DNA from: a bacterium
Lineage (GTDB): Bacteria; Patescibacteriota; Minisyncoccia; Phycocordibacterales; CAIZLB01
Direction: 5' to 3'
DNA length: 41,489 nt
NCBI GenBank assembly: GCA_037127815.1
Contig: JBAXXP010000002.1
Span: forward strand, 1-41,489
This document shows, in pieces, positions 1-41,489 of the stretch. The notes beneath the pieces are model-generated. The model worked only from the letters and a program-made list of their open reading frames with translations, did no database searches and was not told where the DNA came from. How positions within the stretch are numbered: position 1 is the first letter of the stretch; each line of letters opens with the position of its first letter. Made by a program: the position numbers and the translations under genes.

Positions 1-120
1 AAAAACGCCAAGTCAATTAACAACCCAATCCGTCCAAGCTATTGACTAGAATACGGACCACGATGCAACATTCAATTTACAATAGTAATTGTTATTATAG
101 GTGTACCTAAACAAACCTCC
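1..120. other. Window edge, no gene recognised
   Basis: No convincing coding frame is seen before the minus-strand mltG-like stop codon at 121. The stretch is A+T-rich and contains a short imperfect palindrome around 80-95 (ACAAT, spacer, ATTGT). It may be the 3' untranslated part of the minus-strand gene or the upstream region of a gene outside the window. Confidence 0.4.
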
Positions 121-1011
121 CTAGTTCACAACCTTCTTTGTATTTCTAACACCAATTAAATATGTTTGGATATTATTTTTGTGTTGATCATATGTTTTGG
201 AACAGTGAATTTTTCGATTATTGTCATGCAAGTAATACATGCAATCTGTATTCTGAGGATTGTATGCTGCTTTAAGGGCGTCAATACTTATGTTTGAAAT
301 TGCAGTTGGTGGAAGTCCAATATTTGAGTATGTGTTATATGGGGAATCAATTTTTTTGTCTGCTGACAATACTTTTGGCCACCAATTTCCTTGACTTCCT
401 TTTGCGTATTGAAGTGTTGCATCCATCCCAAGATTCATACCTTTGAATAGTCTATTCCAGATAACTCCAGAAATTAAGTTCATATCATTTTTTCCAGCTG
501 CTTCTCTTTGTATTATTGATGCGATTCTAACTGCAGTTTCAAGGTTAATTTTTTGTGCACTTGTTTTAGTCTGTTTATCTGCCAGAACCTTGTCGCCAAC
601 CTCCTTATTAAATTCAGCCATCCCTTGGTCCGCCACTTCTTTTCCTGTTGCATCTATATTTATCCAATATGATCCAGGCATGAAAAAGCCCTCCATTGGT
701 CCATTGTCATCCCTAGGTGCTGAGTCCATAAAGCTTTGTCTATCCTTATCTGTCCAAGCTATGGTTTTGGATACCTTGTCTCCAATTTCAGCTATTCTCA
801 TTCCTGGATTAATAGTGACATACCTTACATAAGGGTTAGCTAGGTTGAGATAAAAAGAAAGGGGATTGTCTGCATTTGTGCCGTATTGTGTTGCTATAAA
901 AATAATGCTCAAAATGAAGCCTGCTATGGCGATTATTGATAACTTCCCCCAGTTACCAGCACCCTTATTCTTAGGGGTTCTTTTGGTTGTGGATGTGTTT
1001 ATTTGAATCAT
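121..1011 (-). CDS. mltG: MltG-like endolytic murein transglycosylase (paralogue 1)
   Basis: Predicted membrane-anchored lytic transglycosylase (YceG/MltG family), which cleaves nascent glycan strands of peptidoglycan at the outer face of the membrane. The 296-aa product has a short basic cytoplasmic N-terminus, one membrane helix at about residues 24-41, and the family core. 'ASIIQREAAG' holds the catalytic glutamate at E170, and the signature 'NTYSNIGLPPTAISN' lies at about 226-240. It is shorter than the usual 330-350 aa because the N-terminal LysM-like part is reduced. A second, more canonical MltG lies at 28249-29289. The ATG at 1011 is supported by a TATAAT eight bases upstream on the minus strand. 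The gene is divergent from the ECF sigma gene, and a perfect palindrome lies between them. Family assignment is firm; why two copies exist is unknown. Confidence 0.85.
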   Translation of the reverse strand: MIQINTSTTKRTPKNKGAGNWGKLSIIAIAGFILSIIFIATQYGTNADNPLSFYLNLANPYVRYVTINPGMRIAEIGDKVSKTIAWTDKDRQSFMDSAPRDDNGPMEGFFMPGSYWINIDATGKEVADQGMAEFNKEVGDKVLADKQTKTSAQKINLETAVRIASIIQREAAGKNDMNLISGVIWNRLFKGMNLGMDATLQYAKGSQGNWWPKVLSADKKIDSPYNTYSNIGLPPTAISNISIDALKAAYNPQNTDCMYYLHDNNRKIHCSKTYDQHKNNIQTYLIGVRNTKKVVN

Positions 1012-1019
1012 GTGATACC

Positions 1020-1053
1020 ATTATAGTATATGATGTAATAAAGGGTAACCCTT
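1020..1053. promoter_or_regulatory. Divergent promoter region with 13-bp palindrome
   Basis: On the minus strand TATAAT (1025 to 1020) ends eight bases before the mltG-like ATG, implying a leaderless transcript. On the plus strand TGTAAT (1035-1040) could serve the sigma gene. Between them is AAGGGT-A-ACCCTT (1041-1053), a perfect inverted repeat around one central base. It sits where the -35 of the minus promoter and the start point of the plus promoter would fall, a good place for an operator. The operator role is inference. Confidence 0.45.
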
Positions 1054-1067
1054 CAACGTCATAATCT

Positions 1068-1592
1068 ATGTCTAGAAAGACACATATAACCAAACTTAAG
1101 GAGGATTTTTCCAAAACCTATGAAGAGCATTCAGATGCAATTTTTCGATACGCATATTTTAAGCTCTCAGACACGGAAAAAGCCAAGGATGTTGTCCAAG
1201 ACACATTCGTTAAGTTTTGGGAGTACATTTCAGCAGAAAGCGAGTTACAGAATGTAAAAGCACTTCTTTACAGAATCGCTCTAAATACAATTATTGATCT
1301 CTATAGAAAACGCAAAACTTTCTCTTTGGATACATTGGCGGAAGATGGTTTCGAGCCAATTTATGAGCCAGAGAAAAATGAGTTTGAAAGACATGAGTCA
1401 GAAGCAGTATTAAAGGCAATAAATGAACTGGGTGAGGAGGATAGAAATATAATGTTCATGAGATATGTAGAAGGGCTTTCGTTTGATGATATCGCAGAAG
1501 TAGTAGGAGAAAGATCAAATACTATTGCTGTAAAGGTGCACAGATTGCTTAAACAATTAAGGCAATCTCTCAATATTGAGGAAGAAAAATAA
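1068..1592 (+). CDS. ECF-type RNA polymerase sigma factor
   Basis: A 174-aa sigma-70 family protein of ECF size. Region 2 is at about residues 18-55 ('DAIFRYAYFKLSD', then 'DVVQDTFVKFW') and region 4 at about 118-168 ('LGEEDRNIMFMRYVEG', then 'SFDDIAEVVGERSNTIAVKV'), with the usual short linker and no regions 1 or 3. It would direct RNA polymerase to a small regulon. The next gene begins four bases after its stop and encodes a membrane protein with a DUF5667 domain, the expected position for an anti-sigma partner. No Shine-Dalgarno is seen before the ATG. The palindrome at 1041-1053 may be an autoregulatory site. Signal and targets cannot be read from the sequence. Confidence 0.9.
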   Translation: MSRKTHITKLKEDFSKTYEEHSDAIFRYAYFKLSDTEKAKDVVQDTFVKFWEYISAESELQNVKALLYRIALNTIIDLYRKRKTFSLDTLAEDGFEPIYEPEKNEFERHESEAVLKAINELGEEDRNIMFMRYVEGLSFDDIAEVVGERSNTIAVKVHRLLKQLRQSLNIEEEK

Positions 1593-1596
1593 AACC

Positions 1597-2913
1597 ATGA
1601 TTGAAAAAAAGATTAACAATTTAAAAGGACACCTATCAAACGTTCATATGTCAGCAGATGACAAGAGAGACGTTTTTAAGCGTATTCTTCTTGTTGTTGA
1701 TAAGATTGAGGCTGTTTCTTCAGAATTTCATAGCACCCCTGTTCTTTCTCCATTTTCTAATAAGTTAGTTTTCGATAGTAAAATGTTCAGTAGCAATTTT
1801 GCTTCGGATATTTTTATATATTTTAAACAAAGAAAATTTGTCCCATCGCTAGTTATAGTTTTATTACTTTGTGTTACTGGTGGTTTTTCTGCTGCTGCAG
1901 AAAATGCACTTCCTGGTGATTCATTGTATTCATTAAAGGTTAATGTAAATGAGCAGGTAAAGGGCATGGTTGCGGTTACTCCAGAGGCAAAAGCTCGTCT
2001 TGCTGTTGAAACAACAGAAAGAAGACTGCAGGAGGCTGTTATACTATCGTCACAAGGTCAGTTGACTGATGATAAAAAATTAATCATACAAGATCAGCTA
2101 AGCAAAAACGCCACTGACGTAAAGAATAGTGTTGCATCATTAGTTGCTTCAAACAACATTTCAATAGCACAGGAAGTTTCCGTTAATTTTGAAGCGTCCC
2201 TAAAAACTCATGAACTAATACTTGAGACTCTTACAAAAAATGCTAATGGTTCATCTAATGCAAGCACAACTGATAGTGGTTTGAATGCGGCATTAGCATC
2301 AAACGAGACCTCAACTACAACGGGAGCTTTACCTGCTATTGTTTCAAATCAAAATCAGATTGCTACAATCGAGCAACCTATAGCAACAACCTTAATGCAG
2401 GATATCAGACAAGAGATAAACTCAAGCGCATTAGTTAGAGAAACATTGTCACAAAAGGAAATTGTAGATGGTTCAGATCCTGTAAAACTAGCTGCTAAAA
2501 TTAAAGAAGTGAAGTTGAAATATACTGATTCTGTTAATCAAGTTAAAAACTTAACAGATTTAAGTACAGCGTCAAAGAAATTATTTGAGAGTTATTTAGG
2601 AACAGCTTCATCAACAGTAAAAGATGCAGAGGTTGCCCTACAAAAGAATGACCTTACAGGAACAATAATTTTACTACAGCAATCTATTAAGTCATTAAGT
2701 GATTCAGACTCGTTAATTTCGATAGAGTTAAATAGTGGTCCAGAGACAAGAAAGGCACTAGAATTAATTGATATAAACAAGTTAATAAATTCTGATTTAT
2801 ATAATTCAAACTCCGCATCATCTACAAGTGCAAGTGGAGCCGTCCTTGGAACTAGTACATCATCAGTTTCTGCAACTTCATCAACTTCATCTGTAAGTCA
2901 AATTGTTAAATAG
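1597..2913 (+). CDS. DUF5667-domain membrane protein, probable anti-sigma partner
   Basis: A 438-aa protein from the ATG at 1597, four bases after the sigma-factor stop; a TTG at 1576 overlaps the sigma gene and is less likely. Residues 1-75 are cytoplasmic and helical. A membrane helix is at about 81-103 ('LVIVLLLCVTGGFSAAAE'). Directly after it is the DUF5667 signature 'ENALPGDSLYSLKVNVNE', followed by a helical region to about residue 205. The rest is low-complexity, Ser/Thr/Ala-rich and extracytoplasmic, with a further helical stretch at about 265-390. Co-transcription with an ECF sigma gene and the topology suggest a membrane anti-sigma or envelope sensor; this role is inference, since DUF5667 has no established biochemistry. 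A terminator follows at 2960. Confidence 0.7.
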   Translation: MIEKKINNLKGHLSNVHMSADDKRDVFKRILLVVDKIEAVSSEFHSTPVLSPFSNKLVFDSKMFSSNFASDIFIYFKQRKFVPSLVIVLLLCVTGGFSAAAENALPGDSLYSLKVNVNEQVKGMVAVTPEAKARLAVETTERRLQEAVILSSQGQLTDDKKLIIQDQLSKNATDVKNSVASLVASNNISIAQEVSVNFEASLKTHELILETLTKNANGSSNASTTDSGLNAALASNETSTTTGALPAIVSNQNQIATIEQPIATTLMQDIRQEINSSALVRETLSQKEIVDGSDPVKLAAKIKEVKLKYTDSVNQVKNLTDLSTASKKLFESYLGTASSTVKDAEVALQKNDLTGTIILLQQSIKSLSDSDSLISIELNSGPETRKALELIDINKLINSDLYNSNSASSTSASGAVLGTSTSSVSATSSTSSVSQIVK

Positions 2914-2959
2914 TTAGATAGAGCAGACTGTTTAACTATTCCAAAGTATTTAGTAAATC

Positions 2960-2998
2960 AAAAACAACTAGCAATGAAGTTAGTTGTTTTTGTTCTTT
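2960..2998 (+). terminator. Intrinsic terminator after sigma/DUF5667 operon
   Basis: AAAACAACTA and TAGTTGTTTT form an 11-bp perfect stem (2960-2970 with 2981-2991) around a loop of about ten bases, running into a T-rich tail. An additional 8-bp inverted repeat (AATAGTTA/TAACTATT) overlaps the stop codon just upstream. Confidence 0.75.
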
Positions 2999-3050
2999 TG
3001 TAGAAAGCCTTAATAGAGATGATCAAGCTGGAAATAATAATTAATTCTGA

Positions 3051-3056
3051 TATAAT
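3051..3056 (+). promoter_or_regulatory. Extended -10 of the 77-aa gene, leaderless
   Basis: TGA-TATAAT ends eight bases before the ATG at 3065, so transcription should start at or within two bases of the start codon. No good -35 is visible, consistent with an extended -10 promoter. Confidence 0.6.
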
Positions 3057-3064
3057 GCCTACAT

Positions 3065-3298
3065 ATGTCATTTTTTCAAAATATGTTAATGAAGCAGATG
3101 CTTAAAAAGCAAATGAAGGGTGTTCCTGAAGCTGAACAAGAAAAGATTCTTAAAGCAATTGAGGAGAATCCAGATTTTTTTACTAATATTGCAACGGAGA
3201 TTCAGGCTAAGATGAAAACAGGTAAAAGCCAGATGGATGCGACAATGGAAGTTATGGGTCAGCATCAAGAAAAGTTGAGACAATTGATGGGGAAGTAA
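3065..3298 (+). CDS. Small conserved helical protein, function unknown
   Basis: A 77-aa charged, wholly helical protein without signal peptide or membrane segment. It begins 'MSFFQNMLMKQMLKKQMKG' and is rich in Lys, Glu, Gln and Met. I do not recognise a characterised family; short proteins of this kind recur in CPR genomes. Reality as a gene is supported by a well-placed leaderless promoter (TATAAT at 3051-3056), balanced codon use, and a strong terminator immediately downstream at 3346-3379, making it a single-gene transcription unit. Confidence 0.65.
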   Translation: MSFFQNMLMKQMLKKQMKGVPEAEQEKILKAIEENPDFFTNIATEIQAKMKTGKSQMDATMEVMGQHQEKLRQLMGK

Positions 3299-3345
3299 TT
3301 ATGAGCTGTTCCTAGATTGTAATAATATAATTGTAATTTACAAAT

Positions 3346-3379
3346 AAAAAAACTGAGATTGCAGAATCTCAGTTTTTTT
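3346..3379. terminator. Bidirectional intrinsic terminator
   Basis: A 15-bp perfect stem (AAAAAAACTGAGATT at 3346-3360 with its complement at 3365-3379) closes a GCAG tetraloop. A-tract and T-tract flanks let it terminate the 77-aa gene on the plus strand and the convergent membrane-protein gene on the minus strand. Confidence 0.9.
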
Positions 3380-3403
3380 ATTTTATAAATTATTTTATAT
3401 AAA

Positions 3404-3832
3404 TTATCTATTTTTCTCTTTTGTAACAATGTCATGTATCTCCTCAGTAAGACTATTATTAATCTCAATTAATCTATGTATTTCGTCTTGTATTTTTAAT
3501 AGAGCTTCAGCGTCTTTATATGTTTGCAAAGCTTGCTTGTCAGAAGCCTTAGCTGCAACTTTTTGACTGAACATTATTATAGAGAGTAAAACTAGCTGAA
3601 GGAAAGTTTGTGTGAGCCATGATATTAAAGTAGATGTTCCTCCTATTATTGCTGTTGGAAGATCGATCAAAGCAATGGCTGCAAAAATATATGCACACCA
3701 CATAGTACTTACTATGTTTGTTATAATTAGAGCAAGTTTGCCATTAAAACCAACTTGTTCATCTTTAGTTAGGTGGGGTCCGTTTTTTGATCTCTCTTCA
3801 ATTCTTGGATTTTGAATATGTTCTTTTTTCAT
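3404..3832 (-). CDS. DUF1003-like small membrane protein
   Basis: A 142-aa protein with a hydrophilic N-terminus (about 1-30), two membrane helices (about 31-53 and 66-88) and a C-terminal amphipathic helix. The pattern of a second helix ending in 'IIMFSQKVAAKASDKQALQ' followed by an Asp/Glu-rich helix is like DUF1003 proteins, where a conserved 'MSQNRQ..' follows the second helix. The match is by eye and the characteristic Asn-Arg is not conserved, so the family call is moderate. Function is unknown. It has its own leaderless promoter and ends at the shared bidirectional terminator. Confidence 0.6.
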   Translation of the reverse strand: MKKEHIQNPRIEERSKNGPHLTKDEQVGFNGKLALIITNIVSTMWCAYIFAAIALIDLPTAIIGGTSTLISWLTQTFLQLVLLSIIMFSQKVAAKASDKQALQTYKDAEALLKIQDEIHRLIEINNSLTEEIHDIVTKEKNR

Positions 3833-3838
3833 ACGCTA

Positions 3839-3867
3839 ATGATACATCGTAAATAGTATGTCATCAA
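3839..3867 (-). promoter_or_regulatory. Promoter of the DUF1003-like gene, leaderless
   Basis: Reading the minus strand, TTGATG (3867-3862), a 17-base spacer and TATCAT (3844-3839) precede the ATG at 3832 by six bases. Both hexamers and the spacing fit sigma-70, placing the start point at the initiation codon. Confidence 0.65.
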
Positions 3868-3915
3868 TCATAGAGAGACAGGGAGGGTGTGTAGTACTTT
3901 ATACAAGGGTTTATA

Positions 3916-3944
3916 TTGACTCTAAAAGACATACATAATATAAT
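3916..3944 (+). promoter_or_regulatory. Near-consensus sigma-70 promoter of the dockerin/cohesin/two-component block
   Basis: TTGACT (3916-3921), exactly 17 bases, then TATAAT (3939-3944). This is the best promoter in the window. Transcription should start near 3951, leaving an untranslated leader of about 75 bases that contains the terminator-like hairpin at 3985-4011. Confidence 0.75.
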
Positions 3945-3984
3945 TTATACAGCGCAAATCAGGGGTAAATCATAGAAGCTCGAG

Positions 3985-4013
3985 AAGCTCAAACGTCTTT
4001 CGTTTGGGCTTTT
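3985..4013 (+). terminator. Terminator-like hairpin in the leader of the giant surface gene
   Basis: AAGCTCAAACG and CGTTTGGGCTT form an 11-bp stem with one G-U pair (3985-3995 with 4001-4011), loop TCTTT, then a short T-rich tail. No plus-strand gene precedes it; it lies between the strong promoter and the ATG at 4025. It could attenuate the operon or end a roughly 65-nt RNA. The tail is weak, so partial read-through is plausible. Confidence 0.55.
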
Positions 4014-4024
4014 ATTGTAAAACT

Positions 4025-7000
4025 ATGAATTTAAACTATAAAAAAAGAATCTCTTATATAATATTTGGATTTGTTTCTGTTTTTTCATTATTCATTTTCT
4101 TACCGCAGGTAGTTGATGCTGCAACTTGTACTGCAAGCGCTGGTAATTGGAGCGCTGTTGGGACATGGTCTTGTGGACGTGTTCCGCTTTCAACTGATGA
4201 TGTTGTTATACCTAACACGACAGGTGTAAATGTAACAGTTGATACTACTGCAGTAGCTTCTACCGTCACATTTACTGCAGGTAATAAATCAAACGCGATA
4301 AACATAAGTGGATCTAACACATTAACTATAACAGGTTTAATTAGCATAGGATTACCTTCATCGAATAAAATTAAAAAAATTGATGTTGGTAGTGGAAGCT
4401 TGACTGCCGGTTCAATTTCTCTTTTAGGTACAACTGGCACGACAAATACTACGGATATAAATGTATCCACTGGAATAGTCACAGTATCTGGGAACATAAC
4501 TTCTGCTGGCGTTGCCTCCAGAATTATATTTTCTGGAGCGGGAACGTTAAATGCAGGAGGTACTTTTTTGAGCGGGGCAACTGGAACCTTCACTGCCGGA
4601 AGTAGTATTGTGAATTACAATGCATCAGGAGCACAAAATATCGGTCCGTACAATTATTATAGCTTAACAGCATCCGGAAGTAATACAAAAACTACCACAG
4701 CTGCAATGACAGTTGGTGGTAATCTTAATATAAATTCTGGAACGACATTTGCAACAGGAGTTACTAGTACATGGACACTTGGTGTTACAGGTACAACAAC
4801 AGTTTCTGGAAACTTAACACTTGCTAATACAGGAAGTAAAACATTTTCAGGTAATGTCATATTAAACGCTGGTAGTGTTTGGAATGAGACAGGTGTTGCG
4901 TCTGTTACTATCAATGGAAATATTGTAAATAATGCCACTACCTTTACTGCAAATACTGGTAGCCACACATTCAGTGGATCAAATAAAACTTTTAGTGGTT
5001 CAACTGCAACTGTAATTCCGGGTACTGCTATTTTTGCAGGAGGTGCATATACAAATAATGGTACGTTTTCTGCATCGACCTTGAGTACACTAGTGGGTGG
5101 TGCAACATTTGCAAATAATGGAACAACTACGGTTTCTGTTGCGTTATCAGGAAGTGGTGGATTCACCCAAGGTTCAACTGGATTACTAAATTTTGCCAGC
5201 ACAACAATCGGCATTACTACTTTCTCTGCTAATGCCTCTGGTAACACTGTAAGTTATACTGCGAGCGCTCCACAAACAATTAGAGCTGTACCTTATTATA
5301 ATCTTACCCTGAGTGGTTCTGGTACAAAAACTATGACGGGCGTCACAACAATTGGAGGAAATTTTTCATTGATAGGAACATCTACAGCAACCGCTGCTTC
5401 TGGATTAACTATTGGAGGAAATGTTTCCATTGGAACAGGTACAACTTTTAATGGAGGCGCTGCTCTTACTCATAATGTAGTTGGAAATTGGTCAAACGCC
5501 GGAACATTTACTCCTTCAACATGTACTGTTAACTTTAATGGTGGAAGCCAGTTAATAAATAATGCAAATACTTGGTACAATCTTTCAATAACAGGAACCT
5601 CTGCTAGAACTGTTACCTTACAGAGTGGGGTAAAACAGACTGTTTCAAATAACTTGACTTTGAATGGAGCCTCAGGACAACTTTTGACTCTTGCTCCATC
5701 AGCATCTCCAACACAATGGCAACTTAGTGCACCGGCAACTCAAAGTGTGACTTATACTTCTCCTTCATATTCTGATGCAAGTAGTGGAACAACTGTTACC
5801 GCGACTGGCGGGACTAATGTTGATGGTGGAAATAATATTAATTGGAATTTTATTTCAAACCCTATCCCAACAACGACCGGTATCTCACCAACTTCAAAAA
5901 CAGCAGGCGATGCGGGTTTTACTTTAACAGTTAACGGAACAAATTTTGTTGCAAGTTCAACTGTAAATTTCAATGGTTCCGCTAGAACAACGTATTTTTC
6001 AACTTCTACACAACTAACTGCAGATATCTTAAGTACAGATTTGCTTACCGTTGGAACTTCTTCTATAACAGTGTTCAGTCCAATTCCAGGAGGGGGAACT
6101 TCTAATTCACAAATATTTACAGTTAATGCAATCAATACGACAACAGGCCTAATAACGTCAAGTAGTACATTAACTTATGGAACTTCAGCAACATTTACTG
6201 CTACTGTCACACCAACTAGTGATGGATCTCCATCAGGAACGGTTACCTTCAAGGATGGTTCGGTGGTTATTGGAACGAGTACTCTTAATGGGGCAAACCC
6301 TGGAGTAGCCACCCTTGCAACTTCAACACTCTCTGTTGTAGGTTCACCTCATTCAATTATTGCTGTTTATGGAGGAGATAGTACACATAATGTAAGTACT
6401 TCCAGTAACGTGTCACAAACATTTACTGCAAAAAATTTAACAGTTACAGGAATTACTGCGAATAATAAAATTTACGATGGAAATGCATCAAGCACTCTAA
6501 ATTTAGGTAGCGCTACTTTGAATGGAGTGGTTAGTGGTGATTCTGTAATCCTAGGTACTTCATCTGCTGTTGGAACTTTTGACACTCCAAATGTAGGCTT
6601 AGGAAAAACGGTTGCTATTTCTGGACTTTACATTACTGGTACGAGCTCTTCAAATTATAGTTTGACTCAGCCAATAACTACTGCAGACATCACAAACCCA
6701 CTTCCAACAACAACATCAATCAACCCCACAACAAAAAACGTTGGTGACGCACAATTTTCAATGACTGTTAACGGAACAAACTTTGTTAATGGATCTACCG
6801 TTAACTTCAATGGTTCGGCCCGCGCCACAACATACGGAAGCTCCACACAATTAACTGCAACCATTCTTGCAACTGATTTGCTTGTTGCAACAACTACAGC
6901 TGCAATCACTGTTACAAACTCCGCACCCGGTGGTGGCACATCAAATGCTCAGACCTTTACCGTTATTGCCTCTGCTCCAACTGTCAATATTACCGCATCA

Positions 7001-10000
7001 TCAACTGCAATCACCCTTGGACAATCGTCACAACTTACATGGACATCCACAAACTCCACTTCATGTACCGCATCAGGTGATTGGTCAGGATCAAAAGCAA
7101 CAAGCAGTTCTGAATTTGTTACTCCACTTTCAACAGGTCTTAAAACTTACACATTAACTTGTGGAGGACCTGGCGGAACTGCAAGCAGTTCCGCAACAGT
7201 GAATGTTACAAACCCACTTCCAACAACAACATCAATCAACCCCACAACAAAAAACGTTGGTGACGCACAATTTTCAATGACTGTTAACGGAACAAACTTT
7301 GTTAATGGATCTACCGTTAACTTCAATGGTTCGGCCCGCGCCACAACATACGGAAGCTCCACACAATTAACTGCAACCATTCTTGCAACTGATTTGCTTG
7401 TTGCAACAACTACAGCTGCAATCACTGTTACAAACTCCGCACCCGGTGGTGGCACATCAAATGCTCAGACCTTTACCGTTGTCGAGACAATGCCAACTCC
7501 GGTAATATCATCTATTTCTCCTAGTTCTAAAAATGTAGGGGATCCCCAATTTATCTTAACAGTAATTGGTACTGGGTTAGTTGCTTCCTCAACTGTTCAA
7601 GTGAATGGAAGCGATCGTACAACCTTATATTCATCGTCAACAACAATTACTGCTACAATTCCAGCATCAGATTTACTTGCTTCTACCACTCTTGTAATTA
7701 CTGTAACTAATCCTGCACCTGGGGGAGTAAGTAACTCTAAAAATCTAACTGTTAGTCCTGGGGCAATAGTTCCAACACAATTTGTTATCACAAGCGCAAC
7801 AAATGGAACAATAGACCTTGCAAGTTATGTGACCATTCAAGCACAAAATTCTGCTGGAGTTCTTGCAACAACATATCAACAAGATGTAACTTTGGTTACA
7901 AATAATTCTGCATCAGGTGGAGGGCTAGTTAATATAATTAATGGAGTTGGAACTACTACAATTTCTGACAATGTTGTAGAAAATGTTCACTTATCATTAT
8001 CAGATACTCAGTCAACGGGATTGATTGCAACATCTACAGCTGATATTTCATTTGGACCTGGCGCAACAAAAAATCTAACTATTACAGGCAGCACTACTGC
8101 TATGACTGCTGGAACTAGATTAGCTATGACTGTAACCAGACAGGATAGATTAGGAAATCTAGTTACTGCAGGAAGTGAATCCTTCTACCTATATAGTAAT
8201 TCTTTTGGTGCGAAGAAGTTCTATAACGCAGTAAGTGGTGGATCAATTGTTACAGAGGCTTTGATTCCAAATAATTATTCATCAGCCACAGTTTGGTATT
8301 ACGATGATAGAACTGGCGCCCCAAGAGTTACGGTTTCAGATTCATCTCCTACAGCTGATGGCCCAATAGGGGTTGTTGATGCAACTGTAGACCTTACTGT
8401 GACAAGTGATGTGACCTCAAGCTTTACGATTAATAACCCTGGTAATTTAATTGCCGGACAAAGGTTAGCTTATGAAGTGAGCAGAAGGGATCAATTTGGT
8501 AATACAGCCGATTCTGATTCTGTAACTGTTTACCTTCATCATACACCATCTGGAACCTCAACTGCATTCTATGATGCATCCTCGGGTGGGGCAACGTTAA
8601 CATCAAGGATAATGTCAGCTGGCATTGCCACAACAAGTTTCTGGCTTTATGCAGATCTTGCCGGTAGCTTAACAGTGACAGCATCTGATAATTCAATGGG
8701 AGGAGATGGTTCAGCGGGAATAAACGATGCGTCTGATAGCTTTACTGTTAATCCTGCAACCGCCTCTATTTTAACTTTAAATAACCCTGGAAATATGACT
8801 GTTGGAACAAGTTTGGGTTATACGGTTTCAAGATATGATTCATATGGAAATACTGTAAGTACTGGAGATTTAATCGTTAATCTATCTCATGATGCAACTG
8901 GTACAAGTACAGCCTTCTATAATTTGGCTAGTGGTGGAATTACAATTTCCTCAGTTACTATCGCAGATGGAACTTATTCAAAGGATTTCTGGTTTTATTC
9001 AGAAGATGCTGGAAGTTATAATGTAACTACCTCTGATGGACCATCAGGATTAACTGATGCAATAGATCCTGTTGTTGTGAGCTTAATACCAATCATTCCA
9101 TTTAAGATTGTTATTCTTGACCCATCTTCTCCAACGGCAAATGTTGGTTCAACAACTCCAATATATATTCAGGTACAGGACGTATCAGGAAATTTAGATA
9201 CGGCATATAACGGCAGTGTAACACTTCATAGTACTGGAAATTCTACACCTGGGGCTGTTGGCGCGACCGTAAATATTATTGGTGGTGTAGGTTCAACAAA
9301 CATTGTCGATATTAAGGCAGAGTTGGTCTCACTTACTCTAGAAGATACTTCACCAACAGGACTAGATGTTACATCGACAAAGTCAATTACTTTTATTCCA
9401 GGACCTACTACAAAATTTGTAATGACGGGGACAAATAGTAGTGCCGCAGGAGAAAGGACGCAACATACAATTGTTAGAAAAGATCAATATGATAATCAAA
9501 TTACATCGGGGGTCGATGCTGTGTATCTTTATGACAACGCACCAATTGGTACTGCGAACTTCTATAATGCAGCGACAGCTGGAACACAAATTACATCCGC
9601 CTCAATTCTAAATGGTTTTGCTTCAACTGACGTTTGGTTTGCTGGAATTAGATCTGGTAGTTGGGTAATAGATGCGTCTGATAATGGAAGTCATGCTGAT
9701 GCTGGTTTTGGAATAGATGATGCAACTTCAACCGTAGTGATTAGCCCAGCTGCTACAGCTCGCCTGGCCTTAAATGATCCAGGGGATATGTTTAATGGAA
9801 CTCGTCTGGGATACATTGGAACTAGATATGATGCATATGGTAATGAAGTAACATCAGGAACTACTCATTATTTTCTTTCATCAAACGCAGCGGGTGCTTC
9901 CACAACATTTTACTCAGTCGCAAGTGGCGGCTCACCAATGACAGAACTTAATTTTTCTGAAGGAAATTCTCAGGCTACCTTCTGGTATTATGAAACAAAG

Positions 10001-11155
10001 AATGGAATTTGGACTGTGTATCTTTCAGATAATTATGGCGGACCAGATGGCTCTGCGGGAATTATCGATGGAGAGGATTCTGTCACGGTTTCTGCCGTAC
10101 CAATTGTAGCTACTAAATTTATCATTGTGTCAGATAATACTGCTCTTACAGGCTCTCCATTAACTGTTGTTGTTAGGGCTGTTAATAATAATGGTGACAT
10201 TGATACAACTTATCAACATGATGTTACCTTGAATGCATCAGGGGGAGCCACAGGAGGTGGATTGGTCGATATAATAAACGGTGTTGGGCAGATAATAATA
10301 AATGATTCAAATGAAGAAACAATAAACCTTACATTAAGTGATACTGCTCATACTGGTTTAAATGTTTCTGATAGTCAAAGTGTTGTGTTCAGCAAAACTG
10401 TTGTAATTCCATCTGGTGGATACGGCGGGGGTGGTGGAGGGTGGATTACTCCCCAGGTATCATTTGTTGGTCGAGCTTTTCCGCAAGCAAATGTTGAAAT
10501 CATGGCAATTCAAGACGGACAAATTCCAGTAGGAGGAAGATCAAATGTTTCATCAGGCGGAAACTTCAGCTCTAAGTTTAATGGGCAACTACCTTCATCG
10601 GCAAATACATTTGCTTTAGTTGTTTATGATAAAGACAATCGTATTGCACAGACAAAAATATTTAAGCTTGGTGTAAATGATCAATTAATTAGCACTATAT
10701 TTATGGCGCCAACAATCAGTCTTAAGCAACAATCAGTAGGTAGAGGTGTATTTATGGGTATAGAAGGATCGGCAATGCCAGGTTACAAAATAGAAATGAT
10801 GCTTGATGGGGTTAAGGCCCCAGAGACCACTTCAGCATTAAGTGATGGTAGTTACAGTCTAAATTTCAACACATATCGCCTTGGTCTAGGTGAACATACT
10901 TTGCGCGTTCGTCAGGTCGATACGCAAGGTAAATCGTCCGATTATTCCATTGAGAAAAACTTTCAAGTTATAAGAGTTCTATCAACAAAAGCTGATTTGA
11001 ATAATGATGGAAAAATAGATGTAACAGATTGGGGAATATTTATGGCACGTTACAATTCTACTTATCCTAAGATAAAGCTGGGGGCTGATATAAATAGCGA
11101 CGGAAGGGTGGATGTATCAGATTTGAATTTATTCAAGAGCTCATTAGCTCGATGA
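4025..11155 (+). CDS. Giant secreted multidomain surface protein with C-terminal type I dockerin
   Basis: A 2376-aa exported protein. The ATG at 4025 starts a good signal peptide ending near 'FLPQVVDAATC'; an upstream in-frame TTG lies inside the leader hairpin and is unlikely. Domains in order: a 'GNWSAVGTWSCG' module (about 40-62); repetitive Thr/Ser/Gly-rich beta-strand region to about 610; IPT/TIG-like domain (614-700); Big_3_5-like Ig domain (701-800); YDG-like repeat (802-888); two identical IPT/TIG-like domains (890-980 and 1062-1152) flanking a CPR-type Ig module; a fourth IPT-like domain (1156-1247); then alternating A-type repeats (about 1248, 1692, 2025) and five B-type repeats of about 115 aa (1347-1687, 1793-2024). 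A Gly-rich hinge (about 2130-2141) and Ig-like tail lead to a dockerin (about 2321-2376) with two calcium loops, 'DLNNDGKIDVTD' and 'DINSDGRVDVSD'. The next gene encodes a cohesin-domain membrane protein, its likely receptor. Adhesion or surface coat is inferred. Confidence 0.85.
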   Translation: MNLNYKKRISYIIFGFVSVFSLFIFLPQVVDAATCTASAGNWSAVGTWSCGRVPLSTDDVVIPNTTGVNVTVDTTAVASTVTFTAGNKSNAINISGSNTLTITGLISIGLPSSNKIKKIDVGSGSLTAGSISLLGTTGTTNTTDINVSTGIVTVSGNITSAGVASRIIFSGAGTLNAGGTFLSGATGTFTAGSSIVNYNASGAQNIGPYNYYSLTASGSNTKTTTAAMTVGGNLNINSGTTFATGVTSTWTLGVTGTTTVSGNLTLANTGSKTFSGNVILNAGSVWNETGVASVTINGNIVNNATTFTANTGSHTFSGSNKTFSGSTATVIPGTAIFAGGAYTNNGTFSASTLSTLVGGATFANNGTTTVSVALSGSGGFTQGSTGLLNFASTTIGITTFSANASGNTVSYTASAPQTIRAVPYYNLTLSGSGTKTMTGVTTIGGNFSLIGTSTATAASGLTIGGNVSIGTGTTFNGGAALTHNVVGNWSNAGTFTPSTCTVNFNGGSQLINNANTWYNLSITGTSARTVTLQSGVKQTVSNNLTLNGASGQLLTLAPSASPTQWQLSAPATQSVTYTSPSYSDASSGTTVTATGGTNVDGGNNINWNFISNPIPTTTGISPTSKTAGDAGFTLTVNGTNFVASSTVNFNGSARTTYFSTSTQLTADILSTDLLTVGTSSITVFSPIPGGGTSNSQIFTVNAINTTTGLITSSSTLTYGTSATFTATVTPTSDGSPSGTVTFKDGSVVIGTSTLNGANPGVATLATSTLSVVGSPHSIIAVYGGDSTHNVSTSSNVSQTFTAKNLTVTGITANNKIYDGNASSTLNLGSATLNGVVSGDSVILGTSSAVGTFDTPNVGLGKTVAISGLYITGTSSSNYSLTQPITTADITNPLPTTTSINPTTKNVGDAQFSMTVNGTNFVNGSTVNFNGSARATTYGSSTQLTATILATDLLVATTTAAITVTNSAPGGGTSNAQTFTVIASAPTVNITASSTAITLGQSSQLTWTSTNSTSCTASGDWSGSKATSSSEFVTPLSTGLKTYTLTCGGPGGTASSSATVNVTNPLPTTTSINPTTKNVGDAQFSMTVNGTNFVNGSTVNFNGSARATTYGSSTQLTATILATDLLVATTTAAITVTNSAPGGGTSNAQTFTVVETMPTPVISSISPSSKNVGDPQFILTVIGTGLVASSTVQVNGSDRTTLYSSSTTITATIPASDLLASTTLVITVTNPAPGGVSNSKNLTVSPGAIVPTQFVITSATNGTIDLASYVTIQAQNSAGVLATTYQQDVTLVTNNSASGGGLVNIINGVGTTTISDNVVENVHLSLSDTQSTGLIATSTADISFGPGATKNLTITGSTTAMTAGTRLAMTVTRQDRLGNLVTAGSESFYLYSNSFGAKKFYNAVSGGSIVTEALIPNNYSSATVWYYDDRTGAPRVTVSDSSPTADGPIGVVDATVDLTVTSDVTSSFTINNPGNLIAGQRLAYEVSRRDQFGNTADSDSVTVYLHHTPSGTSTAFYDASSGGATLTSRIMSAGIATTSFWLYADLAGSLTVTASDNSMGGDGSAGINDASDSFTVNPATASILTLNNPGNMTVGTSLGYTVSRYDSYGNTVSTGDLIVNLSHDATGTSTAFYNLASGGITISSVTIADGTYSKDFWFYSEDAGSYNVTTSDGPSGLTDAIDPVVVSLIPIIPFKIVILDPSSPTANVGSTTPIYIQVQDVSGNLDTAYNGSVTLHSTGNSTPGAVGATVNIIGGVGSTNIVDIKAELVSLTLEDTSPTGLDVTSTKSITFIPGPTTKFVMTGTNSSAAGERTQHTIVRKDQYDNQITSGVDAVYLYDNAPIGTANFYNAATAGTQITSASILNGFASTDVWFAGIRSGSWVIDASDNGSHADAGFGIDDATSTVVISPAATARLALNDPGDMFNGTRLGYIGTRYDAYGNEVTSGTTHYFLSSNAAGASTTFYSVASGGSPMTELNFSEGNSQATFWYYETKNGIWTVYLSDNYGGPDGSAGIIDGEDSVTVSAVPIVATKFIIVSDNTALTGSPLTVVVRAVNNNGDIDTTYQHDVTLNASGGATGGGLVDIINGVGQIIINDSNEETINLTLSDTAHTGLNVSDSQSVVFSKTVVIPSGGYGGGGGGWITPQVSFVGRAFPQANVEIMAIQDGQIPVGGRSNVSSGGNFSSKFNGQLPSSANTFALVVYDKDNRIAQTKIFKLGVNDQLISTIFMAPTISLKQQSVGRGVFMGIEGSAMPGYKIEMMLDGVKAPETTSALSDGSYSLNFNTYRLGLGEHTLRVRQVDTQGKSSDYSIEKNFQVIRVLSTKADLNNDGKIDVTDWGIFMARYNSTYPKIKLGADINSDGRVDVSDLNLFKSSLAR
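6692..6964 (+). repeat. 273-bp perfect direct repeat, copy 1
   Basis: Base-for-base identical by eye to 7208-7480 (offset 516). It encodes one 91-residue IPT/TIG-like domain of the giant surface protein. It is in frame and uses more C-ending codons (AAC, ACC, GCC) than surrounding repeats, suggesting recent duplication or acquisition. Confidence 0.95.
7208..7480 (+). repeat. 273-bp perfect direct repeat, copy 2
   Basis: Second copy of 6692-6964. The two copies flank a 243-bp spacer coding for an Ig-like module ('PTVNITASSTAITLGQ' onward) of similar C-rich codon use. Recombination between copies would remove exactly 516 bp, 172 codons, and keep the frame. Confidence 0.95.
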
Positions 11156-11203
11156 TTCATATATCGATAATTAATTAGATTCAATTTATTTAAAAATAAA
11201 AAC

Positions 11204-12922
11204 ATGTCAATAACATTAAAAATAAAATTAGGTTTTCTTGCGTTAGCTTTCAGTTTATTATCACCATTTTATGCAAGTGCTGCAACTTTGGATTTAGCGC
11301 TGGAGCAAAATATTTCATCTGTAAAAGATGACGTGGTCGTACTGGTGACTTTAAACAGTGAAGGACAAGATGTAAATACTGCACAGGCTACAATTTCTTT
11401 TCCTGCAAACTTGCTGTCAGTGACAAAACTTGATCAAATAGGTTCAATATTCTCTTTTTGGTTAGAGGAACCATCATTTGATAACGCAAAAGGAACAATT
11501 AGATTTGTTGGAGGAGCAACAAGTGGTTTTACGGGTTCTGGTCTTAAGGTGCTTAGAGTAGCCTTTAAGGTTAAAGGGAGTGGTAGTGGAAGACTTGGAA
11601 TTACAGATGGGGCAATTACCGCAAGCGATGGTACTGGTAGTAATGTCTATACAACTGCCAAAGGACTAGATATAAGTATTCCCGCTACAGCTGACTTCAC
11701 TGCTGTTAAAGCAGAAAGATCACAGCAAGAGGCAACTATTGCAAAACAGCTTCCTGCCTTAATTGGGCTAGATGTACCTTTCTATCCAGATGCAACAAAG
11801 TGGAATAATCATTCAGCTAGTTTTCAAGCAAAGTGGAATGTTACTTCTGATGTAATTCAACAAGCTATTTCTTTAGATAATAAACCTACAACTATTCCTG
11901 CTGCAAGTCCGACAGCCCTAATTGGAAGCAGAGTATTTTCAGCGCTTGCAGATGGCGTTTGGTATATACATATTCGATCTCAAAATAATATTGGATGGAG
12001 TCCTACGCTTCATTATAGAATTGCAATTGATACCGCTCCACCAGTACCATTTAAGATAACGAGTGATAGTGGCTTCAAGACGGGTGAACCAAGTCCTATA
12101 ATTAGATACGTAAGTAGTGATGTTACCTCTGGTCTAGATGTTTATTCAATACGTATTGATGGTGTACTTGCTACTACAACAAAGCTTACAAACTACCGTT
12201 TATCAGCACTTCTTCCAGGTGTTCATAATCTTGTTGTTACAGCTGTTGATAAGGCAGGGAATTCAACTTCACAAGCTGAGGTTTTAGAAATATTACCAAT
12301 AGCATCCCCAACAATTAGTTATGTTAATCGTAAGGTGGTTTTGAATGAGGGGGAGATTGTCGCTGGTGGAACTGCTTCAGTAGGAGTGGAGATTATTGTC
12401 CAGATTCAAAATTCTGAGAAACAAATTGTTATTGAACAAGTTGTACCTATAGATAGTAATGGTAATTGGAATGTGACAATAAATGAAGCTATGACCGAAG
12501 GTAATTATTATCTGATGGCTACTGCTCGCGATAGAAATATGTCCTCTAGTTTCCCAGTAGTATCTCAGTCTATAAGTGTTAAACCAAGGCCCATGCTTGT
12601 AATAGGGGTATTGGAGATTACGCAAGCTTGGTTTTTCATAGATTTAATAATTATTCTACTACTTAGCTTTGGAGCAGGGGTTCTGACTTATTATAACTGG
12701 CGTGGACAATTAGGAAGAAGAGTAACTATCGCACAAAGAGATGTTATAAATATTCTTGAAAATATAAGAAAAAATATTGATAAATTACTTAAAGACTACA
12801 AAGGTGGAGATTTAAGTGATAGTGATTTGACAAAGATAGAACAGACCCTTAAAAGCATGAAAAGTGATATAGAGAAGTCTAGTCACTATGTTGTCGATAA
12901 CATAAGAGAAATTAATCGTTAA
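11204..12922 (+). CDS. Membrane-anchored cohesin-domain protein
   Basis: A 572-aa protein: signal peptide (about 1-26, ending 'FYASAA'); a cohesin-like beta-sandwich (about 27-155, with 'TAQATISFPANLLSVTKL', 'FWLEEPSFDNAKGTIRFVGG' and 'LRVAFKVKGSGSGRLGITDG' following the cohesin pattern); two or three Ig-like domains (about 175-460); one membrane helix (about 477-499, 'FFIDLIIILLLSFGAGVL'); and a cytoplasmic helical tail (500-572). Cohesins bind dockerins, and the neighbour 48 bases upstream ends in a dockerin, so this protein probably holds the giant surface protein on the cell. Its tail and the histidine kinase starting 17 bases after its stop suggest it may also pass a signal inward. The cohesin call rests on pattern recognition; the interaction and signalling are inference. 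Confidence 0.75.
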   Translation: MSITLKIKLGFLALAFSLLSPFYASAATLDLALEQNISSVKDDVVVLVTLNSEGQDVNTAQATISFPANLLSVTKLDQIGSIFSFWLEEPSFDNAKGTIRFVGGATSGFTGSGLKVLRVAFKVKGSGSGRLGITDGAITASDGTGSNVYTTAKGLDISIPATADFTAVKAERSQQEATIAKQLPALIGLDVPFYPDATKWNNHSASFQAKWNVTSDVIQQAISLDNKPTTIPAASPTALIGSRVFSALADGVWYIHIRSQNNIGWSPTLHYRIAIDTAPPVPFKITSDSGFKTGEPSPIIRYVSSDVTSGLDVYSIRIDGVLATTTKLTNYRLSALLPGVHNLVVTAVDKAGNSTSQAEVLEILPIASPTISYVNRKVVLNEGEIVAGGTASVGVEIIVQIQNSEKQIVIEQVVPIDSNGNWNVTINEAMTEGNYYLMATARDRNMSSSFPVVSQSISVKPRPMLVIGVLEITQAWFFIDLIIILLLSFGAGVLTYYNWRGQLGRRVTIAQRDVINILENIRKNIDKLLKDYKGGDLSDSDLTKIEQTLKSMKSDIEKSSHYVVDNIREINR

Positions 12923-12939
12923 TTCAGATAGTTATTAAA

Positions 12940-14004
12940 ATGAAAAAAAGTCCTGAAAAAATATTGGATGAAAAGCAGATTAAAAATCTTTTAAAGTACG
13001 TAGCTTTTTTGGATAAAGAAAAAGCAAAAATTGCAGCAAGGTTGTTGATTGCCAATGCAAAAATACTTTTCCAAGCCCATGAAAAAACTGATGCAAATAA
13101 AAAGCTTAGAAAAAGGAGTGAAGAGATTGAAAAAAGACATGCAATACAAATTTCAAAACAGATTGCCAAATTACTAATTTCAAACACAGCACTTGTTCAA
13201 GAAACAATGCAGAAGGTAAAGAAAACAAATGAATTAATTACTGTGAACGAGGAGTTAAAAAAAATAAAAGATGACTATCTCTCGATTGTAATACATGAAA
13301 TTAAAACGCCCTTGGTTCCTATTAAGTCTCAATTGCAGCTTCTTTTAGCAGGAGATTACGGTGAGTTGAACGGCGAACAAAGAGAAGCTGTAGAAATGAT
13401 ATACAGAAATGAAGAGAATCTCAATAGACTTTCAATGGAAATACTAACTATTTCAAAGATTAGGTCAGGGAGATTTGATTTACATTTACAACTATTGTCA
13501 GCAACAAAAATTTTTGAAGAAATTGTTAAGGAATTTGAAGCTGTATCAATAACTAAAAAAATTACTTTTACACATTCTATTCAAGCAGGGCTACCAAATA
13601 TATCTGCAGATAAAATAAGGTTAATTGAAGCAATTAGAATTCTTCTAGATAACGCTTTTAAATTTACACCAGAAGGGAATTCTGTAAATTTGGATATTAA
13701 GAGAACAGATAGAAACTTAATCGTCTCCGTAAGTGATACGGGGATCGGAATCGAATCAATTAATTTTGAAAAAATATTTTCATTATTTTTTCAGATTAGT
13801 AATGAACTTACTAGGAAATATGGTGGCAATGGACTAGGTTTAGCTATCGCCAAAGGTATCGTAGAGGCTCATGGAGGAAAAATATGGGTAGAAAGTAATG
13901 GATTGGGAAAGGGAAGTACCTTTACGTTTAGTATCCCAATTACGAATAAAATCGTAAAACGTAAATTAATAATAAAAACAAAAAATTATGCCAATAGAAA
14001 ATAA
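12940..14004 (+). CDS. Soluble histidine kinase with coiled-coil N-terminus
   Basis: A 354-aa sensor kinase lacking membrane helices and recognised input domains. Residues 1-110 are a Lys/Glu/Ala-rich coiled coil. The HisKA H-box 'IHEIKTPL' has the phospho-acceptor at H119. The HATPase_c domain follows with N-box 'DNAFKFTPEG', G1 box 'VSDTGIGI', and G2 'GGNGLGLAIAKGIVEAHGG'. All catalytic motifs look intact. It starts 17 bases after the cohesin gene and its end overlaps the next receiver gene by 17 bases, indicating translational coupling. With no sensor of its own it may be controlled by a partner, possibly the cytoplasmic tail of the cohesin protein; that is inference. Confidence 0.88.
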   Translation: MKKSPEKILDEKQIKNLLKYVAFLDKEKAKIAARLLIANAKILFQAHEKTDANKKLRKRSEEIEKRHAIQISKQIAKLLISNTALVQETMQKVKKTNELITVNEELKKIKDDYLSIVIHEIKTPLVPIKSQLQLLLAGDYGELNGEQREAVEMIYRNEENLNRLSMEILTISKIRSGRFDLHLQLLSATKIFEEIVKEFEAVSITKKITFTHSIQAGLPNISADKIRLIEAIRILLDNAFKFTPEGNSVNLDIKRTDRNLIVSVSDTGIGIESINFEKIFSLFFQISNELTRKYGGNGLGLAIAKGIVEAHGGKIWVESNGLGKGSTFTFSIPITNKIVKRKLIIKTKNYANRK

Positions 14005-14368
14005 AAAAGTTAGAATTCTCCATGTAGATGATGAAGAAGATACACAAAAAGTAGTTAAGACAATTTTAGAAAAAGAAGGTTATGAGGTTGTAAGTGTTAG
14101 AGATGGTGTTGGGGCATTAAGAGAGATTAATCTTGATAATTATGACCTATTAATTTTAGATATCATGATGCCCAATATGTCAGGTTGGGAATTATACACA
14201 AAGATATTAAAAATTAAGGAGAAGGAAAAGGTAATATTTCTTTCTATCTTAGATATACCAGCTGATAAATTAAATGAATTAACAAAAAGTGGTGTTAGGG
14301 ATTATATTAAAAAACCATTTGATCGAGATGACTTTGTCGCTAGAGTAAAAAAGGTACTTATCTCATAA
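13988..14368 (+). CDS. Stand-alone response regulator receiver (REC 1)
   Basis: A 126-aa single CheY-like domain. The acidic pocket is in 'ILHVDDEEDTQ', the phospho-acceptor is D58 in 'LILDIMMPNMSG', and the conserved Lys is in 'YIKKPF'. No output domain. It overlaps the upstream kinase gene by 17 bases, so it is the likely direct partner. The position normally held by Thr/Ser is serine ('FLSILD'). It may act as a phosphate shuttle or control a protein by binding; no DNA-binding output is seen in this cluster. Confidence 0.88.
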   Translation: MPIENKKVRILHVDDEEDTQKVVKTILEKEGYEVVSVRDGVGALREINLDNYDLLILDIMMPNMSGWELYTKILKIKEKEKVIFLSILDIPADKLNELTKSGVRDYIKKPFDRDDFVARVKKVLIS

Positions 14369-14386
14369 TAAAATACGAAAAATAAT

Positions 14387-16009
14387 ATGAAAAATAAAGA
14401 TGATCCAAATAAGACCGATGATAGTAATGTAAAAAGTAATCCTGCTTCTGATAACATGGAAGTTGTGAAAATTGAAAATGATCTATTTAAAATAGCTTAT
14501 TTTCAATTAAGAAATGTTGTCAAAAAACTAGAAGAAAGTGAATATTTCTTCAGAGAGTCTCAAAGAGCTGCTTTTATAGGTTCTTATTATCTTGATTATC
14601 AAAAGGATATATGGAAATCTTCAGAAGTTCTGGATATAATATTTGGAATTCATTCTGATTATAAAAGGAGTATTCAATCATGGGTAGATATTGTTCATCC
14701 TGATTATAAAGCAGAGATGTCATCATACTTTGAAGGTTTGATATCTTCAAAAAATAAAATATTCAACAAAGACTATAAGATTATAAGAAGAAATGATAAG
14801 GAATTAAGGTGGGTTAGAGGGCTTGGTGCGCTAGAATTCAACACTAAGGGAGAAATGGTTTCTATGTCAGGTACAATTCAAGATATCACTAATATAAAAG
14901 TCGCTCAGGAAAATGATAAAAAAACATCTGAGGAGTTAAGAAAAGCTCAGCATATTGCTAAAATTGGTAATTTTTCATTAGATTTGAGAACTAATAAAGC
15001 GATATTGTCTGGTGAATTATTGAATATATATGGTCTTAATCCTAATAATAATGCAATAACTCATGAGGAGTTTTTGAATATAATACACCCTGATGATAGG
15101 CAAAGAATTAAACTTGAAATTGAGCAAGCAATTGGTAGTAAGCAATTAAATACGGAGACAGAGTATAAAATTGTTCTCAAAAATGGTATTGAGAAAATAA
15201 TTAGAGGTAGCTCGGAAATTGTATATGAAAATGGTCAGCCTATCACTTTCTTTGGAGTTGCTCAGGATATTACGGAAAGAAAATTACTTGAAGAAGCTAA
15301 ATCAGGTTTTTTATCTATCATTTCTCATCAACTTAATACCCCCCTTTCTATGACAAAATGGGTGCTAGAAGTTCTGACGGATGATAAAGATTTAACTCCG
15401 AGACAAAGAGAAAAAGTTAACGATCTTAATATTTCAAACGAGAGATTGATATCGCTTGTAAAGAGACTTATGAATGTAGCTCATATTGAATCAGGCAGAC
15501 TCATTGCAAATAGAGTAACGACAGATATTAAAAAACTTGTTGAAAATTTAATTGAAGAAATTAAACCTTTAGCTTTTAAAAAAGATAAAATTATTAGTTC
15601 TCATATACCAGAGAAACTAGATAGTATAAATTGTGACCCTTTATTAATCCATGAGGCACTAGAAAACTTACTTACAAATGCTATTGAGTACTCTACTGAA
15701 AATAGCAAAACAATTGATATTTCTATTGCAGACAGGGTCGATGATTATTTAATTTCAGTGCATAACGCCGGCTTAATAGAACCAATGCTTTCTGAAAAGA
15801 TTAGAAAATTTGATAAATTTTCACACGGAGGCAAGATGTCCTATATGCAACCTTCAGGTAGTGGTCTTGGGTTGTATATCGCGAAAAATGTTGTGGAAGT
15901 GAACGGAGGAATGCTTTGGTTTGAGTCCTCAGCTGAAGCTGGGACTACGTTTTATTTCACAATAAATAAGATAGTAAAATTAATAGAAAATAATAATCAC
16001 AATATATAA
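14387..16009 (+). CDS. PAS-PAS histidine kinase, soluble
   Basis: A 540-aa cytoplasmic kinase. A polar N-terminus (1-55) precedes two PAS/PAC domains (about 60-165, ending 'GTIQDITNIK', and about 185-300, ending 'GVAQDITERKLLEEAKSGF'). HisKA follows with the H-box 'ISHQLNTPLSMTKWVLEVL' (H314) and HATPase_c with N-box 'ENLLTNAIEY' and G2 'GSGLGLYIAKNVVEVNGG'. The G1 box reads 'VHNAGLIEP', with Asn in place of the usual Asp, a variation that could weaken ATP binding. No membrane segment, so the PAS domains would sense an internal cue or a cofactor. Its stop overlaps the ATG of the next receiver by one base (TAATG). Confidence 0.87.
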   Translation: MKNKDDPNKTDDSNVKSNPASDNMEVVKIENDLFKIAYFQLRNVVKKLEESEYFFRESQRAAFIGSYYLDYQKDIWKSSEVLDIIFGIHSDYKRSIQSWVDIVHPDYKAEMSSYFEGLISSKNKIFNKDYKIIRRNDKELRWVRGLGALEFNTKGEMVSMSGTIQDITNIKVAQENDKKTSEELRKAQHIAKIGNFSLDLRTNKAILSGELLNIYGLNPNNNAITHEEFLNIIHPDDRQRIKLEIEQAIGSKQLNTETEYKIVLKNGIEKIIRGSSEIVYENGQPITFFGVAQDITERKLLEEAKSGFLSIISHQLNTPLSMTKWVLEVLTDDKDLTPRQREKVNDLNISNERLISLVKRLMNVAHIESGRLIANRVTTDIKKLVENLIEEIKPLAFKKDKIISSHIPEKLDSINCDPLLIHEALENLLTNAIEYSTENSKTIDISIADRVDDYLISVHNAGLIEPMLSEKIRKFDKFSHGGKMSYMQPSGSGLGLYIAKNVVEVNGGMLWFESSAEAGTTFYFTINKIVKLIENNNHNI

Positions 16010-16455
16010 TGACTAATTCAGATATAAACGAGGGGAAAAAGAATTTACTTCTTATTGTAGAGGATGAGAAAATATTATCAAAAACAATGAATGAGAAGTT
16101 TTCTCAGGAAGGTTATAGCGTAATTCAAGCTTATGATGGTGTACAAGGTCTTAAATTAGCAAAACAGAATCATCCGGATCTTATATTACTTGACTTATTA
16201 ATGCCAAAAATGGATGGAATGAGTATGCTAAAAGAGTTGCGTAATGATATTTGGGGAAAAAAAGTACCGGTTATTATTCTTACAAATCTGTCTGCAAATG
16301 ATGAGGATAGACTTAAGGCTGTTGTTGAACTTGAACCGACCTACTATTTTGAGAAGGTCGATAAAGGTTTAGAGGAAATTGTAGAAACAATAAAGGATAG
16401 GTTGGCTTACAAGGAACAAAAAACAGACAAAAATAGTGCAGTACAAATCGCATAA
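16009..16455 (+). CDS. Stand-alone response regulator receiver (REC 2)
   Basis: A 148-aa CheY-like protein: acidic pair in 'LLIVEDEKIL', phospho-acceptor D62 in 'LILLDLLMPKMDG', Thr in 'IILTNLS', Lys in 'YFEKVDKG'. The C-terminal 20 residues are polar and carry no output domain. The one-base overlap with the PAS-PAS kinase gene strongly suggests they act as a pair. Confidence 0.88.
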   Translation: MTNSDINEGKKNLLLIVEDEKILSKTMNEKFSQEGYSVIQAYDGVQGLKLAKQNHPDLILLDLLMPKMDGMSMLKELRNDIWGKKVPVIILTNLSANDEDRLKAVVELEPTYYFEKVDKGLEEIVETIKDRLAYKEQKTDKNSAVQIA

Positions 16456-16503
16456 AAATTAGAAGACCTAATAAAGTTAATAAAAATAATTAAATATAAT
16501 AAT

Positions 16504-16875
16504 ATGAAAATACTAATAGTTGAAGATGAGGACATTTTGGTTAGGGTTCTTAGAGAAAAATTTGAAGATAATGGTTTTGATGTCGAGGTTGCAGAGGAGG
16601 GTGATAAGGTTATTCCCCTTGTAGAAAAGTTTAAGCCAGACATGATTCTACTTGATATATTTCTTCCAAAATTGAATGGAATGGATATTTTGGAGAAATT
16701 AAAGGATGATGAAGTTATGAAAACTATTCCAGTAATTATTATCTCAAACCTAGACGATGACAAGAAGATAAAGGAGGCATTAAACCTAGGTGCGGTTGAC
16801 TATATTGTTAAAAGTCAACATCCAATCAATGAAGTTGTAGAGCTGGTTAACAAGTATATATTAAAGGCAAAATAA
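16504..16875 (+). CDS. Stand-alone response regulator receiver (REC 3)
   Basis: A 123-aa single receiver domain with 'ILIVEDEDIL', phospho-acceptor D51 in 'MILLDIFLPKLNG', Ser in 'IIISNLD' and Lys in 'DYIVKSQHP'. It lies 48 bases after REC 2 and closes the two-component block. It has no output domain. REC 2 and REC 3 share the loop variation after the conserved Lys (not followed by Pro), unlike REC 1, suggesting they derive from one duplication. Confidence 0.87.
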   Translation: MKILIVEDEDILVRVLREKFEDNGFDVEVAEEGDKVIPLVEKFKPDMILLDIFLPKLNGMDILEKLKDDEVMKTIPVIIISNLDDDKKIKEALNLGAVDYIVKSQHPINEVVELVNKYILKAK

Positions 16876-17000
16876 GGAACAGTGCCTTGCTATTATAAGA
16901 TTTAATTATCCACAGTTTAAATGGATATTATTATAATTAGCATAAAAAAATGTTATAATAATATAGTAATTAGTTTGATTGAGTTGAGGTAATTTTTATT
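16876..17000. promoter_or_regulatory. A+T-rich intergenic region with extended -10 and one DnaA-box match
   Basis: No gene. It contains one perfect DnaA-box sequence TTATCCACA (16906-16914), two TATAAT hexamers (16932-16937; 16954-16959, the second preceded by TGT as an extended -10), and GAGGT at 16986-16990, ten bases before the ATG at 17001. That GAGGT is one of the few Shine-Dalgarno-like sequences in the window. Confidence 0.5.
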
Positions 17001-17329
17001 ATGAATTTTCATAAAATAAAAATATCAGTTAAGGATAATACCCTTGTGCTTCTAAAAAACGTAAGGTTAGCATTTTTTGTTGCTGTTTTTTCTCCTTTGC
17101 AGTAGCTGTTGGTGTTGCTAATGCTACCGTTTACCAGCCTGGCGAGACTCTTGAGCCAGATTGCGCACCGGGATCTACAAATTGTGGTGTTGCAGTTTTT
17201 AGTCTAAATAATCAAGCCGGCACTACCCAAACTTTAGTAGTTGGTTCTTCTGGTACAGATTTCAGTATTGTTTCAAGTTCTGGTATTCACACATTTAACT
17301 TCCCAACGGCATCATCATTAAATAGAGGA

Positions 17330-19639
17330 TTGCTTTCAAGCATGGATTGGAGTATTTTTAATGATAAACTTTCTTCGTCATTAAACACTGGTAAAATATT
17401 TATTGGTGATGGTTCTAATCTAGCAAGCCCAGTGAATCTTTCTGGCGATGCCTCACTTTCTAGTTCTGGTCTACTTACAATTTCAAGTAATGCTATTACT
17501 GCATCAAAAATTCTTGCTGGTAGTGTGAGTTATGACAAAATTCAAAATGTAAGCGGAAATAAACTGTTGGGTAATTCAACTGGTTCATCAGGAGCGGCTG
17601 GAGAAATAAGTTTAGGTAATAGTCTGGTATTTTCTGGAACTGATCTTAAAATCAACGCACCAACTTGTACTACAAATGAGCGTTTGAGTTGGGATGGAAC
17701 ATCTTTTGTTTGTAAAGTTGGAGCAGTCTTTATTAACTCTGTTGCTAATACTTTTCTTGCTGGACCAACGGGTGGTTCAGATGCTACTTCAAGTTACCGT
17801 GCAATTGTAGCTGCAGATCTTGGTGTAGGTACATCTACAAATCAAGAAGTTTTGAGAGGAGACCAAACATGGTTTCAATTATTTGATGGAGGTGGAAAAA
17901 TAAATTCATCAGTGCTTCCAAGCTCTATTACAGGGTCTCTAAAATTCCAGGGAACATGGAATGCAAATACAAACTCACCAAGCCTTACTTCTGGTGGTGT
18001 CGGTGGAGTGAGTGGAGATTTTTATGTTGTTGATGTCGCTGGAACTACAACAGTAGATGCCCACTCAGTATGGAATGTTGGAGATTGGATTATTAACGCT
18101 TCTTCTTCATGGGACCGAGTGCAACAAGGTGCAACGGTTTCTAGTGTAAATGGTGCTGGAGGAGCGGTAGTTCTGACAACTGATAATATTAATGAAGGTA
18201 TTACAAATAAATATTTCTCAAATGTTTTGGCAAGAGGTGCTCTTACAGGTTCTGGTCCTATATCATTTTCAACATCAACTGGAAGTATAGATTGTCCAAC
18301 TTGTTTAGTTAGTACTGGTAATGGAAATTTAGTACAGGGAACAGGGGTTGGTTTAAGTGGAAGTTTAACCGGACGTTTAATTGGTACTGGAAATGTAACT
18401 TTTTCTATAAATAACACAGCTGTGACCGCTGGTAGTTATGGGGCAAGTGCATCTATTCCAACTTTTACTGTGGATGCACAAGGAAGACTTACTTCTGCTG
18501 GTACGACAACTCTTGATACTTCAGCTATCACCTCAGGTACGCTATCTGTCAATCGTGGAGGAACAGGAGTAACAAGCTTTAATTCTCATGGAATTATATA
18601 TGGAAATGGTGGAGGAAATCTTACGTCCACATCGGCTGGTACTGCAGGTCAATTTCTAGTAGCAGATAATTCAGGAATTCCAGCTTTTGTTTCAGCAACA
18701 GGTGATGCAACTTTTGCAACATCAGGAGTTATAACTATTGGTACAGGATCTATTACATCAACAAAAATATTGGATGGAACAATTGCAAATGCTGATATTT
18801 CAGGAAGCGCAGGTATTGCATATGGTAAATTGAATCTTGCTGGGGCTATTTTAAATGCAGATATTGCTACTGGTACAATTGCAAACAATAAGCTTGCAAA
18901 TTCAGTCTTTGGATTAACTTTAGGAAGTTCTGGAAATGATATTTCTTTTTCATCCACATCTATTGCACTCGGAAATACCCTTGTTGTAAATATTCCAAAT
19001 GCATCTTCAATAGCAAGAGGAGTTATTTCTACAAGTACTCAAACTTTTGCTGGTAATAAAATTTTTAACGATTCATTATCAGTTACGGCAACATCAACAT
19101 TTGCTGGTAATTTTATCACTCCTAAAGGTACAGATTATACAACAATTGGAACTCAAGATAATGTAAATCTTGGATCAGGATCATTGATACGTTATACAGG
19201 GATTGGTGATAGTACATTTACTGGACTTGCGGGAGGTACAGACGGTAGGCAAATTCATATAATGAATGCTTCTTCGTACAACATTACACTTTCAGACCAA
19301 GATTCAGCTTCTGTTTCTGCTAATCGATTCACAAACCCTAACGGAACTTCTATAATCATCAGGCCGTTAACTACAGCTATGATACAGTATGATTCCGGTG
19401 CTTCAACATGGAGAATTTTAGCTGTTACACTTTCTGGTTTTTCTATAACTCAAGGTGGTAATGCCTTTGGTGCTGTCTCAACTATTGGTACAACAGATTC
19501 ATATGGATTAAACCTTATCACAAGCGGAAGCACTCGCTTCTCCATCGCCACATCATCAGCTACTCTATCAGGAACAGGTGCCACATCAATTGCTGGAGGA
19601 ACAACACTTGCTCTAACATCAGCTTCAGCATCTAATTAA
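17330..19639 (+). CDS. Main open segment of the frameshifted tail-fibre-like surface protein
   Basis: The longest intact piece, 769 aa from the first ATG, although the frame is open from at least 17096 and the true protein begins further upstream. Composition is Ser/Thr/Gly/Asn-rich with repeated short beta strands. Motifs resemble phage tail-fibre modules: 'SLKFQGTWNANTNSPSL', 'GDFYVVDVAGTTTVD', 'WNVGDWIINASSSWDRVQ', then 'SSVNGAGGAVVLTTDNI', and later 'TLSVNRGGTGVTSFNSHG'. Such proteins are expected to form extended, possibly trimeric fibres on the surface. It lies between the two-component cluster and the peptidoglycan-binding protein, which would be a plausible wall-attachment partner. 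The stop at 19637 is probably artefactual or a mutation. Confidence 0.7.
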   Translation: MLSSMDWSIFNDKLSSSLNTGKIFIGDGSNLASPVNLSGDASLSSSGLLTISSNAITASKILAGSVSYDKIQNVSGNKLLGNSTGSSGAAGEISLGNSLVFSGTDLKINAPTCTTNERLSWDGTSFVCKVGAVFINSVANTFLAGPTGGSDATSSYRAIVAADLGVGTSTNQEVLRGDQTWFQLFDGGGKINSSVLPSSITGSLKFQGTWNANTNSPSLTSGGVGGVSGDFYVVDVAGTTTVDAHSVWNVGDWIINASSSWDRVQQGATVSSVNGAGGAVVLTTDNINEGITNKYFSNVLARGALTGSGPISFSTSTGSIDCPTCLVSTGNGNLVQGTGVGLSGSLTGRLIGTGNVTFSINNTAVTAGSYGASASIPTFTVDAQGRLTSAGTTTLDTSAITSGTLSVNRGGTGVTSFNSHGIIYGNGGGNLTSTSAGTAGQFLVADNSGIPAFVSATGDATFATSGVITIGTGSITSTKILDGTIANADISGSAGIAYGKLNLAGAILNADIATGTIANNKLANSVFGLTLGSSGNDISFSSTSIALGNTLVVNIPNASSIARGVISTSTQTFAGNKIFNDSLSVTATSTFAGNFITPKGTDYTTIGTQDNVNLGSGSLIRYTGIGDSTFTGLAGGTDGRQIHIMNASSYNITLSDQDSASVSANRFTNPNGTSIIIRPLTTAMIQYDSGASTWRILAVTLSGFSITQGGNAFGAVSTIGTTDSYGLNLITSGSTRFSIATSSATLSGTGATSIAGGTTLALTSASASN

Positions 19640-20028
19640 ATATTACATCTGGAACAACAGGAAATCTAAATCTAGACTCTGGATCAACTGGTGCAATTAA
19701 TATTGGAACAAATGCAAATGCAAAGACAGTTACAATTGGAAATGCAACAGGGACAACAACAATCAATGTCAATGCTGGAACTGGGGGTATAAACCTTGGT
19801 GGTCTAGTTACTCTAACAAATGCCTCTACAACAAACCTTTCTGTATCTGGAGCGTTTAATGTTTCAAATATTCTAGCAAGCGGAACAATTACTTCCGGGT
19901 TAATTAATGGTCAAACAATTTCATCGTCTGCAAACTTCACAGGCTCACTTAATGTCTCCGGTCAAACATCCCTAGGTGACGCCTCCTCAACAAACTTTTC
20001 AGCATCAAATGCTTTATATATAGGTGGA

Positions 20029-20532
20029 ATGTCCACAACAACAAATGGAATAGTTAATACTCAAACAAAATATCAAATTGGAGGATCTGATGTTCTAACT
20101 GCAACAGCACTTGGTTCTGGAATTACAAATTCACCTGTGAATCTGGCTGTAACTGGAATCGATGCTGTAAAAACATATGCAACAGCAGATGGAACATATT
20201 CAAATGGTTGGAAATGGTTATTTCATATAACTATTCCAGATGCAGAAAACGGCTTGAATATGAAATTCGATAATTGGTCAAATGGAACTAGCGCTATTTT
20301 ATCGGTAAATAATATGCGTTTTTATTCTGCTCAATCATCAAATGGATCAAATCCTGATAACGCTGTATTAATTTCTCAATCAGGTGTATACGGATCGAAT
20401 ACTTTAAATATAACATCTGATCTCGACGCAACAAAAACTGGAAAACAGGTGGATGTAATTGTGGAAATGTCTGTACCCGTAGGTTCAACTGGTGGATCTT
20501 ATTCAACAAGTTATGGAATTAAAACTCAGTAA
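20029..20532 (+). CDS. C-terminal segment of the frameshifted tail-fibre-like surface protein
   Basis: A 167-aa piece from the first in-frame ATG; the coding frame is open from 19636 and its upstream part ('NITSGTTGNLNLDSGSTGAI', then 'TVTIGNATGTTTINVNAG') continues the repeat style of the preceding segment without a start of its own. The final 120 residues ('VKTYATADGTYSNGWKWLFH' onward) are less repetitive and look like a globular tip domain, of a kind I do not recognise. The next gene's ATG lies four bases after its stop. Confidence 0.6.
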   Translation: MSTTTNGIVNTQTKYQIGGSDVLTATALGSGITNSPVNLAVTGIDAVKTYATADGTYSNGWKWLFHITIPDAENGLNMKFDNWSNGTSAILSVNNMRFYSAQSSNGSNPDNAVLISQSGVYGSNTLNITSDLDATKTGKQVDVIVEMSVPVGSTGGSYSTSYGIKTQ

Positions 20533-20536
20533 TACT

Positions 20537-21394
20537 ATGTATAAGATGAAAAAAATAAACACTCTTATAAAGGTAGATTTTTGTAATATAATAACTGTAC
20601 TTTTGTTTCTAATTATGTGTATATGTTCTAATAACACAGCTAAAGCTTCTGAAGTTACAGGTACATTAAATTCTGGTAGTAGTATAAGTACGGGGATAAG
20701 TGGCACTGTTGTGTCTCCAGTTGTCCCTGTAGCGCCTGCTACACCGACTTACTCGGGTGGAGGTGGCGGAGGAAGTAGTGCGAGTACTGCTATTGTTAAT
20801 TCTCCTGTTAATGTAACTCAGGTATCTGTTTACACGTTTGCAAAAACACTAAAATCAGGGGATTCTAATTCAGATGTCCTTAAACTTCAAAAATTTCTAA
20901 ACGAGAATAATTATAAAATAGCTACTGGGGGTGCTGGTTCTCCTGGAAGAGAAACAAATAGTTTTGGAACCTTAACAAAAAAAGCTTTGATGAAATTTCA
21001 AAAGGATAAAGGATTATCTCAAACTGGAATTTTAGATACAAAAACAATTAGTAAGATAAAAGAAGTTTCAACAACTACAACATCTACACAAGCAGTAACT
21101 CCTAGCGGTAATACATCATTGACTACAGAAAATATTGCAAAAGAAGTTGTACGAGATCATTCGTTTACACAAGATTTGAAAAAAGGGGACACTAATGCTG
21201 ATGTCAAAGCATTACAAATATATCTAAATAGTAATGGATTTAAAATTGCAAAAAATGGTGTAGGTTCGCCAGGAAAAGAAAGTAATAGTTTTGGTGATTT
21301 GACAAGAAAAGCGTTAATGCAGTTTCAAAAAACAAATAATATTCCTGCTACAGGGTACTTTGGACCTACAACAAGAGCTTACTTGAATAAATAA
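20537..21394 (+). CDS. Secreted protein with two peptidoglycan-binding domains
   Basis: A 285-aa exported protein from ATG 20537 (ATG 20546 is an equally good alternative; an upstream in-frame ATG at 20492 would overlap the previous gene). A signal peptide or anchor (about 8-36) is followed by a Gly/Ser-rich linker with 'GGGGGSSAS'. Two PG_binding_1-like repeats follow: about residues 96-172 ('LKSGDSNSDVLKLQKFLNE', then 'TKKALMKFQKDKGL') and about 208-285 ('LKKGDTNADVKALQIYL', then 'TRKALMQFQKTNNI'). There is no catalytic domain, so it is a wall-binding adaptor rather than an enzyme. Four bases separate it from the fibre-like gene, so it may anchor that fibre to peptidoglycan; that is inference. 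Confidence 0.82.
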   Translation: MYKMKKINTLIKVDFCNIITVLLFLIMCICSNNTAKASEVTGTLNSGSSISTGISGTVVSPVVPVAPATPTYSGGGGGGSSASTAIVNSPVNVTQVSVYTFAKTLKSGDSNSDVLKLQKFLNENNYKIATGGAGSPGRETNSFGTLTKKALMKFQKDKGLSQTGILDTKTISKIKEVSTTTTSTQAVTPSGNTSLTTENIAKEVVRDHSFTQDLKKGDTNADVKALQIYLNSNGFKIAKNGVGSPGKESNSFGDLTRKALMQFQKTNNIPATGYFGPTTRAYLNK

Positions 21395-21540
21395 TTGCTT
21401 TTTAAAACAAGTGGATTCCTCCTACTAAGGATGTAGTTTTAGCTCTTACTAAAGGTATTTTGTATCATCCTGTCAATTCAATAAAAGCTGGAGCAACAGA
21501 CAAAATATGCTATTTATATTTTCCAAAATCACTGATAGTG

Positions 21541-21549
21541 TGCTAATAT
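21541..21549 (+). promoter_or_regulatory. Extended -10 of ychF, leaderless
   Basis: TGC-TAATAT ends six bases before the ychF ATG at 21556, placing the start point on the initiation codon. The -35 (around 21521) is weak, as expected with an extended -10. Confidence 0.6.
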
Positions 21550-21555
21550 CACAAC

Positions 21556-22653
21556 ATGAAATTATCAATCGGAATCGTCGGGCTTCCTAACGTCGGAAAA
21601 TCAACGTTATTTAATGCCCTTACAAGAAAATCAGTTCCAGCAGAGAACTACCCGTTCTGTACAATAGACCCATCTGTGGGTGTTGTTCCTGTTCCTGACG
21701 AGAGACTGTATAAGCTTGCTGAATTCTCACAAACTCAAAAAACAGTACCTGCTGCTATTGAGTTTGTTGATATTGCTGGGCTTGTTAAAGGTGCATCTGA
21801 AGGCTCTGGTCTTGGAAATAAATTCTTGGCGCACATTAGAGAGACGGACGCTATTGCTGAAGTTGTCAGAATATTTGAAGATACAAATGTTATACACGTA
21901 GAAGGCTCTGTAAATCCGAAACGTGATATTGAGGTTATTAACCTAGAATTAATTTTAGCGGACCAACAGACTGTTACCAAAAGACTGGTTGGAGTTGAGA
22001 GTGGATCAAAGAGAAATGATAAAGCAGCTATTGCTGAGAAAGCTGTTCTTGTGAAAATCGCTGCAGCACTTGAGGAGGCTAAACTTGCTTCAACTGTGGA
22101 GTTAACTGAGGATGAGGTGGAGATCGTAAAAGGAATGCATTTATTGAGCATGAAGCCAATAATGTATATTTTGAATAAGAAGGCTGGTGGAACTAATTTG
22201 GACGAATTAAAGGACGAAAGATGGACAGAGCTTATGGATTTTCTTAAAGAGCAAAATGCTAAGTGGACAATAGTTGATGCTGGAATCGAACATGAATTGA
22301 AAGATCTAGAAGGGGAGGATAAGGATATTTTTAGAAAGGAGCTTGGTGCACATGACGATGGTGTTGACTCACTAATCAAGAAGGGTTATGAGCTACTTGA
22401 CCTTGAAACTTATTTTACTACTGGAGTTGTGGAAACTAGGGCGTGGACAATTGCACGAGGTTCAACTGCACCGGTCGCTGGAATGGCAATTCACACTGAT
22501 TTTAAAGATAAATTCATACGAGCTGAAATTGTTTTCTGGAAAGATTTAATAGGCGCAGGATCATACGTGGCTGCAAAAGAGAAAGGTCTAATTAGAACAG
22601 AGGGTAAAGAATATGTAGTAAAAGACGGCGATGTAATTGAGTTTAAGATATAA
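21556..22653 (+). CDS. ychF: Redox-regulated ATPase/GTPase YchF (Ola1 family)
   Basis: Universal P-loop NTPase of the Obg superfamily that binds ribosomes and, in characterised members, prefers ATP. At 365 aa it is full length. G1 is 'GLPNVGKST' (residues 8-16), G3 'DIAGLVKGASEGSGLGNKFL' (about 73 onward), and the G4 position is 'NKKAG' rather than NKxD, the family hallmark linked to ATP preference. The C-terminal TGS domain includes 'TRAWTIARGSTAPVAGMAIH' and ends in 'VKDGDVIEFKI'. It is transcribed alone from a leaderless promoter. Confidence 0.96.
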   Translation: MKLSIGIVGLPNVGKSTLFNALTRKSVPAENYPFCTIDPSVGVVPVPDERLYKLAEFSQTQKTVPAAIEFVDIAGLVKGASEGSGLGNKFLAHIRETDAIAEVVRIFEDTNVIHVEGSVNPKRDIEVINLELILADQQTVTKRLVGVESGSKRNDKAAIAEKAVLVKIAAALEEAKLASTVELTEDEVEIVKGMHLLSMKPIMYILNKKAGGTNLDELKDERWTELMDFLKEQNAKWTIVDAGIEHELKDLEGEDKDIFRKELGAHDDGVDSLIKKGYELLDLETYFTTGVVETRAWTIARGSTAPVAGMAIHTDFKDKFIRAEIVFWKDLIGAGSYVAAKEKGLIRTEGKEYVVKDGDVIEFKI

Positions 22654-22662
22654 TATCTGATA

Positions 22663-22714
22663 TTGACAAGGTGTTGACAAAACAGTTGACGAAACATTGA
22701 TAATGTGCTAAAAA
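22663..22714 (+). promoter_or_regulatory. Promoter region with four helically phased TTGAC/T motifs
   Basis: TTGAC occurs at 22663, 22674 and 22686, and TTGAT at 22697: spacings of 11, 12 and 11 bases, about one helical turn each. The third, TTGACG (22686-22691), lies exactly 17 bases before the extended -10 TGC-TAAAAA (22709-22714), making a usable promoter with a leader of about 20 bases. The others may be regulator half-sites or alternative -35 elements. Confidence 0.5.
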
Positions 22715-22737
22715 TAGAGTATTAATTAACAAAACAA

Positions 22738-23787
22738 ATGTCTACCGCAAACATAGTATTGGCTTTTAAGCCAAAGAACGTTACAAAGAAGCTCCTATCT
22801 TCGCTAACAGATAGGGCTAAGCTTGTTGTAACAAAGCGTTACGGACTTGATAAGGACGGTGAAAAGATGACCTTAGAGGCCATTGGAGAGCAATACTCAA
22901 TCACTCGTGAACGTGTTCGTCAGATTGAGCACGCTGCCCTTATCAACATCAGAAAGTCAGCTGCTTACAAGCAAGAGAAGGCTGCTTTTGATGAATTACA
23001 TTCTGTTATCGATTCTCTTGGAGCATTTCTTGCGGAAGATGATCTTCTTACAATTCTATCTAAGGATGCATCAGCAAGAAATCATATTCACTTTATGTTG
23101 GTAGTTGGAGAAGATTTCAGAAAAGAAAAAGAGGATGTAGAATTCAAGCACAGATGGAATATTGATCAATCTCTATCAAAAAAGATTCACGAAGCTATCA
23201 GAAAACTATATCAAAGTCTTGGCGATGAATCTCTTATCCCAGAATCAGAAATCTTACAAGAATTTTTAAAGCATCTACAAGATGTTAACCAAAAGTACTT
23301 AACAGAAGAAATTGCAAAAAGATGGTTGTCTGTTTCTAAAAATTTAGATAAAAATCCATTAGGTGAATGGGGAAAAGCTGATTCATCAAATGTTAGAACT
23401 AAGGGTATTAGAGACTATGCATTTCTTGCTATGAGAAAGCATGGTTCACCAATTCACTTCCGTGATATTGCAAAGCAAATTGAGAAACTATTTGATAAAA
23501 AGGCACACATTGCTACGACTCACAATGAGCTTATAAAAGACAAGAGATTCGTTCTTGTTGGAAGAGGTTTATACGCTTTAAGTGAATGGGGATATCTAAG
23601 TGGCGTTGTTAAGGATGTTATCAAGAAGGTCTTAGATAAAAATGGTCCATTAACTAAAGAAGAAATAATAAAGAAGGTTCTTAAAGAAAGATATGTTAAG
23701 GAAAATACTATATTAGTAAACCTACAAAACAATAAGCTATTTAAGAAAGATAAAGAAGGAAAGTATCATTACGTAGAGAAGGAATAA
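22738..23787 (+). CDS. Sigma-70 region 4-like protein with HARE-HTH domains
   Basis: A 349-aa predicted transcription regulator. Residues about 20-85 match sigma region 4.2 ('TLEAIGEQYSITRERVRQIE'), the -35-binding helix-turn-helix of primary sigma factors, but no region 2 is present, so it cannot act as an ordinary sigma factor. A helical middle (90-215) leads to a HARE-HTH domain (about 222-290, 'AFLAMRKHGSPIHFRDIAKQ' and 'GRGLYALSEWGY') and a second, shorter one (about 295-345), related to the RpoE delta-subunit/HB1/ASXL winged helix. It may modulate RNA polymerase at -35 elements. The repeated TTGAC motifs in front of its own gene resemble -35 hexamers, suggesting autoregulation; this is inference. 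A strong terminator follows. Confidence 0.8.
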   Translation: MSTANIVLAFKPKNVTKKLLSSLTDRAKLVVTKRYGLDKDGEKMTLEAIGEQYSITRERVRQIEHAALINIRKSAAYKQEKAAFDELHSVIDSLGAFLAEDDLLTILSKDASARNHIHFMLVVGEDFRKEKEDVEFKHRWNIDQSLSKKIHEAIRKLYQSLGDESLIPESEILQEFLKHLQDVNQKYLTEEIAKRWLSVSKNLDKNPLGEWGKADSSNVRTKGIRDYAFLAMRKHGSPIHFRDIAKQIEKLFDKKAHIATTHNELIKDKRFVLVGRGLYALSEWGYLSGVVKDVIKKVLDKNGPLTKEEIIKKVLKERYVKENTILVNLQNNKLFKKDKEGKYHYVEKE

Positions 23788-23806
23788 TTTAAATATTTAA
23801 AAAAAT

Positions 23807-23845
23807 AAAATAAGCCTAGATTTTAAAATCTAGGCTTATTTTTTA
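23807..23845 (+). terminator. Intrinsic terminator after the HARE-HTH gene
   Basis: AATAAGCCTAGATTTT (23809-23824) pairs perfectly with the adjacent AAAATCTAGGCTTATT (23825-23840), followed by a T tract. The A tract before it would let it work on both strands. Confidence 0.92.
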
Positions 23846-23894
23846 ATCTGTAAATTTGATGCATAATATTAAAGACATTTATATTTTTTTGTAT

Positions 23895-23900
23895 TACAAT
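23895..23900 (+). promoter_or_regulatory. -10 of the propeller-protein gene, leaderless
   Basis: TACAAT ends six bases before the ATG at 23907, with AAGACA (23872-23877) as a possible -35 at 17-base spacing. It supports ATG 23907 over the in-frame ATG upstream at 23856. Confidence 0.5.
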
Positions 23901-23906
23901 TATCCT

Positions 23907-26876
23907 ATGAACAAAATATCAAGTTTCTGTAAGAGCAACAAACCCTTTGTTGCTATGGCTGTTGCCTTTGTCTTGCTCGGTTCAATCTTCAATAAAGATT
24001 TAAATAGAATTTCAAATCAAATGGGTTTGGTTCTAAGTATTGGTACCGATAGAGGAACCGTTGGATCCCTCACTTTGGCTTATGCATATCAACCATATCC
24101 ATCTCTCTCTGACTCTGGTTTCTATCTTGAAAACAAGGCTGGCACGGGTGGTTACAACTCTGCTATTGCTGGTATAAAGGGTTCGATGGACAGTATCTCA
24201 AAGGATATAAAGGATATGTTTGTGTATTATTACAAGAACGGCTGTGCAACCTCCACAACAACAGCTTGTTCTGACAAAACAACCTCCATATTAAATGCTC
24301 TATATACATACTCCACATACTCAACTGAATATAATAAATTATCGTACGAATCAACTCACGGAAGCACTCCTATAACAACGGACGTTGACTGGGCAGGAAT
24401 TGCCGGGTCATCTGTAATTGACATGCTTAAGATCACAACATCAACAAGTAGTGACGCTTTCCTTAATCAAATAGCTTCAAAGACATCGCAGAAAACAACA
24501 GCAGCAATCACTGCTGGCTCTTTTGCATACGTACCACCCACTTCAATTGAAGCATTAACTTCTCTAACTTCACTGCTCAAGGCTAAGTCTGCAATATTTA
24601 GTGTTGTAGCCGCAGTATCAACAACCCCCTGGGTTGCTAGAGGCCCCGCAAAAAACTGGGTTTCCATCACATCTTCCTCAGATGGAACAAAACTAGCTAC
24701 AGTTGTACAGGGTGGATACATTTATACCTCTACTGATAGTGGTACAACATGGACCGCCACCAATGCTACAGCCAACAGAAATTGGTCAGGTATTACATCC
24801 TCTGCTGATGGAACAAAACTTGTTGCGACAATGTATGGTGGTAAAATATACACTTCAACTGATAGTGGATTAACATGGACAGCAAGAGGTGTAGAAAATT
24901 CCTGGTCAGCTGTTACATCATCTTCTGACGGAACAAAATTAATTGCAACAGCAAACACGGGAAGAATATATAAATCTACAGACTCTGGAATAACATGGGT
25001 GGTGACTCGGGCAAATATGGCTAACTGGTATTCAGTTGCTTCCTCTGCTGATGGAACAAAATTAGCCGCTACAACAGATGGTGGTCAAATATACACTTCT
25101 ATAGACGGTGGAGTATCGTGGACTGCTCGTGCATCAAACAGAAAATGGAGGGGTATCACATCTGACTCAACTGGAACAAAACTAGCGGCTGTAGTTTCAT
25201 ATAGTGGCCAAATATACACGTCAACAGACAGTGGTGTATCGTGGACTGCTCGTGATTCTGCAAGAAGTTGGCAGTCTATTGCATCTTCTGCTGATGGAAC
25301 AAAATTAGCTGCAGTTGTAGTTGGTGGTCAAGTCTATACTTCTACAAACGGTGGTGTGTCTTGGACTGCAAATGATTCTGCAAGATTCTGGATATCAATT
25401 GCATCTGACTCAACTGGAACAAAACTGGTGGGGGCTGTATATGGTGGAAATATTTATACTCAACCTGCACCTACAGTTACTACAATCTCTCCATTAACCC
25501 CTACCACTCCTTATACATACGTTTTTGGTGTTAACGTAGGTGGAAGATCTGACTTTAATATTTATTCAAATTCTATAATACAAACAGCGACAACACTGCC
25601 ATCAAACTTTGTGGGACCTTTGCAGACAGGTACAACCGCTCCGGTTGATACCGTTGCTCTTTCTGCTGCCTTAGACAAAAAGTATACTGTTGCCCCAAGG
25701 TCTGTTGCCGAGGCTGATGCAAAGGCTACTCTTCTGAAAGCTGTATCAGCCAGCGTAGGAGGGGAAGCTATGATTTATGCAAATATGCAAGCGGCCCTGG
25801 AGAGTGACGAGAGACGAAATGCCTTGATTCCTGTTGATAATAGTAGTATAAAAGTCGGTATCTGTAGTTACACTCCAATTGACTATATATTTCATGAGCT
25901 TGATACAGGGAATATGACAGAGGAAGAACGCGCGTATGCAATTGCACCATACTATACCCCTAGTGGGTGTAATGGTGGGGTAGGTACAACTGATGATGGG
26001 CAGTTGGTTAATGAAGTACCTGCTGGAGCACCTGCTGGATATATTTTTGGTGGTTATGGTTTTTATGTTGAAACAAAGGTAGCTTGGTCTATGCAAAAAT
26101 ACCACACTACCCCTATAGTTTGCAGTGGTTCGTTACCAAACCTTCCATTACCTATGGATATAGGAAATTTTAATACACCCGCTTCTCCTTTAGACATAGT
26201 ACAAGAAAAACTTCAAATATTAGCAAAAAATAATTTACCTGACGGCGTAATTGGTATATCCAAGAAACCAGTTGGAGAGTCAGGGGTAATGGTTATCCAA
26301 TTCAATAATGGAAAAATCGTGACAGTTTGGAATGCTGGTGTGGATGGAAAGATTGGGCCACCTACTTATGAACAAGCAATTAAGTTTTCCGAAGAAATTG
26401 AGGCTAATACTAATTGGCTAGTTAAACCAAAAAAAGCATATCATTTTCATACCCATGATATTAATTCTATTTTTTCAGCTTTTGGGCAAGGTGGTATTAG
26501 CTCTGCATCATCTGGAGCCTTTCCTCCTTCACTCGCAGACTTTCAATTAAATGTTTATTATAGAAATCAGTTTGCTAACATGTCATTACCAGTTATAACC
26601 AGAGTTATATCCCCATCAGGTATAGGGTATGAATATTCTGTACCATACGGTAGCGACATCTTCAACAGAATTAGTAATTTAAGCGGTGAGCCTAACAACT
26701 TCACCTCGCCAGATCTATTTGAGATGAATCATGCATATACCATCGGTTTGCACTGTAGTACAATTGAGAATAAAAGGACTAAGTCAATCGTGCAAGACTA
26801 TTTGTCTGGTGAAGCCAACTCATTTTTTGTAGATCAAAAAATTGGGTTGAATATTAGCCGTTTTAAGGTCAGATAA
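23907..26876 (+). CDS. Secreted seven-blade beta-propeller protein with JAMM-like C-terminal motif
   Basis: A 989-aa protein from ATG 23907. The N-terminus is a signal peptide or membrane anchor (about 9-27, 'NKPFVAMAVAFVLLGSIF'). Residues 28-230 are Ser/Thr-rich. About residues 235-515 hold seven repeats of about 40 aa of the pattern W-x-S/G-I-x-S-S-x-D-G-T-K-L ... G-x-I-Y-T-S-T-D-S-G-x-T/S-W, the BNR/YCF48-type blade, enough for a closed seven-blade propeller. The rest is unlike the propeller; it contains 'YHFHTH' (H846, H848) followed by 'PPSLADF' (S875, D878), an HxH...SxxD arrangement like JAB/JAMM zinc peptidases, though with a longer gap than the classical motif. A processing protease or polymorphic-toxin-type C-terminus are both possible. 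Signal, propeller and gene reality are solid; the peptidase call is tentative. Confidence 0.75.
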   Translation: MNKISSFCKSNKPFVAMAVAFVLLGSIFNKDLNRISNQMGLVLSIGTDRGTVGSLTLAYAYQPYPSLSDSGFYLENKAGTGGYNSAIAGIKGSMDSISKDIKDMFVYYYKNGCATSTTTACSDKTTSILNALYTYSTYSTEYNKLSYESTHGSTPITTDVDWAGIAGSSVIDMLKITTSTSSDAFLNQIASKTSQKTTAAITAGSFAYVPPTSIEALTSLTSLLKAKSAIFSVVAAVSTTPWVARGPAKNWVSITSSSDGTKLATVVQGGYIYTSTDSGTTWTATNATANRNWSGITSSADGTKLVATMYGGKIYTSTDSGLTWTARGVENSWSAVTSSSDGTKLIATANTGRIYKSTDSGITWVVTRANMANWYSVASSADGTKLAATTDGGQIYTSIDGGVSWTARASNRKWRGITSDSTGTKLAAVVSYSGQIYTSTDSGVSWTARDSARSWQSIASSADGTKLAAVVVGGQVYTSTNGGVSWTANDSARFWISIASDSTGTKLVGAVYGGNIYTQPAPTVTTISPLTPTTPYTYVFGVNVGGRSDFNIYSNSIIQTATTLPSNFVGPLQTGTTAPVDTVALSAALDKKYTVAPRSVAEADAKATLLKAVSASVGGEAMIYANMQAALESDERRNALIPVDNSSIKVGICSYTPIDYIFHELDTGNMTEEERAYAIAPYYTPSGCNGGVGTTDDGQLVNEVPAGAPAGYIFGGYGFYVETKVAWSMQKYHTTPIVCSGSLPNLPLPMDIGNFNTPASPLDIVQEKLQILAKNNLPDGVIGISKKPVGESGVMVIQFNNGKIVTVWNAGVDGKIGPPTYEQAIKFSEEIEANTNWLVKPKKAYHFHTHDINSIFSAFGQGGISSASSGAFPPSLADFQLNVYYRNQFANMSLPVITRVISPSGIGYEYSVPYGSDIFNRISNLSGEPNNFTSPDLFEMNHAYTIGLHCSTIENKRTKSIVQDYLSGEANSFFVDQKIGLNISRFKVR

Positions 26877-26958
26877 ATTTATTTGCCTATTGGGTAGGTT
26901 ATTAAATATGTGATATATAAAACTAATGAGTAATATGTACCTAAACTTTATTATAAGG

Positions 26959-26964
26959 TATAAT
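26959..26964 (+). promoter_or_regulatory. -10 of the membrane protein/mltG/mnmA operon
   Basis: TATAAT ends ten bases before the ATG at 26975, giving a leader of only about three bases. No convincing -35 is visible. It is the most likely promoter of the five-gene block to 33222. Confidence 0.55.
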
Positions 26965-26974
26965 ATATTTAAGT

Positions 26975-28225
26975 ATGCAGACGCAATTAACAGCTGAGAT
27001 ATTTGTCTTATTTTTTCTTAAAATCGTAATTGGTTTTGTTGTTGTTTTGTTTGTAATGGGCTTGGGTAAGAGATTCCTAGCTCTTCTTAGAAAGAAAGCT
27101 AGAGCCGAGTTTTTTGCAAAACAAAAGTATATTTTGCTTGAAATTACACCACCTAAAGATTTACAAAAGACACCTCAAGCTATGGAACTTTTCCTTGGTT
27201 CTTTATACCAGACCGGAGGGGACGTAACAAAATTCTTTTCAAAGCACACCAATGGTTCAGTCAGACCTTGGTTTTCACTTGAGATTATATCAATTGGGGG
27301 TCATGTTAGATTCTTTATTTGGTCTCGTGCCAATTTCTTGGATATGATTGAGACACAATTATATTCTCAGTATCCTGATATTGAAATAATCGATAAAACA
27401 GGTAATGATTACTCTACGGATGTAAAATGGGACCCTTCAAATTATCAATATTGGGGATGTAACTTTGTGAAAACTGCAGCCTCACATTTACCTATAAAAA
27501 CATATGTATCTCATGGAATGGTGGGAGGAGCAAAAGAAGAATCAAAAGTTGACCCAATAACTCCTGTAATTGAATTACTTGGATCATTGAAGAAAGATGA
27601 ACAAATATGGTTTCAAATTTTAATCAGAGCTCACACTAAAGAAACAATAAAGGCTGGAACAAGATCTGAAATGGTTGATTGGAAGTATGCAGCAGGGATT
27701 GATTTAAATAAGAGAATGAAGCGTGATGTTAAAATTGATAAGGATAAACCAATTAACCCAGCATTGCTTCAATTAACAAAAGCGGAAAAAGAAGCTGCTG
27801 AGGCAATAGAAAATAGTATTTCTAAATTGCCATTTGATTGTGGAATCAGAGCGTTTTATTTAGCCAAGAATGATGTATTCAGACCATCCATGATTGCTGG
27901 AATTAACGGATCATTCAGACAATATGGTTCTCCTAATTTAAACGGCTTTAAAACAGTTGGCGCTCCGTCTCCCGCAAAGTTTAAATTCATGGACAAGACT
28001 GGTGCAAAGCTTTTATCTCAAAAGCAAAGAATTTTTGGCGAATATCAACACAGATCATTCTTTATTCCAGAGTACATTCCGTACGGAGCAAAACAAAAAG
28101 CGTTTGTTATGACAACAGAAGAGCTTGCTACAATTTTTCACCTTCCTGGAAGTGTTGTTAGAACTCCAACAATGGCTCGTGTTCAAGCAAAGAAAGTTGA
28201 ACCACCAGCAAACTTACCAATTTAA
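26975..28225 (+). CDS. Conserved CPR-type membrane protein of unknown function
   Basis: A 416-aa protein with one N-terminal membrane helix (about residues 8-30, 'LFFLKIVIGFVVVLFVMG') and a large soluble remainder. The segment 'KYILLEITPPKD', 'GSVRPWFSLEIISIGGHVRF' and 'IETQLYSQYPDIEI' recalls a family I associate with CPR genomes, sometimes near type IV secretion or conjugation ATPases; none of those is seen here. No catalytic motif is recognised. It begins an apparent operon: the mltG paralogue follows 23 bases after its stop. Function unknown; a role at the cell envelope is inferred from topology and neighbours. Confidence 0.65.
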   Translation: MQTQLTAEIFVLFFLKIVIGFVVVLFVMGLGKRFLALLRKKARAEFFAKQKYILLEITPPKDLQKTPQAMELFLGSLYQTGGDVTKFFSKHTNGSVRPWFSLEIISIGGHVRFFIWSRANFLDMIETQLYSQYPDIEIIDKTGNDYSTDVKWDPSNYQYWGCNFVKTAASHLPIKTYVSHGMVGGAKEESKVDPITPVIELLGSLKKDEQIWFQILIRAHTKETIKAGTRSEMVDWKYAAGIDLNKRMKRDVKIDKDKPINPALLQLTKAEKEAAEAIENSISKLPFDCGIRAFYLAKNDVFRPSMIAGINGSFRQYGSPNLNGFKTVGAPSPAKFKFMDKTGAKLLSQKQRIFGEYQHRSFFIPEYIPYGAKQKAFVMTTEELATIFHLPGSVVRTPTMARVQAKKVEPPANLPI

Positions 28226-28248
28226 TAAGATTTATTATATAAATATAA

Positions 28249-29289
28249 ATGAACGAATCTGAAATAAAAACAGAAAAAAAATCTATAGATAATGAGATTG
28301 ATTCATCGGGCCATATATCACCTAAGGTTTTTGCTTGGAGACTATTTAGATTGTTCTCTTTACCCATCGTTGCGCTACTTTTGATTGTTGTTTATTTCGT
28401 ATCAGCTCCAATGGTTCTATTTGAAAAACCAGTGATGATTGAAATTATTTCTGGGGACACCATGAAGACTATATCAACAGAACTTAAGGACGCTCAAATC
28501 ATAAGATCTGCAGACCTACTTAGGCTTATGATAACCATTTACGGAGGACAAAATAAAATAAAGGCGGGGGTTTATGAATTTGATAGTCCATCGAACATTT
28601 TTAATATTGCTTACAGATTATCACATCAAGATTATGGTTATATCCCAATTAAACTAACTTTCCCTGAAGGTATTAATTCTAGAGATGTACTTAGTATTAT
28701 TAATTCTAAATTTCCGAACCTTGTAAATAGCACGAGCTCTGAAAATGACAAATTATTGATAACTTCAAAAGAAGGATATCTATTTCCGGATACATATTTC
28801 TTTCCACCAAATGCAGACATAAAAATGATTGTAGATAGAATGTTGGCTGAGTATAAAAGAAAAATTGAAAAGTACAGTTTGGATATTTCAAAAAGTGGTC
28901 ATACAGAATCAGAAATAATAATAATGGCATCAATTCTTGAAGAGGAAGTTAGAACAGCTGAAGATAGGAAAATAGTTGCTGATTTATTATGGAGAAGAAT
29001 TACAAATGGAATGCCACTTCAGGTGGATAGTAGTATTGGTTACATCAATGGAAAAAAATCTTCAGATTTAACTCTTAATGATTTAGCAATGAACTCCGCA
29101 TACAACACTTACAAAAATAAAGGCTTGCCACCTACTCCAATTTCAAATCCAGGAATCGATGCGATCGAGGCTGCTATTTCTCCAATAAAGAACGATTACA
29201 TTTTCTTCCTAACAGGAAATGATGGTAAAACATATTTTTCTAAAACTTACGCTGAACACTTGAAATTTAAGAGATTATATATAAGATAA
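28249..29289 (+). CDS. mltG: Endolytic murein transglycosylase MltG (paralogue 2)
   Basis: A full-length (346 aa) MltG. Cytoplasmic tail 1-35, membrane helix about 36-57 ('LPIVALLLIVVYFVSAPMVL'), LysM-like part about 62-125 ('ISGDTMKTISTELKDAQII'), and the catalytic domain with 'EGYLFPDTYFF' (about 175-185), 'ASILEEEVRT' with the catalytic glutamate at about E233, and 'NTYKNKGLPPTPISNPG'. It terminates glycan-strand synthesis at the membrane. It is the canonical copy compared with the shorter divergent one at 121-1011. Genes on both sides are within 25 bases, so it is operonic, just ahead of mnmA. Confidence 0.94.
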   Translation: MNESEIKTEKKSIDNEIDSSGHISPKVFAWRLFRLFSLPIVALLLIVVYFVSAPMVLFEKPVMIEIISGDTMKTISTELKDAQIIRSADLLRLMITIYGGQNKIKAGVYEFDSPSNIFNIAYRLSHQDYGYIPIKLTFPEGINSRDVLSIINSKFPNLVNSTSSENDKLLITSKEGYLFPDTYFFPPNADIKMIVDRMLAEYKRKIEKYSLDISKSGHTESEIIIMASILEEEVRTAEDRKIVADLLWRRITNGMPLQVDSSIGYINGKKSSDLTLNDLAMNSAYNTYKNKGLPPTPISNPGIDAIEAAISPIKNDYIFFLTGNDGKTYFSKTYAEHLKFKRLYIR

Positions 29290-29293
29290 CAGC

Positions 29294-30517
29294 ATGAATA
29301 TCTCATGGGGCTCTAAAGGAGTTAAAACTTTAAAAACAGGTAAAAAAAAGGTCTTTGTAGGCCTTTCTGGAGGTGTAGACTCTGGTGTTTCTGCATACCT
29401 TCTAAAAGATGCTGGTTATGACGTCACAGGTGTCTTTATAAAGGTATGGCAACCTGAAAATGGTGATTGTACATGGAAGGAGGATAGAAGAGATGCTATG
29501 AGGGTTGCAGCCCATTTAGGTATTAAGTTTATGACACTTGATCTTAAAAATGAGTACAAGAGAGGTGTTGTTGATTATATGATCGATGAATACGCAAAAG
29601 GCAGAACTCCAAACCCTGATGTGATGTGCAATAGAGAAGTGAAATTTGGAGCCTTCATGAATTGGGCACTTGATAATGGAGCTGATTATGTTGCAACAGG
29701 TCATTATGCTCAAACTGAAAATGGAGAAATGTTTGAAGGAAGAGATCCTGAAAAAGATCAATCATATTTTTTGTGGACTTTGTCTGAGGCTCAACTGGAT
29801 AAAATATTATTCCCAATTGGTCATTTAAAAAAGAGTGAAGTACGAGTGTTGGCAGAGAAAAGCAAACTACCTGTTGCTAACAAAAAAGACAGTCAAGGTG
29901 TTTGCTTCATCGGGCATATCGATATGAAGGATTTTATTAGAGAAAATATTTTGGCTGATATCTCGACGTCTACTTTTTCTAATGAAGAGCCTGTAACAAG
30001 GCTTAAGGTTTTAAAAGGGCTTTCTGATGGCGATGTTCTAGATATACAAGGAAACATTATTGGAAAACACAATGGATCACTTCTTTATACAATTGGTGAG
30101 AGGCATGGCTTAGTCTTGAATAATCATTCTGCAAATTCTCCTAAATATTATGTTATAGAAAAAGATGTTGAAAAAAATACAATAACTGTCGCAGAAAAGG
30201 AACAAATTAAAAATGAAGGTGCTGGCACGGTAGATAGACTAGTTTTCGATGATGTACATTTCATCTCAGGAAATTACAAAGAGATGCTTATAGAACATCC
30301 TATTCAATGTCTTGCTAGATCAAGATACAGGCAAAAGAAAGAAGAATGTGTATTGACTCATGTTGTAGATAAAGTTAGTGGTGATGATAAATATGAGGTA
30401 TCTTTCAAAAATCCTCAAGAAAATATTACACCAGGACAATCTCTTGTTTTGTATTTTACAGAAAATAAAGATAGTAGTAGGATTGGCGTGAAGACATTAG
30501 GTGGTGTTATAATATAA
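29294..30517 (+). CDS. mnmA: tRNA-specific 2-thiouridylase MnmA
   Basis: ATP-dependent enzyme that thiolates U34 of Lys, Glu and Gln tRNAs, taking sulfur from a relay. The 407-aa protein has the PP-loop 'GLSGGVDSGVSAYLLKDAGY', the catalytic-cysteine motif 'DVMCNREVKFG', the tRNA-recognition signature 'ATGHYAQ', and the second active cysteine in 'SQGVCFIGHIDMKDF'; it ends with the beta-barrel domain ('ITPGQSLVLYF'). The N-terminus is about 15 residues longer than usual, but no later in-frame ATG precedes the PP-loop. Four bases separate it from mltG and five from the next gene. No Shine-Dalgarno is present. Confidence 0.96.
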   Translation: MNISWGSKGVKTLKTGKKKVFVGLSGGVDSGVSAYLLKDAGYDVTGVFIKVWQPENGDCTWKEDRRDAMRVAAHLGIKFMTLDLKNEYKRGVVDYMIDEYAKGRTPNPDVMCNREVKFGAFMNWALDNGADYVATGHYAQTENGEMFEGRDPEKDQSYFLWTLSEAQLDKILFPIGHLKKSEVRVLAEKSKLPVANKKDSQGVCFIGHIDMKDFIRENILADISTSTFSNEEPVTRLKVLKGLSDGDVLDIQGNIIGKHNGSLLYTIGERHGLVLNNHSANSPKYYVIEKDVEKNTITVAEKEQIKNEGAGTVDRLVFDDVHFISGNYKEMLIEHPIQCLARSRYRQKKEECVLTHVVDKVSGDDKYEVSFKNPQENITPGQSLVLYFTENKDSSRIGVKTLGGVII

Positions 30518-30522
30518 TAAAT

Positions 30523-31422
30523 ATGAATCCAATTTTAATTAAAAAATCAGATGGAACAAGAGAGGAATTTGATGTATTGAAACTGCAGGAGTCACTTATT
30601 AAGTCAGGCGCACCCATAACTGTGGCTGATAAAATAATCAGAACTATTACAGAGGAACTAAAGATTAAATCTGAAAAGAAAGGTAGGGGGCCAGTTTGTG
30701 ATATCACAGAGATATACAAGCAAGCATTTTTGATGCTAAAGAAAATGTCTGTTTCTGCAGCCGCTAGATATTCACTAAGAAGATCATTAATGGAAATTGG
30801 CCCATCTGGATTTCCGTTTGAAGAGTTTGTTGCAGAAGTATTTAAGGCCCAAGGATATAGAACTTTAACGGATCAAATTGTTCTTGGTAAATGTGTTCCT
30901 CATGAAGTTGATGTTGTGGCATGGAACGACAAGAAACTAATCATGGCTGAAGTTAAATATCATAATGAGCTAGCTGGAAAAACAGATTTAAAAGTGGCGC
31001 TTTACGTCAAAGCAAGATTTGATGATTTGTCTAAAAATAAGTACCAATATACTGAAGATACACCAGCAAGAAAATTGGATGAAGGATGGCTCGTCACAAA
31101 TACAAAATTCACAGAAACCGCAATAGTTTACGCTACGTGCAGTAATTTAAATATGTTAAGTTGGAATTACCCAAGGGAAAGAAATTTGTTAGATCTTATA
31201 GAGGAATATAAATTACATCCAGTAACTTGTTTGACGTCGCTAACTACATCGGATAAGAAATTCTTGATTGGTAGAAAAATAATATTGTGTAGCGATTTAT
31301 ACAATAATAAAAAAGCGATGAAAGAATTGGGAATGTCCGAAGCTAAAATATTTAAAGCTTACTCTGAAATGGGCGCTGTCTTTGAGGAATTAGATAGAGC
31401 TAAAGAAGCATTGAAATCATAA
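30523..31422 (+). CDS. ATP-cone domain fused to Mrr-like PD-(D/E)xK nuclease
   Basis: A 299-aa soluble protein. Residues about 4-88 form an ATP-cone ('IKKSDGTREEFDVLKLQESL', 'ADKIIRTITEEL', later 'ARYSLRRSLMEIG'), the nucleotide-sensing module of ribonucleotide reductase and NrdR. Residues about 95-210 resemble Mrr-type endonucleases: 'GFPFEEFVAEVFKAQGY', then 'HEVDVVAW' with D130 and 'MAEVKYH' with E143 and K145, a complete D-ExK active site. The C-terminal third is helical. This could be a nuclease gated by ATP/dATP, for defence or DNA quality control; no methyltransferase neighbour exists, so a classical type IV or restriction-modification role is not supported by context. It is packed between mnmA (5 bases) and pepF (3 bases). 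Confidence 0.8.
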   Translation: MNPILIKKSDGTREEFDVLKLQESLIKSGAPITVADKIIRTITEELKIKSEKKGRGPVCDITEIYKQAFLMLKKMSVSAAARYSLRRSLMEIGPSGFPFEEFVAEVFKAQGYRTLTDQIVLGKCVPHEVDVVAWNDKKLIMAEVKYHNELAGKTDLKVALYVKARFDDLSKNKYQYTEDTPARKLDEGWLVTNTKFTETAIVYATCSNLNMLSWNYPRERNLLDLIEEYKLHPVTCLTSLTTSDKKFLIGRKIILCSDLYNNKKAMKELGMSEAKIFKAYSEMGAVFEELDRAKEALKS

Positions 31423-31425
31423 TCT

Positions 31426-33222
31426 ATGAATAAAACAAATAACTTTAAAATGAATTGGGATTTTTCTGCTTTATACAAGTCGGATACTGATCCAAAGCTC
31501 GAAGTGGATATATCGTTAATGGAAAATAAGTTTAATGTTTTTTCAAAAAAATACTCAAATAAGAAATTTCTAAACTCAACTAAGTCTATTCTTGCATCAC
31601 TTAAAGATTGGGAGAAGTTGCAAAATGAAGCCGGCTTTGCAAAACCTGTTTGGTATTTGGAAAGACTTAATGACACAGACTCGGAAAACGTAAAAAGAAA
31701 AGCAAGGTCAGATCTTTTCATGGCAAGAGTTAGAAAAGCTGGGAATGAGGTGATTTTCTATACTCTATCGTTGTCTAAAATAGACGCAAAAACTCAAAAA
31801 CTAATTTTGGCTGATAAAGCATTCGCTCCATATAAATATTATCTTAAAAAACTTTTTGAATCTGGAAAACATTTGCTTACTGAAGCTGAGGAAAAAATAA
31901 TCAACCTTAAAAACCAGGTTACATATGACATGTGGGTTGATGCGCAGTCAAATCTATTAAGTAAACAGACTGTTAGCTTTAAAGGAAAAGATATTCCAGT
32001 TTCAGAAGCCATGATGATGAGGTCTCAATTGGGTTATGATGAAAGACACGAGCTTCATAATAAAATTATTCCAACTCTAAAGGGAATAAGTCATATGGCT
32101 GAGGCAGAGCTTGTTGCAATTTATACGGATAAGAAAATTGATGATGAATTAAGAGGCTATAAAAATGCATACCAGGCTACAGTTGAAGATTATGAAAATG
32201 ACTTAGATACGGTAGAGAATCTAGTTAAAGTTATTAATTCTAATATGGGGATTTCACATAAATTCTTTAAAGCTAGAGCGAGTCTTTTAGGTCTTAAAAA
32301 ATTAGGTTCCGCTGATTTATATGCACCAATCGTAAAGAGTGAATCAAAAAAACTATCTACAGAAGAGATACTGAATAAGACAATAGAGGGTTTTGAAAAA
32401 ATTAAACCAGTATATGCAGATTACGTTAGGAACTATGCAAAAAATGGGCAAATAGATTTTCTTCCAAGAAAAGGTAAAAGAGGTGGGGCATATTGCGCAA
32501 GTGGAAATTTGGTTCCAACCGCAGTGATGATGAACGTCACAGGAAGTATTGATGACATATGTACACTTTCTCATGAAATGGGCCATGCAATACACGCAGA
32601 GCTCTCAAAAAGCCAGTCTATCTTTTACTCTGGTCATACTATTTCTGTTGCGGAGGTTGCAAGTACTTTTTTTGAACAATTGGTAATTGACGATTTAATT
32701 GAAAATGCAGAAAATGATCAAGAAAAACTTAGATTATTGGATGAGAAGATGAAAGGTGATATTGGTACGATATTTAGACAGATATCATATTTCAATTATG
32801 AATTAAAACTTCATAATAAAATAAGAACAGAGGGTGGTGCGTCAAAAGAAGAAATGGCAGCTATGTTTCTAAGGGAATCAAGAAACTTTGTAGGACCAGT
32901 TCTTGCCCCCCATGAGGACGATGGATATTCTTTTATATACCTTTCGCATTTGAGATATTTCTTCTATGTATATAGTTACGCATTGGGGCAAATTATTAGT
33001 AGATCACTATGTGCAAAATATAAGGTAGATAATTCCTTTATTGAAAAAGTTGAGGACTTCCTAAGAGCAGGACAATCAATGTCACCTAGAGATATTTTTC
33101 TAAAAACAGGAATAGACATTGCAGACCCAAAGTTCATTCAAACAGGACTTGATGCAATAGCTGAGGACGTTAAGAAATATGAGGAGATTATTAAGAAGAT
33201 AAATAAGACAAGGAAGAAGTAG
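31426..33222 (+). CDS. pepF: Oligoendopeptidase F (M3 zinc metallopeptidase)
   Basis: A 598-aa cytosolic M3B-family peptidase, of normal family length, which degrades short peptides. The zinc site is 'SHEMGHAIHAELSKS' (HExxH) with the third ligand expected in the downstream 'SVAEVASTFFEQ' segment. The N-terminal 'NWDFSALY' is typical of PepF, as are 'YLSHLRYFFYVYSYALGQI' and 'FLRAGQSMSPRDIF'. Last gene of the 26975-33222 operon, three bases after the nuclease fusion. A CPR cell that imports peptides would use it for amino-acid salvage; that is inference. Confidence 0.95.
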   Translation: MNKTNNFKMNWDFSALYKSDTDPKLEVDISLMENKFNVFSKKYSNKKFLNSTKSILASLKDWEKLQNEAGFAKPVWYLERLNDTDSENVKRKARSDLFMARVRKAGNEVIFYTLSLSKIDAKTQKLILADKAFAPYKYYLKKLFESGKHLLTEAEEKIINLKNQVTYDMWVDAQSNLLSKQTVSFKGKDIPVSEAMMMRSQLGYDERHELHNKIIPTLKGISHMAEAELVAIYTDKKIDDELRGYKNAYQATVEDYENDLDTVENLVKVINSNMGISHKFFKARASLLGLKKLGSADLYAPIVKSESKKLSTEEILNKTIEGFEKIKPVYADYVRNYAKNGQIDFLPRKGKRGGAYCASGNLVPTAVMMNVTGSIDDICTLSHEMGHAIHAELSKSQSIFYSGHTISVAEVASTFFEQLVIDDLIENAENDQEKLRLLDEKMKGDIGTIFRQISYFNYELKLHNKIRTEGGASKEEMAAMFLRESRNFVGPVLAPHEDDGYSFIYLSHLRYFFYVYSYALGQIISRSLCAKYKVDNSFIEKVEDFLRAGQSMSPRDIFLKTGIDIADPKFIQTGLDAIAEDVKKYEEIIKKINKTRKK

Positions 33223-33272
33223 GTAGGGTAAAATGGATGCATTATGTGTTCACTAGATGCGGTTCCTGTCAT

Positions 33273-33301
33273 TTTGCCGACAACCCAAATTATGCTATAT
33301 T
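33273..33301 (+). promoter_or_regulatory. alaS promoter, leaderless
   Basis: TTTGCC (33273-33278) and the extended -10 TGC-TATATT (33293-33301) are 17 bases apart. The -10 ends seven bases before ATG 33309, so the mRNA should begin at the start codon. This rules against the in-frame upstream ATG at 33237, which precedes the promoter. Confidence 0.7.
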
Positions 33302-33308
33302 GAATGTC

Positions 33309-35186
33309 ATGAAATCAAGAGAAATTCGTCAAAAGTATTTAGACTTTTTTGCAAAAAGAGGTCATGCGGTGTTACCCAGTACATCCCTAGTTCCTGAAAA
33401 TGACCCTTCTGTTCTATTTAATACTGCCGGTATGCAACCTTTGGTGCCATATCTATTGGGTGAAAAGCATCCTCTTGGAACTCGTCTTTGTAGTATTCAA
33501 AAATGTGTGAGAACTATTGACCTTGAAGAAGTGGGTGACAACACTCACGCTACTTTTTTTGAAATGATGGGTAATTGGTCACTGGGAGACTATTTTAAAA
33601 AGGAGTCTATTAATTGGAGTTTTGAGCTTCTTACATCAGAGGAAGGTTTTGGTCTTGATGCTAACAGACTATACGTCACATGTTTTGAAGGAAACAAGGA
33701 TGCTCCAAAGGACGAAGAAAGTGCTGGTATTTGGAAAGAAATTTTTGATAAAAATGGAATCAAGGGAAACAGAATATTCTTCCTTCCTGAAAAGAATAAT
33801 TGGTGGAGTGCGGGGGATAATGGTCCATGTGGAGCTGACACTGAAATTTTTTACGATCTTACAAACACTCACACAGAAGGTCTTTCTCATGAAGATTTTG
33901 TAAAGGCAGATTCTGCACAAGAGCTTGTTGAAATTTGGAATAATGTTTTCATGGAATTTGAAAAGAAGGATGGTGAAATTATTGGTAAATTAGCAAATAA
34001 GAATGTTGATACAGGGGCTGGATTTGAAAGATTTGCCATGGTCCTTGAAGGTAAGAATAATTTCTATGAGACAGATCTTTTTGATGATATCTTTGCAAAA
34101 ATTGAAGAGTTGATAACCGACGTCACACCAAATGCAAGTATTGATAATGGTTTTAATGCACTTAGAGCAAAAAGAATTGTTGCAGATCACGTTAGAACTT
34201 CTGTAATGCTTATATCAGACGGTGTTACTCCATCAAATACTGATCAAGGTTACATTTTAAGAAGACTACTTAGACGTGCTGTTAGACTAGCTGACAACCT
34301 AGGTCTTAAGAAGGGTTCTCTGTTTTGGATTGCTGATGCTGTAGTAAATACATACGGAGATATTTATGAAAGTCTTGCAAAACAAAAAGAAACTATAAAA
34401 GTCACAATTGATGCCGAGGAACAGAAGTTTAGAAATACACTTTCACATGGCTTGAAAGAGTTTGATAGAATCGTAAAAAAACTTGAGTCAAAAGGTCTTG
34501 GTGGTGCCGATAAGGATTTAGAAGAAGACCTAAAAAGAGACTCAAATCTAATAAGCGGAAAGGATGCTTTTATTCTGTTCAGTACATACGGTTTTCCAGT
34601 TGAAATGACAATTGAAATGGCGGGGGAGATTGGAAAAACTGTAGACAGAGAAGAATTCGATGAGGAAATGAAAAGTCATCAAGATTTATCAAGATCAGGC
34701 GCTGGGCAAAAGTTTAAAGGAGGAATGGGAGATACAAGTGATATTTCTATTAGATATCACACAGCTACTCATTTGCTTCACCAGGCTCTTAGACAGGTTC
34801 TGGGAACTCATGTATCACAAAAGGGAAGCAATATTACTCCAGAGAGACTTCGTTTTGACTTTGCACATACTGCAAAAATGACTGATGAAGAAAAGCAAAA
34901 AGTGGAGGATATTGTTAATAAAAAAATAGAAGAGGCATTACCTGTAAATGTTGTTGAGCTTCCAATTGAGGAAGCTACAAAAACAGGAGCTCTACATTTC
35001 TTTGGTGAAAAGTATGGAGACAAGGTTACCTTGTATTACATAGGAGATACTATTGATGAAGCTTTCTCTAAAGAATTCTGTGGAGGCCCTCATGTAAAGA
35101 ATACTTCTGAACTTGGTCATTTTAAAATTCAAAAGGAAGAAGCTGTTGCACAAGGTATAAGACGTATCAAGGCAGTTCTATCATAA
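33309..35186 (+). CDS. alaS: Alanyl-tRNA synthetase, short form lacking C-Ala
   Basis: Class II synthetase charging tRNA-Ala. From ATG 33309 ('MKSREIRQKYLDFFAKRGH') it is 625 aa, against about 875 in most bacteria. The catalytic core (about 1-240) has 'NTAGMQPLVPYLLGEKHP' and 'NVDTGAGFERFAMVLEG'; the tRNA-recognition helices follow (about 245-450); the editing domain (about 480-610) has the zinc motif 'HTATHLLHQALRQ' with 'CGGPHV'. The protein ends about 25 residues after that motif, so the C-terminal oligomerisation/C-Ala domain is absent. There is no trace of a frameshift or downstream remnant, so this is a natural short form, probably monomeric, as in some other reduced lineages. Confidence 0.95.
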   Translation: MKSREIRQKYLDFFAKRGHAVLPSTSLVPENDPSVLFNTAGMQPLVPYLLGEKHPLGTRLCSIQKCVRTIDLEEVGDNTHATFFEMMGNWSLGDYFKKESINWSFELLTSEEGFGLDANRLYVTCFEGNKDAPKDEESAGIWKEIFDKNGIKGNRIFFLPEKNNWWSAGDNGPCGADTEIFYDLTNTHTEGLSHEDFVKADSAQELVEIWNNVFMEFEKKDGEIIGKLANKNVDTGAGFERFAMVLEGKNNFYETDLFDDIFAKIEELITDVTPNASIDNGFNALRAKRIVADHVRTSVMLISDGVTPSNTDQGYILRRLLRRAVRLADNLGLKKGSLFWIADAVVNTYGDIYESLAKQKETIKVTIDAEEQKFRNTLSHGLKEFDRIVKKLESKGLGGADKDLEEDLKRDSNLISGKDAFILFSTYGFPVEMTIEMAGEIGKTVDREEFDEEMKSHQDLSRSGAGQKFKGGMGDTSDISIRYHTATHLLHQALRQVLGTHVSQKGSNITPERLRFDFAHTAKMTDEEKQKVEDIVNKKIEEALPVNVVELPIEEATKTGALHFFGEKYGDKVTLYYIGDTIDEAFSKEFCGGPHVKNTSELGHFKIQKEEAVAQGIRRIKAVLS

Positions 35187-35276
35187 ACTTGTAAACTTAT
35201 TAAAAATATTCGATTCAGCAGAATCGCCTACTGGGAGATTTAACAAAATCACCTAATGGGTGCTATAATATTAGTA
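35187..35276 (+). promoter_or_regulatory. Hairpin and promoter before the PilM-like gene
   Basis: CGATTC-AGCA-GAATCG (35211-35226) is a 6-bp hairpin after alaS without a T tract, so a weak terminator or operator at best. TTAACA (35240-35245), 18 bases, then extended -10 TGC-TATAAT (35261-35269) ends seven bases before ATG 35277. This decides the start against ATG 35256, which lies upstream of the -10. Confidence 0.65.
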
Positions 35277-36446
35277 ATGAAATTTAGTACATCTATCATT
35301 GCGTATATCGGTAATGGGGTAGTTAAGGGTGGTTTGGTTCTGCATGAAAAAGGCAAGAGACCAAAAATTCTTTCCGCAAGAACAAATAAATTAAAATATA
35401 ATACAGAAAGAAGTAGGGCTCAAATAGAAACACTTATTTTAGCTGAATTTGATAATCTTATTAAGGAAATAAAAACTAAGGATTTTCCTCATCTATATGA
35501 AAAGAAATGCGGTAAACCAGAAAGTGCTTTAATTGTCTTATCTTCACCTTGGTACATACCTGAAACTAATGTAATTAAAATGAAGGAGGCGATACCTTTC
35601 TTAATTACAGATAATTTGATCGAAAAAGCTAGGTCAAATATAACAAAAGCTCATAAGGGTGAAAATGATAGTGTTTTAGCTTTGGAACAAAATATCTTAT
35701 CTACAGTTGTTAATGGTTATACTACAGATAGTCCAATTGGAATGAAGGCTAGTACACTAGATATAAACGTAATTACAAGTTACGCAAGAGCAGAATCAAT
35801 AAAAAGAATCGAAGGTATTGTAAATGATAATTTTCATTTAGATAATATACACATTCATTCTCAATCAGTAGTATCATTTTCTGCTATCAAAGATTTGCAC
35901 CCTGATCTTAAGGATTATTTAATTGTTGATGTAACTTCTGCTGTAACTGAAGTCCTAAAAATAAAAGACGGCATATTCAAGGACACAGCCTCTTTTCCGC
36001 TTGGTAAGTACTTTGTACTCCAAAGTGTAGCAAAATCAATGAATTTTACGTCCCCTGAGGTTGCTGAATCTATGATTAAATCATGTTCACTAAATAAGTT
36101 AGAGGAACAAATGCATCATAATGTTCAATCATCCGTTGGCTTGGCTGGAAAGGAATGGCTTAAACAGTTCTCTTCAGTATTAAATGTAATCACAGGAAGT
36201 AGTATATTGCCTAAAAAGATATTTTTGTTCTCTTCACGTAGTACATCGTGTGTTTTTAAGATGTTTATTGAAAGTGAACAGTATCATCAATTCGCCTCAA
36301 CACAGGGTAAATTTGAAGTAGAAACGATAGAAGCAAAAGACCTGTCATCATTGTGTGAAATTGATAGTGGTGCAAACCTGTTCCTAGATCTTGATATTTC
36401 AACTGTTGTTGGTGCACTTTTCAACAACAAAAAGTTATTCTCTTAA
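35277..36446 (+). CDS. PilM/FtsA-like actin-fold protein
   Basis: A 389-aa cytosolic protein. The N-terminus 'STSIIAYIGNGVVKGGLVL' and the later 'DYLIVDVTSAVTEVLKIKDG' and 'GANLFLDLDISTVVGALF' resemble the phosphate-binding strands of the actin/FtsA/PilM (SHS2-containing) ATPase fold, although the DxGxxT motifs are degenerate (for example 'DVTSAVTEV'). No membrane segment. The next gene encodes a bitopic membrane protein, as in a PilM-PilN type pair, but no pilin, PilB, PilC or PilQ gene is in the window. It may be an inactive scaffold at the membrane. Family-level call is moderate; the exact role is unknown. Confidence 0.6.
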   Translation: MKFSTSIIAYIGNGVVKGGLVLHEKGKRPKILSARTNKLKYNTERSRAQIETLILAEFDNLIKEIKTKDFPHLYEKKCGKPESALIVLSSPWYIPETNVIKMKEAIPFLITDNLIEKARSNITKAHKGENDSVLALEQNILSTVVNGYTTDSPIGMKASTLDINVITSYARAESIKRIEGIVNDNFHLDNIHIHSQSVVSFSAIKDLHPDLKDYLIVDVTSAVTEVLKIKDGIFKDTASFPLGKYFVLQSVAKSMNFTSPEVAESMIKSCSLNKLEEQMHHNVQSSVGLAGKEWLKQFSSVLNVITGSSILPKKIFLFSSRSTSCVFKMFIESEQYHQFASTQGKFEVETIEAKDLSSLCEIDSGANLFLDLDISTVVGALFNNKKLFS

Positions 36447-36473
36447 CAAAAAGTGTCTTGTTCGTGGTATATT

Positions 36474-36479
36474 TATAAT
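36474..36479 (+). promoter_or_regulatory. -10 of the 518-aa membrane protein gene, leaderless
   Basis: TATAAT ends seven bases before the ATG at 36487. A TGG-TATATT (36465-36473) immediately upstream is an alternative extended -10. No clear -35. Confidence 0.55.
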
Positions 36480-36486
36480 ATAAGTT

Positions 36487-38043
36487 ATGACAAAAAAATC
36501 TAAATTCTACGATATTATCCCTAAGGAAAAAAGGTCTATAAGAAATATTTCTATTTCCGAGAAAGGAACTAGTGATGATGAAGTGGAAAAGAAGATAAAC
36601 CATGGCGAGATGTTGGAAGAATCAGTTGTAAAAAAAACTGTTCATAAAAATGCTACAAAGAAGCATGATCACAATGAATCATCCAGTGTGGAGATAAAGA
36701 AACTGGAAAGACCAATAACTAATGTCGAGGATTATGACACTGATGAGTATATAGAAATAATTGACCGTAAGATTTCTGATGATGAAACTACAGAAGAAAT
36801 TCATATTCTAGGAGAGAATAAACATGAGATAGAGAATAAAAAAATCCCAGAGCTTACAGAAACTGAAGATAATGACTTTACGGATTACACAAATAAGAAT
36901 ACTGCGTACGGCAATGGAAGAAATGGAATTGTAAGTTGTATTAGGGGTTTTTTTAAGGGATCATACAAATTACCTATATTCATATTTACAATTCTGATTG
37001 TTTGTTTCTTTGCACTAAATTTATTTGCTTCAACAACTATTACTATTAAAACCGAAAGTCTTAGGGCTTCACTTGGGTCCGGAGTGAGCTTTGATCAAGG
37101 AAATGGAGAAACACTTCAATCGACGACAACTGATTCAGTTAGCGTACCAGCAACTGGTACTATTAAACTAGATAAAAGATCTACAGGAACTGTTGTTATA
37201 TTCAATAATACAACTGCAAGCCAGAAGCTTACAAAGGGCACTAGATTACAGTCATCAAATGGATTAGTTTATTTATTGAATTCTGCAGTTACGGTCCCTG
37301 CAAAAAAGACTGTTTCAAAGAAAGTTACAATGGGTAGTGTTACAACAACCTTTAGTGCGGAAGCTTCAGGTGACAAATATAACTCTGGTCCAAAGGACTT
37401 TACATTTCCAGGTTTCAAAGGTACTGCCAAGTTTACGACCATATATGGTAGATCAAAAGGTAGTATTGCAGGAGGTTACTCAGGAGAAGTGCCAAATATT
37501 TCCCAAAAGGACTTGAGTGGGCAAGTAAGTGATGCAAAAGACAAAATGAGAGATGTTTTGCTAGCTGAATTAAAGCAACAAGCTGATGCTCGAGGTCTTA
37601 TAATAAATAATGATACTTTACAGTACAAGATCATAAATTCTGAGGCTAGGCTGTCTGATGACAAAAAACAGGCTGTCATTAAGATCGATGGTACACTTCA
37701 GGCTGAGACCCTTCTAAATGCATCTATAACGGAAAGCTCAAAGGGTATTTTGGGTGTGGAGGATGCAAATGGTCTTAGTTATAGTATTAACCTTTCTTCG
37801 AGCACTTTGGATGTCTCTACAGCGCCTGGGGACAATCAAATAAGTGTTACTGGCGATGTTCAAATAAATACCTCTGTAAACAAGGAGGAATTAGCTAAAA
37901 GCCTTGAAAATAAGGGTAAAAATGAGGCGTTAGCCATACTACAGGGTGCAAAAGGTGTCACTTATGCAAAGATATCCGTATTTCCTTTTTGGAAGATGAG
38001 TCTATCTAAGGCCAGTAGGATAACTTTGCTTGTGCAAGATTAA
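36487..38043 (+). CDS. Bitopic membrane protein with acidic cytoplasmic tail, CPR family
   Basis: A 518-aa protein. Residues 1-160 are hydrophilic and very acidic/basic mixed, likely disordered and cytoplasmic. One membrane helix at about 163-183 ('LPIFIFTILIVCFFALNLFA'). The outer part (185-518) begins with beta-rich repeats, 'RSTGTVVIFNNTTASQKLTK' and 'GTRLQSSNGLVYLLNSAVTV', then 'FTFPGFKGTAKFTTIYGRS', followed by alpha/beta segments. I recall similar proteins in CPR genomes, sometimes labelled baseplate J-like, but do not regard that as functional evidence. Its position 40 bases after the PilM-like gene suggests the two work together at the membrane. It ends 28 bases before the infA start. 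Confidence 0.6.
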   Translation: MTKKSKFYDIIPKEKRSIRNISISEKGTSDDEVEKKINHGEMLEESVVKKTVHKNATKKHDHNESSSVEIKKLERPITNVEDYDTDEYIEIIDRKISDDETTEEIHILGENKHEIENKKIPELTETEDNDFTDYTNKNTAYGNGRNGIVSCIRGFFKGSYKLPIFIFTILIVCFFALNLFASTTITIKTESLRASLGSGVSFDQGNGETLQSTTTDSVSVPATGTIKLDKRSTGTVVIFNNTTASQKLTKGTRLQSSNGLVYLLNSAVTVPAKKTVSKKVTMGSVTTTFSAEASGDKYNSGPKDFTFPGFKGTAKFTTIYGRSKGSIAGGYSGEVPNISQKDLSGQVSDAKDKMRDVLLAELKQQADARGLIINNDTLQYKIINSEARLSDDKKQAVIKIDGTLQAETLLNASITESSKGILGVEDANGLSYSINLSSSTLDVSTAPGDNQISVTGDVQINTSVNKEELAKSLENKGKNEALAILQGAKGVTYAKISVFPFWKMSLSKASRITLLVQD

Positions 38044-38049
38044 TAACCG

Positions 38050-38058
38050 TGCTAATCT
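38050..38058 (+). promoter_or_regulatory. Extended -10 before infA
   Basis: TGC-TAATCT lies one base before the first in-frame ATG (38060) and 13 bases before the second (38072). A transcript would start near 38065, downstream of the first ATG, favouring 38072 as the real start with a leader of about six bases. Confidence 0.5.
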
Positions 38059-38071
38059 AATGACTATACAA

Positions 38072-38293
38072 ATGGATGCATCAAAACAAGGCAAGAAGCT
38101 TTTCCAAGGAGTCGTCACAGAATCACTACCTGATACACATTTCAGAGTAAGATTGTTGGATGATAATAAGGAAATAATGACGTATCTTGGCGGAAAAATG
38201 AAAATCAATAGAATTCGTATCTTTATCGGAGACAAGGTAACTGTCGAGATAGATCAATACGGAGGAAAGGGTAGAATTGTCCGCCGAATGTAA
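38072..38293 (+). CDS. infA: Translation initiation factor IF-1
   Basis: S1/OB-fold factor that occupies the ribosomal A site during initiation. From ATG 38072 it is 73 aa, nearly the standard 72; ATG 38060 would add four residues. Conserved parts are 'GVVTESLPDTHFRVRLLD', 'GGKMKINRIRIFIGDKVTVE' and 'GKGRIVRRM', matching the IF-1 consensus. First gene of the translation cluster; the candidate structured RNA follows it. Confidence 0.95.
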   Translation: MDASKQGKKLFQGVVTESLPDTHFRVRLLDDNKEIMTYLGGKMKINRIRIFIGDKVTVEIDQYGGKGRIVRRM

Positions 38294-38301
38294 CAAAACA
38301 A

Positions 38302-38368
38302 AATAATGTAAAAACGGGAGAAGCGACCCGCGCGCTATTAACCTGTGCCCTATGGGCTTTACATTAAT
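38302..38368 (+). ncRNA. Candidate structured RNA element between infA and rpmJ
   Basis: TAATGTAAA (38304-38312) pairs perfectly with TTTACATTA (38358-38366). Enclosed are CGGG/CCCG (38315-38318 with 38327-38330, loop AGAAGCGA) and GCCC-TAT-GGGC (38347-38357), the latter stacked directly on the closing stem, joined by a 16-base linker. This is a three-way-junction layout. The interior is strikingly GC-rich against an A+T-rich background and non-coding. There is no T tract, so it is not an ordinary terminator. A cis-acting leader for the rpmJ-rpsM-rpsK-rpsD-rpoA-rplQ genes is the natural reading, but it matches no class I recognise. Confidence 0.5.
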
Positions 38369-38412
38369 TTGGGATTATAGTAGTATAGTTTTCACAACTT
38401 TAAATAATAAAC

Positions 38413-38529
38413 ATGAAAGTAAAAGCATCCGTCAAAAAGCGTTGTGTACAGTGTCGAACCGTTAGAAGAAACGGGGTTGTGCGTGTTATTTGCCCAGCAA
38501 ACACTCGTCACAAGCAAAGACAGGGCTAG
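38413..38529 (+). CDS. rpmJ: 50S ribosomal protein L36
   Basis: A 38-aa zinc-binding ribosomal protein, '[20 protein letters not shown]' onward, ending 'TRHKQRQG'. The zinc ligands C11, C14, C27 and H33 are all present, so it is the zinc-containing (C+) form. Length is typical. Position between infA and rpsM is the standard bacterial order. Confidence 0.96.
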
Positions 38530-38551
38530 TCTCGTTAAAAATAAAAATAAT

Positions 38552-38929
38552 ATGCGTATCCTTGGTATAACAATCCCCGAAGAAAAAAGAATTGAAATGG
38601 CCCTTACGGCACTTTTTGGTATTGGCCGTTCAAGAGCTCACAAGATTCTAGACGAAGCTGGTGTTGAGTACAGTAAAAAGCCTAAAGATTTAACAGCTGA
38701 CGAAGAAGCAAAAATTCGTACAGTTATTGAAGCTTTCAAGCTTGAAGCTGATCTTAAGCGTGAAGTTGGTGCAAACATTAAGAGACTTAAAGATATTAAG
38801 TCATACAGAGGTTTGCGTCATATCCGTAGATTGCCTGCGCGTGGTCAGCGTACAAAGACAAATGCCAGAACTCTTAAGGGTCCTAAGAAGACTATGGGTT
38901 CAGGTAAGAAGAAAGAGTCTAAGAAATAA
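38552..38929 (+). CDS. rpsM: 30S ribosomal protein S13
   Basis: 125 aa from ATG 38552 ('MRILGITIPEEKRIEMALTA'), normal for S13. The frame is open further upstream over rpmJ, but that part is not S13-like. Conserved 'LFGIGRSRAHKILDEAGV' is the helix-hairpin-helix and 'SYRGLRHIRRLPARGQRTKT' the C-terminal RNA-binding signature; the basic tail contacts P-site tRNA. 22 bases after rpmJ. Confidence 0.96.
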   Translation: MRILGITIPEEKRIEMALTALFGIGRSRAHKILDEAGVEYSKKPKDLTADEEAKIRTVIEAFKLEADLKREVGANIKRLKDIKSYRGLRHIRRLPARGQRTKTNARTLKGPKKTMGSGKKKESKK

Positions 38930-38947
38930 TTTTAATTTATAATCAAT

Positions 38948-39367
38948 ATGGGAAAGAAGAGAATTGCAACAGCCGGCAAAGACGGCGCGAAAAAGACATC
39001 ATCAGCAGCATCTAAAAGAAAGATGGATGCAGGTATTCTTTGTATTCAATCAACTTACAATAATACAAAAGTTATTTTAACTGATGTAAAAGGTAATGCA
39101 GTAGCTTGGTCTTCAAGTGGTTCACTCGGCTTTAAAGGTGCAAAAAAGGGTACTCCTTTTGCAGCTGCTAAAGTTGGAGAGCTTCTAGCTGATAAAGCAA
39201 TCGCGATGGGTGTAAAAGAAGTATCAGCTGTAGTTAAGGGAGTTGGTTCAGGTAGAGAATCAGCAATCAGAGCATTTATCAGTAAAGGTATTAGTATCTC
39301 TGCTGTAAAGGATGCGACTGGTGTTCCATTTAATGGCCCAAAGGCAAAGAAGCCAAGAAGAGTATAG
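38948..39367 (+). CDS. rpsK: 30S ribosomal protein S11
   Basis: 139 aa. After a basic N-terminal extension of about 25 residues the S11 core follows: 'GILCIQSTYNNTKVILTDVK', 'AWSSSGSLGFKGAKKGTPFA', 'VKGVGSGRESAIRAF' and 'ISAVKDATGVPFNGPKAKKP'. It binds the platform of the small subunit near the mRNA exit. 18 bases after rpsM with no Shine-Dalgarno. Confidence 0.96.
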   Translation: MGKKRIATAGKDGAKKTSSAASKRKMDAGILCIQSTYNNTKVILTDVKGNAVAWSSSGSLGFKGAKKGTPFAAAKVGELLADKAIAMGVKEVSAVVKGVGSGRESAIRAFISKGISISAVKDATGVPFNGPKAKKPRRV

Positions 39368-39372
39368 TTAAA

Positions 39373-39403
39373 TGGGACTATGTACTAATAGTGCATAAAC
39401 CCA
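39373..39403 (+). other. Possible hairpin in the rpsK-rpsD spacer
   Basis: TGGGACTAT (39373-39381) can pair with ATAGT (39388-39392) and, after a seven-base bulge, CCCA (39400-39403). S4 regulates its operon in other bacteria through RNA structures, so this is worth noting, but the structure is small and imperfect. Confidence 0.25.
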
Positions 39404-39419
39404 CCACACAAACAATAAT

Positions 39420-40031
39420 ATGAAAACTGGACCAAAATATAAAATAGCAAGAAGATTAGGAGCACCTATCTTTGAAAAAACACAAACAGCAAAGTTTAAG
39501 GCTAGAGCTGAGCGTGATTTCTCTTCAAAGAAAAAGAGAGGAGGACCTAGAAGTGATTACGGAAAGCAATTGATTGAAAAGCAAAAAGCTAGATTCACTT
39601 ATGGCGTTTCTGAAAAGCAATTTTCAAATTACGTTAATAAGGTTATTGAATCAAAGTCTACAACTCCTGTTGTAAAAATCTTTGAAGCTCTAGAAACTAG
39701 ACTTGATAACGTTGTTAGCAGATTAGGTCTTGTACCAACAAGAAGATTTGCAAGACAAGCTGTATCTCATGGTCACATACTAGTAAATGGAAGAAGACTA
39801 ACAATCCCTTCATTTGTAGTTAAAGTGGGAGACGAGATTTCAATCAGACAAGGAAGTAAGAATAATGGTATTTTCAATAAAATTGATGAAATAATCAAAA
39901 CAAAGGAGACACCATCATGGCTTACATGGAATGCAGAAAAACAAACAGCCTCAGTATTAAAGATGCCAACTATGGAAGGTCAAGATCTACTGTTTGATCT
40001 TGGTACAGTTATTGAATTTTATAAGAAGTAG
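39420..40031 (+). CDS. rpsD: 30S ribosomal protein S4
   Basis: 203 aa, the usual length. N-terminal part 'GPKYKIARRLGAPIF', then 'YGKQLIEKQKARFTYGVSEK' and the S4 RNA-binding domain 'LETRLDNVVSRLGLVPTRRF', 'ARQAVSHGHILVNGRRLTIP'. No N-terminal zinc cysteines, so the C- type. Primary 16S rRNA binder and assembly initiator, often autoregulatory. Confidence 0.96.
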   Translation: MKTGPKYKIARRLGAPIFEKTQTAKFKARAERDFSSKKKRGGPRSDYGKQLIEKQKARFTYGVSEKQFSNYVNKVIESKSTTPVVKIFEALETRLDNVVSRLGLVPTRRFARQAVSHGHILVNGRRLTIPSFVVKVGDEISIRQGSKNNGIFNKIDEIIKTKETPSWLTWNAEKQTASVLKMPTMEGQDLLFDLGTVIEFYKK

Positions 40032-40050
40032 TATTTAATTTTAAAACACC

Positions 40051-41037
40051 ATGACCGACACAAACATTGTATTGCCATCAAAGCCAAAAATAGTAGAAGA
40101 AACTTCATCAAAGGGAACTTATGAAATTGAAGGTCTTTATCCTGGCTACGGTCACACTCTAGGAAACTCTCTTAGACGTATTATCCTTTCATCATTAACA
40201 GGTGCAGCAATAACAAGAGTTAAGATTGCAGGTGTTCCTCATGAATTTTCAGCAATTGATGGAGTTAAGGAAGATGTTATTAACATCATTCTAAATCTTA
40301 AAAAAGCAAGATTTGCTCTAACAACAGACGAAGCTCAAGTTGTAACTATTAAAGTTAGAGGAGAAAATACAGTTACGGCTGGTGATATAAAATTATCTGG
40401 TCAAGTTACTCTTTCAAATCCAGAACTACATATTCTTACAATCACAAACAAGGATACAGAAGTTGATATTGAATTAACTATCGAGCAAGGTATCGGTTAT
40501 GTTAGAAAGGAGGAAATTGAGAAAGAAAGAGTTGATATTGGTGCTATTGCACTTGACGCTGCTTTTTCTCCTATAATTTCAGCTAACTACGATGTAGAGG
40601 AAATGCGTATTGGAGACAGAACTGACTTCAATAAGCTAACTCTTATGATTCAAACAGATGGAACAATAACTCCTCATGAGGCGTTAGAGAAGTCTATTGA
40701 GATCATGATTAATCAACTAAGAGCCGTTATCGGATTCAAGGAAGATAAAATTGAAGTAGCAGCTCACAATAAGGAAAAAGAAGTTGCTGAGGAATCATCA
40801 AAGGTTGCAACAATTGAGGATAAGGAAGCTCTTGATGACGCTCTAAAGACTCGTATTGAGTCAATAGACCTATCACAAAGAACAACTAATGCTCTTGTTA
40901 ATGCAAATATCAGAACTATCGGAGGTCTTATTAGAAAGAAGGAAAAGGATATTCTTGATATTGAAGGACTTGGAAACAAAGGATTAGAAGAAATTAAAAC
41001 TTTGTTACAATCTCTAGATCTATCACTTAAAGAATAA
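40051..41037 (+). CDS. rpoA: DNA-directed RNA polymerase subunit alpha
   Basis: 328 aa, full length. N-terminal dimerisation/assembly domain (about 1-230): 'GLYPGYGHTLGNSLRRIILS', 'GVPHEFSAIDGVKEDV', 'NKLTLMIQTDGTITPHEAL'. An acidic linker (about 233-265) leads to a complete C-terminal domain (about 268-328): 'RIESIDLSQRTTNALVNANI', 'TIGGLI', 'IEGLGNKGLEEIKTLL', so activator and UP-element contacts remain possible. 19 bases after rpsD. Confidence 0.97.
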   Translation: MTDTNIVLPSKPKIVEETSSKGTYEIEGLYPGYGHTLGNSLRRIILSSLTGAAITRVKIAGVPHEFSAIDGVKEDVINIILNLKKARFALTTDEAQVVTIKVRGENTVTAGDIKLSGQVTLSNPELHILTITNKDTEVDIELTIEQGIGYVRKEEIEKERVDIGAIALDAAFSPIISANYDVEEMRIGDRTDFNKLTLMIQTDGTITPHEALEKSIEIMINQLRAVIGFKEDKIEVAAHNKEKEVAEESSKVATIEDKEALDDALKTRIESIDLSQRTTNALVNANIRTIGGLIRKKEKDILDIEGLGNKGLEEIKTLLQSLDLSLKE

Positions 41038-41082
41038 GCGTAGATATATAATAATTAATTACTAAGAAATAAAAGAAAAGCC

Positions 41083-41439
41083 ATGAGACACCATAATGCA
41101 AACAGAAAATTCGGTCGAAAGACAAACCAACGCAGAGCACTGATGAGATCACTTGCTCGTGAGCTTTTCTTACATGGTAAAATTATTACAACTGAAGCTA
41201 AGGCTAAAGAACTTAGACCGTACGCTGAGGAACTTATAACACTTGCTCGTCCTGGAACTGTTGCTTCAAAGAGACAAGTAGAAGCAAGACTTGCTAACAA
41301 TCCTATTTCAAACAAGCTTTCAAATATAATTGCTCCACAATATGAAGGTGTTAACGGTGGCTACACAAGAATTATTAAGCTTGATCGTCGTCCATCAGAT
41401 GGTAGCAAGATGGCTGCAATTGAATTAATTGTTAAATAA
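41083..41439 (+). CDS. rplQ: 50S ribosomal protein L17
   Basis: 118 aa. 'MRHHNANRKFGRKTNQRRAL' and 'RSLARELFLHGKIITTEAKA' are the family signature; the C-terminus 'GVNGGYTRIIKLDRRPSDG' and 'AAIELI' is complete. It lines the exit tunnel on the large subunit. Last gene of the alpha-type cluster before rplM. Confidence 0.96.
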   Translation: MRHHNANRKFGRKTNQRRALMRSLARELFLHGKIITTEAKAKELRPYAEELITLARPGTVASKRQVEARLANNPISNKLSNIIAPQYEGVNGGYTRIIKLDRRPSDGSKMAAIELIVK

Positions 41440-41449
41440 TTATAAATAT

Positions 41450-41489
41450 ATGAATTACGTAATAGACGCAAAAAATAAGAAGATTGGTA
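41450..41489 (+). CDS. rplM: 50S ribosomal protein L13, 5' end only
   Basis: Thirteen codons before the window ends: 'MNYVIDAKNKKIG', matching the start of L13 (YVIDAxxKxLGRLA). It begins ten bases after rplQ, and rplM (with rpsI) is the common neighbour of rplQ. The short read length is the only limit. Confidence 0.75.
   Translation, partial: MNYVIDAKNKKIG

Follow-up and report, generated by a model that had tools for sequence, protein, structure and literature searches.

The seven genes described here, from a very small, as yet uncultured member of the CPR/Patescibacteria, are best explained overall as a one-to-one surface attachment module which, in one clade of its membrane anchors (class A), is coupled to two-component signalling through receivers; we put the probability of this reading at roughly one half. 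Most CPR life is believed to be spent on other cells, and little is understood of the way in which contact is established and controlled at the surface of these bacteria. The window, by which we mean the whole stretch of DNA that was analyzed, comprises 41,489 nt of contig JBAXXP010000002.1 (GCA_037127815.1). Seven ORFs lie on its forward strand between 4025 and 16875, at the positions first given for them, and are separated in order by 48 bases (giant protein to anchor), 17 (anchor to HK1), -17 (HK1 to REC1), 18 (REC1 to HK2), -1 (HK2 to REC2) and 48 (REC2 to REC3). The first-pass annotation had proposed that they encode a giant dockerin protein, a cohesin anchor and five two-component proteins, and the ORFs, gaps, domain matches and predicted fold all confirmed this. 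The arrangement is more than chance. The features of the locus are as follows:

3916..3944, + strand: possible sigma-70 promoter (TTGACT, 17, TATAAT; 11/12), 80 bases upstream of the giant gene
4025..11155, + strand: exported dockerin protein, 2376 aa (signal peptide, domain matches)
10985..11152, + strand: type I dockerin of that protein, residues 2321-2376
11204..12922, + strand: membrane-anchored cohesin protein, 572 aa, a class A anchor (homologues in 52/148 relatives; AF2 model pLDDT 89.9)
11276..11692, + strand: cohesin domain of the anchor, residues 25-163 (model pLDDT 96.7)
11750..12583, + strand: anchor stalk of Ig/FN3-like beta domains
12623..12919, + strand: TM helix at about residues 474-496, with a cytoplasmic tail that forms a helical hairpin and carries the class A motif RxxIAxRDV (helices of the model at 474-534 and 539-571; tail alignment)
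12940..14004, + strand: HK1, soluble histidine kinase (Pfam HisKA, HATPase_c; His119)
13988..14368, + strand: REC1, single-domain receiver (Pfam; acceptor Asp58), overlapping HK1 by 17 bases
14387..16009, + strand: HK2, soluble histidine kinase (Pfam: two PAS_3 matches, HisKA, HATPase_c; His314)
16009..16455, + strand: REC2, single-domain receiver (Asp62), grouping with receivers that adjoin class A anchors elsewhere
16504..16875, + strand: REC3, single-domain receiver (Asp51)

The promoter candidate is the top-scoring site of its region, but it is a weak one because the total number of sites there is about that expected from shuffled sequence.

The giant protein consists of a signal peptide, Thr/Ser-rich repeats, CoaZ/TIG, Big_3_5 and YDG modules, a Gly-rich linker, Ig-like modules and the C-terminal dockerin. 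Pfam Dockerin_1 (PF00404) matches residues 2323-2374 with an E-value of 1e-5 and a score of 26.1 bits, where the cut-off is 22.9, the two canonical loops are both present (DLNNDGKIDVTD at residue 2324 and DINSDGRVDVSD at residue 2355), and the best PDB matches of this C-terminal domain are dockerins, so the original assignment of a two-loop type I dockerin stands. With both calcium loops intact, calcium dependence of the dockerin is plausible.

Identification of its partner domain took more effort. PF00963 did not match the window's cohesin protein itself in a Pfam profile search and a phmmer search of PDB returned nothing, so that the sequence of the window would not by itself have made the cohesin call evident; among 76 homologous domains, 30 did match PF00963 (best 1.7e-9). 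Because a fold search with the full-length anchor was swamped by Ig arrays, the cohesin domain was folded alone. The model of residues 25-163 has the nine-strand cohesin fold, and its 50 best PDB matches in Foldseek are all cohesins, with E-values from 5e-8 to 5e-6 (best 5.2e-8), as had been predicted for residues 27-155. The most conserved positions of the domain (N34, W62, P66, G79 and G84) lie on model strands 3, 5 and 6. In known complexes, the sheet that includes these strands of cohesins is the dockerin-binding sheet. The remaining parts ascribed to the anchor were also recovered, namely Ig modules (Big_13, E 2.9e-11), one membrane helix and a cytoplasmic helical tail of 76 aa, with a single long helix running from the membrane into the tail in the full-length model. 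A SLATT-like profile gave a weak match to the tail (E 0.004, far below the cut-off) and was left unused.

Cohesin and dockerin are already known in CPR, and such genes in one CPR genome were read as cellulose degradation (PMC9123182). By analogy, a small cellulosome or other glycan-degrading complex would draw on the same two domain families seen here. However, the domain content contradicts this reading: the genome has one dockerin rather than several carried on enzymes, domain searches of the dockerin protein found no catalytic domain, and the single anchor-family protein has one cohesin domain and none of the repeats of a scaffoldin. We therefore regard a cellulosome as highly improbable at this locus. 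A one-to-one pair that is conserved and includes a membrane anchor offers a different and testable reading of cohesin and dockerin in CPR, that of surface attachment.

The pairing is indeed conserved. Of 148 relatives, 40 carry both dockerin and cohesin-family genes (Fisher p 1.6e-13), as do 45 of 287 genomes phylum-wide (p 1.1e-8). The loci are related by descent, and the p-values for co-occurrence and for the linkage described below overstate their independence. Where both genes are present in a relative they are neighbours in 35 of 40 cases, which supports a cognate pair. A scan of named genomes with one anchor sequence found no locus, whereas an alignment of class A anchors as query found 28. 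The size of the dockerin protein is less constant. The partner had been taken to be characteristically a giant filament, but class A dockerin proteins span about 320 to 3,316 aa, with some of the short examples truncated where a contig stops. Variable upstream parts ahead of a C-terminal dockerin are what one would expect of interchangeable cargo, and the dockerin could thus be a sorting tag, with the cohesin protein an export or assembly receptor that passes the surface protein to an S-layer instead of holding it. However, none of the genes of the run was seen to encode a transfer enzyme, and the very tight binding of cohesin to dockerin (rupture forces over 120 pN, cited in PMC6030884) suits holding; we consider a sorting role very unlikely.

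In the anchor tree there are two clades, class A, which includes the window's anchor, and class B. Receiver and/or kinase genes lie in the same run at 32 of 39 class A loci but at only 2 of 37 class B loci (p 2e-12), so that the predicted order of dockerin, cohesin and REC/HK genes proved to be kept in relatives. A receiver lies within 4.5 kb at 34 of the 39 class A loci and a kinase within 6 kb at 28; two of them (L042 and L096) have no two-component genes nearby. Anchor-adjacent receivers do not form one clade, as REC2-like and REC3-like groups both occur. Class A tails have a conserved motif of their own, RxxIAxRDV. Class B anchors, which lack nearby receivers, also carry a helical tail that is similar and conserved, and the tail thus has some function independent of linked receivers. 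ORF maps of class B loci also gave rise to the idea of a type IV pilus link, which was rejected: the apparent PilC/PilB proved to be a MacB/FtsX ABC exporter, and prepilin motifs near anchors are rare.

Both kinases and all three receivers have the hallmarks of two-component proteins (HisKA and HATPase_c, or a phospho-acceptor Asp), although the ATP-binding region of HK2 reads HNAG in place of the usual DxGxG box. The receivers (123-148 aa) consist of the receiver domain only, with no response-regulator output domain found by Pfam, as the first-pass annotation had stated. Its description of the kinases as soluble was likewise upheld, and Pfam found no named sensor domain in HK1, the kinase said to lack one; the N-terminal stretch of HK1, however, looks helical from sequence. 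No HPt or second His-carrying intermediate was matched in the seven proteins, and for that reason the label of phosphorelay is not established.

The same annotation had supposed that engagement is reported from outside to inside, docking or tension of the fibre acting through the TM helix and tail of the anchor on the soluble kinases and from them on the receivers. Signal peptides aside, nothing in the run but the anchor crosses the membrane, and HK1, with its helix-like N-terminus, follows the anchor gene at a distance of 17 bases, as this route would lead one to expect. Yet the kinases adjoining class A anchors in relatives are of many unrelated architectures with sensors of their own (dCache, CHASE, HAMP, FAD-binding, GAF, PAS), many of them with membrane helices as well, several class A loci offer a receiver but no neighbouring kinase, and nothing equivalent to REC1 is found consistently next to class A anchors. 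Reporting through the tail to the kinases is thus not supported, and we judge it improbable. The constant partner of class A anchors is the output-less receiver, while the kinases vary, several having their own sensors; an inside-out direction, in which receivers act on the anchor, fits this pattern better and is favoured over reporting from anchor to kinase.

It may instead be that the two-component genes regulate gene expression or another machine and are co-located only because they are needed under the same conditions. The lack of output domains leaves the choice of target free, and class B works without linked receivers. However, receivers shift position, upstream of the dockerin gene or downstream of the anchor gene, and still remain close to the pair across many families, and the eight best non-self matches of REC3 in 148 genomes all adjoin class A anchors. 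Linkage without contact therefore seems unlikely to us.

Under the attachment reading that we prefer, the dockerin-tailed protein would be exported and fold with calcium, its dockerin would plug into the cohesin at the head of the neighbouring anchor, and the anchor would tether it to the cytoplasmic membrane by way of Ig stalk, TM helix and helical tail. The two folds and the gene pairing make this attachment very probable. In class A, histidine kinases of varied inputs would phosphorylate the small output-less receivers, which most likely act by contact, with the conserved cytoplasmic tail of the anchor as the best candidate target, and such contact may alter how the surface protein is clustered, retained or presented. 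We propose this action from the inside tentatively. The more specific version, in which phosphorylated receivers bind the tail and the fibre is thereby held or released across many lineages of Patescibacteria, is possible but doubtful. The receivers could also act elsewhere than on the tail.

The recurrence of the whole set in many relatives points to attachment of a surface fibre tied to two-component signalling, and not to digestion of cellulose. We found no description of a dockerin-cohesin-receiver/kinase module in the literature. Its class-specific coupling to receivers provides two concrete pairs that can be tested, dockerin with cohesin and receiver with tail, and offers a reason for reduced genomes to keep receivers that lack output domains. 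If the proposal is true, the two-component system here would have a surface protein clip as its output.

Compared with known systems, the module shares with cellulosomal type I pairs the same two folds, the two calcium loops and a cohesin on a surface-bound protein, but it has one pair per genome, no enzymes and no scaffoldin, its anchor spans the membrane and ends in a cytoplasmic tail, and receivers are linked to it. In the Lap system, the adhesin LapA is controlled from inside via LapD, with c-di-GMP, HAMP/GGDEF/EAL domains and a protease. The logic proposed here is similar in that an internal signal governs retention of a giant surface protein, although the seven proteins include no HAMP-GGDEF-EAL receptor or periplasmic protease of the Lap type. 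Pairing outside cellulosomes is known from Archaeoglobus fulgidus (2xdh, which is among the best structural matches to the anchor cohesin domain, TM 0.78/0.79), C. perfringens GH84C (2w1n) and ANME archaea (PMC9012536, and Peer et al. 2009 as cited there); the available text of PMC9012536 describes no receivers or kinases with those proteins. The cultured saccharibacterium Southlakia epibionticum also has a dockerin surface protein, SEML1_0315, reported as essential in a genetic study (PMC10633639); its likeness to the module is by description, and no cohesin partner or signalling link was described for it. The TMEM132 family (PMC6030884) is eukaryotic, with a different tail and no known dockerin partner, but resembles the anchor in plan: its ectodomain, a cohesin and then Ig-like domains, precedes a single TM helix, and its cytoplasmic tail has been proposed to link the outside of the cell with the inside.

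The giant exported protein and the cohesin protein next to it (the anchor) head a run of two-component genes, laid out with its surroundings as follows.

121-1011 (-) and 28249-29289 (+): YceG (MltG-like) genes, two within the 41-kb window
1068-2913, upstream of the run: sigma-70-family (ECF-like) sigma factor gene, then a DUF5667-domain gene that overlaps it
4025-16875, one strand: run of seven genes with gaps of 48, 17, -17, 18, -1 and 48 bases
Gene 1 of the run: 2376-aa protein (the giant) with signal peptide, CoaZ/TIG, Big_3_5, YDG repeats, Gly-rich linker, Ig-like modules and C-terminal type I dockerin
6692-6964 and 7208-7480, in gene 1: two copies of a 273-base stretch (91 aa) at 100% DNA identity, which suggests recent duplication, gene conversion or an assembly effect
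Gene 2 of the run: the anchor, 572 aa, which also has a signal peptide
Last five genes of the run: two soluble kinases (HK1, HK2) and three single-domain receivers (REC1, REC2, REC3)
14387-16009: HK2
17330-19639, 454 bases past the run: repetitive protein of 769 aa that weakly matches DUF5907 and has a surface- or fibre-like look

The giant's dockerin scores above the Pfam cut-off, has both of its calcium-loop motifs intact and has cellulosomal dockerins as its top matches (phmmer against the PDB). The anchor's own sequence matched neither Pfam Cohesin nor any PDB sequence. Among 76 domains homologous to its cohesin, 30 match PF00963 (best 1.7e-9), and the anchor-family profile picks up scaffoldin cohesins of Ruminococcus flavefaciens (E ~7e-5). 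Modelled with 76 aligned relatives, residues 25-163 reached a pLDDT of 96.7, and the best 50 PDB matches to this model are all cohesins, including the archaeal non-cellulosomal cohesin 2xdh (TM 0.78/0.79). In the full-length model (pLDDT 89.9) the cohesin is followed by beta domains in series, then by a helix at 474-534, corresponding to the membrane span and the beginning of the cytoplasmic tail, and by a second helix at 539-571. The dockerin-cohesin-two-component locus noticed in the first-pass annotation is confirmed, and stands on firmer ground than sequence reading could have placed it.

The window's genome (842 kb, 95.6% complete) encodes a single dockerin and a single anchor-family protein, from adjacent genes. 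Among 148 relatives, the anchor family occurs in 52 genomes, the dockerin in 55 and both in 40 (19 expected; p 1.6e-13), and both families occur in 45 of 287 genomes sampled across the phylum (p 1.1e-8); because related genomes are not independent, both p-values exaggerate how strong the evidence is. In 35 of the 40 genomes the dockerin and a cohesin match share a strand and are under 2.5 kb apart, with the dockerin almost always on the upstream side. Another genome of the phylum, G574, uses dockerins differently, with 19 dockerin matches in proteins of up to ~1,600 aa.

In a first tree of 42 anchors, the window's fell in a fully supported nine-member clade, with receivers and kinases close by in 8/9 versus 4/33 of the other anchors. 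This linkage was retested with new loci picked by anchor score alone, together with named genomes found by anchor pattern (including Wolfe-, Harrison-, Yonath-, Adler-, Ryan-, Nealson-, Magasanik- and Nomurabacteria). The larger tree, of 76 of the 77 distinct long anchors (one long-branch row was omitted), separates class A (39, with the window's anchor) from class B (37) with SH-aLRT 100. Receiver or kinase genes lie inside the same uninterrupted run in 32/39 class A loci versus 2/37 class B loci (p 2e-12). As for the remaining class A loci, L035 and L077 have such genes within ~1.3 kb, beyond a divergent gene; L074, L101 and L104 are truncated where the contig or the analysed stretch stops; and L042 and L096 have none nearby. 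Class A orders are usually HK-REC-dockerin-anchor, dockerin-anchor-REC or HK-REC-dockerin-anchor-REC, whereas in class B the dockerin is followed by a short and then a long cohesin protein. The tails also differ: class A conserves RxxIAxRDV, and the class B counterpart is KExxEAExxL, with a conserved KRxLTxEE after it. Near class B anchors, small proteins at L045:6162-6905 (-), also near a MacB/FtsX exporter, and L055:6387-7154 (-) match both cohesin and dockerin profiles. L057:10430-12886 (-) is an 818-aa fusion of the short and long class B cohesin proteins, with two cohesin domains.

The phospho-acceptor Asp is present in REC1, REC2 and REC3. Across 148 genomes, the eight best non-self matches to REC3 (100.6-135.5 bits) all lie beside class A anchors; the ninth scores 97.8 bits. 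REC2 and REC3 have counterparts at further class A loci, and REC1 is an outlier. HK2 has HNAG in its ATP-binding region where DxGxG is usual in histidine kinases, so its activity may be altered. Beside one class A anchor, a 530-aa protein (L032:12842-14434, -) carries a C-terminal REC3-like receiver after a long apolipoprotein-like helical region, so that receivers of this group may have an output that binds membranes.

Of the 39 class A loci, 34 have a receiver within 4.5 kb and 28 a kinase within 6 kb. The kinases come in very different types (dCache-PAS, CHASE-PAS, FAD-binding-PAS-GAF, HAMP-PAS, PAS-only), and at several loci, including that on the complete chromosome CP011209 (L093), a receiver stands directly 3' of the anchor with no kinase nearby. 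Because the kinases are interchangeable and have sensors of their own, and some loci have the receiver alone, we consider that the evidence favours coupling through the receiver. On the best reading, the dockerin would fold with calcium and be held by the anchor's cohesin head, and in class A the varied kinases would feed output-less receivers acting by contact, most likely with the anchor's tail. Of this picture, the analysis shows the domains, the cohesin fold, the gene pairing and the linkage to two-component genes, from which the binding, its dependence on calcium, the receiver-tail contact and the direction of signalling are inferred. The first-pass annotation's reading is upheld on the clip, and the locus is conserved. 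It also had dockerin engagement reported through the tail to the kinases; the same kinases and receiver-only loci speak against that direction, which is unproven and probably reversed.

Our literature search, which covered a minority of subscription papers, turned up no publication that links a cohesin-dockerin pair to two-component genes in CPR bacteria. A saccharibacterium dockerin protein was found to be essential (PMC10633639), and cohesins and dockerins outside cellulosomes are established (PMC9012536 and its references; PMC6030884). One paper interpreted CPR cohesin and dockerin expression as a cellulosome (PMC9123182); for the window's pair, that reading is contradicted by the single dockerin, the single cohesin and the lack of an enzyme.
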